Position numbers and translations under genes: made by a program. From Cladorhizidae sp. MBARI D1340-BT2 (taxonomy: Eukaryota > Porifera > Demospongiae > Poecilosclerida > Cladorhizidae), in contig JAQNBH010000003.1 of assembly GCA_028752905.1 (NCBI GenBank), positions 38,996,472 through 39,060,471 of the forward strand: DNA of 64,000 bases, read 5' to 3'. This document shows positions 1-64,000 of the stretch, piece by piece. Below the pieces are notes generated by a model. That model worked only from the letters and a program-made list of their open reading frames with translations, ran no database searches and had not been told where the DNA came from. Within the stretch, counting starts at the first letter, position 1. The number at the start of each line of letters is the position of its first letter.

Positions 1-202
1 TGGAGTAGACGACAACTCCAGGATAGTGTTGTTCTGTCTCTGTCGATTCAGTCGAAATATATTCTTCTGTTTCTTCGTCTGGAACAATTCCTTTTCTTAT
101 GCGGTCTTGATATGCAGTGAATGTAACTGGAATGGTAGTCGAAAAATGATTCCAAATGGCAAAGGAGTTGATTGTTTCGGATGTTATGTGCTTTTCGCTC
201 AT
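1..202 (-). CDS. Virus-like ORF B, 5' part, runs off window
   Basis: Minus-strand reading frame open from an ATG at 202-200 to the window edge, so only the first 67 codons are visible. Its ATG overlaps the TGA of the upstream ORF A in a four-base ATGA, an arrangement typical of compact viral or transposon transcription units. The visible part is acidic towards its end (runs of Asp, Glu, Ser and Thr) and contains IVPDEET; a 24-nt stretch around this motif recurs in the tandem units near 19,164. I do not recognise the family. A structural protein is possible from context only. Confidence 0.45.
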   Translation of the reverse strand, partial: MSEKHITSETINSFAIWNHFSTTIPVTFTAYQDRIRKGIVPDEETEEYISTESTETEQHYPGVVVYS

Positions 203-990
203 ACCTCCATTTGGTACAAATGCCCATTCCGAATTTTGAGCTTTGTATGGAATCCTGTATGTGTGTACCTATGCGATCCCATCAGATCGCCTGCAGCAGT
301 TAGGTTGTGTTCAAATTCGATTGTACCTGGATCGGTTATTTCGTGCTCAATTGCAAGAATTCTTGTGAATGGAACTCTTCCTGCCTGATCAGCTGCAGTA
401 GAATGTATGCCTAGATCCAAGATCGTGTCCACGATATGAGAAGGTTCATACTCGTTTTCTTCTTCTTTGTCGTTTTTTCGCATTTTGAATGGCAACACTT
501 TTACAACATCTTCTACAATCACTTCTTGCTCTATAACTTGCACTGGTTTCCATTCGACGTCCATTTTTTGGGTCAATTCGCCAACTTCGAGTACACCTTC
601 TTCGGGTGGTATTAGAGGGGCATCTTGCGAAAGCAATCCAGCAAACTCGTCAGATTTTTGATTTCCCATATCACCACTTGCTGCATTTCGTGCAAGAACG
701 TTGGCAACATTGTTTCCAACTATTTGACCCATCAAAGAATAATGGGTGCCATCAGCAATGTGGTCCACAAGTGCAGATGTTATTCCTGCAGTGTGCAGAG
801 CTGCCACTTGATGTGCATCTAAAGGAGCAAACTGAAGAGTCTGTGGATCTTCGAGTTTCACAAGTTTATTATTATTGCCACTGCTGTCAATGCTGGTTGT
901 TGTAGTAGTATTAGATTGGGTTTTTTTCTTTTGTGTTTTTTTCTGTTGCAATCCACGCAGCTGCTTTTCCAAAGCTTTAATCTGAGACAT
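199..990 (-). CDS. Virus-like ORF A, 263 aa, family unknown
   Basis: Intact minus-strand ORF. The frame opens upstream at a TTG, but the first ATG is at 990 and a TATA box lies about 36 bp upstream, so I place the start there (MSQIKALEKQLRGLQQ). The first 20 residues look like a short coiled coil. A Lys/Thr/Asn/Ser-rich linker follows (about 20-45), then a conserved block with QFAPLDAHQVAALHT and ITSALVDHIADGTHYSL (about 55-90), and an acidic Glu/Val-rich part. It ends by ATGA overlap with ORF B. The conserved block recurs on the minus strand in each tandem unit (19,206-19,343) and in the duplicate at 14.15-14.6 kb. Function is not recognised; a scaffold, minor structural or terminal protein are guesses. 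Confidence 0.6.
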   Translation of the reverse strand: MSQIKALEKQLRGLQQKKTQKKKTQSNTTTTTSIDSSGNNNKLVKLEDPQTLQFAPLDAHQVAALHTAGITSALVDHIADGTHYSLMGQIVGNNVANVLARNAASGDMGNQKSDEFAGLLSQDAPLIPPEEGVLEVGELTQKMDVEWKPVQVIEQEVIVEDVVKVLPFKMRKNDKEEENEYEPSHIVDTILDLGIHSTAADQAGRVPFTRILAIEHEITDPGTIEFEHNLTAAGDLMGSHRYTHTGFHTKLKIRNGHLYQMEV

Positions 991-1025
991 AGTCAACAAC
1001 AAATAAAGTATGCAAAGTAAATGCC

Positions 1026-1033
1026 TTTTATAA
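1026..1033 (-). promoter_or_regulatory. TATA box for ORF A
   Basis: The plus strand reads TTTTATAA here, giving TTATAAAA on the minus strand about 36 bp upstream of the ATG at 990. Initiation 25-30 bp downstream would leave a very short leader and would exclude the upstream TTG, supporting the ATG at 990. The same AT-rich site could also serve plus-strand transcription towards the spliced gene at 1125. Confidence 0.5.
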
Positions 1034-1124
1034 GGGGGAAAAAGTGTTAATTACGGATACCGGTTATCCTGTTTCCTGATTCCTGAATCAGACTTTTAGT
1101 ATTCCTCGTTTGTGTGTGACACAG

Positions 1125-1399
1125 ATGGAAGCAGAAAAAAAACAAAATGAAGGGGAGGGGATAACACCGACGACGACGACAGCATCTTCTTGGGTTCTGG
1201 GACAACCGATTCCCAGATCAAATAATATCGACATACCAAATAACAAGTAAGTTTTTTTAATCTCATTTACTTCTTTTTTTCTTTTCCTTCTTTTCTCTCT
1301 CTGTCCTATTTTTTTTCTAATTCATATATATATTTTTATTCATTTAGAGAAAGACGACCAGACTGTTATTGCAACTGCTCAAAATGTGTTAAAAAGTGA
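1125..1399 (+). CDS. Small spliced Cys-rich protein, 57 aa
   Basis: Two exons, 1125-1246 and 1348-1399, joined across an intron with GTAAGT donor and a pyrimidine-rich tract ending TTTAG. The spliced frame gives 57 residues ending at TGA 1397-1399. The N-terminal half is polar with a Thr run (TPTTTTASS); the C-terminus has a tight cluster, CYCNCSKC, followed by Lys. Such a cluster may bind metal. It lies between two minus-strand genes of the virus-like element and runs opposite to them. In the duplicate copy (14,741-15,014) a one-base loss in the A-run of exon 1 breaks the frame while the splice sites remain, so this copy looks the functional one. No family recognised. Confidence 0.5.
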
Positions 1400-1430
1400 C
1401 ACATTTAATATATTATTATTAGATCATTAT

Positions 1431-2780
1431 TTATGGATCATAAATTTTACAAAATCCTGTTTCATAAGGGTAAGAAAAAACAGAACATGGTCCATGTGAA
1501 ATTTCAATGCACATGCAAGGAACTTGTCTGTTCATGATGGACGAATAATTATTCATCAGATAACCAGTTACTATTTCATAATTGTAGGGCTTTGGAAGAA
1601 CATCACCAGGTTTTCTCAAGTAAGATCTGATTTCGTGAATGTCCATCCTTGCACTTATTTCTCCACAATCATCTGCAGGTAAGTTATTGCAGGTAACAAC
1701 GACGTGAGGAGGATGCAGCAAAGGCACAGTCGTTCCGTGAACATCTACCGTTGTAGCTGTTCCTCCCATCAGTTGCAGCATTAATGTTCTCTTCCCTTTT
1801 AACCAGCATTTTGGTGCTTCATCGAATAATACAACTGGATGATCCAGGCAAGGGCTCATTTTTCCGACGCCTTTGGCCGAAATGTTCAGATGGCCAACCC
1901 TGTTGTTCCAATTCAACTATTCACTGACCCACGTTTTGCCAACATTAGGTGGTCCTAGGAGAACAAGACTTTTCTTGCTGTTTGTGCTCTCTCTCATTTG
2001 TGTCAATCTAGCCATATGTATCATTAAATCGTAAGGCCTCTCCTGCATGATAACCCATTCAAACCAATACAAGGCAGTTGCAAAAGGAAGGGCTTTTATT
2101 TTTTCTTTGAGTCTTGCATTCTCATCACAAGAAAACAAGTACCTAAAATAAGATTCCAAATGAGTTTGGTGACTCACAAAATAATCAGAGTCGCCTTCAT
2201 CAAAAAAATTCTGTCTCATGTCGATAATGGATCTCAGCCCATCTTTTTCAATTCATTTTTTTATTTTTGCTTTTAACCGGACCAGTGTGCTCTTTGCCAC
2301 AGGGTCGTTATTGTTCTGTGTTCTCAGTTTAAGTTCGACTGGTTCGATTGATTTGTCGGCATCCTCAGGTTCGCCAGCTCGATCCCCCACGCCATTAAGA
2401 TTTTCTTTCAAAATGTAAAGGAGCAACTTTTCATAATCATAAATTTTAAAAAACTTTGGATTTTTCAGACGGTCCCCAGATTCAAGCAAACTGTCATTCA
2501 ATAGGTTTTGTAAACTTCTTCGAGTGAAACACGGTAGACTGGAAATTACAATATTTAAATGAGGAGTTGAACCTGCATTTCCTTCTTCATATGTAATGGT
2601 GCATTCGAATGACTCTGCAATGCTCGAAAGTGCTTTAGATATGTAGTGGTACATTGAAGACAACAAGATATTCCGAGTCAAATAATCTGCATCCATCCAA
2701 CCTGCATTTGCTGAAAGAACAACAAATGCTTTTTCATACTGTTTCCCATATACCATTTCTTTCGAATATATCTGATTCAT
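1431..2780 (-). pseudogene. Rep-like protein: HUH-like nickase region + SF3 helicase, broken by two stops
   Basis: One minus-strand frame of 450 codons from ATG 2780 to the stop at 1431, interrupted by TGA at 2255-2253 and TAG at 1919-1917. The first third has HLNIVIS after a Gly/Thr turn, reminiscent of the HUH motif of rolling-circle initiators with Asn in place of the second His, and later YILK resembling a catalytic Tyr/Lys motif. The second part has Walker A GPPNVGKT, Walker B VVLFDEA and a sensor-like VVTCNN, the order of superfamily 3 helicases of small DNA viruses (parvovirus NS1, papillomavirus E1). The TAG falls four codons after the Walker A Thr. The helicase call is firm; the HUH call is an inference. 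Both stops are also in the second copy, so they predate the duplication or are read through. Confidence 0.7.
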
Positions 2781-2815
2781 GATTTATGTAGAACGCATGC
2801 ACACGCACTAATGCA

Positions 2816-2822
2816 TTTTATA
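2816..2822 (-). promoter_or_regulatory. TATA box for the Rep-like gene
   Basis: The plus strand TTTTATA reads TATAAAA on the minus strand, 36 bp upstream of the ATG at 2780. With the plus-strand TATA at 2972 it makes the 2780-3028 interval a divergent promoter region. Confidence 0.55.
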
Positions 2823-2971
2823 GTCTGACAAACCAATCTGAACAAATTAACAAGTAATTCTTATCAGGTTAATTACTAAATAGTCCCACACTGTGCTGTA
2901 TTATACATGTGATGCTCAGCAATAGCAACATTAAATCATAATCAGTTATCACACCAGGAAAATTGTTTTCC

Positions 2972-2979
2972 TATAAAAA
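2972..2979 (+). promoter_or_regulatory. TATA box for ORF C
   Basis: TATAAAAA lies 49-56 bp upstream of the ATG at 3028, consistent with a start site near 3000. It faces away from the Rep promoter and is preserved in the second copy. Confidence 0.55.
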
Positions 2980-3027
2980 CAGGCTGGAGGAAATCAGAGA
3001 AAAGTACACTGCTTGAAGAAGGAAAAT

Positions 3028-3561
3028 ATGTCACTGAAGCATCCACCATCAACTATCTTCAAATCCGAAGCGAAAAAACGCAAACACGGCTTCAAGGAAG
3101 AAATGCTGAATCTAGCCTTCGATTGGTTTTTGGCGAATTGCACGGAAGAAGATCCGTTAGAAATCGAAATTAGTAATTTACCAGACCAATACAGAGAATC
3201 ATTTGATACACTCACTGTTGGCATAGAAGGCTTGTATGCTTGGGGATTGTTACCCAAGGATTGCAACCGCCTATACGAATTTGTAGCAGAAGAAATAGCT
3301 GAAAAACCTGTTGCATTGATTACATTGACAGACACTTTGATAAAATCTAAATGGAAACTGGAATTAGTTGGTGGAGGACCAGAAGCCACTGTTCTTAAGA
3401 ATACAGCTGACTGGAGCATATTCATAAAAAAATTTGTATCGGGATATCACGAATCTCTAAACGAAAGTTGTTGGTGCATAAGAAAAGAAGTTATGCTGTC
3501 TACCAGAAAACCAGCAAAGGAAGTCAGCTGTCTAAAAGTCTCTGGTGCCTACCAAATTATG
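3028..3561 (+). pseudogene. Virus-like ORF C, 5' part, split by a PLE fragment
   Basis: Plus-strand frame. The open frame begins at a TTG (3013), but the first ATG is at 3028 (MSLKHPPSTIF). About 178 residues remain before the sequence turns into proline-rich PLE-derived DNA. The start is Lys-rich, possibly a nuclear signal (EAKKRKHGF), followed by an acidic helical region with NLAFDWFLANC and TVGIEGLYAWGLLP. The frame continues into the PLE fragment and ends at 3735 in foreign sequence. The likely 3' remainder is at 4576-4923. It is divergently transcribed from Rep, so the element is ambisense. Family not recognised; a structural or regulatory protein is possible. Confidence 0.5.
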
Positions 3562-4575
3562 CAAAACCTCCCCTGTGATACCTTTCCAAATCCCACCTCA
3601 CCCAAACACCCTCCAAATACCCGTCTGCAAACCCCAAACCCCTCCCAATCCCACATTGCCACCAATAACTGCTCCCCGGTTGGCCATCCCCACGCCCCTG
3701 CCCACCCCAAACCCCACCAACCCCGAGATCCATGAGATGGAGGAGGAGATGAATGCCACCCAGGGGCCACCCACCCCATCTCCACCCACCAGCCCGTCTA
3801 CGAGCCAAGATGAGGACTCCTCACTGCCCCTCACCTCTGGGTCATCGGACCCACCCACACCACCATCACCTCAGCGTCCGATGGGGATGGGGGAGGGACT
3901 ACTCCATGCCAGGAGAGCGTTCCGGAGGAAGACTGCCTACCACCTCAGGGTGAAAACCCACCTCAAGTTCCTCCGGGACTCAAAGTCCCACCACCACATC
4001 CCCAAAGGCCTGAGGGTCCAGAGAAAGAAGTGCTGGGCCATGGGGGGAGGGGATGCAGGCGAGGCCCTGACCTCAACCTTTGAAAGAATAGCAAAGGAGG
4101 CTGAGGAGGCCAGGCTCGAGGCCCTGGTCATACATTACACCGCCCTGATAGAGACCACAGCCAGGGAGGTGCGGTCTGCCTGCGACACACATGACAAGCT
4201 TGCCCTAGACCCAGCCCTGACCAAGGAGCTGGACGATGGGGATGTGTGGCTGAGAACCAACAACAACCTGAAAAAACTCGAAAAGGGCCTCCAGAAAAAG
4301 GCAAACCGCAAATTCCGAAGGTTTGGCCCCCCAGCCCGCCTGCCTCCTCTACAGAGCACTGATGCTCTGCACCTGGATGAAATAAACAACCTCAGCATCA
4401 CTGAAGAAAACCCAACCGATGGGATACATTAAAAAAATTAATAAAGCCAAAAAAAAATCACCTCAAATGAGCTCTACCTACAGCCAGACAGTGGACACTA
4501 CCACCAAAACGAGAGGAGAGCGACAGTGGGCAGGAGGGAGAAGAGGAGGGAGAAAAGAAGAAACAGATTCCTGTC
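3562..4575 (+). mobile_element. Penelope-like element fragment (N-terminal region) inserted in ORF C
   Basis: A plus-strand frame (within 3545-4432) carries a proline-rich leader and then a block with HLKFLRDSKSHHHIPKGLRV, like the N-terminal region of Penelope-like element proteins. It matches the longer PLE ORF at 8887-9948 in order, including VRLPP/ARLPP and a basic Arg/Lys tail. No reverse transcriptase or GIY-YIG domain is present, so this is a truncated insertion. Its left part was copied along with the virus-like element to 17,169-17,604. Confidence 0.6.
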
Positions 4576-4923
4576 GAACAGCTTCATGGGCTTACAAACA
4601 GTAAGTATGCATTTCCAACAGGAGGAACAATGTATTCCTTTGCCACGAAGAAAACCGTAAAAATTGCTCCAATGTTGGACCACATCTTAAAAGTGGTTGC
4701 AATGGTCGGAAATGACATAAAGAAAGTCGTTTCCACCATGGCTATGGCTGCTGTTACTTCCCCAGATGCCGTGGAAAATTACAGAAAATGGTTCTCTAAT
4801 CCTTTAGCTATTATAGCGTTGCACTGTGAAATCAACAACGACACCAAAAAAAAAATTCTTTTATTATTTTACGATATAGTTACTGTAGAAAATGTATCAA
4901 CCAATCAATGCATTACACAATAG
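4576..4923 (+). pseudogene. Probable 3' part of virus-like ORF C
   Basis: Where the PLE similarity ends (after about 4574), a plus-strand frame opens in sequence unlike the PLE and continues to the stop at 4921-4923, about 115 residues including FPTGGTMYSFATKK and VAMVGNDIKKVVSTMAMA. Orientation and position fit the rest of ORF C displaced by the insertion, but the join is inferred. Alternatively it is a separate small gene starting at ATG 4630 (97 aa). Confidence 0.4.
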
Positions 4924-4955
4924 TTTAATTTAAAATATAATTAGCTATCACCTAT

Positions 4956-5127
4956 CATCCCAACAACAACCTGATGTGCTCCTAATCATTCCGACAAGCT
5001 CTCCTCAACCTGCTGTGCTCCTAACTAACCATCCCGACAAGCTCTCCTCAACCTGCTGTGCTCCTAACTAACCATCCCGACAAGTTCTCCTCAACCTGCT
5101 GTGCTCCTAACTAACCATTCCGACAAG
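4956..5127. repeat. Tandem repeat, 43-bp unit, about 4 copies
   Basis: Unit contains CTCCTCAACCTGCTGTGC and CTAACTAACCATCCCGACA; the unit starts at 4998, 5041 and 5084 are exactly 43 bp apart. The first copy is degenerate. No coding frame. Confidence 0.85.
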
Positions 5128-5213
5128 CCCAATCAATATGCCATCCATCTCTCTTCCATCATCTCCATCGTAAGAGAGTAATCTGTGTTTCGTGATTGAA
5201 TGTATTATTGTCT

Positions 5214-5378
5214 GTTTATCATGTTAGACCACGTTTCATGTAAAGCATCTAATCTGTTCTCTCCTCCTCCCTTCCCTCCCTCTCTGCCTTTGAGTAGTGG
5301 ATACTGGCACGGCACTGTGCAAGTTCGCTCGCGGAAGTTTATCATGTTAGACCACGTTTCATGTAAAGCATCTAATCT
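5214..5378. repeat. 42-bp exact direct repeat
   Basis: A 42-bp sequence beginning GTTTATCATGTTAGACCACG occurs at 5214-5255 and again at 5337-5378, separated by CT-rich DNA. Too short for LTRs; probably a local duplication. Confidence 0.8.
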
Positions 5379-5744
5379 TTAATAATAAATTTAAAAATGC
5401 TTTTCTCAAAAGTTATTTTTTTGTCGTTGACAAGAGAGAGCATTTCGGGTTTTCTGCCATCAGCTGATTTCTTCCTCCATTCAGGAATATTGAATCAGGA
5501 TCTGCCTCAACACTTTATAATATTCGTTAATAACAAAATTCTTCCCAAGTAATAGTTTTCTTTACAAATAATAATAATCAGCCTGCCTTTAAGAGAGCCA
5601 TTCTTCTGTGGATTTTTATTCTTTTTCAAGACTAAAAACTGTTTTACTTTTTACCTCGTAGCTCACTCATTCTTTTCGATTTCTTTCTGTTGAAATCTTT
5701 TCAATAAAGAAGAGCTAAGTCGGTGACTGTTGAATTAAAAGTAT
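5379..5744. other. No gene seen; AT-rich spacer
   Basis: AT-rich DNA without a convincing coding frame. Short phrases such as CAGCTGATTTCTTCCTCCATTCAG recur near 6,630, so it probably belongs to the dispersed repeat filling 5.7-7.8 kb. Confidence 0.5.
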
Positions 5745-7760
5745 AGTTTTTGTGCAACTACCTGAAGCACATCTGTTTTCATTTGAATTGCATCTCACTG
5801 CGTATAATGAGCATTCGAATGATGACAATAATAATTGTTAATAATAATTTCAATAACAAAAATCTAGCCCAAGTCATAGTTTTCTTTTTACCTTACTAAT
5901 AATATCAGCCTGTGAAGAAACATTTGATGACATAGACATCTTCAAGTGCAATTGTTTGATCTCGACGTACTTCCCAATGCTGTTGAATTTGTTCTCTTTT
6001 TGACTTCTGCTGTCTCAGCTGATTCTTTCTTTCTTCTTGATCACATCTGACTCAGTGACTGTTGAGAAACTATAAGTGTAATTTATAAATCTTTCCCCTT
6101 GTTGGCATCGGACCATCTGAATATAATGGGATAAAATAAATATATACTGCCATTTGGAAGGAATATTCTTTTCAAGTCATAGATAGATAGTAGTATTCTT
6201 TGGCTCTTTTTGAGATATGTACACATTCTCAGTGATATAGTGATGGGAGGAGAGTAGCGGACTGGAAGAATAGGACTCTCGTTGTTGTTATTGTATATTT
6301 TTAAGGCAACCAACCAACGTTTTCTCTGTCTGAATAACACTTCTTGCTTTTGAATAATAATAGCATAAATGGTAGGTAGGTGAGACAATAAAAAATAAAT
6401 GAAATGTCTTGTGGTGATTCGCAAGTGAAGGGCTTGAAATTACAGACGGATGTGGCGCCACGATAAATCCATTGGGGATTTGTTTCGTGCATTTTCTTTT
6501 GGGTGTTGTTGGCTTCTTGAGAGATTGGCATTCTCTTTGAAGGTACTCCATCATTATTCCATTGGTTATCTCTGTGATGACTACTAGCAGGTTCGCTGAT
6601 TTTAAATCCCGGTGAATCGCAGCAGACTTTGAGCTGATTTCTTCCTCCATTCAGCTGATTCAAATTCTGAATCTGTTGATGTTGATGTTGCTGGGCATGT
6701 TTGCACTGTTATTGCTACTTTATAATAATCGTTAATAATAATTTCAATATAAAAAATTCTTCCCAAGTCATAGTTTTCTGTACATATATACTAATAATAC
6801 TTGGCCTGCCTTCAAGAAACAAAAAACTAAAATCAAGCAGTGACTTTTACCTCATCAACTCGTCAGTAAGCCTCCCATCTTTAGACTTAAGATTACTGCA
6901 CACATCGGTAATGTTTTAATAAATCCATTTTTGTGCAACTGCCTGAAGCACATCTGTTTTCATTTGAATTGCATCTCACTGAATATAATGAGCATTCGAA
7001 TGATGACAATAATAATCGTTAATAAACAATCTATTCCAAGTCTTCTTTTACCTACTAATAATACTCAGCCTATGAACAGACATTTGATGATATAGACATC
7101 TTCAAGTGCACTTGTTTGATCTCGACGTATTTCCCAATGCTGTTGAATTTGTTCACGCTTTCTGTTCTTTTTGACTTCTGCTGTCATCAGCTGATTCTTT
7201 CTTTCTTCTTGATTGAAATTTTTCAATAAATAGCTAATAATAAATCAGTGACTGTTGAGAAACTACAAGTGTAATTTATAAATATTTCCCCTGTTGGCAT
7301 CGGACCATCTGAATATAATAATAGGATAAAATAAATATAGACTGCCATTTGGAAGGAACCACTTCTTGGTATTGGAGATATGTACACATTCCCAGTGACT
7401 AATATAAATAAATATTCTTTTCAAGTCATAGATAGTTTTCTTTGGCTCTTTTTGGAATATTTACACATTCATAGTGATATAGTGATGGGAGGAGAGTAGC
7501 GGACTGGAAGAATAGGACTCTCGTTGTTGTTATTGTATATTTTTAAGGCAACCAACCAACGTTTTCTCTGTCTGGATAACACTTCTTGCTTTTGAATAAT
7601 AATAGCATAAATGGTAGGTAGTTGAGACAATAAAAAATTAATGAAATGTCCTACTGTGGTGGGTGGTGCTTCGCAAGTGAATGGCTTGAAATTACAGCGC
7701 AGTTTCTTCATGATGCTTGCCTCTTGCAAGAAAGCATATGGATGCATTAGTAATAATAGT
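5745..7760. repeat. Two diverged direct copies of a non-coding repeat, about 1.2 kb apart
   Basis: The blocks near 5,748-6,475 and 6,928-7,690 share the same phrases in the same order: TGAAGCACATCTGTTTTCAT, GAATATAATGAGCATTCGAA, TTGGCATCGGACCATCTGAA, GGCAACCAACCAACGTTTTC. Both have scattered indels and no long conserved frame. Short minus-strand frames here (6083-6663, 7469-7747) are repeat-derived. The element class is not recognised. Confidence 0.65.
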
Positions 7761-7823
7761 AATAATACTGCATGGTGCCTTCCTTGTAAATGGTCATGAT
7801 GAATCCATTAGGGGCCATAGTTC

Positions 7824-8249
7824 CCGACTGCAGCCCGGGGAGCAGGGGTCAAGGTGTGGCTCCGAGTGGACCTAGCTGGTGGCTCATCAGGAAGGCATTT
7901 CGACATAGTTTATATATATATATATGTATATATACTAGGCTAGTATCTAGGAACTCACAAAAGTCTTTGATAAATGTAAAGTTTTGGCAAATATATTTCA
8001 GAGCGATTCTGGGTGCTCCTTCTTCAGTGCAATTTTTACAAGTGAGACATGTGCTTGTGAGGGGAATGAGGTGCGGTGTATATGGCTTGAAGGTGCTGTG
8101 ATGTATGTGGTGTTTAATTAGTGCCTGTTAGAAACATTACAGGGTGTGTAATTGGGTGGGTATGAAATAGAAATATATGAAAAAAAGGAAGAATAGAGGT
8201 TTAGAGTGAGTAGGGGTGATATATTGTGTATGGGGAGGTAGCATGAGTG
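7824..8249 (-). repeat. PLE terminal (pseudo-LTR-like) sequence, inverted copy
   Basis: This 426-bp block is the reverse complement of 10,083-10,508 with few differences. In the opposite orientation it contains CACTGAAGAAGGAGCACCC and CTGAAATATATTTGCC, a CTGAAGAAG-type motif like that near PLE ends, then a TATATA run and CTGATGAGCCACCAGCTAGG. It flanks the PLE debris at 8.9-10.1 kb on the left. Confidence 0.6.
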
Positions 8250-8886
8250 TTGTGTGTTGGTGGGATAGTATCAGCATAGTTACAGGTGGAGCAGGTGGGT
8301 AGATATAAGAGAAAAAAGAAAAGGTATTTATTGTGACCAGCGTCACTTTACCGAGTGTGCATTAAATAGAATGGCGAGATATGGGTGGTGTTTGGATGTG
8401 TTTGTAGCTTGCAGTAAATGTTTGTCTTGTGTGCTGTGTAGGGTTCGCTCTGGTTCTGTCGTCTCTGGAGGTTTGTGGTGGTGGTGGTGCTCCTGTCCAT
8501 TCCCATAAGGTACGGGTCGTCCTAGGGTGGGGTTTTCGGCTCTTCTGTTGTCTTCCTGTTCTCATCCACGTATCCAAGACTCTGGGGGGGCTTGAGACCT
8601 GTGTGTCTCACATTACAAGGTTGGCTTGACAGTATGTGGAGTCCCTTTCCCTCTCACCCGCCCCGGATAGTTAGTCCTAGGCGGGCATTGGGTTGGTTGT
8701 TACCCTTAATAATGCCACCCCCTTGACCCCTATCTGATGCACACACCCCTAGGAACTCACAAATTTCCGTGACTAGCTGGGAGGGGAAATACGGGTGCGG
8801 ACCCACTAATACAACATACATACATGCCCACTACACACACACATGGAGATAACCCAAGCAAATAAAATACAACCAACCCATGTCCG
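8250..8886. other. Non-coding PLE flank
   Basis: GT-rich and CA-rich sequence between the inverted terminal block and the PLE ORF. AACTCACAAATTTCCGTGAC and ACACACACAC runs lie near 8,755-8,850. No coding frame supported. Confidence 0.4.
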
Positions 8887-9948
8887 ATGGGGATGGAGGA
8901 GGGACTACTCCAGGCCAGGAGGAGGTTCCGGAGGACAACTGCCCACCACCTCAGGGTAAAAACCCACCTCCAGTTCCTCCGGGACTCCAAGTCTCACCAC
9001 CACATCCCCAGAGGCCTGAGGGTCCAGAGGACGAAGTGCTGGGCCATGGGGGGAGAGGATGCCGCCCGGACACTGACCCAGACCTTCGAAAACATAGCCA
9101 GGGAGGCTGAGGAAGCAAGGCTGGAGGCACTGATTCTACACTACAGCGCCCTCATAGAAACTACAGGCAGGGAGGTGGACTCGGCATGTGACTCACACGA
9201 CCTGCTGGCCCTGGACCCAAACCTCACCAAGGAACTAAACGACGAGGGGGTGTGGCAGAGGACCCACAACAACCTCAAAAGACTGGAGAGGGGCCTCCTG
9301 AAAAAAGTGAATCGAAAATTTCGGAGACTTGCCCCTCAAGTCCGCCTGCCACCCCCACAGAGCACTGAGCCACTGCACCAGGACAATACTGCCACCAGGA
9401 GCGCTGCTGACCAGCATCCCACCGGTGAGGCACCCCCAATAATAAAAAAATACAATAAAACCAAAAATAATAAAAAACCACCCCAGACAAGCTCTGCCTC
9501 AGACCAACCAATGGACACCCACGCCCAACAAGAGAGGACTGTGACCACGGGCAGGAGAGAGAAGAAGAGGGAGAAGAGGAGGAATAGATTCCTGGAGAAC
9601 CAAAAGGTCTACCCAACGGGATATGGACCACCAGACCTAACCAGGAATAATAAAAAAGACAAACCCACACCCTCTATCTCCCTTCTACCGGGGCCCAGCC
9701 GCCGCCCCTCGGCCGAAGATCACCCCAGAACCAGACCACAGGACATTCACCGCCTCCCAGCCAACCCCATACTCATTCACCGCCTCCCCACACCTCCTAA
9801 TAGACCACCACCACAATTCCCCCCACCCCATGTCCAACCCCAAACCTTATTTAACACCCATCATCAATCCATGCCACCACAACAACCTCGACGTGAATTT
9901 GATAGTGTGGCGCCACATGTTCAGCGCCTCCATGGCCCGGTCCAATGA
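8887..9948 (+). pseudogene. Penelope-like element ORF, N-terminal region, 353 aa
   Basis: Open frame from ATG 8887. It carries the PLE N-terminal block (FLRDSKSHHHIPRGLRV near residue 30-48), a long helical stretch (EAEEARLEALILHYSALIET), a basic segment, then a very proline-rich tail with repeated HRLP. PLE proteins normally continue into a reverse transcriptase and often a GIY-YIG endonuclease; here the frame ends in proline-rich sequence and the only RT remnant lies on the opposite strand, so the element was rearranged. A closely related shorter copy is at 3.6-4.6 kb. Confidence 0.6.
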
Positions 9949-10116
9949 CTCTTGGCCATGCTCCCAGACCATGAAGATGTCGTCCAAGTAGCGCCACCAG
10001 ACCAGTGGTTGTTCGTGTTTGGGTCGGGAGTCCCAGAATCTGGTCTCCAGGACTCCCATGAAAATGGTGGCAAAGGTGGGTGCACTCATGCTACCTCCCC
10101 ATACACAATATATCAC
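9847..10116 (-). pseudogene. PLE reverse transcriptase fragment
   Basis: Minus-strand frame of 89 residues with GGSMSAPTFATIFMG, RYLDDIF (the catalytic YxDD box, about 9,970-9,993) and MEALNMWRHTIKFT, the spacing of RT motifs B to D in Penelope-like elements. It is cut on both sides: upstream it runs into the 426-bp terminal block and downstream into DNA coding the proline-rich PLE tail on the other strand. The YLDD box makes the RT call fairly firm. No start, no rest of the palm or thumb domain. Confidence 0.7.
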
Positions 10117-10508
10117 CCCTACTCACTCTAAACCTCTATTCTTCCTTTTTTTCATATATTTCTATTTCATACCCACCCAATTACACACCCTGTAATGTTT
10201 CTAACAGGCACTAATTAAACACCACATACATCACAGCACCTTCAAGCCATATACACCGCACCTCATTCCCCTCACAAGCACATGTCTCACTTGTAAAAAT
10301 TGCACTGAAGAAGGAGCACCCAGAATCGCTCTGAAATATATTTGCCAAAACTTTACATTTATCAAAGACTTTTGTGAGTTCCTAGATACTAGCCTAGTAT
10401 ATATACATATATATATATAAAAACTATGTCGAGATGCCTTCCTGATGAGCCACCAGCTAGGTCCACTCGGAGCCACACCTTGACCCCTGCTCCCCGGGCT
10501 GCAGTCGG
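10083..10508 (+). repeat. PLE terminal (pseudo-LTR-like) sequence, forward copy
   Basis: Inverted partner of 7,824-8,249. Diverged forms of the same sequence occur in each tandem unit (18,316-18,608 and equivalents), where it ends at the same phrase CCCCGGGCTGCAGTCGG; that phrase therefore marks the element boundary. Confidence 0.6.
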
Positions 10509-11050
10509 ATGTCTCTTCTTGGTTGGTGGTTCTTTTGCTTTTTTCTGTGTGTCTTTGCTGCTCGAAGAAATGTTTTTGTTATTTCATTATATTATTATTA
10601 TTTTCTACGCAGATTAACTCTCTTTTTTTCCTCGTTATAGGAGTCTGATGAATGAAGCCTGGTAAAAATGGAAATTCATCAGCTTCCATCTTCCCACTCA
10701 AATGAGGTTACATGTCATTTATTTATTATATCGGACTGGATGAAGAGGGAGTGATTTTCTGTGGTGTTAGTGGTGAACCTCAAAATGAAATGTTGATGAG
10801 GTACAATAAACCAGAGAGGAGAGATGAAAACTACATCGAAACAGAGAAGCTACTTGTGCCTTCTTCAACATTTCATTTTGAGGTTATCCCGCCAATCACA
10901 GAAAATCACTCTTCCCACCATCTCGTCGGGAAATTCTAACCAATGGGAAATAAGACTCAGAAGATCCTTAGGAACTGAATAAAAAAGCAACAGAAAAATG
11001 AACACCAGAATGAATGAACGCTGGAAAAAACTACCTGAATCGACAACAAC
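10509..11050. other. Spacer with a 21-bp perfect inverted repeat
   Basis: A 21-bp sequence at 10,776-10,796 (AACCTCAAAATGAAATGTTG plus A) returns as its reverse complement at 10,865-10,885, with a 68-bp spacer. A 75-codon frame (10,712-10,939) spans it, but the symmetry explains that frame. No family recognised. Confidence 0.5.
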
Positions 11051-11587
11051 ATGGATACCACCACCGATATAATAAACACCGTGGGTGCCGAGATAGCCAC
11101 CCTGAGTGCAGAGATCACCGTCTTGAATGCTGAGAATGCCACCCTGAGTGCCGAGACCGCCGCCGTCTTGAAAGCCGATATCGACGATACCACCAAAAAA
11201 ATAGACGCCACCTTCGATGACAAAATCGAAAGTACGAATAAGATCAAGATTGTGCGTGTTCTTCCTGACAAGGAGGGTGCATCCACCAACAACAATGACG
11301 AAGAAAATAATATATCTGAATTTCCATGGATAACTAAAAATATTCAAACTTATCTAAATGAATGTATGATGCAGGGATACATGATAGAGATAGACTCATA
11401 TGATTCTGATAATGATAATACAATATATTTTTTTAAAATTATATATTATATATATGTGACAGGCTCTGGGAAAAGGGCCCACTTCGCGCAGATATTGAAA
11501 TTGAGATACAACCTAAAACAATGCCTAGGCCAAAATTTTATAAAATCCATTTTATTAGCTTATAAGTATCTATTACCTTTTAGCTAA
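11051..11587 (+). CDS. Hypothetical coiled-coil protein, 178 aa
   Basis: Open frame from ATG 11051. The first 60 residues are built from near-repeats (EIATLSAEI, ENATLSAET) giving a heptad-like coiled coil; an acidic, Asn-rich middle follows, then a hydrophobic stretch with VTGSGKRAHF. The DNA of residues about 51-68 (11,202-11,253) reappears at 17,605-17,656 next to the second virus-like copy, so this locus took part in a rearrangement. No known family; the AT-rich second half may be read-through of non-coding DNA. Confidence 0.35.
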   Translation: MDTTTDIINTVGAEIATLSAEITVLNAENATLSAETAAVLKADIDDTTKKIDATFDDKIESTNKIKIVRVLPDKEGASTNNNDEENNISEFPWITKNIQTYLNECMMQGYMIEIDSYDSDNDNTIYFFKIIYYIYVTGSGKRAHFAQILKLRYNLKQCLGQNFIKSILLAYKYLLPFS

Positions 11588-11783
11588 CTTTCTGTGAAGT
11601 TTGATGACCTAAAAGCGTCTGCTTCTTGCCGAGCGTAGCCTTAGAAAACTCGACTCAATTCTTCTCTACGCGTAACCGAGATTGAAGTTTAACTGCCGGC
11701 GGAAGAATACTACGTGCACACGGAAGTATGGGAGTTACCCGCGCGCCTTTATAACTCGTTACCACAGTAACAACAGCTGCAGA

Positions 11784-13134
11784 ATGACTTCTCAAACTAG
11801 TGCTCGAGAAGCTGCTAGAGCTGTGAATGGTTTGCTTCACTTTGTGAGAAAGACCAACAACCCTTGCTGGATATCTTACAAAACTACTTCAACACTCCTT
11901 TTGAAGGAGAAATGGACAGTGATGATGTGACTGGAGCAGCAAATCATGGTAAGTTTAGTGAAGACATAGGTGTGTGTCCATAGCCAAAAAATAATAATAA
12001 AATCATACTACTGAATAGCTGAATAGCAAAATATACACTGTATTGACAAAAATTTGTATTTAGGAGTAATGTGGAGTAATGTGTTGGAATTATAGTACAT
12101 CTGTGTGCATACTATTTACAGAGACAGAACTTTTGTGCAATAGCAGAGTGGTAGAGGTTGGCGAGATGGGTGTGGAGGAGGAGATCAGTGAGGATGAAGA
12201 AATTGAGGAGGAAGATTTGGACCGTGATGAGCAAGTGAGTGAAGCCCTGGAGAATCTTCGCATGATTGATGGCATCGAACCAACTCTTTCCGACATCGAG
12301 GAAAATAAGCAAGTTGGAGATTTCTTGGATGCTGGATGTGGTTGTCGTCTTCGTGATGGGGGAAGTTTCTCTTTCCCATTTTCCTTGACAGCATGTCTTT
12401 GATTTCGCTCACACTGCAATTCCCAGACACACAATGAGTTGGACATCTTGCTTGGGCAGCTCATGGCTACCTCAAATTCGATGGAGATGGTTCGGCATTC
12501 ACTGTTGAGTCGACAGAAAAAGTACACAAAATATTACCATCAGGGGCAACCAGTGTGTCCTTCCATGTTTCGTTACCTTCACACTGTTGGCGAGAAACGA
12601 ATGAAGAACTTGGTGACACACTTCAAGGACAATGGGCTTGCACCACGTGTCCATGGAAACACCAGGCGTCTTCCTCACAATGCCCTTGCATTTGCTTAGG
12701 TAGAGTTTATTGTCAGATTCTTACTAAACTCTGCTGATCAGAATGGCCTGCTCCTTCATGGTCGCATACCAGGTTATAGCAGATCTGACATCAAGCTGCT
12801 ACCTTCTAGCATGTCCAAGAGAGGGATCCGGAGGGTGTATTGTGAAGCTGCTAACTCCACACCCTGTGCATGTCCTGCTGCATACTCCACCTTCAATAAG
12901 CTCTGGCAGTCACTGCTTCCATCCATTATTATTATGAAACCTATGTCTGACTTGTGCTGGCAATGCCAACAGAACAGTACAGCTATCCTCCGAGCTGCTA
13001 ACTGTCCTGATGTGGAGAAATGTGCTACTATAAAAGCAGCAGAAGAGCACCTTCAAATTGTGCAGCTGGAAAGGTCGTTCTACAAAACCACCTGTGACGA
13101 GTGCTGGCGAGAAGTCCGGGAGTACTTCACCTGA
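11784..13134 (+). pseudogene. DUF7869-type transposon protein, N-terminal half, decayed
   Basis: Plus-strand exon-like pieces. The first (ATG 11784 to about 11,949, followed by GTAAGT) starts MTSQTSAREAARAV and needs one frameshift. The second (from about 12,118) is acidic, then has LDILLGQLMA, GLAPRVHGNTRRLPHNAL, GRIPGYSRSDIKLLPSS, MKPMSDLCWQCQQNSTAI and ERSFYKTTCDECW. These match the N-terminal half of a large uncharacterised protein common in sponge and cnidarian genomes that ends in a DUF7869 (DDE-like) domain. Damage: a frame change near 12,400 and an in-frame TAG at 12,697-12,699. The C-terminal DDE-like part is missing here, but a matching part lies in each tandem unit (18.6-19.0 kb). 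Confidence 0.65.
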
Positions 13135-13136
13135 AG

Positions 13137-13309
13137 ATGAGAAGGATTGTACCTGTCCTTTGCCAGCTGTCCCCAAGCCTTCCAGCACTCCCTCCTCACC
13201 AACTGGTAATCAGAATAAAGAGGATTATCTTCCCTCTGCCAAGAAACGCACTTGTATGATCTGCAGAAAGGAGGGACATAACAGTAGATCAGCAACAATA
13301 AGTCTTTAA
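13137..13309 (+). pseudogene. Zinc-knuckle-like tail fragment
   Basis: In the frame overlapping the end of the preceding pseudogene, a Pro/Ser-rich linker leads to RTCMICRKEGHNSRSA, a CX2CX4H pattern like CCHC knuckles at the ends of transposases, with the final Cys lost. The frame ends at 13,309. Probably a fused piece of another transposon. Confidence 0.4.
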
Positions 13310-13439
13310 CCAATGTTGTTGTAACACTGTATAATAATTATTATTCTTGTCCTACTTTTTATCTAATAATAGTTTGTTCTAACAACAACAAAAGAGAGAA
13401 AACTGGGTTAGGACAAGTAGCCGGCTTACTGCTGACCTG

Positions 13440-13985
13440 AAACTAAGTTTAATAAACACTAACTGTAGGCTAGAAACAAGTTAACTATGGGCTAGAAACT
13501 AAACACTAACTATGGGCTAAATAAATAAAGGTTAACTGTGGGCTAGAAAACAAGTTAAACAAAGGCTACCTGTGAACAAAGGCTAACTGTGGGCTAGAAA
13601 ACAAGTTAAATAAAGGCTAACTGTGGGCTAGAAAACAAGTTAAATAAAGGCTAACTGTGGGCTAGAAAACAAGTTAAACAAAGGCTAACTGTGGGTTAGA
13701 AAAGAAGTTCAATAAAGGCTAACTGTGGGCTAGAAAACAAGTTAAATAAAGGCTAACTGTGGGCTAGAAAACAAGTTAAATAAAGACTATGGGCTAGAAA
13801 ACAGGTTAAATAAAGGCTAACTGTGGGCTAGAAAACGAGTTAAACAAAGGCTACCTGTGAACAAAGGCTAACTGTAGGATAGAAATCAAGTTAAACAAAG
13901 GCTAACTGTGGGCTTCTTAGAAAACAAGTTAAACAAAGGCCAACTGTGAGCTAGAGAACAAGTTAAACAAAAAAGTTACAGTTGG
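13440..13985. repeat. Tandem repeat, 34-bp unit, about 15 copies
   Basis: Unit AAGGCTAACTGTGGGCTAGAAAACAAGTTAAATA, with copies 34 bp apart at 13,621, 13,655 and 13,689 and degenerate or shortened copies at both ends. It abuts the second copy of the virus-like element. There is no unique spacer pattern, so this is not a CRISPR array. Confidence 0.85.
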
Positions 13986-14144
13986 TGGGCTAGTACTATC
14001 TCTCACCTGCTTTTCCTCCCAAGAATAGCTGCTTGATTCATGGAGGCACGAAGTTTTGGGGGGCTCTAGTGGTGTTCTAAGTCCTTGGCTGCGCCGTGGA
14101 AGCGAAGAAAAGCTCCTCCAAGAAGTGTGTGACTTCTCCACGAA

Positions 14145-14606
14145 CTATGAAGCTTGCACTGGTTTCCATTCGACGTCCATTTTTTTGGTCAATTCGCCAA
14201 CTTCGAGTACACCTTCTTCGGGTGGTATTAGAGGGGCATCTTGCGAAAGCAATCCAGCAAACTCGTCAGATTTTTGATTTCCCATATCACCACTTGCTGC
14301 ATTTCGTGCAAGAACGTTGGCAACATTGTTTCCAACTATTTGACCCATCAAAGAATAATGGGTGCCATCAGCAATGTGGTCCACAAGTGCAGATGTTATT
14401 CCTGCAGTGTGCAGAACTGCCACTTGATGTGCATCTAAAGGAGCAAACTGAAGAGTCTGTGGATCTTCGAGTTTCACAAGTTTATTATTATTGCCACTGC
14501 TGTCAATGCTGGTTGTTGTAGTAGTATTAGATTGGGTTTTTTTCTTTTGTGTTTTTTCCTGTTGCAATCCACGCAGCTGCTTTTCCAAAGCTTTAATCTG
14601 AGACAT
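14145..14606 (-). pseudogene. ORF A, second copy, 3' truncated
   Basis: Same frame as 199-990 from ATG 14606 with a few substitutions, but cut at the duplication breakpoint after EWKPVQ, so the last 110 or so residues are missing. Confidence 0.6.
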
Positions 14607-14740
14607 AGTCAACAACAAATAAAGTATGCAAAGTAAATGCCTTTTATAAGGGGGGGAAAGTGTTAATTACGGATACCGGTTATCCTGTTTCCTGATTCCT
14701 GAATCAGACTTTTAGTATTCCTTGTTTGTGTGTGACACAG

Positions 14741-15014
14741 ATGGAAGCAGAAAAGAAAAAAATGAAGGGGAGGGGATAACACCGACGACGACGACAGCAT
14801 CTTCTTGGGTTCTGGGACAACCGATTCCCAGATCAAATAATATCGACATACCAAATAACAAGTAAGTTTTTTAAATCTCATTTACTTTTTTTCTTCTTTT
14901 TTTTCTTTTCTCTCTCTGTCCTATTTTTTTTCTAATTCATATATATATTTTTATTCATTTAGAGAAAGACGACCAGACTGTTATTGCAACTGCTCAAAAT
15001 GTGTTAAAAAGTGA
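14741..15014 (+). pseudogene. Small spliced Cys-rich gene, second copy, frameshifted
   Basis: Counterpart of 1125-1399. ATG, donor, acceptor and the Cys-cluster exon are all present, but the A-rich stretch in exon 1 is one base shorter and the frame runs into a stop. Confidence 0.5.
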
Positions 15015-15050
15015 CACATTTAATATATTATTATTAGATCATTATTTATG

Positions 15051-16387
15051 GATCATAAATTTTACAAAATCCTGCATAAGGGTAAGAAAAAACAGAACAT
15101 GGTCCATGTGAAATTTCAATGCACATGCAAGGAACTTGTCTGTTCATGATGGACGAATAATTATTCATCAGATAACCAGTTACTATTTAATTGTAGGGCT
15201 TTGGAAGAACATCACCAGGTTTTCTCAAGTAAGATCTGATTTCGTGAATGTCCATCCTTGCACTTATTTCTCCACAATCATCTGCAGGTAAGTTATTGCA
15301 GGTAACAACGACGTGAGGAGGATGCAGCAAAGGCACAGTCGTTCCGTGAACATCTACCGTTGTAGCTGTTCCTCCCATCAGTTGCAGCATTAATGTTCTC
15401 TTCCCTTTTAACCAGCATTTTGGTGCTTCATCGAATAATACAACTGGATGATGCAGGCAAGGGCTCATTTTTCCGACGCCTTTGGCCGAAATGTTCAGAT
15501 GGCCAACCCTGTTGTTCCAATTCAACTATTCACTGACCCACGTTTTGCCAACATTAGGTGGTCCTAGGAGAACAAGACTTTTCTTGCTGTTTGTGCTCTC
15601 TCTCATTTGTGTCAATCTAGCCATATGTATCATTAAATCGTAAGGCCTCTCCTGCATGATAACCCATTCAAACCAATACAAGGCAGTTGCAAAAGGAAGG
15701 GCTTTTATTTTTTCTTTGAGTCTTGCATTCTCATCACAAGAAAACAAGTACCTAAAATAAGATTCCAAATGAGTTTGGTGACTCACAAAATAATCAGAGT
15801 CGCCTTCATCAAAAAAATTCTGTCTCATGTCGATAATGGATCTCAGCCCATCTTTTTCAATTCATTTTTTTATTTTTGCTTTTAACCGGACCAGTGTGCT
15901 CTTTGCCACAGGGTCGTTATTGTTCTGTGTTCTCAGTTTAAGTTCGACTGGTTCGATTGATTTGTCGGCATCCTCAGGTTCGCCAGCTCGATCCCCCACG
16001 CCATTAAGATTTTCTTTCAAAATGTAAAGGAGCAACTTTTCATAATCATAAATTTAAAAAAACTTTGGATTTTTCAGACTGTCCCCAGATTCAAGCAAAC
16101 TGTCATTCAATAGGTTTTGTAAACTTCTTCGAGTGAAACACGGTAGACTGGAAATTACAATATTTAAATGAGGAGTTGAACCTGCATTTCCTTCTTCATA
16201 TGTAATGGTGCATTCGAATGACTGCAATGCTCGAAAGTGCTTTAGATATGTAGTGGTACATTGAAGACAACAAGATATTCCGAGTCAAATAATCTGCATC
16301 CATCCAACCTGCATTTGCTGAAAGAACAACAAATGCTTTTTCATACTGTTTCCCATATACCATTTCTTTCGAATATATCTGATTCAT
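15051..16387 (-). pseudogene. Rep-like gene, second copy
   Basis: Counterpart of 1431-2780. The Walker A (GPPNVGKT) and Walker B (VVLFDEA) parts are preserved and the same TAG separates them (15,526-15,528). Further damage includes deletions near 16,222 and 16,055 in the nickase region and near 15,188 and 15,074 in the C-terminal part. Confidence 0.65.
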
Positions 16388-16634
16388 GATTTATGTAGAA
16401 CGCATGCACGCGCACTAATGCATTTTATAGTCTGACAAACCAATCTGAACAAATTAACAAGTAATTCTTATCAGGTTAATTACTAAATAGTCCCACACTG
16501 TGCTGTATTATACATGTGATGCTCAGCAATAGCAACATTAAATCATAATCAGTTATCACACCAGGAAAATTGTTTTCCTATAAAAACAGGCTGGAGGAAA
16601 TCAGAGAAAAGTACACTGCTTGAAGAAGGAAAAT

Positions 16635-17168
16635 ATGTCACTGAAGCATCCACCATCAACTATCTTCAAATCCGAAGCGAAAAAACGCAAACACGGCTTC
16701 AAGGAAGAAATGCTGAATCTAGCCTTCGATTGGTTTTTGGCGAATTGCACGGAAGAAGATCCGTTAGAAATCGAAATTAGTAATTTACCAGACCAATACA
16801 GAGAATCATTTGATACACTCACTGTTGGCATAGAAGGCTTGTATGCTTGGGGATTGTTACCCAAGGATTGCAACCGCCTATACGAATTTGTAGCAGAAGA
16901 AATAGCTGAAAAACCTGTTGCATTGATTACATTGACAGACACTTTGATAAAATCTAAATGGAAACTGGAATTAGTTGGTGGAGGACCAGAAGCCACTGTT
17001 CTTAAGAATACAGCTGACTGGAGCATATTCATAAAAAAATTTGTATCGGGATATCACGAATCTCTAAACGAAAGTTGTTGGTGCATAAGAAAAGAAGTTA
17101 TGCTGTCTACCAGAAAACCAGCAAAGGAAGTCAGCTGTCTAAAAGTCTCTGGTGCCTACCAAATTATG
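16635..17168 (+). pseudogene. ORF C 5' part, second copy
   Basis: Same sequence as 3028-3561, starting at ATG 16635 behind the same TATA. It runs into the PLE fragment; the 3' part of ORF C is absent here. Confidence 0.5.
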
Positions 17169-17604
17169 CAAAACCTCCCCTGTGATACCTTTCCAAATCC
17201 CACCTCACCCAAACACCCTCCAAATACCCGTCTGCAAACCCCAAACCCCTCCCAATCCCACATTGCCACCAATAACTGCTCCCCGGTTGGCCATCCCCAC
17301 GCCCCTGCCCACCCCAAACCCCACCAACCCCGAGATCCATGAGATGGAGGAGGAGATGAATGCCACCCAGGGGCCACCCACCCCATCTCCACCCACCAGC
17401 CCGTCTACGAGCCAAGATGAGGACTCCTCACTGCCCCTCACCTCTGGGTCATCGGACCCACCCACACCACCATCACCTCAGCGTCCGATGGGGATGGGGG
17501 AGGGACTACTCCATGCCAGGAGAGCGTTCCGGAGGAAGACTGCCTACCACCTCAGGGTGAAAACCCACCTCAAGTTCCTCCGGGACTCAAAGTCCCACCA
17601 CCAC
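17169..17604 (+). mobile_element. PLE N-terminal fragment, second copy, shortened
   Basis: Copy of 3,562-3,997, cut right after the FLRDSKSHHH codons, where it is joined to a 52-bp piece of 11,202-11,253. Confidence 0.6.
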
Positions 17605-17656
17605 AAATAGACGCCACCTTCGATGACAAAATCGAAAGTACGAATAAGATCAAGAT
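17605..17656 (+). repeat. 52-bp piece of the 11,051 ORF at a junction
   Basis: AATAGACGCCACCTTCGATG and the following 32 bases match 11,202-11,253. To the right the sequence continues as CATGTCCTACCAACATTAAA, which is unit sequence found at 27,113 and 37,923. Confidence 0.7.
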
Positions 17657-17733
17657 CATGTCCTACCAACATTAAACCTTATTTCTAGCTCTGTCTTTTG
17701 GGTCCATTTAAATTATTTTGTGTTATATCCTAG

Positions 17734-17956
17734 GAGAAGGAGATGGAGGAGAGGGAGAAGAAGATCGAGGAGAGGGAGAAGGGGATGGAGTAGTGGGAGA
17801 AGAAGATGGAGGAGTGGGAGGAGAAGATGAAGGAGAAGATGAAGGAGAGCGAGGAGAGGGAGAAGGAGATGAGGAAAGAGATGGAGCAGAGGACTTTGCT
17901 TTTCCAGGAGATGGAAATTCGGCATCAGGAGGATACGGTATCCCTCAAGAATGAGG
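17734..17956 (+). CDS. Coiled-coil exon (Glu/Lys/Met-rich)
   Basis: Exon-like block after a TATATCCTAG acceptor and ending AATGAG before GTATGA. The frame reads as repeated MEEREKKIEEREKG heptads, then FQEMEIRHQEDTVSLKNE, a long charged coiled coil. A TAG at 17,791-17,793 interrupts it. The equivalent exon in the other units (27,187-27,323; 37,999-38,135) is shorter and lacks the C-terminal part. A TC-rich reverse-complement-like block follows at 17,990-18,080. Confidence 0.4.
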
Positions 17957-18086
17957 TATGAAATTGGAGGTCTCACTGATTCAATATTAATCTTCTCCCT
18001 CTCCTCCATCTCCTTCTCCCTCTCCTTCTCCCTCTCCTTCTCCCTCTCCTCCATCTTCTTCTCCCTCTCCTCCATCTTCTTACAAA

Positions 18087-18330
18087 CAACTCTGGTTTTG
18101 GCATGAACAATCTAAATCCCAACACAGAACAACGCTGGTTTTGGCATGAATAAAATGTAGGATTGGGAACAAATAGCTATGGATTCAATAGTGGGTATGG
18201 TACAAACAATACGGGGTATGGAATGAATAGTATCAATCCGAATTTTAATCCAACCACTTCTATTCAAACTTTCTCTAACATACAAACAAATTTCATGCAT
18301 CCAGCCACCACTCTAACAGGCACTAATTAA
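18087..18330 (+). pseudogene. Gly/Asn-rich (FG-like) C-terminal exon, unit 1
   Basis: Plus-strand frame with NNSGFGMNNLNPN, GYGTNNTGYGMNSINPNF and a Ser/Thr-rich end TLTGTN before TAA 18,328-18,330. FG/GN-repeat composition resembles nucleoporin-like or low-complexity tails. The frame needs shifts to stay open, so it is broken here. The stop lies within the first bases of the PLE-derived terminal block. Confidence 0.35.
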
Positions 18331-18608
18331 ACACCACACTCATGTAACACCCTCACACCGCACCCTCATCCACTGTTAGAGCACATGTCATAAATAGGCA
18401 CTGAAGAAGGTCACACAAATTGACTGAAATATATTTGCCAATATACTACAGTTGTGAGTTCATAGGATTAATATCGATTGTAACTATTAACCTACAGCTA
18501 GATACCCTTCCTCGATAAATAAGTTAGTAAGATGTCTAGATGTGATGAACCTCCAGCTAGATCCACCAGAAGCCACACCATGACCCCTGCTCCCCGGGCT
18601 GCAGTCGG
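18316..18608 (+). repeat. Diverged PLE terminal sequence, unit 1
   Basis: Shares AACAGGCACTAATTAAACAC, GCACTGAAGAAGG, CTGAAATATATTTGCCA and the final CCCCGGGCTGCAGTCGG with 10,200-10,508. It ends exactly where the DUF7869-like coding sequence begins. Confidence 0.6.
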
Positions 18609-19005
18609 GGACCATAGCCTCCAGGGGCAATCAACACTAGCCCCTAGCCCTAGCATTGGCAAGGGAGCAAACTGCACCATTAGCCTTCTCCACCACGTCC
18701 TCAGCAACCACAGTTTAGGAGAGATCAACCTCAACCTACATGCAGACAATTGCTCAGGCCAAAATAAGAATCGCTTTCTAATGCAATACCTAGCATGGCG
18801 TGTTCTGGCTGGACTAAACAAAAACATTGAGATCTCGTTCATGCTTGTTGGACACACGAAATGTGCCCCTGACTGGTGTTTTGGCCTGCTGGAGCACAAG
18901 TTCAGACGGACAAAGGTCGGTTGCTTGGATGACATTGTCAGTGTTGTGAACACATCTGCAGTAGTTAACCACACCCAGTCTAAGAATAGACAACGTCAAA
19001 CATAG
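18532..19005 (+). pseudogene. Chimeric ORF: PLE terminus + DUF7869 DDE-like fragment, unit 1
   Basis: 157-residue frame from ATG 18532. Residues 1-26 (PPARSTRSHTMTPAPRAAVG) are coded by the PLE terminal sequence and match a frame at 10,426. From about residue 40 it becomes a DUF7869-type fragment: GKGANC, HADNCSGQNKNR, QYLAWRVLAG, VGHTKCAPDWCFG, HKFRRTKVG. In related proteins this is the DDE/RNase H-like core, the Asp of HADN and the HTK-PD segment being conserved. It would follow the N-terminal half found at 11.8-13.1 kb, with the linking region missing. It ends soon after VVNTSAVVNH. Too short to be an active transposase. Confidence 0.65.
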
Positions 19006-19205
19006 CTAACCAACTGTCTAAACTCTTTATAACTATAATATTAACTAGTCGACCGCACACCGCTTCTCAGAAAGAGTCCAGTCCACAACTGCCAAGCATT
19101 AGCTGATTGAACGTGTTCGTCCCACCTAATTCAGGTATACGGAAGTATGTCATGGTGCACGCGAGAATTGTTCCAGACGAAGAAACAGGGACTACTTTAC
19201 TTATC

Positions 19206-19343
19206 AAAGAGTAATGTGTGCCATCAGCAATGTGGTCCACGAGTGCAGACGTTATTCCTGCAGTGTGCAGAGCTGCCACTTGATGTGCATCCAAAGGAGC
19301 AAACTGAAGGGTCTGTGGATCTTCGAGTTTATTAGGTTTATTA
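19206..19343 (-). pseudogene. Inverted fragment of virus-like ORF A, unit 1
   Basis: Minus-strand frame repeats the ORF A block DAHQVAALHTAGITSALVDH and DGTHYSL, matching 738-866 at the DNA level with about a dozen changes. Beyond both ends the sequence differs. On the plus strand just before it, IVPDEETG recalls ORF B, so pieces of ORF A and ORF B from a relative lie here in opposite orientation. Confidence 0.6.
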
Positions 19344-19347
19344 TTGC

Positions 19348-20450
19348 TGATTCCAAGGAATGTGGCTCACTCCATGTAGGATCGATGTCAGACAAGATCA
19401 GCGAGTTGATCACACAAGAGTGCAGTCAGTTATGCTTCCTCTCCAGTGTATGTCTCCTGTACACAAAAAAAAACGATGGCAAGACCACGTTTAGCTCTCA
19501 AAGGGCTCCAGGTCACATTCGTTATTTTTGACACCAGTGCAGACAAGGTTCATCTCAACTTGGATCTGTCGGGATTTTCAGATCGGGCCGAATTGGTGAG
19601 TGTGTACAATTTTTTTATAGCTTATGTGGAAGAGGTTAGGAATGGAATTGAACAAGGTCAAGTACGTGGCCAGTCTTCAGGGGTTTGTCAAAAAAGATAC
19701 ACAGTGTGTGTATTTGACATCACGATACAGTTGTACGATCCGGAAGTGGCCAGTTCCAAACCCTGGATGAAACTCACCAGAATACACGACACAAAAAACC
19801 CTCGCTGTGTCGGTGGGGATCTCTCGGAAACAGTGAATTCCACTTGTTGGATACGGCAAACATCAAACGAGCCTTACCTGGACCTTTGGAGGCGTCACTG
19901 ATTCTTTCCATGCACACTGTTATATGTGCAGTTAGGGCAATTTACCGACTCAATGTCGCAGCAACTTGCCTTGTGTCTCTGCTGTAGACCCAGAATTCCC
20001 GTCCACAAACAACCCCGCTACATATTTGGGCAGCAAACTGGCTGTCAGTTGTGCACATAGCTTGCGTCAACGTTCGTTTGCAGACCGTAATATATACACC
20101 TCCATGGGTTTTACGGCTGGCATCTCATCTCAAAAATGTGTCCGGGTTTCTTGCATCCGATGCACCAGTGCTTCTTGCACAAATAGCAGCAATCATGGAG
20201 CAGAATAGAACCCGATATGCCAATAATTCCACGTATAAGAGTAATACGACATTTCAGAACGAACCACTCTCAAGATGCTTGTATGCAAATTGAAGTCCTA
20301 ACACCATTCTCTCTCACATTGCGGTTTAGTAAAACAGAGAAGGTTGAAGAACACAATAAAGTTATCTCACTGGTCAAGGTAATTATGAAAATGACTAGTA
20401 GCTACAGAGAAACTATTTCCAATACAATGAGTAATGAAGACTCGGAGTGA
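19348..20450 (+). pseudogene. Decayed plus-strand coding region, family unknown, unit 1
   Basis: Successive plus-strand frames read like protein but shift: MARPRLALKGLQVTF (from 19,476), NLDLSGFSDRAELVSVYNFF and VCVFDITIQLYDPEVAS to a stop at 19,901; then in other frames ANIKRALPGPLEASLILSMH, VLRLASHLKNVSGFLASDAP, and a last piece LTPFSLTLRFSKTEKVEEHN ending NEDSE at 20,450. In units 2 and 3 the frame before 19,476 is also open, making one ORF of 228 codons. The amphipathic, Val/Leu-rich texture resembles a real protein, but I do not recognise it. Next to the ORF A scrap, a viral gene is possible (inference). Confidence 0.4.
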
Positions 20451-22863
20451 TATAGAGGCTGAATCAATAATAAATTACAAAAACGATTATTAAGGGGGGA
20501 AAACTGCTGTTAAAAAAATGCCCACTTTGTCGAGTAATACCCATATTTTATTCAGTGTTTATTGGGAGAACTCCTTTACTGTTAAGGTTTGACTTGATCC
20601 ATGTCTGGTGGAGTGATCCATTGGAAAGAGGATTAGTTTGTCCAAACATTATTTACTTCTTCAGCTTATGATCACTGAAAAAACTACATTGGCTCAAATT
20701 ATAGCCATGTGGCGAAACAGAGGCTGGTCTTCATCTTCAGCAGTTCCTGCTAAAGTCAAACATCAGAAAATATATTTGTTCCATGAAATGTGTCCAAAGT
20801 TATGTTCATTTCTTCAGCAAGGAACACAATATGCAGTAAATAAATAAAAAATATATTTTAATCGTCTGTACAACAATAACATCAATAAGAAAACACAAAG
20901 TATTAAAATTATCAAGTGCAGGATACATATGAAACTGACAATTCCAAGTAATGACAGGGAGACTGCTACGTACAAAAACAAAACAAAAAAAGATAACACA
21001 AATTCTAAAGGTACATATGAAACTCACAATTACAAGTAATGACAGGGTGACAAAAATAACAACAAAAACACAATTAAAATTATAAAGTGCAAGGTACATA
21101 TGAATCTGACAATTCCCAAGTAATAATTTCGCGACTGCTATGCACAAAAAAGAGAAACAAACAAAAAGTAACATCACGTTAAGGATTAAGCAACAAGTTA
21201 ACTGAAAGTTAAGTGTTTCATGTTAACATGATGAGTTAGTATTTATTATCTTTAAAACCAACTTCAGTTTGAGTGAAATGTATTGAAATGAGAAAAAGTA
21301 CAAACGAAACCTAGGGAAAATATATCCAGCACTGCTTCAGTTTGGACAGGTAGAAATAAATGAGGACATTAATGTAGACTCAATCGTTGTAGCTGTCAAA
21401 AGACATGTCCTCCTCCATCTTCAACATGATGGATAGTGGTCGACAACTTCCACTGGATAAAAGATGGAAGATATATTATCAGTACTTTTCATCCTTCATA
21501 GTTCAAGTTGCTTCATTGGCTAGTGATCAGTATCTTCAAGGTATTGTTTGCCACCAGGTATAGCTTCAGAGAGAAGGCTATTATACACTCATTTAATGTC
21601 ATTGGATGCCTGATCTCAATACAAGCTGATGAATTGCTTAAGCACACCGTCTCATCTTGATGCAAGATGACTTGTGCATCATTCCAGTGAGTTTCAACTT
21701 TCTTTAATTTTTCTAATACCAACCTTCCATAGTTCCTGGTAAATAAGCATTTTATCTTCTTTTCATTTTTTTCTTGACGGAACGTAACAATGACATTGTG
21801 AGAGGTGAAAATGATGTAGAAATCTTACAACCAAATAATTTATAATAATACTTGCTACACATAAAAACGCACAACAAAATATAAAATACAATAACAGTGT
21901 TCACATACATCATAACAAATATACTGGAAAATATATATATACACGAGAAAAAACAAGCCAAAATGAAAATACACAGATTTTTTTTTAAACACCTTTTTTC
22001 CCCAGAGAAAGAGAACAGTAAAAAGAGAAGACTGCAGCAGCAGCAAGCCTATGTTGTTAGACATTCTTTCTTTGCATATGTATATATTTTTATTATGTTT
22101 TTTTTATCACTCCAATGTTATATTCAGTTGGCATTTGAATAACTCCTTATCCCCGACTTCCAGAGATTTGAGAAACACGACTACAGTTACAAGTAATACT
22201 CCTCGATAAAAGCCAGGCACAATTGTTCTATCTTGACATTAGATAGCTTGAGGAAAGATTGTAGCAGTGTAGAATAACTTTGGGCAAGATGTAGAGCAGT
22301 GTACAATAATATCAAACAAAAAATAAATTTCAGGAGGGGCAGGGAGGGTATGAATGAATAATGAATTGATGGAATGATTTGTTCGGTCTCATTGTATCTT
22401 CTATAGCACTCCATAGACTAACTATTACATTCACACAATCACCATTGCACAGCTCAATACTGTTCATGCAATTATGTCATACAACACACACAAACATCTG
22501 GATGCTGTGCACACAACATATGGGGGAGAATTCAGGATGCTGGTCAAGCCAATTCCCAGAAGCCTTACAATTACATAGCATTAGATGCAAAGCACATCCT
22601 TTGAGATGCCCACTAAGCGTAGGATAGTCCTTTGAGAGACCATTAACTAAAGCCAAAAAGGCATAAAAATCTTGAAAAATACATCTTCTTACGACCTTGA
22701 ATTCAATGGGGCCACAACTAATATCAGCACCTAGCAATGAGTGGCAATGATGCCTGTAGCACTGCTGACATTGCACTGCTATCGATGATTAAATGCTCTA
22801 AAAGAAGGGTTGCGTTCAGTTATGATCGCATGGACTAGTCCTTGCACTAAGAACACTAGCATC
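20451..22863. other. AT-rich spacer with a short imperfect triple repeat, unit 1
   Basis: No supported gene. Three imperfect copies of a sequence like GTACATATGAAACTCACAATTACAAGTAATGAC lie near 20,915-20,965, 21,008-21,050 and 21,088-21,130. Short hydrophobic frames on both strands are compositional. The equivalent regions are 31,261-33,674 and 42,073-44,487. Confidence 0.5.
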
Positions 22864-23041
22864 CATTCCTTGCATCTACGTAGTGGATATATGGTTGGAA
22901 GAAGTGGTAGAATGTGGGTTAAAGATAGCACACAAGCACATCTCAAAGGTACCATTCCTTGCATCTACGTAGTGGATATATGGTTGGAAGAAGTGGTAGA
23001 ATGTGGGTTACAGATAGCACACAAGCACATCTCAAAGGTAC
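22864..23041. repeat. 89-bp tandem duplication (2 copies), unit 1
   Basis: CATTCCTTGCATCTACGTAG starts at 22,864 and again at 22,953 and both copies run to TCTCAAAGGTACC. Equivalents start at 33,675 and 44,488. Confidence 0.85.
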
Positions 23042-23681
23042 CAGAGGACCATATGTGAACCTCGTCCAGTTACAGAAAAAACATTTACAGAGCTTTATCT
23101 TCAGAAATTGTGAGATTGGAAACGTGCAGGTAAGCATTTTATACAATTACACTTTTCTTCATCACGTTCAATGGAACTACAAACACCAACAATCATCGTG
23201 GAAATTGCTAACACACTCACTTAATGTGCTACAGGTGAGCAAACCAAACTCTCTGCAGGGCAAGGACACTGTTATGCACGTTACGTGTTACACACTTTGC
23301 ATGTGCACTGCTATGGCATGTGTAATCTGATGTGAAGAAAGATGCTTCTAGTTACTCACCAACTTTTACCAAGAAGCGCGATGAGTTGGTAATGGGGGAA
23401 GGAGGATCAATACAGGAGAGAATGTCCTCTCGTGGGACAGGGAGGCGGTCGGCTCTCGCTGGCCAGTTCCATCTCTTAAGCCCCAGCAGATTTTAAAAAA
23501 TTTAGCGACAGTTGAGTGGGAGTGCTGCTCTCCACTTCTCCCACAAAATATTTTCTGTCAGGTTGTAGTCAGATGCAGAGCAGCAGCTGTTTGTTGTATT
23601 CCTCTGCTTGTGCTCTCTTGATAAATATGTGCTTGAGAAAATGGGGAAGAAGGGCGAGGATGTGCTCCTTCAAGTCATCAG
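23042..23681. other. No gene seen
   Basis: Spacer between the 89-bp repeat and the minus-strand ORF. Short plus-strand frames (23,516-23,746) are antisense to the next gene. A GGGGGAAGGAGGATCAATAC segment near 23,395 may continue the transposon below. Equivalents: 33,853-34,492 and 44,666-45,305. Confidence 0.4.
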
Positions 23682-24212
23682 TCATCCCTTATGAACAACT
23701 TTATTTAGGCGCTCATTCTCGTCCTTCTCCCACTCGAGCCATGTGACTGCCTGTTCCACTTGCACTACCTGATCATACTGCTCAAGGAAGCGTTGACCAT
23801 CACGGCAGTTGTTGCACTGATTCAGCCAGCACTTGTTTGAAGGGTTCTCACACATGAAGGAGTCAGGGGTAGTGGGGGAATACCGGGGGATATCTGGCAC
23901 CACCTTGTGGAGTGCCTCCAATGCCAAAATGACATCCTCATGGTACTGACAGATACATGCATTGTGTGGGGTCTGGCTTACATAGAGTACATGGGTTGGT
24001 CTAAGAGTCTTGAACTTTGTTAGACCAACTTTTTCATTGAGGTAGTCCTGGGTGAAAAGAGCATGACACTCCTTCAGGGTACAGACCAAGTGATGGATCT
24101 GTTTCTTCTCCATTCCCACTTTCCTGGCATCATTTTTAAAAATCAAAAGCTGTAAATTGGTTTGTGGCTTGTCATAGCTAACAGCTGTGATTAGAGCGAA
24201 ACCAAATTGCAA
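23682..24212 (-). pseudogene. Cys/His-rich transposon-type protein fragment, unit 1
   Basis: Minus-strand frame of 176 codons without an upstream ATG; an in-frame TAG lies just upstream within the hairpin at 24,212-24,275, so the 5' end is cut by that repeat. Motifs: HHLVCTLKECHALF, KFKTLRPTHVLYVS, PHNACICQYHEDV, CWLNQCNNC and TWLEWEKDEN. I have seen this layout (LRP-HVL, PHN-C-C-H, C-x-C, W-W) in uncharacterised transposon-linked proteins of cnidarians and sponges, where a DDE-like domain follows; here the frame stops at KVVHKG. The Cys and His pairs suggest metal binding. Function unproven. Confidence 0.5.
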
Positions 24213-24275
24213 TAACTAAAGTGGTTGTTGAATGGCAAATACGGCAGGTTGCCATTCAACAACCACTTTAGTTAT
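24212..24275. repeat. Perfect 27-bp hairpin, unit 1
   Basis: ATAACTAAAGTGGTTGTTGA plus 7 bases (24,212-24,238) returns as its exact reverse complement at 24,249-24,275 around a 10-base loop. It sits between the minus-strand ORF and a dispersed repeat, so it may mark the end of a transposon. Confidence 0.9.
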
Positions 24276-24279
24276 GGGG

Positions 24280-24515
24280 TTCTGCCAAACGGAGGAGGGT
24301 CCCTGCCTTGGATGTTTCTGCATGCATCTTCTGGCATCTTCTGACAAAACATGTCTCTAGAGATATTTTATATATCATTGGAAAGCACATAGAACAAGCA
24401 ACAATTTGAGCATAAAATTATCTACACAAACCAATTATTAAAAAAGTTATGGGCAGTCAAAAGTCAAAAACGTTTTTAGCCAGTCTGGGGGTGGTCCCCC
24501 CCCCTTAAGGGGAGA
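24280..24515. repeat. Dispersed repeat, also at 60.1-60.4 kb, unit 1
   Basis: Phrases TCTGCCAAACGGAGGAGGGT, CTTGGATGTTTCTGCATGCA, ATTTTATATATCATTGGAAA and GTTATGGGCAGTCAAAAGTC match 60,140-60,250 and, inverted, 60,325-60,410. Ends in CCCCCCCTTAAGGGG. Equivalents are 35,091-35,326 and 45,904-46,128. Confidence 0.65.
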
Positions 24516-24604
24516 CGAGAGCATTACTTATCCCCTCTGAGAGTCTAGCAAGATCTCTGAGCCACTCAGGACCAAGGGAAAATCCTTCAGCCCTCGAAAA
24601 TCCC

Positions 24605-25624
24605 AAGGTATTGCCAACAGAAGACTCTGTGGACGATGCCAAAGCTGATAAGAGTCTGATCCCAGATAAAACCCGTCTATTTCTGGATAGTTGTACCACA
24701 GACGATGCCGAATCTGACAAGGATGCTGTACCTTTTACACAACACCAATTCAATTCTACGAAATGGAAGGAACCTCCTTTCGTAGATTTGAGAGATCATG
24801 CTGATTTCTCCAAGGCTGGTCAACTATCTGACGGATCTGCTATATCTAATAACATCAATTAGAGTATTGTAACTTTATGGGATATATTATGTGATACAAG
24901 AAAAATACTGGAGATTTCGGAAGAAGGTGAATTGTCTACTATTTATACCCGGCAATAGAAAATACTCGTAGACACATTCTTGTTGTATTTCGACTACCTC
25001 AATAGACATGCAGGTCTTCTGAAAAAACATGACGCACAAGAATTGTCAACATACTGTTTAGATCTCTTGGTTGCATCGACTCAATGTTAGGCTTCTTGTG
25101 ATATTCCTTTATCGGATGGTCATTGGTTGTGGTTTTTGAATAGAGATGCAGATGTTCCAATTAGCTTCCCGCATAATACGGGGTCATATGTATTAAAACC
25201 TACTCAGTACGGTCTGGAGTTTAAATGGTTGAAACCATGGCTGTTACAGAACATAGATGTTTATATGGATGCCGAATACAGTAAGAATTTCTTGGGCGAA
25301 GAAAGAAAGGAACGTATGTATGCTTTATGTTGGTTATGTATTGTATATCTTGCTTACTTCCAAATAATTATATTGTCAATGTTTTATGCAGATGTTTTAG
25401 GTGCAATAAAGTTTATTGCATCACCAGTAAGAATCTTATTTGTCGACATGGACATCAGGATTGCAGGTGTGCTGGGTCTGGCTTTTCACCACTCCCCGGT
25501 TAGGAGACCTGTTTTGTCTCTTTTGTCTCTTGTGTATATATCCTTTGTTGATGAAGAGTTGATGAAGAACCCCCAAAAAGCAGTCAACGGGTGTTGTATT
25601 ATATTTTTTATTATATCCTTGTAG
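24605..25624 (+). pseudogene. Coding region with three in-frame TAG codons, unit 1
   Basis: A single plus-strand frame from about 24,611 to 25,624 is open except for TAG at 24,860, 24,956 and 25,088. It reads like protein throughout: acidic start EDSVDDAKADKSLIPDKTRL, then LFLDSCTTDDAE, DGHWLWFLNRDADVPIS and MDAEYSKNFLGEERKE. A likely intron (25,314-25,391, GTATGT to ATGCAG, 78 bp) precedes HVLGAIKFIASPVRILFVDM. The start is unknown (only TTG seen). Family not recognised. After about 25,520 the frame enters repeat DNA. Confidence 0.45.
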
Positions 25625-26363
25625 ATGAACCCCCTCCCCCCCAAAAGAGGAGAAGGCCAGACCCCCAAAAGAGGGGAAACCTAGCCACCACCAGCGACCC
25701 CAATGCCAGCCACCGCCAAACCACTGGTTAGGACCTGTTTTGTCAATATATCTGTTTTGGGTCCATTGAATTGTTTTGTATTATATCCTTGTTGATGAAG
25801 AACCCCCCAAAAGGAGTCAACGGGTGTTGTATTATATCCTTGTATTATATCCTTGTAGATGAACACCCCTGCTGGAGCCACCCCAATGCCAGCCCCCCCC
25901 CCACCACCAGAACACCCCTGCTGGAGCCACCCCAATCACAGCCCCCCCCCCCCCCCCACCACCAGCGTCCCCAAACCACTTGTTAGGACCTGTTTTGTCA
26001 ATATGTCTGTTTTCAGAGCTAGAAATAACAGGCGGGTCATTGGTCATTTTCTGAGCAATTCACCAATTTGCCAGATTGTCCTAACAGCAAATAACAAGCT
26101 TAGTGGCTACTACTAGTCAGCGGCTTAGTGTTGCAGCTGCAGTGGTTAACAAGAAGAAAAATTTATTAGTTGTGAAAAAGAAAAAGGAGGGAAAAAATGG
26201 TGTGGTTAGCTAATAGCATGCAGTGCGTGCCCTTGGCTAATTGGTGCCCTAGGCTAATTGTATCCCTAGGCTAATTGCAATGTACGGAGGCTGAGGTCTG
26301 GTGATTGTAGGAAACAGCTGAGCTAGGTACAAATGATTTCAATGCTGATAGTAGCATTGAGTT
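25625..26363. repeat. C-rich and short direct repeats, unit 1
   Basis: Repeated GTTAGGACCTGTTTTGTCAATAT (25,730; 25,981), CCCCTGCTGGAGCCACCCCAAT (25,866; 25,916), poly-C runs with ACCACC, and three CCCTAGGCTAATTG-like copies near 26,229-26,279. Frames here are Pro/Gly-rich artefacts. Equivalent region 36,436-37,174. Confidence 0.6.
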
Positions 26364-26513
26364 ATGGTGCAACTAGACCAAACCAGTGGCCAAGCAGGAA
26401 GAAAGCCTGCTACTGCTACACCAAGCACCTCAGCATTGGTAGTGAATGAAGATGAAGAGAATGAGTCAGACAGAAGTAGTGAGTCTGGTGACAATCTTCC
26501 TTTAGAAGACTAG
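26364..26513 (+). CDS. Small acidic ORF, 49 aa, unit 1
   Basis: ATG 26364 to TAG 26511-26513. Thr/Pro/Ala then Glu/Asp/Ser-rich (NEDEENESDRSSESGDNLPL). It resembles the disordered acidic start of a transposase or nuclear protein; identity unknown. Unit 2 copy at 37,175-37,324. Confidence 0.25.
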   Translation: MVQLDQTSGQAGRKPATATPSTSALVVNEDEENESDRSSESGDNLPLED

Positions 26514-26674
26514 GATAACTGGATGGAGAACATGCAGTGACATTTTTGTCCTACTTAACTTTTCATGCTGTATTGTCATTTGTTTTTGTTGTCCTCCATC
26601 AGGTACTGTGCCTAAATTAATTGTAGTCACAAATTTAAAAAAAATTCACCAAATAAAGACCTCGTTAATTTCTT

Positions 26675-26692
26675 GGGCGACTATAGTCGCCC
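26675..26692. repeat. 18-bp perfect palindrome before an (ATTG) tract
   Basis: GGGCGACTATAGTCGCCC, followed by TGATTGATTGATT, just upstream of the zinc-finger exon. Such a simple-sequence tail can mark the 3' end of a SINE or LINE. Unit 2 copy at 37,486-37,503. Confidence 0.6.
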
Positions 26693-26730
26693 TTTGCAGT
26701 TGAAGGATTGATTGATTGATTACCTTAAAG

Positions 26731-27010
26731 ATGGCCTGCTACATATGCAAGGGCATTTATAAAGTGAACAAGAAGGGCTTCATAAGGCCGCATGGTCCGA
26801 TGAATAATCGGTGTGAAGGTGGAGGCTTCCCACCAGGTTAGTAGACCTTTTCTTATCCTTTCTTTTAGTAGAGATTACTGCACTGATTATCCTTCCCCCT
26901 CAGCCGCACCAGAAGACACCACCACTCCCACACCAGAAGACACCACCACTCCCACACCAGAAGACACCACCACTCCAACACCAGAAGACACCACCACTCC
27001 CACACTATGA
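26731..27010 (+). CDS. Two-exon zinc-ribbon-like protein with TTTPTPED repeats, unit 1
   Basis: Exon 1 26,731-26,836 starts MACYICKGIYKVNKKGF and contains IRPHGPMNNRCEGGGFPP, a CX2C...H...C arrangement like the HGPxNxRC finger of some retroelement proteins. GTTAGT to CCCCTCAG (26,837-26,903) fits an intron. Exon 2 is four copies of a 24-bp repeat coding PEDTTTPT, ending TGA 27,008-27,010: about 70 residues. Whether it ends here or splices on to the coiled-coil exon at 27,187 is unclear. Unit 2 copy at about 37,543-37,822. Confidence 0.45.
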
Positions 27011-27186
27011 ATGATACTATTATTATTGCAAGTATACCAACATTTAGTAGAAGTATAATGACTGACCAATATTAGAAAATGACCTAGCAAATCTTATTAT
27101 GCTAGGACATCATGTCCTACCAACATTAAACCTTATTTCTAGCTCTGTGTTTTGGGTCCATTTAAATTATTTTGTGTTATATCCTA

Positions 27187-27465
27187 GGAGAAGGAGATGG
27201 AGGAGTGGGAGAAGAAGATGGAGGAGAGGGAGAAGGGGGTGGAGGAGAGGGAGAAGAAGATAGAGGAGAGGGAGGAGAAGATGAAGGAGAGCGAGGAGAA
27301 GGAGAAGGAGATGGGGAGAATGTTATGAAATTGGAGGTCTCACTGATTCAATATTAATCTTCTCCCTCTCCTCCATCTCCCTCTCCTTCTCCCTCTCCTT
27401 CTCCCTCTCCTCCATCTTCTTCTCCCTCTCCTCCATCTTCTTCCCTCTCCTCCTTCTCCCTCACC
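27187..27465 (+). repeat. GA-rich coiled-coil exon followed by TC-rich inverted block, unit 1
   Basis: After ATATCCTAG the purine strand codes MEEWEKKMEEREKG-type heptads to about 27,323; from 27,358 the pyrimidine strand carries the reverse-complement-like CTCCCTCTCCTCCATCTTCT series. Together they could fold back or form triplex-like structure. Unit 2 copy at 37,999-38,277. Confidence 0.5.
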
Positions 27466-27483
27466 CATTAGTTGTTCGAGAAA

Positions 27484-27825
27484 ATGTCGCACCGCAACCG
27501 GGCAGTTATAATGCTGACTTATGGTGATTTTGTAATTTGTTCTGTAAGTTAATCAATCCCAGTTAGGTGATTAAATAAGCTTATCATCTTCATCCTGCAG
27601 ATTTGCAAACACAAGAGCTCGGTTGCGGTGACGTATGAGAAGCATATGAAGGGTCACAAAAACAATGTACGGGTGCTGCCAGGCGGCGTATTAAAGATCG
27701 TCAATGGGGTGTAAGTGCAGGCTGATATTTTTGTACTACTGATTATTCAAATCCCACTTATCTTATGTTGTAGGGAAAGATACACCAAGTTTAACTATAG
27801 TATGCAGGTTATAAATTCAGATTGA
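27484..27825 (+). CDS. Three-exon single C2H2 zinc-finger protein, 73 aa, unit 1
   Basis: ATG 27484. Exons 27,484-27,543, 27,601-27,710 and 27,774-27,825, with GTAAGT donors and CTGCAG/TTGTAG acceptors; the spliced frame ends at TGA 27,823-27,825. The first intron falls inside a C2H2 finger, CSICKHKSSVAVTYEKHMKGH, CX2CX12HX4H, between the two Cys. If the second intron is retained the protein ends a few codons later at TAA 27,712. The start is basic (MSHRNRAV). A broken exon 1 paralogue lies at 28,713-28,778. Possibly part of a larger mobile-element gene with the neighbouring zinc-ribbon and coiled-coil exons. Unit 2 copy at 38,296-38,637. Confidence 0.45.
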
Positions 27826-28061
27826 TTTACCATTTTTTTGGTTTTTGTTAATGGACGTGCTATTGTATTTGTGTCTCTTTTCTCTCTTTTCTGCGGTTTT
27901 TTATGCTTTTTTTCCACTCTCTAATAAAAAAAGTAAACATTTTCCCTTTTTCTTCTTGTGTTTTTTAATAAAAAATCTAAATATACCGTCAATGGGGAGG
28001 AGTGTGAGATATAGGGCACTATGGTGTGTGTTGTTGTTTTTGTTCTGTTGTTTTTGTTCTG

Positions 28062-28540
28062 TTGAGTACAAATAGAGTGCACTTCATCTGCACCCCACCA
28101 GACTGAGTACAAATAGAGTGCACTTCATCTGCACCCCACCAGACTGAGTACAAATAGAGTGCACTTCATCTGCACCCCACCAGACTGAGTACAAATAGAG
28201 TGCACTTCATCTGCACCCCTCCAGACTGAGTACAAATAGAGTGCACTTCATCTGCACCCCTCCAGACTGAGTACAAATAGAGTGCACTTCATCTGCACCC
28301 CTCCAGACTGAGTACAAATAGAGTGCACTTCATCTGCACCCCACCAGACTGAGTACAAATAGAGTGCACTTCATCTGCACCCCTCCAGACTGAGTACAAA
28401 TAGAGTGCACTTCATCTGCACCCCACCAGACTGAGTACAAATAGAGTGCACTTCATCTGCACCCCACCAGACTGAGTGCAAGTAGAGTGCACTTCATCTG
28501 CACCCCACCAGACTGAGTACAAGTAGAGTGCAAATATAGC
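28062..28540. repeat. 41-bp minisatellite, about 11.5 copies, unit 1
   Basis: Unit GACTGAGTACAAATAGAGTG followed by CACTTCATCTGCACCCCACCA; GACTGAG at 28,101 and 28,142 gives the 41-bp period. Variants CCACCA/CCTCCA alternate. No spacers. Unit 2 copy at 38,874-39,352. Confidence 0.9.
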
Positions 28541-28712
28541 AAGAAACGGGTATGAAATTGGAGGTCTCACTGATTCAATATTAATCTTCTCCCTCTCCTC
28601 CATCTCCTTCTCCCTCTCCTTCTCCCTCTCCTTCTCCCTCTCCTCCATCTTCTTCTCCCTCTCCTCCATCTTCTTCCCTCTCCTCCATCTACTTCTCCCT
28701 CACCCATTAGTT

Positions 28713-28778
28713 GTTCCTGAAAAAGTCCCACCGCAACAGGGCGGTAGAAATGCTGGCTAAGTGTAATTTTATAATTTG
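28713..28778 (+). pseudogene. Broken paralogue of the zinc-finger exon 1, unit 2 start
   Basis: AAAAAGTCCCACCGCAACAG and the following bases resemble exon 1 at 27,484, with ATG changed to AAG, ending in GTGCT before the same GTAAGTTAATCAATCCCAGT donor. Exon 2 is missing; sequence jumps to the Gly/Asn-rich exon. Unit 3 copy at 39,525-39,590. Confidence 0.5.
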
Positions 28779-28805
28779 TGCTGTAAGTTAATCAATCCCA
28801 GTTAG

Positions 28806-29136
28806 GTGACACCTTTGGAACAGGAAGTGCTAATGGTTTGAGATCAAACCGTGCGAATCCCAACACAGGCTGGGGTACAAACAACTCTGGTTTTGGCATG
28901 AACAATCTAAATCCCAACACAGAACAACGCTGGTTTTGGCATGAATAACACAAATCCCAATGTAGGATTGGGAACAAATAGCTATGGATTCAATAGTGGG
29001 TATGGTGCAAACAATTACGGGGTATGGAATGAATAGTATCAATCCGAATTTTAATCCAACCACTTCTATTCAAACTTTCTCTAACATACAAACAAATTTC
29101 ATGCATCCAGCCACCACTCTAACAGGCACTAATTAA
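28806..29136 (+). pseudogene. Gly/Asn-rich C-terminal exon, unit 2
   Basis: Longer than in unit 1, with an extra leading part TFGTGSANGLRSNRANPN before NNSGFGMNNLNPN; frame shifts remain. A paralogue of the zinc-finger exon lies just upstream at 28,713-28,778. Confidence 0.35.
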
Positions 29137-29414
29137 ACACCACACTCATGTAACACCCTCACACCGCACCCTCATCCACTGTTAGAGCACATGTCATAAA
29201 TAGGCACTGAAGAAGGTCACACAAATTGACTGAAATATATTTGCCAATATACTACAGTTGTGAGTTCATAGGATTAATATCGATTGTAACTATTAACCTA
29301 CAGCTAGATACCCTTCCTCGATAAATAAGTTAGTAAGATGTCTAGATGTGATGAACCTCCAGCTAGATCGACCAGAAGCCACACCATGACCCCTGCTCCC
29401 CGGGCTGCAGTCGG
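29122..29414 (+). repeat. Diverged PLE terminal sequence, unit 2
   Basis: Unit 2 counterpart of 18,316-18,608. Confidence 0.6.
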
Positions 29415-29811
29415 GGACCATAGCCTCCAGGGGCAATCAACACTAGCCCCTAGCCCTAGCATTGGCAAGGGAGCAAACTGCACCATTAGCCTTCTCCACC
29501 ACGTCCTGAGCAACCACAGTTTAGGAGAGATCAACCTCAACCTACATGCAGACAATTGCTCAGGCCAAAATAAGAATCGCTTTCTAATGCAATACCTAGC
29601 ATGGCGTGTTCTGGCTGGACTAAACAAAAACATTGAGATCTCGTTCATGCTTGTTGGACACACGAAATGTGCCCCTGACTGGTGTTTTGGCCTGCTGGAG
29701 CACAAGTTCAGACGGACAAAGGTCGGTTGCTTGGATGACATTGTCAGTGTTGTGAACACATCTGCAGTAGTTAACCACGCCCAGTCTAAGAATAGACAAC
29801 GTCAAACATAG
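29338..29811 (+). pseudogene. Chimeric PLE/DUF7869 ORF, unit 2
   Basis: Same 157-residue frame as in unit 1 with a near-identical protein; the change NHTQ to NHAQ is shared with unit 3. Confidence 0.65.
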
Positions 29812-30016
29812 CTAACCAACTGTCTAAACTCTTTATAACTATAATATTAACTAGTCGACCGCACACCGCTTCTCAGAAAGAGTCCAGTCCACAACTGCCA
29901 AGCATTAGCTGATTGAACGTGTTCGTCCCACCTAATTCAGGTATACGGAAGTATACGATGTCATGGTGCACGCGAGAATTGTTCCAGACGAAGAAACAGG
30001 GACTACTTTACTTATC

Positions 30017-30154
30017 AAAGAGTAATGTGTGCCATCAGCAATGTGTTCCACGAGTGCAGACGTTATTTCTGCAGTGTGCAGAGCTGCTACTTGATGTGCA
30101 TCCAAAGGAGCAAACTGAAGGGTCTGTGGATCTTCGAGTTTATTAGGTTTATTA
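30017..30154 (-). pseudogene. Inverted fragment of virus-like ORF A, unit 2
   Basis: Unit 2 counterpart with three or four extra substitutions (for example TGGTCCACG to TGTTCCACG) shared with unit 3. Confidence 0.55.
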
Positions 30155-31260
30155 TTGCTGATTCCAAGGAATGTGGCTCACTCCATGTAGGATCGATGTC
30201 AGACAAGATCAGCGAGTTGATCACACAAGAGTGCAGTCAGTTATGCTTCCTCTCCAGTGTATGTCTCCTGTACACAAAAAAAAAGATGGCAAGACCACGT
30301 TTAGCTCTCAAAGGGCTCCAGGTCACATTCGTTATTTTTGACACCAGTGCAGACAAGGTTCATCTCAACTTGGATCTGTCGGGATTTTCAGATCGGGCCG
30401 AATTGGTGAGTGTGTACAATTTTTTTATAGCTTATGTGGAAGAGGTTAGGAATGGAATTGAACAAGGTCAAGTATGTGGCCAGTCTTCAGGGGTTTGTCA
30501 AAAAAGATACACAGTGTGTGTATTTGACATCACGATACAGTTGTACGATCCGGAAGTGGCCAGTTCCAAACCCTGGATGAAACTCACCAGAATACACGAC
30601 ACAAAAAACCCTCGCTGTGTCGGTGGGGATCTCTCGGAAACAGTGAATTCCACTTGTTGGATACGGCAAACATCAAACGAGCCTTACCTGGACCTTTGGA
30701 GGCGTCACTGATTCTTTCCATGCACACTGTTATATGTGCAGTTAGGGCAATTTACCGACTCAATGTCGCAGCAACTTGCCTTGTGTCTCTGCTGTAGACC
30801 CAGAATTCCCGTCCACAAACAACCCCGCTACATATTTGGGCAGCAAACTGGCTGTCAGTTGTGCACATAGCTTGCGTCAACGTTCGTTTGCAGACCGTAA
30901 TATATACACCTCCATGGATTTTACGGCTGGCATCTCATCTCAAAAATGTGTCCGGGTTTCTTGCATCCGATGCACCAGTGCTTCTTGCACAAATAGCAGC
31001 AATCATGGAGCAGAATAGAACCCGATATGCCAATAATTCCACGTATAAGAGTAATACGACATTTCAGAACGAACCACTCTCAAGATGCTTGTATGCAAAT
31101 TGAAGTCCTAACACCATTCTCTCTCACATTGCGGTTTAGTAAAACAGAGAAGGTTGAAGAACACAATAAAGTTATCTCACTGGTCAAGGTAATTATGAAA
31201 ATGACTAGTAGCTACAGAGAAACTATTTCCAATACAATGAGTAATGAAGACTCGGAGTGA
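30025..31260 (+). pseudogene. Decayed plus-strand coding region, unit 2
   Basis: In this unit one base less in the A-run near 30,280 joins the leader and the MARPRLAL part into a 228-codon frame (30,025-30,711). Later parts need frameshifts as in unit 1. The first 40 codons overlap the antisense ORF A scrap. Confidence 0.4.
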
Positions 31261-34200
31261 TATAGAGAATGAATCAATAATAAATTACAAAAACGATTAT
31301 TAAGGGGGGCAAACTGCTGTTAAAAAAATGCCCACTTTGTCGAGTAATACCCATATTTTATTCAGTGTTTATTGGGAGAACTCCTTTACTGTTAAGGTTT
31401 GACTTGATCCATATGTCTGGTGGAGTGATCCATTGGAAAGAGGATTAGTTTGTCCAAACATTATTTACTTCTTCAGCTTATGATCACTGAAAAAACTACA
31501 TTGGCTCAAATTATAGCCATGTGGCGAAACAGAGGCTGGTCTTCATCTTCAGCAGTTCCTGCTAAAGTCAAACATTAGAAAATATATTTGTTCCATGAAA
31601 TGTGTCCAAAGTTATGTTCATTTCTTCAGCAAGGAACACAATATGCAGTAAAAAAAAAAATAAATATTTTAATCGTCTGTACAACAATAACATCAATAAG
31701 AAAACACAAAGTATTAAAATTATCAAGTGCAGGATACATATGAAACTGACAATTCCAAGTAATGACAGGGAGACTGCTACGTACAAAAACAAAACAAAAA
31801 AAGATAACACAAATTCTAAAGGTACATATGAAACTCACAATTACAAGTAATGACAGGGTGACAAAAATAACAACAAAAACACAATTAAAATTATAAAGTG
31901 CAAGGTACATATGAATCTGACAATTCCCAAGTAATAATTTCGCGACTGCTATGCACAAAAAAGAGAAACAAACAAAAAGTAACATCACGTTAAGGATTAA
32001 GCAACAAGTTAACTGAAAGTTAAGTGTATCATGTTAACATGATGAGTTAGTATTTATTATCTTTAAAACCAACTTCAGTTTGAGTGAAATGTATTGAAAT
32101 GAGAAAAAGTACAAACGAAACCTAGGGAAAATATATCCAGCACTGCTTCAGTTTGGACAGGTAGAAATAAATGAGGACATTAATGTAGACTCAATCGTTG
32201 TAGCTGTCAAAAGACATGTCCTCCTCCATCTTCAACATGATGGATAGTGGTCGACAACTTCCACTGGATAAAAGATGGAAGATATATTATCAGTACTTTT
32301 CATCCTTCATAGTTCAAGTTGCTTCATTGGCTAGTGATCAGTATCTTCAAGGTATTGTTTGCCACCAGGTATAGCTTCAGAGAGAAGGCTATTATACACT
32401 CATTTAATGTCATTGGATGCCTGATCTCAATACAAGCTGATGAATTGCTTAAGCACACTGTCTCATCTTGATGCAAGATGACTTGTGCATCATTCCAGTG
32501 AGTTTCAACTTTCTTTAATTTTTCTAATACCAACCTTCCATAGTTCCTGGTAAATAAGCATTTTATCTTCTTTTCATTTTTTTCTTGACGGAACGTAACA
32601 ATGACATTGTGAGAGGTGAAAATGATGTAGAAATCTTACAACCAAATAATTTATAATAATACTTGCTACACATAAAAACGCACAACAAAATATAAAATAC
32701 AATAACAGTGTTCACATACATCATAACAAATATACTGGAAAATATATATATACACGAGAAAAAACAAGCCAAAATGAAAATAAACAGATTTTGTTTTAAA
32801 CACCTTTTTTCCCCAGAGAAAGAGAACAGTAAAAAGAGAAGACTGCAGCAGCAGCAAGCCTATGTTGTTAGACATTCTTTCTTTGCATATGTATATATTT
32901 TTATTATGTTTTTTTTATCACTCCAATGTTATATTCAGTTGGCATTTGAATAACTCCTTATCCCCAACTTCCAGAGATTTGAGAAACACGGCTACAGTTA
33001 CAAGTAATACTCCTCGATAAAAGCCAGGCACAATTGTTCTATCTTGACATTAGATAGCTTGAGGAAAGATTGTAGCAGTGTAGAATAACTTTGGGCAAGA
33101 TGTAGAGCAGTGTACAATAATATCAAACAAAAAATAAATTTCAGGAGGGGCAGGGAGGGTATGAATGAATAATGAATTGATGGAATGATTTGTTCGGTCT
33201 CATTGTATCTTCTATAGCACTCCATAGACTAACTATTACATTCACACAATCACCATTGCACAGCTCAATACTGTTCATGCAATTATGTCATACAACACAC
33301 ACAAACATCTGGATGCTGTGCACACAACATATGGGGGAGAATTCAGGATGCTGGTCAAGCCAATTCCCAGAAGCCTTACAATTACATAGCATTAGATGCA
33401 AAGCACATCCTTTGAGATGCCCACTAAGCGTAGGATAGTCCTTTGAGAGACCATTAACTAAAGCCAAAAAGGCATAAAAATCTTGAAAAATACATCTTCT
33501 TACGACCTTGAATTCAATGGGGCCACAACTAATATCAGCACCTAGCAATGAGTGGCAATGATGCCTGTAGCACTGCTGACATTGCACTGCTATCGATGAT
33601 TAAATGCTCTAAAAGAAGGGTTGCATTCAGTTATGATCGCATGGACTAGTCCTTGCACTAAGAACACTAGCATCCATTCCTTGCATCTACGTAGTGGATA
33701 TATGGTTGGAAGAAGTGGTAGAATGTGGGTTAAAGATAGCACACAAGCACATCTCAAAGGTACCATTCCTTGCATCTACGTAGTGGATATATGGTTGGAA
33801 GAAGTGGTAGAATGTGGGTTACAGATAACACACAAGCACATCTCAAAGGTACCAGAGGACCATATGTGAACCTCGTCCAGTTACAGAAAAAACATTTACA
33901 GAGCTTTATCTTCAGAAATTGCGAGATTGGAAACGTGCAGGTAAGCATTTTATACAATTACACTTTTCTTCATCACGTTCAATGGAACTACAAACACCAA
34001 CAATCATCGTGGAAATTGCTAACACACTCACTTAATGTGCTACAGGTGAGCAAACCAAACTCTCTGCAGGGCAAGGACACTGTTATGCACGTTACGTGTT
34101 ACACACTTTGCATGTGCACTGCTATGGCATGTGTAATCTGATGTGAAGAAAGATGCTTCTAGTTACTCACCAACTTTTACCAAGAAGCGCGATGAGTTGG

Positions 34201-34492
34201 TAATGGGGGAAGGAGGATCAATACAGGAGAGAATGTCCTCTCGTGGGACAGGGAGGCGGTCGGCTCTCGCTGGCCAGTTCCATCTCTTAAGCCCCAGCAG
34301 ATTACAAAAATTTTTGCGACAGTTGAGTGGGAGTGCTGCTCTCCACTTCTCCCACAAAATATTTTCTGTCAGGTTGTAGTCAGATGCAGAGCAGCAGCTG
34401 TTTGTTGTATTCCTCTGCTTGTGCTCTCTTGATAAATATGTGCTTGAGAAAATGGGGAAGAAGGGCGAGGATGTGCTCCTTCAAGTCATCAG

Positions 34493-35023
34493 TCATCCCT
34501 TATGAACAACTTTATTTAGGCGCTCATTCTCGTCCTTCTCCCACTCGAGCCATGTGACTGCCTGTTCCACTTGCACTACCTGATCATACTGCTCAAGGAA
34601 GCGTTGACCATCACGGCAGTTGTTGCACTGATTCAGCCAGCACTTGTTTGAAGGGTTCTCACACATGAAGGAGTCAGGGGTAGTGGGGGAATACCGGGGG
34701 ATATCTGGCACCACCTTGTGGAGTGCCTCCAATGCCAAAATGACATCCTCATGGTACTGACAGATACATGCATTGTGTGGGGTCTGGCTTACATAGAGTA
34801 CATGGGTTGGTCTAAGAGTCTTGAACTTTGTTAGACCAACTTTTTCATTGAGGTAGTCCTGGGTGAAAAGAGCATGACACTCCTTCAGGGTACAGACCAA
34901 GTGATGGATCTGTTTCTTCTCCATTCCCACTTTCCTGGCATCATTTTTAAAAATCAAAAGCTGTAAATTGGTTTGTGGCTTGTCATAGCTAACAGCTGTG
35001 ATTAGAGCGAAACCAAATTGCAA
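34493..35023 (-). pseudogene. Cys/His-rich transposon-type protein fragment, unit 2
   Basis: Identical frame to unit 1. Confidence 0.5.
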
Positions 35024-35086
35024 TAACTAAAGTGGTTGTTGAATGGCAAATACGGCAGGTTGCCATTCAACAACCACTTTAGTTAT
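35023..35086. repeat. Perfect 27-bp hairpin, unit 2
   Basis: Same hairpin, unchanged in both arms. Confidence 0.9.
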
Positions 35087-35415
35087 GGGGTTCTGCCAAA
35101 CGGAGGAGGGTCCCTGCCTTGGATGTTTCTGCATGCATCTTCTGGCATCTTCTGACAAAACATGTCTCTAGAGATATTTTATATATCATTGGAAAGCACA
35201 TAGAACAAGCAACAATTTGAGCATAAAATTATCTACACAAACCAATTATTAAAAAAGTTATGGGCAGTCAAAAGTCAAAAACGTTTTTAGCCAGTCTGGG
35301 GGTGGTCCCCCCCCCTTAAGGGGAGACGAGAGCATTACTTATCCCCTCTGAGAGTCTAGCAAGATCTCTGAGCCACTCAGGACCAAGGGAAAATCCTTCA
35401 GCCCTCGAAAATCCC

Positions 35416-36435
35416 AAGGTATTGCCAACAGAAGACTCTGTGGACGATGCCAAAGCTGATAAGAGTCTGATCCCAGATAAAACCCGTCTATTTCTGGATA
35501 GTTGTACCACAGACGATGCCGAATCTGACAAGGATGCTGTACCTTTTACACAACACCAATTCAATTCTACGAAATGGAAGGAACCTCCTTTCGTAGATTT
35601 GAGAGATCATGCTGATTTCTCCAAGGCTGGTCAACTATCTGACGGATCTGCTATATCTAATAACATCAATTAGAGTATTGTAACTTTATGGGATATATTA
35701 TGTGATACAAGAAAAATACTGGAGATTTCGGAAGAAGGTGAATTGTCTACTATTTATACCCGGCAATAGAAAATACTCGTAGACACATTCTTGTTGTATT
35801 TCGACTACCTCAATAGACATGCAGGTCTTCTGAAAAAACATGACGCACAAGAATTGTCAACATACTGTTTAGATCTCTTGGTTGCATCGACTCAATGTTA
35901 GGCTTCTTGTGATATTCCTTTATCGGATGGTCATTGGTTGTGGTTTTTGAATAGAGATGCAGATGTTCCAATTAGCTTCCCGCATAATACGGGGTCATAT
36001 GTATTAAAACCTACTCAGTACGGTCTGGAGTTTAAATGGTTGAAACCATGGCTGTTACAGAACATAGATGTTTATATGGATGCCGAATACAGTAAGAATT
36101 TCTTGGGCGAAGAAAGAAAGGAACGTATGTATGCTTTATGTTGGTTATGTATTGTATATCTTGCTTACTTCCAAATAATTATATTGTCAATGTTTTATGC
36201 AGATGTTTTAGGTGCAATAAAGTTTATTGCATCACCAGTAAGAATCTTATTTGTCGACATGGACATCAGGATTGCAGGTGTGCTGGGTCTGGCTTTTCAC
36301 CACTCCCCGGTTAGGAGACCTGTTTTGTCTCTTTTGTCTCTTGTGTATATATCCTTTGTTGATGAAGAGTTGATGAAGAACCCCCAAAAAGCAGTCAACG
36401 GGTGTTGTATTATATTTTTTATTATATCCTTGTAG
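35416..36435 (+). pseudogene. Coding region with three in-frame TAG codons, unit 2
   Basis: Same frame and the same three TAG codons at 35,671, 35,767 and 35,899. Confidence 0.45.
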
Positions 36436-37542
36436 ATGAACCCCCTCCCCCCCAAAAGAGGAGAAGGCCAGACCCCCAAAAGAGGGGAAACCTAGCCACC
36501 ACCAGCGACCCCAATGCCAGCCACCGCCAAACCACTGGTTAGGACCTGTTTTGTCAATATATCTGTTTTGGGTCCATTGAATTGTTTTGTATTATATCCT
36601 TGTTGATGAAGAACCCCCCAAAAGGAGTCAACGGGTGTTGTATTATATCCTTGTATTATATCCTTGTAGATGAACACCCCTGCTGGAGCCACCCCAATGC
36701 CAGCCCCCCCCCCACCACCAGAACACCCCTGCTGGAGCCACCCCAATCACAGCCCCCCCCCCCCCCCCCACCACCAGCGTCCCCAAACCACTTGTTAGGA
36801 CCTGTTTTGTCAATATGTCTGTTTTCAGAGCTAGAAATAACAGGCGGGTCATTGGTCATTTTCTGAGCAATTCACCAATTTGCCAGATTGTCCTAACAGC
36901 AAATAACAAGCTTAGTGGCTACTACTAGTCAGCGGCTTAGTGTTGCAGCTGCAGTGGTTAACAAGAAGAAAAATTTATTAGTTGTGAAAAAGAAAAAGGA
37001 GGGAAAAAATGGTGTGGTTAGCTAATAGCATGCAGTGCGTGCCCTTGGCTAATTGGTGCCCTAGGCTAATTGTATCCCTAGGCTAATTGCAATGTACGGA
37101 GGCTGAGGTCTGGTGATTGTAGGAAACAGCTGAGCTAGGTACAAATGATTTCAATGCTGATAGTAGCATTGAGTTATGGTGCAACTAGACCAAACCAGTG
37201 GCCAAGCAGGAAGAAAGCCTGCTACTGCTACACCAAGCACCTCAGCATTGGTAGTGAATGAAGATGAAGAGAATGAGTCAGACAGAAGTAGTGAGTCTGG
37301 TGACAATCTTCCTTTAGAAGACTAGGATAACTGGATGGAGAACATGCAGTGACATTTTTGTCCTACTTAACTTTTCATGCTGTATTGTCATTTGTTTTTG
37401 TTGTCCTCCATCAGGTACTGTGCCTAAATTAATTGTAGTCACAAATTTAAAAAAAATTCACCAAATAAAGACCTCGTTAATTTCTTGGGCGACTATAGTC
37501 GCCCTTTGCAGTTGAAGGATTGATTGATTGATTACCTTAAAG

Positions 37543-37822
37543 ATGGCCTGCTACATATGCAAGGGCATTTATAAAGTGAACAAGAAGGGCTTCATAAGGC
37601 CGCATGGTCCGATGAATAATCGGTGTGAAGGTGGAGGCTTCCCACCAGGTTAGTAGACCTTTTCTTATCCTTTCTTTTAGTAGAGATTACTGCACTGATT
37701 ATCCTTCCCCCTCAGCCGCACCAGAAGACACCACCACTCCCACACCAGAAGACACCACCACTCCCACACCAGAAGACACCACCACTCCAACACCAGAAGA
37801 CACCACCACTCCCACACTATGA
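37543..37822 (+). CDS. Two-exon zinc-ribbon-like protein, unit 2
   Basis: Copy of 26,731-27,010 with the same splice sites and four TTTPTPED units. Confidence 0.45.
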
Positions 37823-38295
37823 ATGATACTATTATTATTGCAAGTATACCAACATTTAGTAGAAGTATAATGACTGACCAATATTAGAAAATGACCTAGC
37901 AAATCTTATTATGCTAGGACATCATGTCCTACCAACATTAAACCTTATTTCTAGCTCTGTGTTTTGGGTCCATTTAAATTATTTTGTGTTATATCCTAGG
38001 AGAAGGAGATGGAGGAGTGGGAGAAGAAGATGGAGGAGAGGGAGAAGGGGGTGGAGGAGAGGGAGAAGAAGATAGAGGAGAGGGAGGAGAAGATGAAGGA
38101 GAGCGAGGAGAAGGAGAAGGAGATGGGGAGAATGTTATGAAATTGGAGGTCTCACTGATTCAATATTAATCTTCTCCCTCTCCTCCATCTCCCTCTCCTT
38201 CTCCCTCTCCTTCTCCCTCTCCTCCATCTTCTTCTCCCTCTCCTCCATCTTCTTCCCTCTCCTCCTTCTCCCTCACCCATTAGTTGTTCGAGAAA

Positions 38296-38637
38296 ATGTC
38301 GCACCGCAACCGGGCAGTTATAATGCTGACTTATGGTGATTTTGTAATTTGTTCTGTAAGTTAATCAATCCCAGTTAGGTGATTAAATAAGCTTATCATC
38401 TTCATCCTGCAGATTTGCAAACACAAGAGCTCGGTTGCGGTGACGTATGAGAAGCATATGAAGGGTCACAAAAACAATGTACGGGTGCTGCCAGGCGGCG
38501 TATTAAAGATCGTCAATGGGGTGTAAGTGCAGGCTGATATTTTTGTACTACTGATTATTCAAATCCCACTTATCTTATGTTGTAGGGAAAGATACACCAA
38601 GTTTAACTATAGTATGCAGGTTATAAATTCAGATTGA
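38296..38637 (+). CDS. Three-exon single C2H2 zinc-finger protein, unit 2
   Basis: Exact counterpart of 27,484-27,825; exons, splice sites and finger are unchanged. Confidence 0.45.
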
Positions 38638-38873
38638 TTTACCATTTTTTTGGTTTTTGTTAATGGACGTGCTATTGTATTTGTGTCTCTTTTCTCTCTT
38701 TTCCGCGGTTTTTTATGCTTTTTTTCCACTCTCTAATAAAAAAAGTAAACATTTTCCCTTTTTCTTCTTGTGTTTTTTAATAAAAAATCTAAATATACCG
38801 TCAATGGGGAGGAGTGTGAGATATAGGGCACTATGGTGTGTGTTGTTGTTTTTGTTCTGTTGTTTTTGTTCTG

Positions 38874-39352
38874 TTGAGTACAAATAGAGTGCACTTCATC
38901 TGCACCCCACCAGACTGAGTACAAATAGAGTGCACTTCATCTGCACCCCACCAGACTGAGTACAAATAGAGTGCACTTCATCTGCACCCCACCAGACTGA
39001 GTACAAATAGAGTGCACTTCATCTGCACCCCTCCAGACTGAGTACAAATAGAGTGCACTTCATCTGCACCCCTCCAGACTGAGTACAAATAGAGTGCACT
39101 TCATCTGCACCCCTCCAGACTGAGTACAAATAGAGTGCACTTCATCTGCACCCCACCAGACTGAGTACAAATAGAGTGCACTTCATCTGCACCCCTCCAG
39201 ACTGAGTACAAATAGAGTGCACTTCATCTGCACCCCACCAGACTGAGTACAAATAGAGTGCACTTCATCTGCACCCCACCAGACTGAGTGCAAGTAGAGT
39301 GCACTTCATCTGCACCCCACCAGACTGAGTACAAGTAGAGTGCAAATATAGC
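38874..39352. repeat. 41-bp minisatellite, unit 2
   Basis: Same copy number and same order of CCACCA/CCTCCA variants as in unit 1, so the array was copied as part of the large unit. Confidence 0.9.
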
Positions 39353-39617
39353 AAGAAACGGGTATGAAATTGGAGGTCTCACTGATTCAATATTAATCTT
39401 CTCCCTCTCCTCCATCTCCTTCTCCCTCTCCTTCTCCCTCTCCTTCTCCCTCTCCTCCATCTTCTTCTCCCTCTCCTCCATCTTCTTCCCTCTCCTCCAT
39501 CTACTTCTCCCTCACCCATTAGTTGTTCCTGAAAAAGTCCCACCGCAACAGGGCGGTAGAAATGCTGGCTAAGTGTAATTTTATAATTTGTGCTGTAAGT
39601 TAATCAATCCCAGTTAG

Positions 39618-39948
39618 GTGACACCTTTGGAACAGGAAGTGCTAATGGTTTGAGATCAAACCGTGCGAATCCCAACACAGGCTGGGGTACAAACAACTCT
39701 GGTTTTGGCATGAACAATCTAAATCCCAACACAGAACAACGCTGGTTTTGGCATGAATAACACAAATCCCAATGTAGGATTGGGAACAAATAGCTATGGA
39801 TTCAATAGTGGGTATGGTGCAAACAATTACGGGGTATGGAATGAATAGTATCAATCCGAATTTTAATCCAACCACTTCTATTCAAACTTTCTCTAACATA
39901 CAAACAAATTTCATGCATCCAGCCACCACTCTAACAGGCACTAATTAA
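39618..39948 (+). pseudogene. Gly/Asn-rich C-terminal exon, unit 3
   Basis: Same as unit 2. Confidence 0.35.
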
Positions 39949-40226
39949 ACACCACACTCATGTAACACCCTCACACCGCACCCTCATCCACTGTTAGAGC
40001 ACATGTCATAAATAGGCACTGAAGAAGGTCACACAAATTGACTGAAATATATTTGCCAATATACTACAGTTGTGAGTTCATAGGATTAATATCGATTGTA
40101 ACTATTAACCTACAGCTAGATACCCTTCCTCGATAAATAAGTTAGTAAGATGTCTAGATGTGATGAACCTCCAGCTAGATCGACCAGAAGCCACACCATG
40201 ACCCCTGCTCCCCGGGCTGCAGTCGG
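39934..40226 (+). repeat. Diverged PLE terminal sequence, unit 3
   Basis: Unit 3 counterpart of 18,316-18,608. Confidence 0.6.
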
Positions 40227-40623
40227 GGACCATAGCCTCCAGGGGCAATCAACACTAGCCCCTAGCCCTAGCATTGGCAAGGGAGCAAACTGCACCATTA
40301 GCCTTCTCCACCACGTCCTGAGCAACCACAGTTTAGGAGAGATCAACCTCAACCTACATGCAGACAATTGCTCAGGCCAAAATAAGAATCGCTTTCTAAT
40401 GCAATACCTAGCATGGCGTGTTCTGGCTGGACTAAACAAAAACATTGAGATCTCGTTCATGCTTGTTGGACACACGAAATGTGCCCCTGACTGGTGTTTT
40501 GGCCTGCTGGAGCACAAGTTCAGACGGACAAAGGTCAGTTGCTTGGATGACATTGTCAGTGTTGTGAACACATCTGCAGTAGTTAACCACGCCCAGTCTA
40601 AGAATAGACAACGTCAAACATAG
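40150..40623 (+). pseudogene. Chimeric PLE/DUF7869 ORF, unit 3
   Basis: Same frame; TKVG is changed to TKVS relative to the other units. Confidence 0.65.
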
Positions 40624-40828
40624 CTAACCAACTGTCTAAACTCTTTATAACTATAATATTAACTAGTCGACCGCACACCGCTTCTCAGAAAGAGTCCAGT
40701 CCACAACTGCCAAGCATTAGCTGATTGAACGTGTTCGTCCCACCTAATTCAGGTATACGGAAGTATACGATGTCATGGTGCACGCGAGAATTGTTCCAGA
40801 CGAAGAAACAGGGACTACTTTACTTATC

Positions 40829-40966
40829 AAAGAGTAATGTGTGCCATCAGCAATGTGTTCCACGAGTGCAGACGTTATTTCTGCAGTGTGCAGAGCTGCT
40901 ACTTGATGTGCATCCAAAGGAGCAAACTGAAGGGTCTGTGGATCTTCGAGTTTATTAGGTTTATTA
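40829..40966 (-). pseudogene. Inverted fragment of virus-like ORF A, unit 3
   Basis: Unit 3 counterpart. Confidence 0.55.
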
Positions 40967-42072
40967 TTGCTGATTCCAAGGAATGTGGCTCACTCCATGT
41001 AGGATCGATGTCAGACAAGATCAGCGAGTTGATCACACAAGAGTGCAGTCAGTTATGCTTCCTCTCCAGTGTATGTCTCCTGTACACAAAAAAAAAGATG
41101 GCAAGACCACGTTTAGCTCTCAAAGGGCTCCAGGTCACATTCGTTATTTTTGACACCAGTGCAGACAAGGTTCATCTCAACTTGGATCTGTCGGGATTTT
41201 CAGATCGGGCCGAATTGGTGAGTGTGTACAATTTTTTTATAGCTTATGTGGAAGAGGTTAGGAATGGAATTGAACAAGGTCAAGTATGTGGCCAGTCTTC
41301 AGGGGTTTGTCAAAAAAGATACACAGTGTGTGTATTTGACATCACGATACAGTTGTACGATCCGGAAGTGGCCAGTTCCAAACCCTGGATGAAACTCACC
41401 AGAATACACGACACAAAAAACCCTCGCTGTGTCGGTGGGGATCTCTCGGAAACAGTGAATTCCACTTGTTGGATACGGCAAACATCAAACGAGCCTTACC
41501 TGGACCTTTGGAGGCGTCACTGATTCTTTCCATGCACACTGTTATATGTGCAGTTAGGGCAATTTACCGACTCAATGTCGCAGCAACTTGCCTTGTGTCT
41601 CTGCTGTAGACCCAGAATTCCCGTCCACAAACAACCCCGCTACATATTTGGGCAGCAAACTGGCTGTCAGTTGTGCACATAGCTTGCGTCAACGTTCGTT
41701 TGCAGACCGTAATATATACACCTCCATGGATTTTACGGCTGGCATCTCATCTCAAAAATGTGTCCGGGTTTCTTGCATCCGATGCACCAGTGCTTCTTGC
41801 ACAAATAGCAGCAATCATGGAGCAGAATAGAACCCGATATGCCAATAATTCCACGTATAAGAGTAATACGACATTTCAGAACGAACCACTCTCAAGATGC
41901 TTGTATGCAAATTGAAGTCCTAACACCATTCTCTCTCACATTGCGGTTTAGTAAAACAGAGAAGGTTGAAGAACACAATAAAGTTATCTCACTGGTCAAG
42001 GTAATTATGAAAATGACTAGTAGCTACAGAGAAACTATTTCCAATACAATGAGTAATGAAGACTCGGAGTGA
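40837..42072 (+). pseudogene. Decayed plus-strand coding region, unit 3
   Basis: Same as unit 2, with a 228-codon frame at 40,837-41,523. Confidence 0.4.
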
Positions 42073-45000
42073 TATAGAGAATGAATCAATAATAAATTAC
42101 AAAAACGATTATTAAGGGGGGCAAACTGCTGTTAAAAAAATGCCCACTTTGTCGAGTAATACCCATATTTTATTCAGTGTTTATTGGGAGAACTCCTTTA
42201 CTGTTAAGGTTTGACTTGATCCATATGTCTGGTGGAGTGATCCATTGGAAAGAGGATTAGTTTGTCCAAACATTATTTACTTCTTCAGCTTATGATCACT
42301 GAAAAAACTACATTGGCTCAAATTATAGCCATGTGGCGAAACAGAGGCTGGTCTTCATCTTCAGCAGTTCCTGCTAAAGTCAAACATTAGAAAATATATT
42401 TGTTCCATGAAATGTGTCCAAAGTTATGTTCATTTCTTCAGCAAGGAACACAATATGCAGTAAAAAAAAAAAAAAAATATTTTAATCGTCTGTACAACAA
42501 TAACATCAATAAGAAAACACAAAGTATTAAAATTATCAAGTGCAGGATACATATGAAACTGACAATTCCAAGTAATGACAGGGAGACTGCTACGTACAAA
42601 AACAAAACAAAAAAAGATAACACAAATTCTAAAGGTACATATGAAACTCACAATTACAAGTAATGACAGGGTGACAAAAATAACAACAAAAACACAATTA
42701 AAATTATAAAGTGCAAGGTACATATGAATCTGACAATTCCCAAGTAATAATTTCGCGACTGCTATGCACAAAAAAGAGAAACAAACAAAAAGTAACATCA
42801 CGTTAAGGATTAAGCAACAAGTTAACTGAAAGTTAAGTGTTTCATGTTAACATGATGAGTTAGTATTTATTATCTTTAAAACCAACTTCAGTTTGAGTGA
42901 AATGTATTGAAATGAGAAAAAGTACAAACGAAACCTAGGGAAAATATATCCAGCACTGCTTCAGTTTGGACAGGTAGAAATAAATGAGGACATTAATGTA
43001 GACTCAATCGTTGTAGCTGTCAAAAGACATGTCCTCCTCCATCTTCAACATGATGGATAGTGGTCGACAACTTCCACTGGATAAAAGATGGAAGATATAT
43101 TATCAGTACTTTTCATCCTTCATAGTTCAAGTTGCTTCATTGGCTAGTGATCAGTATCTTCAAGGTATTGTTTGCCACCAGGTATAGCTTCAGAGAGAAG
43201 GCTATTATACACTCATTTAATGTCATTGGATGCCTGATCTCAATACAAGCTGATGAATTGCTTAAGCACACTGTCTCATCTTGATGCAAGATGACTTGTG
43301 CATCATTCCAGTGAGTTTCAACTTTCTTTAATTTTTCTAATACCAACCTTCCATAGTTCCTGGTAAATAAGCATTTTATCTTCTTTTCATTTTTTTCTTG
43401 ACGGAACGTAACAATGACATTGTGAGAGGTGAAAATGATGTAGAAATCTTACAACCAAATAATTTATAATAATACTTGCTACACATAAAAACGCACAACA
43501 AAATATAAAATACAATAACAGTGTTCACATACATCATAACAAATATACTGGAAAATATATATATACACGAGAAAAAACAAGCCAAAATGAAAATAAACAG
43601 ATTTTGTTTTAAACACCTTTTTTCCCCAGAGAAAGAGAACAGTAAAAAGAGAAGACTGCAGCAGCAGCAAGCCTATGTTGTTAGACATTCTTTCTTTGCA
43701 TATGTATATATTTTTATTATGTTTTTTTTATCACTCCAATGTTATATTCAGTTGGCATTTGAATAACTCCTTATCCCCAACTTCCAGAGATTTGAGAAAC
43801 ACGGCTACAGTTACAAGTAATACTCCTCGATAAAAGCCAGGCACAATTGTTCTATCTTGACATTAGATAGCTTGAGGAAAGATTGTAGCAGTGTAGAATA
43901 ACTTTGGGCAAGATGTAGAGCAGTGTACAATAATATCAAACAAAAAATAAATTTCAGGAGGGGCAGGGAGGGTATGAATGAATAATGAATTGATGGAATG
44001 ATTTGTTCGGTCTCATTGTATCTTCTATAGCACTCCATAGACTAACTATTACATTCACACAATCACCATTGCACAGCTCAATACTGTTCATGCAATTATG
44101 TCATACAACACACACAAACATCTGGATGCTGTGCACACAACATATGGGGGAGAATTCAGGATGCTGGTCAAGCCAATTCCCAGAAGCCTTACAATTACAT
44201 AGCATTAGATGCAAAGCACATCCTTTGAGATGCCCACTAAGCGTAGGATAGTCCTTTGAGAGACCATTAACTAAAGCCAAAAAGGCATAAAAATCTTGAA
44301 AAATACATCTTCTTACGACCTTGAATTCAATGGGGCCACAACTAATATCAGCACCTAGCAATGAGTGGCAATGATGCCTGTAGCACTGCTGACATTGCAC
44401 TGCTATCGATGATTAAATGCTCTAAAAGAAGGGTTGCATTCAGTTATGATCGCATGGACTAGTCCTTGCACTAAGAACACTAGCATCCATTCCTTGCATC
44501 TACGTAGTGGATATATGGTTGGAAGAAGTGGTAGAATGTGGGTTAAAGATAGCACACAAGCACATCTCAAAGGTACCATTCCTTGCATCTACGTAGTGGA
44601 TATATGGTTGGAAGAAGTGGTAGAATGTGGGTTACAGATAACACACAAGCACATCTCAAAGGTACCAGAGGACCATATGTGAACCTCGTCCAGTTACAGA
44701 AAAAACATTTACAGAGCTTTATCTTCAGAAATTGCGAGATTGGAAACGTGCAGGTAAGCATTTTATACAATTACACTTTTCTTCATCACGTTCAATGGAA
44801 CTACAAACACCAACAATCATCGTGGAAATTGCTAACACACTCACTTAATGTGCTACAGGTGAGCAAACCAAACTCTCTGCAGGGCAAGGACACTGTTATG
44901 CACGTTACGTGTTACACACTTTGCATGTGCACTGCTATGGCATGTGTAATCTGATGTGAAGAAAGATGCTTCTAGTTACTCACCAACTTTTACCAAGAAG

Positions 45001-45305
45001 CGCGATGAGTTGGTAATGGGGGAAGGAGGATCAATACAGGAGAGAATGTCCTCTCGTGGGACAGGGAGGCGGTCGGCTCTCGCTGGCCAGTTCCATCTCT
45101 TAAGCCCCAGCAGATTACAAAAATTTTTGCGACAGTTGAGTGGGAGTGCTGCTCTCCACTTCTCCCACAAAATATTTTCTGTCAGGTTGTAGTCAGATGC
45201 AGAGCAGCAGCTGTTTGTTGTATTCCTCTGCTTGTGCTCTCTTGATAAATATGTGCTTGAGAAAATGGGGAAGAAGGGCGAGGATGTGCTCCTTCAAGTC
45301 ATCAG

Positions 45306-45836
45306 TCATCCCTTATGAACAACTTTATTTAGGCGCTCATTCTCGTCCTTCTCCCACTCGAGCCATGTGACTGCCTGTTCCACTTGCACTACCTGATCAT
45401 ACTGCTCAAGGAAGCGTTGACCATCACGGCAGTTGTTGCACTGATTCAGCCAGCACTTGTTTGAAGGGTTCTCACACATGAAGGAGTCAGGGGTAGTGGG
45501 GGAATACCGGGGGATATCTGGCACCACCTTGTGGAGTGCCTCCAATGCCAAAATGACATCCTCATGGTACTGACAGATACATGCATTGTGTGGGGTCTGG
45601 CTTACATAGAGTACATGGGTTGGTCTAAGAGTCTTGAACTTTGTTAGACCAACTTTTTCATTGAGGTAGTCCTGGGTGAAAAGAGCATGACACTCCTTGA
45701 GGGTACAGACCAAGTGATGGATCTGTTTCTTCTCCATTCCCACTTTCCTGGCATCATTTTTAAAAATCAAAAGCTGTAAATTGGTTTGTGGCTTGTCATA
45801 GCTAACAGCTGTGATTAGAGCGAAACTAAATTGCAA
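45306..45836 (-). pseudogene. Cys/His-rich transposon-type protein fragment, unit 3
   Basis: Same frame with one change near the start (QFGF to QFSF). Confidence 0.5.
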
Positions 45837-45899
45837 TAACTAAAGTGGTTGTTGAATGGCAAATACGGCAGGTTGCCATTCAACAACCACTTTAGTTAT
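45836..45899. repeat. Perfect 27-bp hairpin, unit 3
   Basis: Same hairpin, unchanged in both arms. Confidence 0.9.
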
Positions 45900-46220
45900 G
45901 GGGGTCTGCCAAACGGAGGAGGGTCCCTGCCTTGGATGTTTCTGCATGCATCTTCTGGCATCTTCTGACAAAACATGCCTCTAGAGATATTTTATATATC
46001 ACATAGAACAAGCAACAATTTGAGCATAAAATTATCTACACAAACCAATTATTAAAAAAGTTATGGGCAGTCAAAAGTCAAAAACGTTTTTAGCCAGTCT
46101 GGGGGTGGTCCCCCCCCTTAAGGGGAGACGAGAGCATTACTTATCCCCTCTGAGAGTCTAGCAAGATCTCTGAGCCACTCAGGACCAAGGGAGAATCCTT
46201 CAGCCCTCGAAAATCCCAAG

Positions 46221-46502
46221 GTGTTGCCAACAGAAGACTCTGTGGACGATGCCAAAGCTGATAAGAGTCTGATCCCAGATAAAACCCGTCTATTTCTGGA
46301 TAGTTGTACCACAGACGATGCCGAATCTGACAAGGATGCTGTACCTTTTACACAACACCAATTCAAAGTCCTATCAGATCAGGTCCAACAGTTTGGTCCC
46401 AATGTCAGGTGTGACAGAAGGGAAACTGTCGATGTGACCGGTTATGACAAAAAATTGTTCAGCGACCCTCTTCAGATCCGGTCTCACCAACATGTCAGGT
46501 AA
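46221..46502 (+). pseudogene. Start of the TAG-containing coding region, unit 3, joined to new sequence
   Basis: The frame begins as in units 1 and 2 (EDSVDDAKADKS to TQHQF) and at 46,366 switches to sequence not found in the other units (VLSDQVQQFGPNVRC), ending at 46,502. The frame stays open across the junction, so this may be the original gene and the unit 1 and 2 versions the rearranged ones, or the reverse. Confidence 0.4.
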
Positions 46503-46866
46503 TAAAACACCTGAGTCCGAGATGGACGAGGAGGTTCAGAGTGCCATGGAGGCCTTTTGTAATTCCCACCCAGACGAGACAGTAGAATCCGAGGGGTTTG
46601 CGACTTTATGTGTGACTGGGAGACGTATTCAAAAGAAGTGAATGAATGATGAGTATCTACGAAGCAATGCCCCCAAATCTAAAGGTGTCCGCGACAGAGA
46701 TGTTATACAGGGCAAACATGTGGTTTTTGAATGTTTTCCAGAACTGAAGAGAGCTATAAAGGAGTGTTACAACGAAGAAGGAGACTCGTTCCCCCACGAT
46801 GTCAAGCCTAGAGGATGTATATTGCCTTTTCATTCTCACTCACAGAAGAATTCAACTCGTTTTTGA
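46492..46866 (+). pseudogene. Unknown acidic protein with in-frame TGA
   Basis: ATG 46492 (MSGNKTPESEMDEEVQSAME) overlaps the end of the previous frame. TGA at 46,639-46,641 is followed directly by ATG and a continuing frame (NAPKSKGVRDRDVIQGKHVV) to 46,866. It could be one gene with a stop, or two adjacent genes. Family unknown. Confidence 0.35.
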
Positions 46867-47060
46867 TGTCAACAGAATTTGACATTGACAAGTACGAGCT
46901 TCACACATTCTGCAGTCTATCAGAGACTTGCCTGTTGTACCATGTGGGTTCACGGTTGCTATCTCTAATTAACACAGTGTGTAATAATCCTCATCTGGTA
47001 GATGATTTGTCTCCAGATTTCGTAAAAACAGAGGATAACCGGTATTTTGCGTCCCCATGA
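46815..47060 (+). CDS. Unknown ORF, 81 aa
   Basis: Frame from ATG 46815 overlapping the previous one, with FSFSLTEEFNSFLMSTEFDI and HVGSRLLSLINTV. It ends in an ATGA overlap with the next ORF. It may instead be the frameshifted continuation of the preceding coding region. Not recognised. Confidence 0.3.
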   Translation: MYIAFSFSLTEEFNSFLMSTEFDIDKYELHTFCSLSETCLLYHVGSRLLSLINTVCNNPHLVDDLSPDFVKTEDNRYFASP

Positions 47061-47344
47061 AGGATGCGACAGCTCAGGAAGCTCGGGCCAAGAAGGAAAG
47101 GAAAGGTCAAGTGGGACTCGATGAGATTCGTATCAAGAAGGATAACTTTGGCAAGCGGAGCAACAAAAAGGAGCACTCTGACAAGCGGAACAACAAGAAG
47201 GAGAACTGTGGCAAGCGGAGCAACAAGAAGGAGTACTCTGATAAGCAATCAGAGAGTGGGGGGTACTGTGACATGATTAAAAAAAAACAAGATCCAATCT
47301 CAAAAAAGTTCCATTTCATCTCGGGCACAACCTATTCTATTTAA
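47057..47344 (+). CDS. Lys-rich ORF with 11-aa repeats, 95 aa
   Basis: ATG 47057. The centre (about 47,130-47,250) is a 33-bp tandem repeat coding variants of KRSNKKEHSD (KRNNKKENCG, KRSNKKEYSD). Strongly basic, which suggests a nucleic-acid-binding tail. Linked to the upstream ORF by a four-base ATGA overlap. No family known. Confidence 0.35.
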   Translation: MKDATAQEARAKKERKGQVGLDEIRIKKDNFGKRSNKKEHSDKRNNKKENCGKRSNKKEYSDKQSESGGYCDMIKKKQDPISKKFHFISGTTYSI

Positions 47345-47454
47345 TTGACCAAGTAACAAAGAAGATATAAAATCATCAACCAGTCCTTCTACTCTGTGTT
47401 CTGCATAGTTTACAGGGAATTTTTAAAAAACAATACGTCGTTATTGTTGCTTTG

Positions 47455-49279
47455 ATGCCTTTCCATATGGAACATTATATCTCTCTGAGGAACAAAAAAA
47501 AAAAAACGAGATCTACGAATGTGTGCAATAGACGTAGCGTTTTACGATTGATCTTAGTTCCATCGTACGGGGCAGAGCTACATTTCAATATCGATTTTTC
47601 ATTCTTATCAGAAAAAAACAGAAGTTCGATTATTGATACTTTCGGTTCTACTACATGGGAAGACTGGAAAGAAAAACTGGTATCAGTGGAATCCACCTTG
47701 TGGACAGTGCAATTGGAGATAGAATTCCCACACACCGATAACATCGAACTTCCTTCGATGACATGGTGGCAGGAATTATTAGCAGATTCGAATTTAGAGG
47801 TTTTCTTTTTGTCTATGAACACACGAGCGTACATCGAACGTAAATGCTGCACGATGAAAATACGTAAGGGACGTTGTTTTTGGCCAGAATCTCAAAAACC
47901 GTCAACATTGACCAAGAAAGATATCCAGAACTGGTATCAAAAACAAGCAACACTCCATGTTTCTATAAAAAATGATGGTGAGCATGCGATTATTTTTCTT
48001 AACGATAACAGTGAATTTCCCCAACAAGACAAAAAATCTTAACACTGGGAAGTACATACAAGGACTTCACTATTTTAGAAGCAGAATGGGAGGAAAAACA
48101 GAAAAAATTGGTAATTTTTGGTGTTTTGGTATCTAATGGTGTTAAAAATACTAAAAATTTCACACAAACAATCGAGGAGATGACTGTGTGGCGAGATGTG
48201 GATTTGTCAATGAAAATAGAGACAAAAAAGTGGAAAACAACAATGGGTGGTATACCAGAGTCTCTGGTACAAATGTCCAAGAATCCTGAGGTAGAAGGTC
48301 TGATTATGGTATTGGAAGAGTTCCCATCTCCATGTTTTAAATATAAGAACTTACCAACTGCTGATTTTCTAACTGATCCAATGGATTTGAGCCACCACCT
48401 AATGACATGGCATTCGTCGCAACTGGTTATTCTAGAATGTCCAGATGTATCTGATTTTTGGATAGATCGTCGAGATCATCACAGTACATTTTATGTTGAG
48501 AGAGGTCATGTATGTCAATTCTCTTCAGTTTTTATAGAAAAAACAAAGACAGACCCCAATACAGATTGGCAAGAAGTAGCAAAGACATCAGTATCGGAAT
48601 GGTTTTATTCCACCAAGTTCAACTGGTGGAGTTTTTTGAGATCGAGAAAGGACAAAAAGATACCGAACAGTTGGCGAACAATCGAGACAACTCTTCATCA
48701 GAGTCTCCATCCTCTGACAGATAAAATTCTGATGGATTTTCAGTGTTGTAATAGTTATTTCACCAATGCAGTAGATCCGGAATTTGAAAAATCTAGATAT
48801 ATACTTGCTATCACAGTGTCGTCGACATCTTATGCATCGATATCTATTCGAGGGGATGAACATAATATGTCTCGGATCTGGTAGAGGTTCAGAGATTTTA
48901 GCATTCTTGGAAAAGGCATCCATTGGAACAAGAATGTGTCTATTCTGATATAAAGCCTGTTATCAGACCCTCTGTTACAATCCAAAAAAAAACATTCTTA
49001 ACCCAACTAGGAATCTCAACTGTCCCAGTTGACATACTGATCTCTTTCGTCTGTATCTGTACAATGTCAGCAGATGTCCGACATGCGACTTCACGGACAT
49101 GAAATGTTGTATTGGAATCAAATTGTAGACTTCCAGCCGAAGACGACGCCTCTACAACTGCCCATAGCATCTCAAGAACTGGTGCTGTTGATTTCAAGTA
49201 CGGAGCATAATACATTGTCACAGTTCTCCCCAGGATTTTTGTTAAGGATAGGGGCAATGTCGTTGGAGTGTGACTGATA
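47455..49279 (+). pseudogene. Long broken coding region, family unknown
   Basis: Plus-strand frames follow one another with shifts: 47,455-48,042 (AELHFNIDFSFLSEKNRSSI, EIEFPHTDNIELPSMTWWQE), 48,108-48,884 (VLEEFPSPCFKYKNLP, DRRDHHSTFYVERGHVCQF), then another frame (IICLGSGRGSEILAFLEKAS, GISTVPVDILISFVCICTMS) and a last piece ending RIGAMSLECD at 49,277. The protein-like texture is continuous on one strand, so this was one or two genes of about 600 residues. I do not recognise the family. A large structural or replication protein of a virus-like element is possible from context only. Confidence 0.4.
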
Positions 49280-49602
49280 AATTATGACGAGCAATATTTT
49301 TGATGTTATTGTTTCATGTATTTCACAGGTTGCAGAGTATAGTGGACTATATATAACTCGTTTTCATCTAGGAACTTCTGGGGGAGCTTATCATTTTTAC
49401 AGTCTGTGAATGATATATCTTTGTTAAATACCTTAAAGTACACACACACACACTCCAGTAGATGAAACACTTGTGAACTTTCCTTGAAATATTGTGTTGC
49501 TGTATACAATAACCAGGCTAAATAATGAAGTTACATGGAAAAAGATTGTCATTAATTATGTAAGCGTCATTGATTATTCAGTTACATCAATCCGCCTGTT
49601 CC
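49280..49602. other. No gene seen
   Basis: AT-rich spacer with a short CA run (ACACACACAC, 49,440-49,455) between the broken plus-strand coding region and the minus-strand hAT pseudogene. Confidence 0.5.
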
Positions 49603-51540
49603 TCATGGAAGCCCACCTATCGCACACAAACTCATATGGGGACTTGGTCCTTCAATGGACATCATTAAGAGGTGATTGAGGCTTTTATTGGTGAGACGAT
49701 TCCTCGTGTCAGTCTTGACTCGATTCAGAGTAGAAAAACCTCTTTCACAATCTACAGAGGACATTGGAATAATCAGACCATTCGCTGCAATCTTCGCTAG
49801 ATTGGGGAACATTGAAGTCATCTCAGAAGTCCCAATAACATGCCTCATAAGCTGCCTGGTTGTCATTTGCTTCAAAGCTCTATTAGCAGCCACTACAGTG
49901 TTAAAAACTATAAGTTCACACTTGGTTTCTTCAGGCTGTACTACTTCTTTTCCATAGTGAGAGATAAGAATATCCAAATGCTCTGTGCCATGTGATGGTT
50001 GATGAGCAAGCTCATCTGGAACACCACTGGGGTTAAAGATCTCAAATCCCTCAAACAGTTCCATGTCAGGAAACCTATAGGTTATGTGCTCAGAGAGAGT
50101 TTGTAAGTATTTGTTGCTCTTGAAATTATCCACCATGCTATTACTAGGCTGCTGTACTCCATACTCTTCCAACCCTAACAAGACATCTGGAAGACTTTGA
50201 AAGAATTCACCAGGACTCAGAAGAAGAGCATTGATAGTAGCTCTAGTATATACCCACCACTAAGGGTTTTACCATGGTGAAATCAATATCTTGTTTTTGA
50301 AAACCACGTGATAAGGCAGGAAGAACATCTGAAAACATATAGAGAGCAGCCACAAAATTATATTTCTTTACAAAGGAAGCGAGCCCAGCAACCTCAGCAT
50401 TGTTGCGCTCCTGAGCTTCCCTTTCCAAGCTAACTATCACTGAGGAGAAACACTTGCGAAGGTGACTGACTGCCCGGTCATGTGATAACCAACGGACATC
50501 TTTTGCCTGAGTTAGATTAAGCCTAGGGTCATTCAGAACTTCCTGAATATCTTTGAGCCCCGCAGTTCGAACAGATGAATACTTATAGAACCGGTACAGT
50601 TGGTCAACAGTGCTCTTAAACAGCTTGAGAAAAGAAATCTCATTAGATGCTTGTCCACAAGCAAGTGCTAATCGGTGTGCAATGCAGTGATTCGAAACAT
50701 GGACTTTAGTAACTTGGAGCCTCCACCACTTTTTCCCAACATCACTGATGCTCCATCACTATATACCCAAGCCACAAAAACGATGCATATTTAATCCCAG
50801 GTCACTACAGAACTTAATTAATGTGTCAGTTATATTAGCGGCAGTACCATTTTTAGTTCCAGTACAGGAAGGAAGCTTGTCTCCACTTGACCTGCTATGA
50901 TGTAATGACCGTATACTATAAGTTCCTTGGTGACAGAAATATCATTGGTTTCATCCACACACAGAGCAAAAAAAGGAGACTTAGAAAAGTTAGAAGTGAT
51001 GGGCTCAGCTACAGTTTCTCCTAGACACTGCACAATCTCCTGCATGAAACGCTCTGATGTGTAGTGTGCATTTCCACCCAGCTTCAGGTCTGTAAGGTAA
51101 GATGCTCCCAATGATTTACCTAGCTCCAAGAGAGGCCCAAAGTTAGTAGTATGTGCTATCTCCCTGTGATTCAGGAAGTACATACATTTCAGTGCTCCAA
51201 CAAAGGCCTTTCTCTTAGCTGAAACTACTCCTTGGAGAGCCATTGCTATGCCACCATCTCTTTTAGAGCAGCCCAGATCAGCCTCCATCTTGACTCCCTT
51301 GACAGGTGACTCGCTTTTGGCATGTTTGACCAAGCTCTCCCTAGTCAATGTCTTGCATGGCAGGTCTACCCAGGTCGCTCGTCCAACGTTTGCTCTATTA
51401 GGCCTGCGACTATGTTTCCTAAAAAGAACATACATTTTCCAACTCCAATAGCCACGGAAACTCTTCCTTCCATTTCGGGTTAATGCCGGTCTTTCGGTGC
51501 TTGCCAAAGCTGCTGCAGCCAACTTCGCTTGAACGTCCAC
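49603..51540 (-). pseudogene. hAT transposase, ZNF862-like, decayed
   Basis: Minus strand, N to C: KHSRRPNRANVGRATWVDLP (51,4xx), MEADLGCSKRDGG, CVDETNDISVTKELIVYG, then after a frame change NHCIAHRLALACGQ and VRWLSHDRAVSHLRKCFSSV, LEREAQERNNAEVAGLASF, and the C-terminal dimerisation region SSVDCERGFSTLNRVKTDTR with NKSLNHLLMMS. This order matches hAT-family proteins of the ZNF862/KIAA1586 type. At least two frameshifts (near 50,800 and 50,200) break it, so it is not active. Confidence 0.8.
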
Positions 51541-52133
51541 GCTTTGTCATCTTTTCAGCGACGACTTGCGTGCAACTAAATAGCCATGCTGCAATTTTTT
51601 CCCATTAACCACACCTACAAAACGTTACTTTAATTTTGTCATTGTATTACATCATAGAAAAATATCATTTCAATTTGACCAAAATGAATAAAACAACCAT
51701 ATCTACCATGCACAGTGATGTTATTATGTTATGATTTCCTGTGACACAGGGGGAAAAAAGGAGGAAAAAAAGGAAGGAAAAAAAAGAGGGAAAAAAGGAG
51801 GGGAAAAAAGAAGGAAAAAAAGGAGGAAAAAAAAGAAAAAAAGGAAAAGAGAAAAAAAAGAAAAAAAGAAGAAAAAAAGTACTAATACAAGCATAGCGCT
51901 CGCTATCCTTAAAGTTTCTAAGGGATAGCGCACCGCTACCCTTAAATGCTCTGGGGAGAACTATGATTGTTAAAGAACACATTGGCTAATCCTGCTTGTC
52001 CACCATGTGTATTTAATATGTGTTCTTGGATCGCAGTTCCATGACGCCTACTTTCATTTGCAGAGGGCTCTGTGTTGACCAGTGTGTTCTGATCCATGTT
52101 ACTGGTCTGGTTTTAATATTTTAAAAAAACATA
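51541..52133. other. Non-coding; purine-rich tract 51,748-51,880
   Basis: A run of GGAAAAAA/GAGGAAAAA on the plus strand; its antisense frames (Phe/Leu-rich) are artefacts. The rest has no supported gene. Confidence 0.6.
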
Positions 52134-52227
52134 TATAAAGGAGACAAGATCGAACATGGCATCGGTTGTCATAGGTGACAAAGAACGCTATACACAGTAC
52201 TATTGCAAATCGCATTGTCTTGTTTAA
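52134..52227 (+). promoter_or_regulatory. TATA box and 23-codon ORF start
   Basis: ATATATAAAGG (TATAAAG at 52,134-52,140) lies 16 bp before ATG 52156, which opens MASVVIGDKERYTQYYCKSH and stops at TAA 52,225. It looks like a promoter with the first codons of a gene whose remainder is lost or spliced. Confidence 0.3.
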
Positions 52228-52272
52228 CCCCCCCCATGCAGCTGAAAAGGGGTCTCTAGCAGACGATGACTG

Positions 52273-52659
52273 CTATATATAATAGCAATCCAAAAAAGTA
52301 CGCATATTAGAGCTGTCTAACAATGCGGATGCTATTTGTGATATTGCTGTATTCACAGATGCTTCTATGTCTAGATCACTGACCGTAATATTCTCTGAAT
52401 TTGTGATTTTGACACTTATCTCTGTTTTGATTTGCTGCAGTGTACTCAAAGCACTGCGAATAGTGGTGTTGTTATTATATTCTGTTTGCAAGCTATCAGA
52501 GAGTTGAACATTTGTGACACCAATTCCACCGGTAGCTTCGGTATTCAGATCTGTACGGATTTTTCTGGCCATATGGTCGAAGGTTTTACCGGCATTTTTC
52601 AGATTACTCAAAGCTGTGTAACTCACACCGATTCTACTACTTATTCGGATATGTGTCAT
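52273..52659 (-). CDS. Hypothetical protein, 128 aa, Ser/Thr/Ile-rich
   Basis: Intact minus-strand ORF from ATG 52659. It is helical and polar (RIGVSYTALSNLKNAG, SALSTLQQIKTEISVKI, DIEASVNTAISQIASALL). A TATATA on the minus strand about 60 bp upstream (52,715-52,722) and a compact size resemble viral late genes; the repeating Ile/Thr pattern fits a coiled coil or fibre-like segment. No family recognised. Confidence 0.4.
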   Translation of the reverse strand: MTHIRISSRIGVSYTALSNLKNAGKTFDHMARKIRTDLNTEATGGIGVTNVQLSDSLQTEYNNNTTIRSALSTLQQIKTEISVKITNSENITVSDLDIEASVNTAISQIASALLDSSNMRTFLDCYYI

Positions 52660-52764
52660 AGTAACTGAGCGGAGCTAAGAAGTCTGTGTGCAGTAAAAAC
52701 ACAGAAAACGAGGTATATAGCACCCGGCCGCACCCTAATTTTTCAGTTGTCCAGCTATCTCAGA

Positions 52765-54340
52765 ATGCCGAAAATTTTCAAGTCGATACCATCAGCGTCG
52801 ATACCATCAGCGTCTAAGACCCCAGATCGACCTTCTAAGTTTGCCTCAAAAATGTGGAAGAGGCGTCGTTGGCCTGTAGCTAAGGAGTTTAACCTTGAGC
52901 AGGAGACACCAGCTTCTACCGATGACTCGCCAATGCCACTGGTGTCGGTTGTCAGCGGGGAAAAGCTGGCGCTAACTAGGCCAACTGTGGCTACCTCTAA
53001 GGCTGGGCCTTCCTCTGAAATTTTGGACTGTGAGCCACAGATGAGCCAGGCTACTTCATATAACCTGGTCTCTACTGATCGGCTTCGAGCCTCATTAAAG
53101 AGGTTAGCTTTCTGTGCCTGTGGAGCGCCTTTGGATGTCCATGAAGATCTGTCTTCTAGAAAAGGTCTGGTTTCGAAGATGTCCATCTTTTGTTCTGGTT
53201 GCAGCAAAACGGGTATTTTCTCAGATCCTTACTCGAGGAAGGAAACTTCTAGAGTACAAGAGAGATGTGTTCTGGCATCCAAGTTTGTTAGTTTAGGGTG
53301 CGACCATCTTCAGATGTTGATATCGATGATTGGTCTGCCTCCTTCTCTAGGTCCTTCTTATGCTTGGCATAATACACGGCTTTGTGAGTTGACCGAAAGG
53401 AAAGCTGACAATAGTCATTCGCTGGCCTCTGCACATCTTCACAGTGTGCTCGGTGTCGATTCTGACAAGGTTGTTCATATGACTGTCACTTTGGACGGCA
53501 CCTGGTCCAAACGTGGGCACACAGCTCGCTACGGTGTGGTTGTGGTGATCCTCCTGGAAGACTGGACAAGTGCTTGATACCGAAGTCCTTTCCAAGGGAT
53601 GTCTGATCTGTTCCGCTCACGAAGGCATGGATAAGGACTCGGAGGGTTACCGTCTGTGGTGGGAAGGCCACGAGGATTCATGTAACCGAAATTACATCGG
53701 ATCCTAGCCTGCCATGGAGACAACTGGAGCGGAGGTTATTTTCTTGCGTTCCATCTCTAAGAAGAAGAATCTCCGCTACACAAAGGTAAGCACATTATAT
53801 TAAAAAATATATTGTGAGTTTTTATAGATGGCCTTGTTTCTTTCAGGTAATCAGTGATGGTGATACCAAGACTGTATCCAACCTCAATGCCCTAAACCAG
53901 GGCTTGGGGCCTTGCGACGACCCTTTACCCACGGTGTGTGTGTATGTGCCTCAGTGTGTGCCTCCCCCCCCCCCCCCCCCCCCCCCCGTGTAGTGAATGC
54001 AGCAGAGAACAAGCAACGTCACAGCAAGATGAATGCGCTGTAGGTCGTCATTGACCCGTAAGCAATGTCCGTACTTCGTTGGCCCCTTCCTTTATTGTTG
54101 TTCCTAATGTCCTCCCTCTTCAGTGATCAAATCATGGGTCGGGTATTGCCATCGTCAAGCATGAGTGTGTAGGGCATGTTCAGAAGCGTCTCGGAAAACA
54201 TCTACATCGGCACCTGTCATGAGCAAGATCAAGGACAAGGCTGCTACCCGGAAGCAGCAGGTGCTCGCAAATAAGGCTGCCCGAGATACTACCAGGGCTC
54301 TCAAAGCTGCGGCCCTAGAACTGGCAAAAACCTGCATCCC
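52765..54340 (+). pseudogene. Mutator-like transposase, decayed, with introns
   Basis: ATG 52765 opens a basic N-terminus (MPKIFKSIPS). About residue 115-160 is a Cys pair region (CACGAPL, CSGCSK), then RCVLASKFVSLG and the diagnostic TLDGTWSKRGHTARYGVVVV of Mutator-like transposases (metazoan type). After a frame change near 53,570 come DTEVLSKGCLICSAHEG, NYIGS, METTGAEVIFLRS, then an intron (about 53,787-53,846, GTAAGC to TTTCAG) and VISDGDTKTVSNLNAL. A second putative intron holds the poly-C run. Further on, HECVGHVQKRLGKHL fits the family. Frameshifts make it inactive. Confidence 0.7.
53964..53987. repeat. Run of 24 C in a putative intron
   Basis: 24 C residues, then GTGTAG, an apparent acceptor before AATGCAGCAGAGAACAAGC. 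The C-run would act as the polypyrimidine tract. Length in the assembly may be unreliable. Confidence 0.7.
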
Positions 54341-54668
54341 AAAAACCTCATCCAGAATAACTCCAAATTGCTAAGTGCTAAAAATTTGAAATTGGTACGA
54401 GTGACTAGAGGAAGCCCTAGTCTATTCAATGACATTTTTCATTAGGCGTTACAATTTTACGTGGTCAAGCATGCGGGTGGAAAATTGAGGGTGTTGATTT
54501 TCAACATAATCAATTTTCCATCCACGTGCTTCACCACGTACTACATTTTCACGCCGAATGAAAAAGGTCATTGAATAGAGGCGGGCTTCCTTTAGCCACT
54601 GGTACCAATTTTTAGCACTTAGCAATCTGTAGTTATTTTGGATGAGGTTTTTGGGATGCAGGTTTTTG
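54325..54668. repeat. Foldback (MITE-like) palindrome, about 344 bp
   Basis: Left arm CAAAAACCTGCATCCCAAAA... returns inverted as ...GGGATGCAGGTTTTTG; both arms carry AGCACTTAGCAATCTG-type sequence and the stem continues towards a centre near 54,496. Arms differ by small indels. One arm's sequence continues to 54,870 and recurs at 59,250-59,520. Confidence 0.8.
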
Positions 54669-54870
54669 AGTTCCCTCCACTTTTAGGTCTAATAACTTTC
54701 CTATAGTTATACCTATGAAACATATTTTAGTATCAAAAGAGAGCTCATAGAGAGACCTATCTTTTGAGCTATATATCAAGTCCATACCATAAAGTTTGCA
54801 GAATCTACGGAGCTCTAAAGTTGTAACCACAAGTAAAAAATAAAATAAAAATTTAAATGCCCCCCTTCAA
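54669..54870. repeat. Dispersed repeat continuing from the palindrome
   Basis: CATAGAGAGACCTATCTTTTGAGCTATATATC and neighbours match 59,330-59,500. Probably the end sequence of a DNA transposon family. Confidence 0.6.
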
Positions 54871-56436
54871 TTTTTCAGTTGAATGAAGTGTAGGCCTGGA
54901 TAAAATCCACCATAACTTGAGACTTGTGCTTCCAAATGTTTTCAAATTTGAAAGACAATTTGTACAGATGTTTAGAAATGATATAAGCACACACAAAAAA
55001 GGTCAAATATTGGGGGGGAATGGGCCATACTGGCCTTAAGCGGCAAGGAGCATGTAGAGCCGGGACTCTTGCATGCAAACTTGCAAGTGAGGCTATACTA
55101 GACAATGACATTGTCCTTTGGTGCCCAGCAAAAGGAAACTGGCACCTCCCAAAGGAACTAAAACAACTAAAATGAGTAACGTTTATGCATTACCCACAAT
55201 TTTGGAGAGCTCCTGTGGATTTTGAGCCAGTGCAGCGAAGCATTGAAATGCTTACATGTATAGGTAGTGTTTGGTATTCTCTGTTGTCTTTATAATTCAA
55301 TACTTCCTTGGAGCAACGTATTTTAAGTCCGAAAGAAAATATTCAACAGAAAAAATAAAATAACCACTCTAAATATACCACAGTGCTATTTTGGTAATTT
55401 CTTTGTATGCACGTGATTTCTGATATATCCACTTATGGCAGTCCTTCACTGAACTGAATTGGAACTTCACTACAGTTGCTATTCTGTCAAGCTTTACATC
55501 AAAACTACAACAGGTAGGAGCAACACAAGTGAACTCTAAACGAACATAAAAGGATGCCAAGTAAGCCTGTAACATCGGCAGGTAGGAGCAACACAAGTGA
55601 ATGCTAAAGGAACATTAAGACATGCCAAGCAAGCCTGTAACATCGGCGAATGCAAACATAAACCTGTCCACACTGCACTAAATACACAGATGTGTGCATG
55701 TTGGGTCAGAGAAAAATGCTGATGCGCATCAATGAGAATTCATCGCATCCACACTAGCACCGAAAATAACCGTACGAAGCAAAAATAGACAGCCTACCAA
55801 TGTCAATAAACTGTATCTGTAATTGAGATCCCTATTCCTTTCTTGCTGATCCATGTTAGAGGAGGAAGGGCACCACCTGGTCACTAATATATTGAGACAA
55901 GACCATGTTGCAGTACATAACCACAACCACAGCCTTGTGCAAGACCATGTTGCAGTACATAATAACAATAACAGCTTGTGCAAGACCACAGACTTCGTGT
56001 GTAAATAACAGAAATGTCAGGTGCAAATCTAGCTAGATAGCTATGGAGTATTAGCCTATCTCTGGGATGAACTAAAGGTTCCTAGTTACAGATGCTGTGT
56101 AGTGTAGATAGCTAAGCTAGACACAATAAGTGATGTCTATATGTTAGTTCCTTCTAGTATTTAGAACGGTTGTACAGAGATAGAAACACTAGCTTGTCTA
56201 TAGGCTTCTGGCATCTAGCTAGCTAGCTATGGAATATTAGCGCTATCTCTGAGATAAACAAAGGGTACCTAGCTACAGCTGCTGTGTAGTGTAGATAGCT
56301 ACGCTAAGCTAGATACACTAAGGGCTGGCTGTATGTTAGCTCCTCTGGTCTGTTTTACGTAGAGAGAAACACTAAGCGCTGGCATTTTCTTATCTCCTAC
56401 TTATATTTAGTGCTCTAGTACCTTGTTGGACCCAAT
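54871..56436. repeat. Non-coding region with three local tandem duplications
   Basis: Two copies of CAGGTAGGAGCAACACAAGTGAA (55,512; 55,580), two of AAGACCATGTTGCAGTACATAA (55,899; 55,941), and two diverged blocks of about 130 bp (56,028-56,160; 56,213-56,350) around GCTGTGTAGTGTAGATAGCTA. No supported gene. Confidence 0.6.
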
Positions 56437-56540
56437 ACCACCATTGTACAACTTAATACCACCATTGTACAACCAAATACCACCATTGTACAACCCAATA
56501 CCACCATTGTACACAACCCAATACCACCATTGTACGTGTT
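56437..56540. repeat. 20-22-bp minisatellite, first block
   Basis: Copies of AATACCACCATTGTACAACC. The Tyr-Asn-Gly-Gly frames seen on the minus strand are a by-product of this repeat. Confidence 0.85.
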
Positions 56541-56989
56541 GATGTTGAGGATACTCAGAGAGGTCGCATGCCGTTTGTTTTCGCTGCTGACACTGCATCT
56601 GTCAGTGTAGCACCGTAGGCATGTGACGGTGGAAAAGAGGCAAGCCAGGAAGAGACTTCCCATTCTAACTAAACACATAGCCGTAGGAGCCGCAATTGCC
56701 GTATAGGTTTAATGGGAGGTATCAACACCAATTAGGGCACGTCTACAGAGTCTTGATTGTAGTTTCACAGTTTACAGGTTTACAGGTGGGGCAGGGATTT
56801 GAAGGGAGGGGCTCCACAAAATTGACCATATATATATTAGAATACATAATTATCAAGTCAGTCAGTCAGATGCACCTGCCGACACCCTACAAGAGCTAAT
56901 CAAACAGCCAATTCCACTCCACGACTTGCAGTTAGAACTCCAAGTGACAGATGGACAAGATGGGTATAAAGAAGATGGACAAGATGGGT

Positions 56990-57310
56990 ATTGGGTTGTA
57001 CAATGGTGGTATTGGGTTGTACAATGGTGGTATTGGGGTGTACAACTTAATACCACCATTGTACAACCCACCATTGTACAACCAATACCACCATTGTACA
57101 ACCCAATACCACCATTGTACAACCCAATATACAACCATTGTACAACCCAATACCACCGTTGTACAACCCAATACCACCATTGTACAAACCAATAACACCA
57201 TTGTACAACCCAATACATGTACCACCATTGTACAACCCAATACCACCATTGTACAACCCAATACCACCGTTGTACAACCCAATACCACCGTAGTACAACC
57301 CAATACTAAC
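56990..57310. repeat. Same minisatellite, inverted then forward
   Basis: 56,990-57,045 carries the reverse complement (GGGTTGTACAATGGTGGTAT) and 57,046-57,310 the forward copies, so the array can fold into a long hairpin. Confidence 0.85.
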
Positions 57311-58929
57311 ATTGTTCCACAGTTTCTAAATACACAAAATAAAAGGGGTGTTTTCAGATGTACCATGTGCAGAACATGATTAGTATTTAAGACATTGTTA
57401 GCAGAGAGAGAAGAGACTAGATCTAAGCCAGAGCTTAAAGCAGGACTGACTAGTTAATACCTGAATATTGAATATTGTTTATGTGCAATTAATGGTTGTA
57501 TATAATCAATGATTGTTTCACCTGTGATCTATAGAAAAATTAAGGCTGTGAGAAAGCCAAGAGAGGTGATAGGGTTGGGCTAACAAGGTTCCTGTCGGAT
57601 TCTGTAAGGTCAGGGTCAAGAACAAGTTAGTCGGCGCAGCTGATGCAAATTGGCCTTTGGTGTGAAAGGTCAAGTACAGTAGAGGCATAGCTGACAATCA
57701 GCAACCTACAGATGGGTGGGAATCATTTGCTGCAGAGAAGAGGAGAGAGCTGAGGGAAAGGCAGAACGGGCGGAAGTTGAAACTGCACGAGGGATTAAAA
57801 ACAAAGCAACAGTTCTCTAGCTATGTGCTAGCTAGTTTGGTGACTGGCCACAGATAGTTACAGCAGGCTACAAAGTTCCGAATTGCAGCATCACGAAGAC
57901 ATGAGTGAATAAATGCAAAGTCACGTAGAACGCTTTAATTTGTTGCTCTGATTTTGCATCAAACTACTATCAATTGGACCAGAATAAATGGGAATTATTT
58001 AATTGTAATTCAGCATAGACGGGACTAATTTGCATTGGTTTGTACAGTGTTAGAGCACGAGGACATAAAGCTTTAACGGACAACCAGTTCTAGAACAACA
58101 TGGAAGTATCGCTGAGTCAGCAAAGCTAACATGCAGACAAAATATACCAAAATGCAAGTATTTCCCACCCACCACTCTAACCGTACGAAGATTGTAAGAC
58201 TCAACCCTTGCGCTTGCGCAAGAAATATTGCCTTCAAGCCCCACTATTTGCACATGCTTGTAACAATGCTCAACCCTACTATTGATCCAGTGAGAGAGCA
58301 CATAAGACATTTGGAACTTACAGTACCTTGAACACTTCTGAGTCCAGAGGAGAATATCATCTTTTATCCTTAGCAGTGGAATGGCTACAAAAGTATAAAT
58401 GCTCAATTATAAATGGTCGTTGCAAGGGATTGTGTATGCCTTCAAATGTTGAGGCAACCTACAAAGTGTAAATTCCTCATCTAGTAGCAACAACTAGGGT
58501 GGAAGGGGGATGGGAGAGTCTTTTTGATTTACTTGCAACAAATTTATTGAAGCACGGATTCATATAGAAACCTTGCCATGGGAGGGGGGTGCGATGAAAA
58601 ACCAGGTGTAGGGCTTGACCCAGTATCGAAATTTGAAAGGGGGAAGGGGTGACTAATGCCACCTTCGCCGCCCCAAATGTGTGAACTTGCCAAAAGGTCG
58701 ATTTCTCTTATGAAATTTAAAATATTGCCTAGGTAATAACCAATCCAAAGTTACATACATCTAAAATTGGGAAACGTCATCTGAATGCCAGAATTTCTAG
58801 CAGGAGAACCAACTTTTGGTGCTCGACTAGATAGTCATGGTTGAGCACCCAATGGAAGAATAAAAACAAATTGTCCATTAAAGTAGGGCTTCCCTCTAGC
58901 CTGAGGCACTAATTACAGATGTCAGCAAG
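57311..58929. other. No gene seen
   Basis: Unique-looking AT-rich DNA. Short frames (58,050-58,406 minus, 58,131-58,331 plus) overlap on opposite strands and match nothing I know. Confidence 0.5.
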
Positions 58930-59151
58930 TTAGGCACTCGACATTTTTAAGTAAACCCACCCAACCCACTCTTCTGCCTTCTTTGCCATCTTCTCTAACT
59001 GAACATTACCCCTTAGCTTCCTATCAAACCATATTCCTAAGTACTTGAATTCTTTGACCTCTTCCAATATCTCCTCACCAATCCTCCAATGCACTTCTGA
59101 TTCCTTCTTCCCTACTACCATGACCTTGCTCTTCTTGCTATTAAATTTCAT
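58930..59151 (-). pseudogene. LINE reverse transcriptase C-terminal scrap
   Basis: Minus-strand frame of 73 residues: MKFNSKKSKVMVVGKKES, EEVKEFKYLGIWFDRKL, EKMAKKAEEWVG. KSKVM and KYLG are the conserved end of the RT domain in non-LTR retrotransposons (Jockey/CR1-like). Cut at both ends. Confidence 0.7.
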
Positions 59152-60290
59152 CTAAATGAGTTTTATGGATTTTTAAAGAAATTCATTTTCTACCCGCGCG
59201 CTTGACCACGTACTTAAATTTTAACGCCTAATCAAAACACTCATTACATAGAGTAGGGCTTCCTCTAGCCACCGTGCTAATTTTAAATTTTTAGCACTTA
59301 GCAATCTGGAGTTATTTATGTGGGCATTCAGGTTTTTAGGTCCCTCCACTTGTAGCTCCCCTAACTTGGCTATAGTTATACCCGTGAAAAATATTTTAGT
59401 ATCAACAGAGAGCACATAGAGAGACCTATCTTTTGAGCTATATATCAAGTCCATACCATGAAGTTACGGAATCTATGGAGTTATAAAGTGGTTATCACAC
59501 ACAAAAAAAGCATGTGGGTCATTCCCCCCCCCCCAAAATGCAACTGTCTCCCCTTCAAAGCTGTATTATGAGTATTATGAAAAAGGTGTGTTTTTGGACT
59601 TTCAAAAAATCTCTCTCGGTGAATATTTATCTAGAACAATTCCATAATATACCATTTTATAGCTCTTTCTATGCTCTAAAGTTTGATAGAATCCTTTTTC
59701 TTATTTTGTGTACTGGTCTTGAGTTATGCATTGATGTTCGACACGGATTTCATGCTTTTTCATTACGAATTTTCATTGACCTCCCAAATCACTTCCAAGT
59801 ACATTGTGGCAAAACTGTCTCTATCATACTTTACGTATGTGGCTATGTTACACAAACTGTGAATGGGAAGTGGTCACTGACAATCTGTGATTTTTAAGAT
59901 TTTTGTCGAGTGACAAGGGTAAGGTTCTAAGGGCGTCTATCTGTGGCAAATGTACAAACATGAAAAATCATTAATAGCCTTCATGTAATATGTCATTTTA
60001 AAGCTATTGATCCAGTCTTTCTTTTGATCTAAAAAGTATCTGTAGAGGATGAAAAACAAAAAAGTTATGAACGATACAAATTTGGAACACAGATCTTCAG
60101 AAAAATGGTTTACTACCCCCTTAAAAAAATGAGTAGTGGGGGTCTGCCAAGAGGAGGAGGGTCCTGCCTTGGATGTTTCTGCATGCATCTTCTGACAAAA
60201 TAGGCCTCTAGAGATATTTTATATATCATTGGAAAGCACATAGAACATTTTTAAGTACCCCAATTTGTGTGCACGTAACTTTGGCAGAGT
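59152..60290. repeat. Dispersed transposon-flank repeats
   Basis: 59,250-59,520 repeats the sequence at 54,590-54,870. 60,107-60,120 ends in TACTACCCCCTTAA, and 60,140-60,250 repeats the 24,285-24,400 sequence. No supported gene; a 127-codon frame at 59,514 starts in repeat sequence and lacks family motifs. Confidence 0.5.
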
Positions 60291-60415
60291 TAAGGGGGTA
60301 GTTCACTACAAACTGGTAAAAAACGACTTTTGACTTTGACTGCCCATAACTTTTTTTTAATAATTGGTTTGTGTAGATAATGTTATGCTCAAATTGTTGC
60401 TTGTTCCATCTTCCC
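60291..60415. repeat. Inverted copy of the 24.4-kb repeat end
   Basis: TTAAGGGGGTAGTTCACTAC begins a block whose CTTTTGACTTTGACTGCCCATAAC is the reverse complement of 24,448-24,472. With TACTACCCCCTTAA at 60,107 it suggests terminal sequence starting TTAAGGGGGTAGT. Confidence 0.55.
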
Positions 60416-60566
60416 CTTGGATAGTGATGATTTCTTCAACCCAAATATACCTGACAAGACAAAACTATTAAAGACTACTGCTTCACAAAACGATTTGCTT
60501 CATGTGCATTCAGAAGGTTGTTTTATTATCCTGGAGTGATTGAGATGGCAGAAAAAGTAGGGGAAG

Positions 60567-60794
60567 ATGGTAATGTTACCAAATACTCGAAGACTCATAA
60601 GGGAGTGGATGAGCAGAATAATCTCAAGTCCGTGCATTCGGAGTGATTCGATGAAGGCCATTGCGAAGTTTATATTTCATGATGCCACATGCAAGAGATG
60701 TTTGCTGCCAGAAATGGAATTGAACCCAAGATATATAGCATACATGGCTCATAATAGATTGCATATGGATGCAAGTCGTGCTAGGTTCTGCTAG
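60567..60794 (+). pseudogene. Unknown ORF fragment, 75 aa
   Basis: Plus-strand frame with SMKAIAKFIFHDATCKRCLL and MELNPRYIAYMAHNRLHMDA. The CKRC pair and dense motif texture suggest a transposon protein remnant. The reading upstream (60,420-60,566) is broken. Family not assigned. Confidence 0.35.
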
Positions 60795-61984
60795 CACTTC
60801 AATTCATCAAAAATAAAAACACACATTATATATATTTTATACTTAATTTTTTTCAGTTGGTATTTTGTTTTCATCATAATTGTGCAAGTGTATCTAATGA
60901 TCTCATCATTGTGACTTTCAATACCAAGATTACATATTGTGAATGTTGTGAATTTGATTTGTAGTTTAGAGGGAGAGAGAACTAAGAGGGAGAGGGAGAG
61001 AGATCAGAAGAAGAGAGATGAGAGGAGATAAAGGAAAGGGAGAGAAAGGAGCAGGGGAGGGAGTAGAGGGAGAGAAATGGAAGAGAGAGGTGAGGAGGAT
61101 AGGGAGAGAGGGAGAGAAAGGAGTGTTAGATAGAGAAGAGGGAGAAACGAGAGGGAAGTAGTTATGGATAGACATAATGTATGCAGAATATACTATATAC
61201 TATGCTAATATTAACCAGGCCAAAGTGGATCAAATCACTGAAGACGTGCTGTATATGACTAATTGATCAGACAAAAAGGGGTTATCGTACAGAGTACATA
61301 TCCTTCAACTGTCTTGGGAGGTCCGGGACATTCCCGGATTTGCAATTGGTAAAATGGTGTTTCTCCAGGAAATACTGGATTATAATTGTTTGTACAATTT
61401 ACAACTGGCTACAGCACTGTGAAACTAAAGGCTCTCCCTTAGCAGCTGCCATTTTACAACTGGCTATATACAGCACTATGAGACTAAAGGCTGCTCCTTA
61501 GCAGCTGCTACACCTGGTCCCTACACAAGTCAGCACTTCACTGCACAACTGAGAGGGGGAAAATCCAGTGATAAATTGTGCTTACATTTATTTTAGAATT
61601 TTAGAGATGGCAGAATAATGCTAGCATTATAGGCAGCATTTGGTCAGCTACAGAGGTAAAATAGTTTCGATGTAAATTGGACCCTGTAAGAATGTAGAAT
61701 GTAGATTAGACCACCTACTGCTAGGTTTGCTATTAGCACACCATTATTAATATTCACAACTAGCCACCTGAAAGTACAGCTGTCAAAACTGGCATGCCCA
61801 CGGACAGAGCATAATTATAATGTCAACAGGAAATTTCAATAGTGTGACCATAATTATACTATAAGGAATGTCAGTAATCAAGGCAACTGTCAGTCATCTG
61901 ACTCACCTTTCACCTTTTCTTGAGCATATGGTTGGCAATAGCTAGTAAAGGAATGGCTGCAGAACTGTAGTATTTCTTCTGCAG
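60795..61984. repeat. Non-coding; GA-rich tract and a 2-copy tandem repeat
   Basis: 60,970-61,160 is GGGAGAGA-type purine DNA. ACAACTGGCTA...CAGCACTRTGARACTAAAGGC occurs twice (61,397; 61,453). No gene seen. Confidence 0.6.
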
Positions 61985-63540
61985 ATAATGGTCCAGAAAT
62001 TGAGGCTCAAACTACTGGGCCTAGCACAGCTACTGGGCCGAGCACTGCCATTAGGCCCGATAAGAAAGTAGCTAATCTTCAGGACTAGCTTAAGAGTCCT
62101 GCTCCATCTGACCTCACAAGAAAGCGGAAACTAAGATGTAATCCTCCAAAAGGGTTTAAACAAGGTAAATATGTTGTTGCAGCTGAACCAGTTATTGTTT
62201 CAATCTCTACAAGGATAAGAGAATTCCCCAATGAAAATCTAACTGTTATTATGGGCAAGTTGTTTTGCAATCACTGCAGAGAGAATGTATATCTTAAGAA
62301 GAGTGTGTCAACTCAGCATATCAAGTCAGCAACGGGAAAGAGCGTTTGGCATCAAAGGAATTGAGAGAGAGGAACATAATATATATGTGATATGTTTAAT
62401 AAATATGACTAGGAAAAACACCCTATTGAAGAAGGCCTTTCAGATGCATTTCGTGTCCATCGAGTAAAAGTAGTTGTAGCATTTTTAAAGGCCGGGGGAG
62501 CTACCGCTTGCTAAGATTGATTTTTTTCCGGATTTATTTGAGAAAAGCCATTCCGGCTCTCCAACAGCACAAATTTGAATCAACTGATTCCTTTTATTTA
62601 GCATGAACAGTGAGAAAGCTTAAAGAAGGAAATTGATGGTAAAGACGTGTCTGTAATTTTTGGATAGCAATGGTGATACTACTGCGCTTTGTTGATGAAC
62701 AGTGGAACATACAGCAGCGTGTTGTTCGGCTAATGATTTTAGCTAAGAGCGAATAACTTTCACGTCAATTGATCATTTGCCTTTCTACTGAGCTACATAT
62801 TGCCTCCAACCTGTTAGTAGCTGCTATGCGAGATCGTATCAGTGAACAATGTAGAAATATATACACACATTGAGTATTGTTTTCCCACATATTTTAAATC
62901 TAGGGTGTTTTTCTCACACCTTGGGTCTAGTGGGAGAGAGAATCAAGACACCTGTGCTTGATGAATTTATGAAGCGTTGGTTGGGTTGGGCTTTATAGTT
63001 GAGGCTTCAGGACATTCTTGATGACTCTCCTATAAGTTAAAGATGGAACTTGCAATGACAATTAATGCTGGTTAACCTTTTGTTAAAGCGACATAACCCC
63101 TGGAAGGGGATGGGCCACTTATATTCAATGCATAAAATTAATGTACTTTCTGCTTCTATTTCCACTCAGTATAATCCAAATGTCAAAGCAGTTGCCAGCA
63201 AGCTGTCCTCCTACCCTGTTTGTGAACAGCAGCTGATTGACTGTGCTAAAGCATGTGTTGAACCTGCATACAGATACTTCAATGAAAAATTTGGAGATGA
63301 CCTCAAGCTCACTGTTGAAGCTTTAAAGTATGCTAAATAATTTGACCCGGCAAAGATTTGTGAGTTAAAACCATCCAGCAATGATATTGTATTTCCATTC
63401 CTCAGTACTGAGGCTGAGACGAGGTAGGCATTGTTTGTGGCTAAACACAACATATCTTTCCAAACCAGTCATCATGCCACTAAGCTGTTTAAAGTTATGT
63501 TTCCGGATTCAGAGATTGCCCCAAAAATTGCATTTGGGCG
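61985..63540 (+). pseudogene. Second hAT-like transposase, decayed, cut by an LTR element
   Basis: After a TTCTGCAG acceptor: TTGPSTATGPSTA, a BED-like finger LFCNHCRENVYLKKS, then in shifting frames HRVKVVVAFLKAGGA, VILLRFVDEQWNIQQRVVRL, LIICLSTELHIASNLLVAAM, CVEPAYRYFNEKFGDDLK, ELKPSSNDIVFPFL and VMFPDSEIAPKIAFG. The order fits hAT-like transposases with a CGGBP1-type finger. TAG at 62,086, TAA at 62,756 and several frameshifts disable it. It stops at 63,540 where the LTR begins. Confidence 0.65.
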
Positions 63541-63984
63541 TGTCAGGACCACTGGACCAACATGAGAGAGGGGAGGAGAGAGAAGGAGGAGAGACCTAGA
63601 GAGAGAGACAGAGAAGAACCAAGACTAAGAGGATTTACATATACCGGTATAAACCATGTGCGTGTTTCAGTACATATTCACCTGTTCCCTTTATTCATAA
63701 CAACACCATCAAAATCCTTAACGTAATCTTAGGTGGACTGATCCAATTGGTCATATATTACAGCATCACATGTGATATGGTAAATGCAGAACCAAAGGGG
63801 GACAGACTATTTAAAGCCACCCCATGAGTAGTGATGCAGATATCCTATTTTCTTGACATAAGATGAGTTGTTCAATCTGTAACCGAGTCTTGGGAAGACT
63901 AACCCCTACCTTGTCTTGAGGATATTTCTGGTGGCAGCTTATTAACTGGTGGATCGGAGACCTAATCCAGTCCCTGCCCCGACA
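63541..63984 (+). mobile_element. Probable 5' LTR of an LTR retrotransposon
   Basis: Starts TGTCAGGACC inside the hAT coding sequence and ends CCCCGACA, giving the TG...CA ends and a TGTC/GACA inverted terminus expected of an LTR. GACTATTTAAAGCC (63,806) could be its TATA region. It is followed immediately by a primer-binding-like site. The right-hand LTR is beyond the window, so this rests on end motifs and context. Confidence 0.55.
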
Positions 63985-64000
63985 ATTGGTGGCAGCGGTA
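63985..64000 (+). promoter_or_regulatory. Primer-binding-like site after the LTR
   Basis: ATTGGTGGCAGCGGTA directly after the LTR end resembles the tRNA-complementary primer sites of Gypsy-type elements (TGGTGGCAGCGG). The matching tRNA was not determined. Confidence 0.45.

What the first reader, a model, noticed from the sequence alone, without database searches (positions are those of the whole stretch)
1..4923. Ambisense virus-like element with a HUH-like/SF3 Rep and unrecognised partner genes
Walker A GPPNVGKT, Walker B VVLFDEA and VVTCNN identify an SF3 helicase of small-DNA-virus type on the minus strand. The surrounding ORF A, ORF B, ORF C and a spliced Cys-rich gene do not resemble the usual parvovirus capsid set as far as I can read, yet they have viral layout: ATGA overlap, divergent TATA promoters, very short spacers. 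It may be an endogenous copy of an undescribed virus or virus-derived transposon lineage of a marine invertebrate.
Basis: partly seen in the sequence, partly recalled or inferred. Interest (0 to 1): 0.88.

Follow-up and report, generated by a model that had tools for sequence, protein, structure and literature searches.

The report
Endogenous 20-kb virus-like mobile element

Summary
The HUH-like/SF3 Rep is real, but the 1-4923 unit is not. It is part of one decayed, rearranged copy of a ~20.2-kb endogenous element found many times in this genome (Rep: 97 match rows on 15 contigs). Full-length copies have inverted terminal repeats over 1.1 kb, and each tip is a ~460-490-bp imperfect palindrome. 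Two independent insertions show exact 4-bp target duplications. Three copies with the same stop-containing Rep sit at sites with unrelated flanks, so they probably moved in trans. Genes: ORF C, Rep, a 710-aa virion-like protein (VP), D, E, G, I, small F and a small spliced Cys-rich gene. ORFs A and B are one gene, frameshifted here; ORF C is split by an insert. VP, Rep and E are mostly under purifying selection. The helicase matches papillomavirus E1 best (Pfam 6.6e-6, just under cut-off). No other ORF has a credible match where tested. Both structure predictions failed. Best reading: a virus-derived, Rep-driven mobile element of a new lineage near adomavirus- and polinton-type viruses. The integrating enzyme, capsid fold and host remain unknown.

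The parts
2..202 (-). ORF B: continuation of the VP-like gene in another frame, running off the window's left edge
   Evidence: VP residues from 245 on at about 97% identity in L001 and L017
199..990 (-). ORF A: residues 1-244 of the 710-aa VP-like protein, then a shifted 19-aa tail
   Evidence: 7 of 69 match rows keep residues 1-244 in an open frame of 731-736 aa
1125..1399 (+). Small spliced Cys-rich gene, exons 1125-1246 and 1348-1399 (about 57 aa), opposite strand between VP and Rep
   Evidence: Donor kept in 14 of 14 and TTTAG acceptor in 13 of 14 full-span matches; splicing not shown by RNA
1431..2780 (-). Rep: N-terminal HUH-like domain and SF3 helicase; one frame with two in-frame stops in this copy
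   Evidence: an uninterrupted 449-aa frame exists elsewhere; PF00519 E=6.6e-6
2781..3027 (.). Divergent intergenic region between Rep and ORF C (presumed promoters)
   Evidence: Head-to-head order kept in L047; promoter activity not tested
3028..3565 (+). ORF C, first part
   Evidence: Within a 1200-column match, 95.7% identical to the C5 copy, that ends at 3565
3566..4570 (+). Insert without counterpart in the C5 copy, GC-rich and retroelement-like (relative at 8882-9383); not part of the element
   Evidence: the Penelope-like label is recalled, no family match
4571..4862 (+). ORF C, second part (includes most of the ORF 4630-4923)
   Evidence: 96.3% identical to C5:20863821-20864114; uninterrupted frame in L014
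4856..4944 (.). Sequence of the terminal-palindrome loop joined directly to ORF C (rearranged end)
   Evidence: 92% to both termini of the C5 copy
4996..7774 (.). Right-hand part of the element without long ORFs, inverted relative to the C5 copy, with internal repeats
   Evidence: Pieces 80-97% identical to C5:20869464-20871551; repeats
10507..11455 (.). Further right-hand element pieces, overlapping the small ORF 11051-11587
   Evidence: 83-89% to parts of C5:20864718-20869276, plus one 78% piece
14145..17172 (.). Second partial copy: truncated VP, Rep and ORF C; the same insert junction follows
   Evidence: 14145-17605 is 99.2% identical to 531-3998; Rep row with five stops
19191..19330 (.). 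VP gene fragment (residues ~39-94) carried in a 10.8-kb tandem unit; again at 30002-30141 and 40814-40953

Best explanation
A virus-derived (possibly still viral) DNA mobile element of about 20.2 kb with a replication module related to papillomavirus E1/parvovirus NS1. SHOWN by sequence: discrete ends, inverted terminal repeats over 1.1 kb, a palindrome at each tip, 4-bp target duplications at two independent sites, seven larger genes (C, Rep, VP, D, E, G, I) plus small F and a small spliced gene, purifying selection on VP, Rep and E, and three copies with the same stop-containing Rep at sites with unrelated flanks. INFERRED: Rep nicks and unwinds the terminal palindromes so that host polymerases copy the element (rolling-hairpin-like); VP, D, E and G form or serve a particle; one unrecognised product, or an enzyme borrowed from the host, inserts the DNA with a 4-bp staggered cut; defective copies are mobilised in trans by intact ones. 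The window copy is a dead, rearranged member.
For: Both ends palindromic and inverted to each other. Arms bracket stretches of 20.20, 20.21 and 20.26 kb, and 21.6 and 21.8 kb in two longer copies. Direct repeats TTAG and TGGT. C2, C4 and C7 copies: equal Rep rows with one TAG and equal VP rows; similarity at their ends starts at the tip or within 11 bases of it, with only chance-level matches outside. dN/dS: VP 0.15-0.17 in 3 of 4 pairs, Rep 0.06-0.11 in 3 of 4, E 0.11, G 0.28. Rep homology to E1.
Against: No capsid, protease, ATPase, polymerase or integrase was recognised by Pfam in the ORFs tested; Walker A occurs only in Rep among nine reference sequences of eight genes. ORF D shows dN/dS 1.5; one VP pair 0.48, the window VP fragment 0.48 and window RepN 0.70, the last two being what decay of the window copy would give. 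The C5 copy has only a 3-bp flank match; the C7 duplication lies in a local host repeat. No exogenous relative in the IMG/VR scans (queries ORF A, VP, Rep, E and motifs, not D, G, C or I). HUH function rests on short motifs, the second His being Asn.
Confidence: 0.55

Rival explanations
1. A DNA transposon with palindromic ends that captured a virus genome as cargo (Teratorn-like fusion); the transposase is supplied in trans and the viral genes ride along.
For: TSD and trans mobility; arms also at shorter spacing, such as C13:8998233-9005493 and C14:42172688-42186567; a transposase-like ORF reads into the C5 right end (my reading, no family test).
Against: No transposase found in the ORFs tested; purifying selection on VP, Rep and E suggests the viral genes still matter.
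Confidence: 0.2
2. A polinton/adintovirus-type (meldvirus) element that lost PolB and integrase and uses a Rep instead.
For: Size of ~20 kb, long terminal repeats, unrecognised virion-like genes; chimeras of such modules are described in PMC11071296 (sections 13, 14 and 16 read).
Against: TSD is 4 bp, against 6 bp in polintons (recalled); no ATPase, protease or double jelly-roll recognised.
Confidence: 0.13
3. Ordinary germline fossils of a circular adomavirus-like virus, inserted by chance and multiplied by segmental duplication.
For: E1-type Rep; adomaviruses as defined in PMC11071296 are circular, 9-20 kb, with an SF3 helicase, and some have unrecognised 'Xeno' late regions; duplications are real (C13 pair; C307 array).
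Against: Fixed tips with palindromes at unrelated sites, two with TSDs.
Confidence: 0.08
4. A standard endogenous parvovirus.
For: HUH-like plus SF3 layout and terminal palindromes.
Against: 20 kb instead of 4-6 kb (abstract of PMC11357303, seen in listing); E1-type helicase; no parvovirus capsid match.
Confidence: 0.02

Closest known systems
Adomaviruses (RepE1 class, and those with a 'Xeno' late region; PMC11071296)
   Same: E1-type SF3 helicase, size near 20 kb, virion genes without sequence relatives; one is described from a Tegillarca clam, and other species names recall mollusc genera (my recall)
   Different: They are predicted circular; this is an integrated unit with long inverted repeats, palindromic tips and 4-bp TSDs
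Parvoviruses and bidnaviruses
   Same: HUH-like plus SF3 Rep, palindromic termini
   Different: Far larger, helicase nearer E1, no VP or PolB match
Polintons/adintoviruses
   Same: ~20 kb, long TIRs, many copies, multigene
   Different: No PolB, rve integrase, ATPase or protease recognised; TSD 4 bp, not 6 (recalled)
Teratorn (PMC5601938; title and start of abstract seen in listing only)
   Same: Virus genome that behaves as a transposon
   Different: Herpesvirus plus piggyBac, 180 kb; here a small-DNA-virus Rep and no known transposase

Membership tests
Parvoviridae | NS1-type HUH+SF3 replicase as nearest relative | tested here: not met
   The only viral family listed by Pfam is PF00519 (E1); the four best PDB chains are all E1
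Parvoviridae | Linear 4-6 kb genome | tested here: not met
   Element ~20.2 kb between terminal palindromes
Parvoviridae | Palindromic termini | tested here: met
   ~460-490-bp imperfect palindromes at the tips
Parvoviridae | Parvovirus VP capsid fold | tested here: inconclusive
   No sequence match; model pLDDT 26
Adomaviruses (definition in PMC11071296) | SF3 helicase of E1/LT/Cress class | tested here: met
   (Pfam score just under its cut-off)
Adomaviruses (definition in PMC11071296) | Circular 9-20 kb genome | tested here: inconclusive
   Only integrated copies seen; fixed ends with TSDs argue for a linear unit
Adomaviruses (definition in PMC11071296) | Candidate Penton and Cah genes | tested here: inconclusive
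   No sequence hit; structure failed
Polinton/Maverick | PolB and rve integrase | tested here: not met
   No such Pfam match in the larger ORFs; a diverged gene could be missed
Polinton/Maverick | FtsK-type ATPase | tested here: not met
   Walker A only in Rep among nine reference sequences of eight genes
Polinton/Maverick | 6-bp target duplication (recalled) | tested here: not met
   4 bp at two independent sites
Papillomaviridae | ~8-kb circle with L1/L2 (recalled) | tested here: not met
   ~20 kb, no L1/L2 Pfam match
Virus-transposon fusion (Teratorn-like) | Known-superfamily transposase inside the element | tested here: not met
   No transposase in the ORFs tested

The most novel reading that the evidence does not exclude
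A new class of self-replicating virus-transposon: an E1/NS1-type Rep with hairpin-tipped ~1.1-1.45-kb terminal repeats replicates a ~20-kb genome by a rolling-hairpin route, a still unknown recombinase inserts it with 4-bp duplications, and it carries its own unrecognised virion genes, much as polintons do with PolB and integrase.
Probability: 0.3. Interest if true: 0.9.

Novelty: new variant of a known kind. Interest (0 to 1): 0.7.

Why it matters
Papilloma-, polyoma-, parvo- and adomaviruses share a Rep, and one hypothesis is that they descend from larger, polinton-like ancestors (stated in PMC11071296, passage seen). A ~20-kb element that joins an E1-type Rep with hairpin termini, transposon-like insertion and a large set of conserved unknown genes is a candidate intermediate, and its many copies of different age in one genome make it datable. 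The unknown integrating enzyme and capsid are direct targets for structural work.

Tried and rejected
The PDB hit of ORF A to 8fre ('RBL4', E=1.1e-5) is to a designed repeat protein (paper seen in listing) and was dropped. FlxA and DUF294_C Pfam hits of ORF A are below cut-off. AlphaFold models of VP (pLDDT 26, 5 near-identical sequences) and Rep (pLDDT 34, 13 rows) are unusable, so no fold search was run. Eight IMG/VR scans gave no relative; one search used a gap one base too short (shown) and is void as a test. ORFs A and B as two genes: rejected. The C5 copy as a TSD witness: rejected, its left flank recurs at the right end of the C5b copy. Host identification by COX1: not answered. Literature: the searches listed no description of this element; that is no proof that it is unpublished.
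Full report
WHAT IS IN THE WINDOW. The Rep motifs are real. Rep occupies 2780-1431 on the minus strand, in one frame, with two in-frame stops. The finding's other genes are real coding remnants with different boundaries. ORFs A and B are one gene: 7 of 69 match rows to ORF A hold residues 1-244 in an open frame of 731-736 aa, giving a 710-aa protein from the first Met. ORF C is split by ~1 kb of GC-rich sequence without counterpart in the C5 copy and partly similar to 8882-9383 (82%). The spliced Cys-rich gene keeps its donor in 14 of 14 and its TTTAG acceptor in 13 of 14 full-span matches. A second partial copy at 14145-17605 is 99.2% identical and shares the insert junction, so the two are segmental duplicates.

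THE WHOLE ELEMENT. Natural copies were compared in pieces. Order along the C5 copy: ORF G (-), F (+), E (-), D (-), VP (-), Cys-rich (+), Rep (-), ORF C (+), small repeated ORFs, ORF I (+), then a region without long conserved ORFs. Long open frames for G, E, D, VP, Rep and I exist in one or more copies. Parts of the same gene set were found in eight further, mostly decayed loci; one of the eight gave VP only.

ENDS. C5:20853004-20854448 and 20871734-20874773 are inverted repeats; the right one carries ~1.6 kb of extra sequence. The outer ~490 bp of each C5 end is an imperfect palindrome, 85-87% self-complementary, with arms of ~170 bp; ends on C13 and C307 show the same (470 and 489 columns, 85-89%). 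In C5b the repeats align over 1122 bp with 7 mismatches; in C13b over 1369 columns with 6 mismatches and 28 gap positions. A 161-bp arm gave 41 matches (lower bound): by my count 30 form 15 opposed pairs 220-330 bp apart and 11 are single. Arms bracket 20.20 and 20.21 kb on C13, 20.26 kb on C5, and 21.6 (C7) and 21.8 kb (C5) in two longer copies; one end of C5b and of C7 is single-armed in the list. Direct repeats next to the tips: TTAG at C13 (35.26 and 35.37 Mb, one insertion duplicated with its flanks) and TGGT at C7, the latter within a local host repeat; C5 has only 3 bp. By chance one exact 4-bp match is 1/256, two independent ones about 1.5e-5, before allowing for the choice of tip.

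MOBILITY. Copies on C2, C4 and C7 give equal Rep rows (94%, residues 1-372, one TAG) and equal VP rows. At the equivalent ends (C2 low, C4 low, C7 high) the best similarity starts at the tip (C2 with C4 and with C7) or within 11 bases of it (C4 with C7), and in the 225-239 bases outside only chance-level matches were seen. So copies with the same broken Rep sit at different sites, which points to movement in trans. Clusters and tandem arrays also exist (C307, ~23-kb spacing from the coordinates). I have not excluded that some placements are assembly artefacts.

SELECTION. Nei-Gojobori dN/dS (12 comparisons): VP 0.147, 0.150, 0.167 and 0.480 (the last on 8 differences); Rep 0.060, 0.108, 0.104 and 0.698 (the last the window's N-terminal piece); E 0.113; G 0.282; D 1.507; window VP fragment 0.483. 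No tree or significance test was made.

REP AFFINITY. An intact 449-aa Rep matches PF00519 papillomavirus E1 helicase over residues 250-370 (E=6.6e-6, 25.9 bits, cut-off 26.5). The four best PDB chains, by single sequence and by profile, are papillomavirus E1 (best E 0.0049 and 0.0014). No parvovirus NS1 family was among the four Pfam families listed at E up to 10. PMC10433990 (passages seen) groups papilloma-, adoma- and polyomavirus helicases apart from parvoviruses. The N-terminal domain has HLN at 74 and YILK at 122, but HLN recurs at 297 and Y..K at 46 and 387; that this is an HUH nuclease is inferred. Weak AAA_22, IstB and nSTAND3 hits are attributed to the P-loop.

OTHER GENES. No Pfam match at E up to 10 for VP or D; the hits for E (0.31) and I (best 0.025) are far below cut-off; G, F and ORF C none; the small 146-aa ORF has weak coiled-coil-type hits (best 0.017). 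VP has no credible PDB match. Roles as capsid or core proteins are guesses from size, order and selection.

EXTENT. Rep: 97 match rows (of 260 first-look candidates 94 were scored; one copy can give several rows) on 15 contigs, identity 37-100%; many weaker ones on C16 and C7 cover only residues 1 to ~200. One such locus (L047) keeps the divergent start of ORF C, hinting at older lineages or a Rep-N/ORF C derivative.

COMPARISON. It works like a virus-derived transposon. By tests it is not a parvovirus, papillomavirus or polinton. Adomavirus membership is open: helicase class met, circularity and penton unresolved (PMC11071296, sections 13, 14 and 16 and passages read). Hence 'new variant of a known kind' (Rep-bearing mid-size DNA viruses and their endogenous forms), with about 0.3 for the bolder reading that it is a class of its own.

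Noticed in passing
window 18081-46366: About 2.6 head-to-tail copies of a 10.8-kb unit, 99-99.6% identical, each carrying a 140-bp fragment of the VP gene: satellite-like amplification of element debris.
   Followed up: partly
window 47371-48884 (+): Two overlapping open frames, the second with a weak mRNA capping enzyme C-terminal match (PF03919, E=4.4e-5, just under cut-off); could be a remnant of another large virus or a host gene.
   Followed up: no
window 49603-50259 (-) and 52669-53577 (+): hAT dimerisation domain (PF05699) and Mutator-like transposase (PF20700) remnants.
   Followed up: no
G000:C307:913049-979378: Eight VP fragments (residues 39-94, 82%), most 7.4-8.0 kb apart: a second tandem family with the same VP piece as the 10.8-kb units.
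   Followed up: no
G000:C16:34.75-37.01 Mb and C7:19.5-21.7 Mb: Many Rep matches restricted to residues 1 to ~200 at 40-61% identity: the nuclease-like domain may exist without the helicase.
   Followed up: partly
L015 4061-5602 (-), ORF D: dN/dS about 1.5 between two copies (31 nonsynonymous, 6 synonymous differences): relaxed or diversifying selection in the one pair tested.
   Followed up: no
L014 4343-5503 (+), ORF I: Acidic, low-complexity middle and a C-terminal part shared by copies, no relatives found by Pfam; possible regulator.
   Followed up: no
L051-L054 (tips on C7, C4, C2): The C2 and C4 tips are 100% identical over 202 bp to the C7 tip at the other end by gene order, but 95-97% to the equivalent one: arms may be exchanged or flipped, as in hairpin replication.
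   Followed up: no
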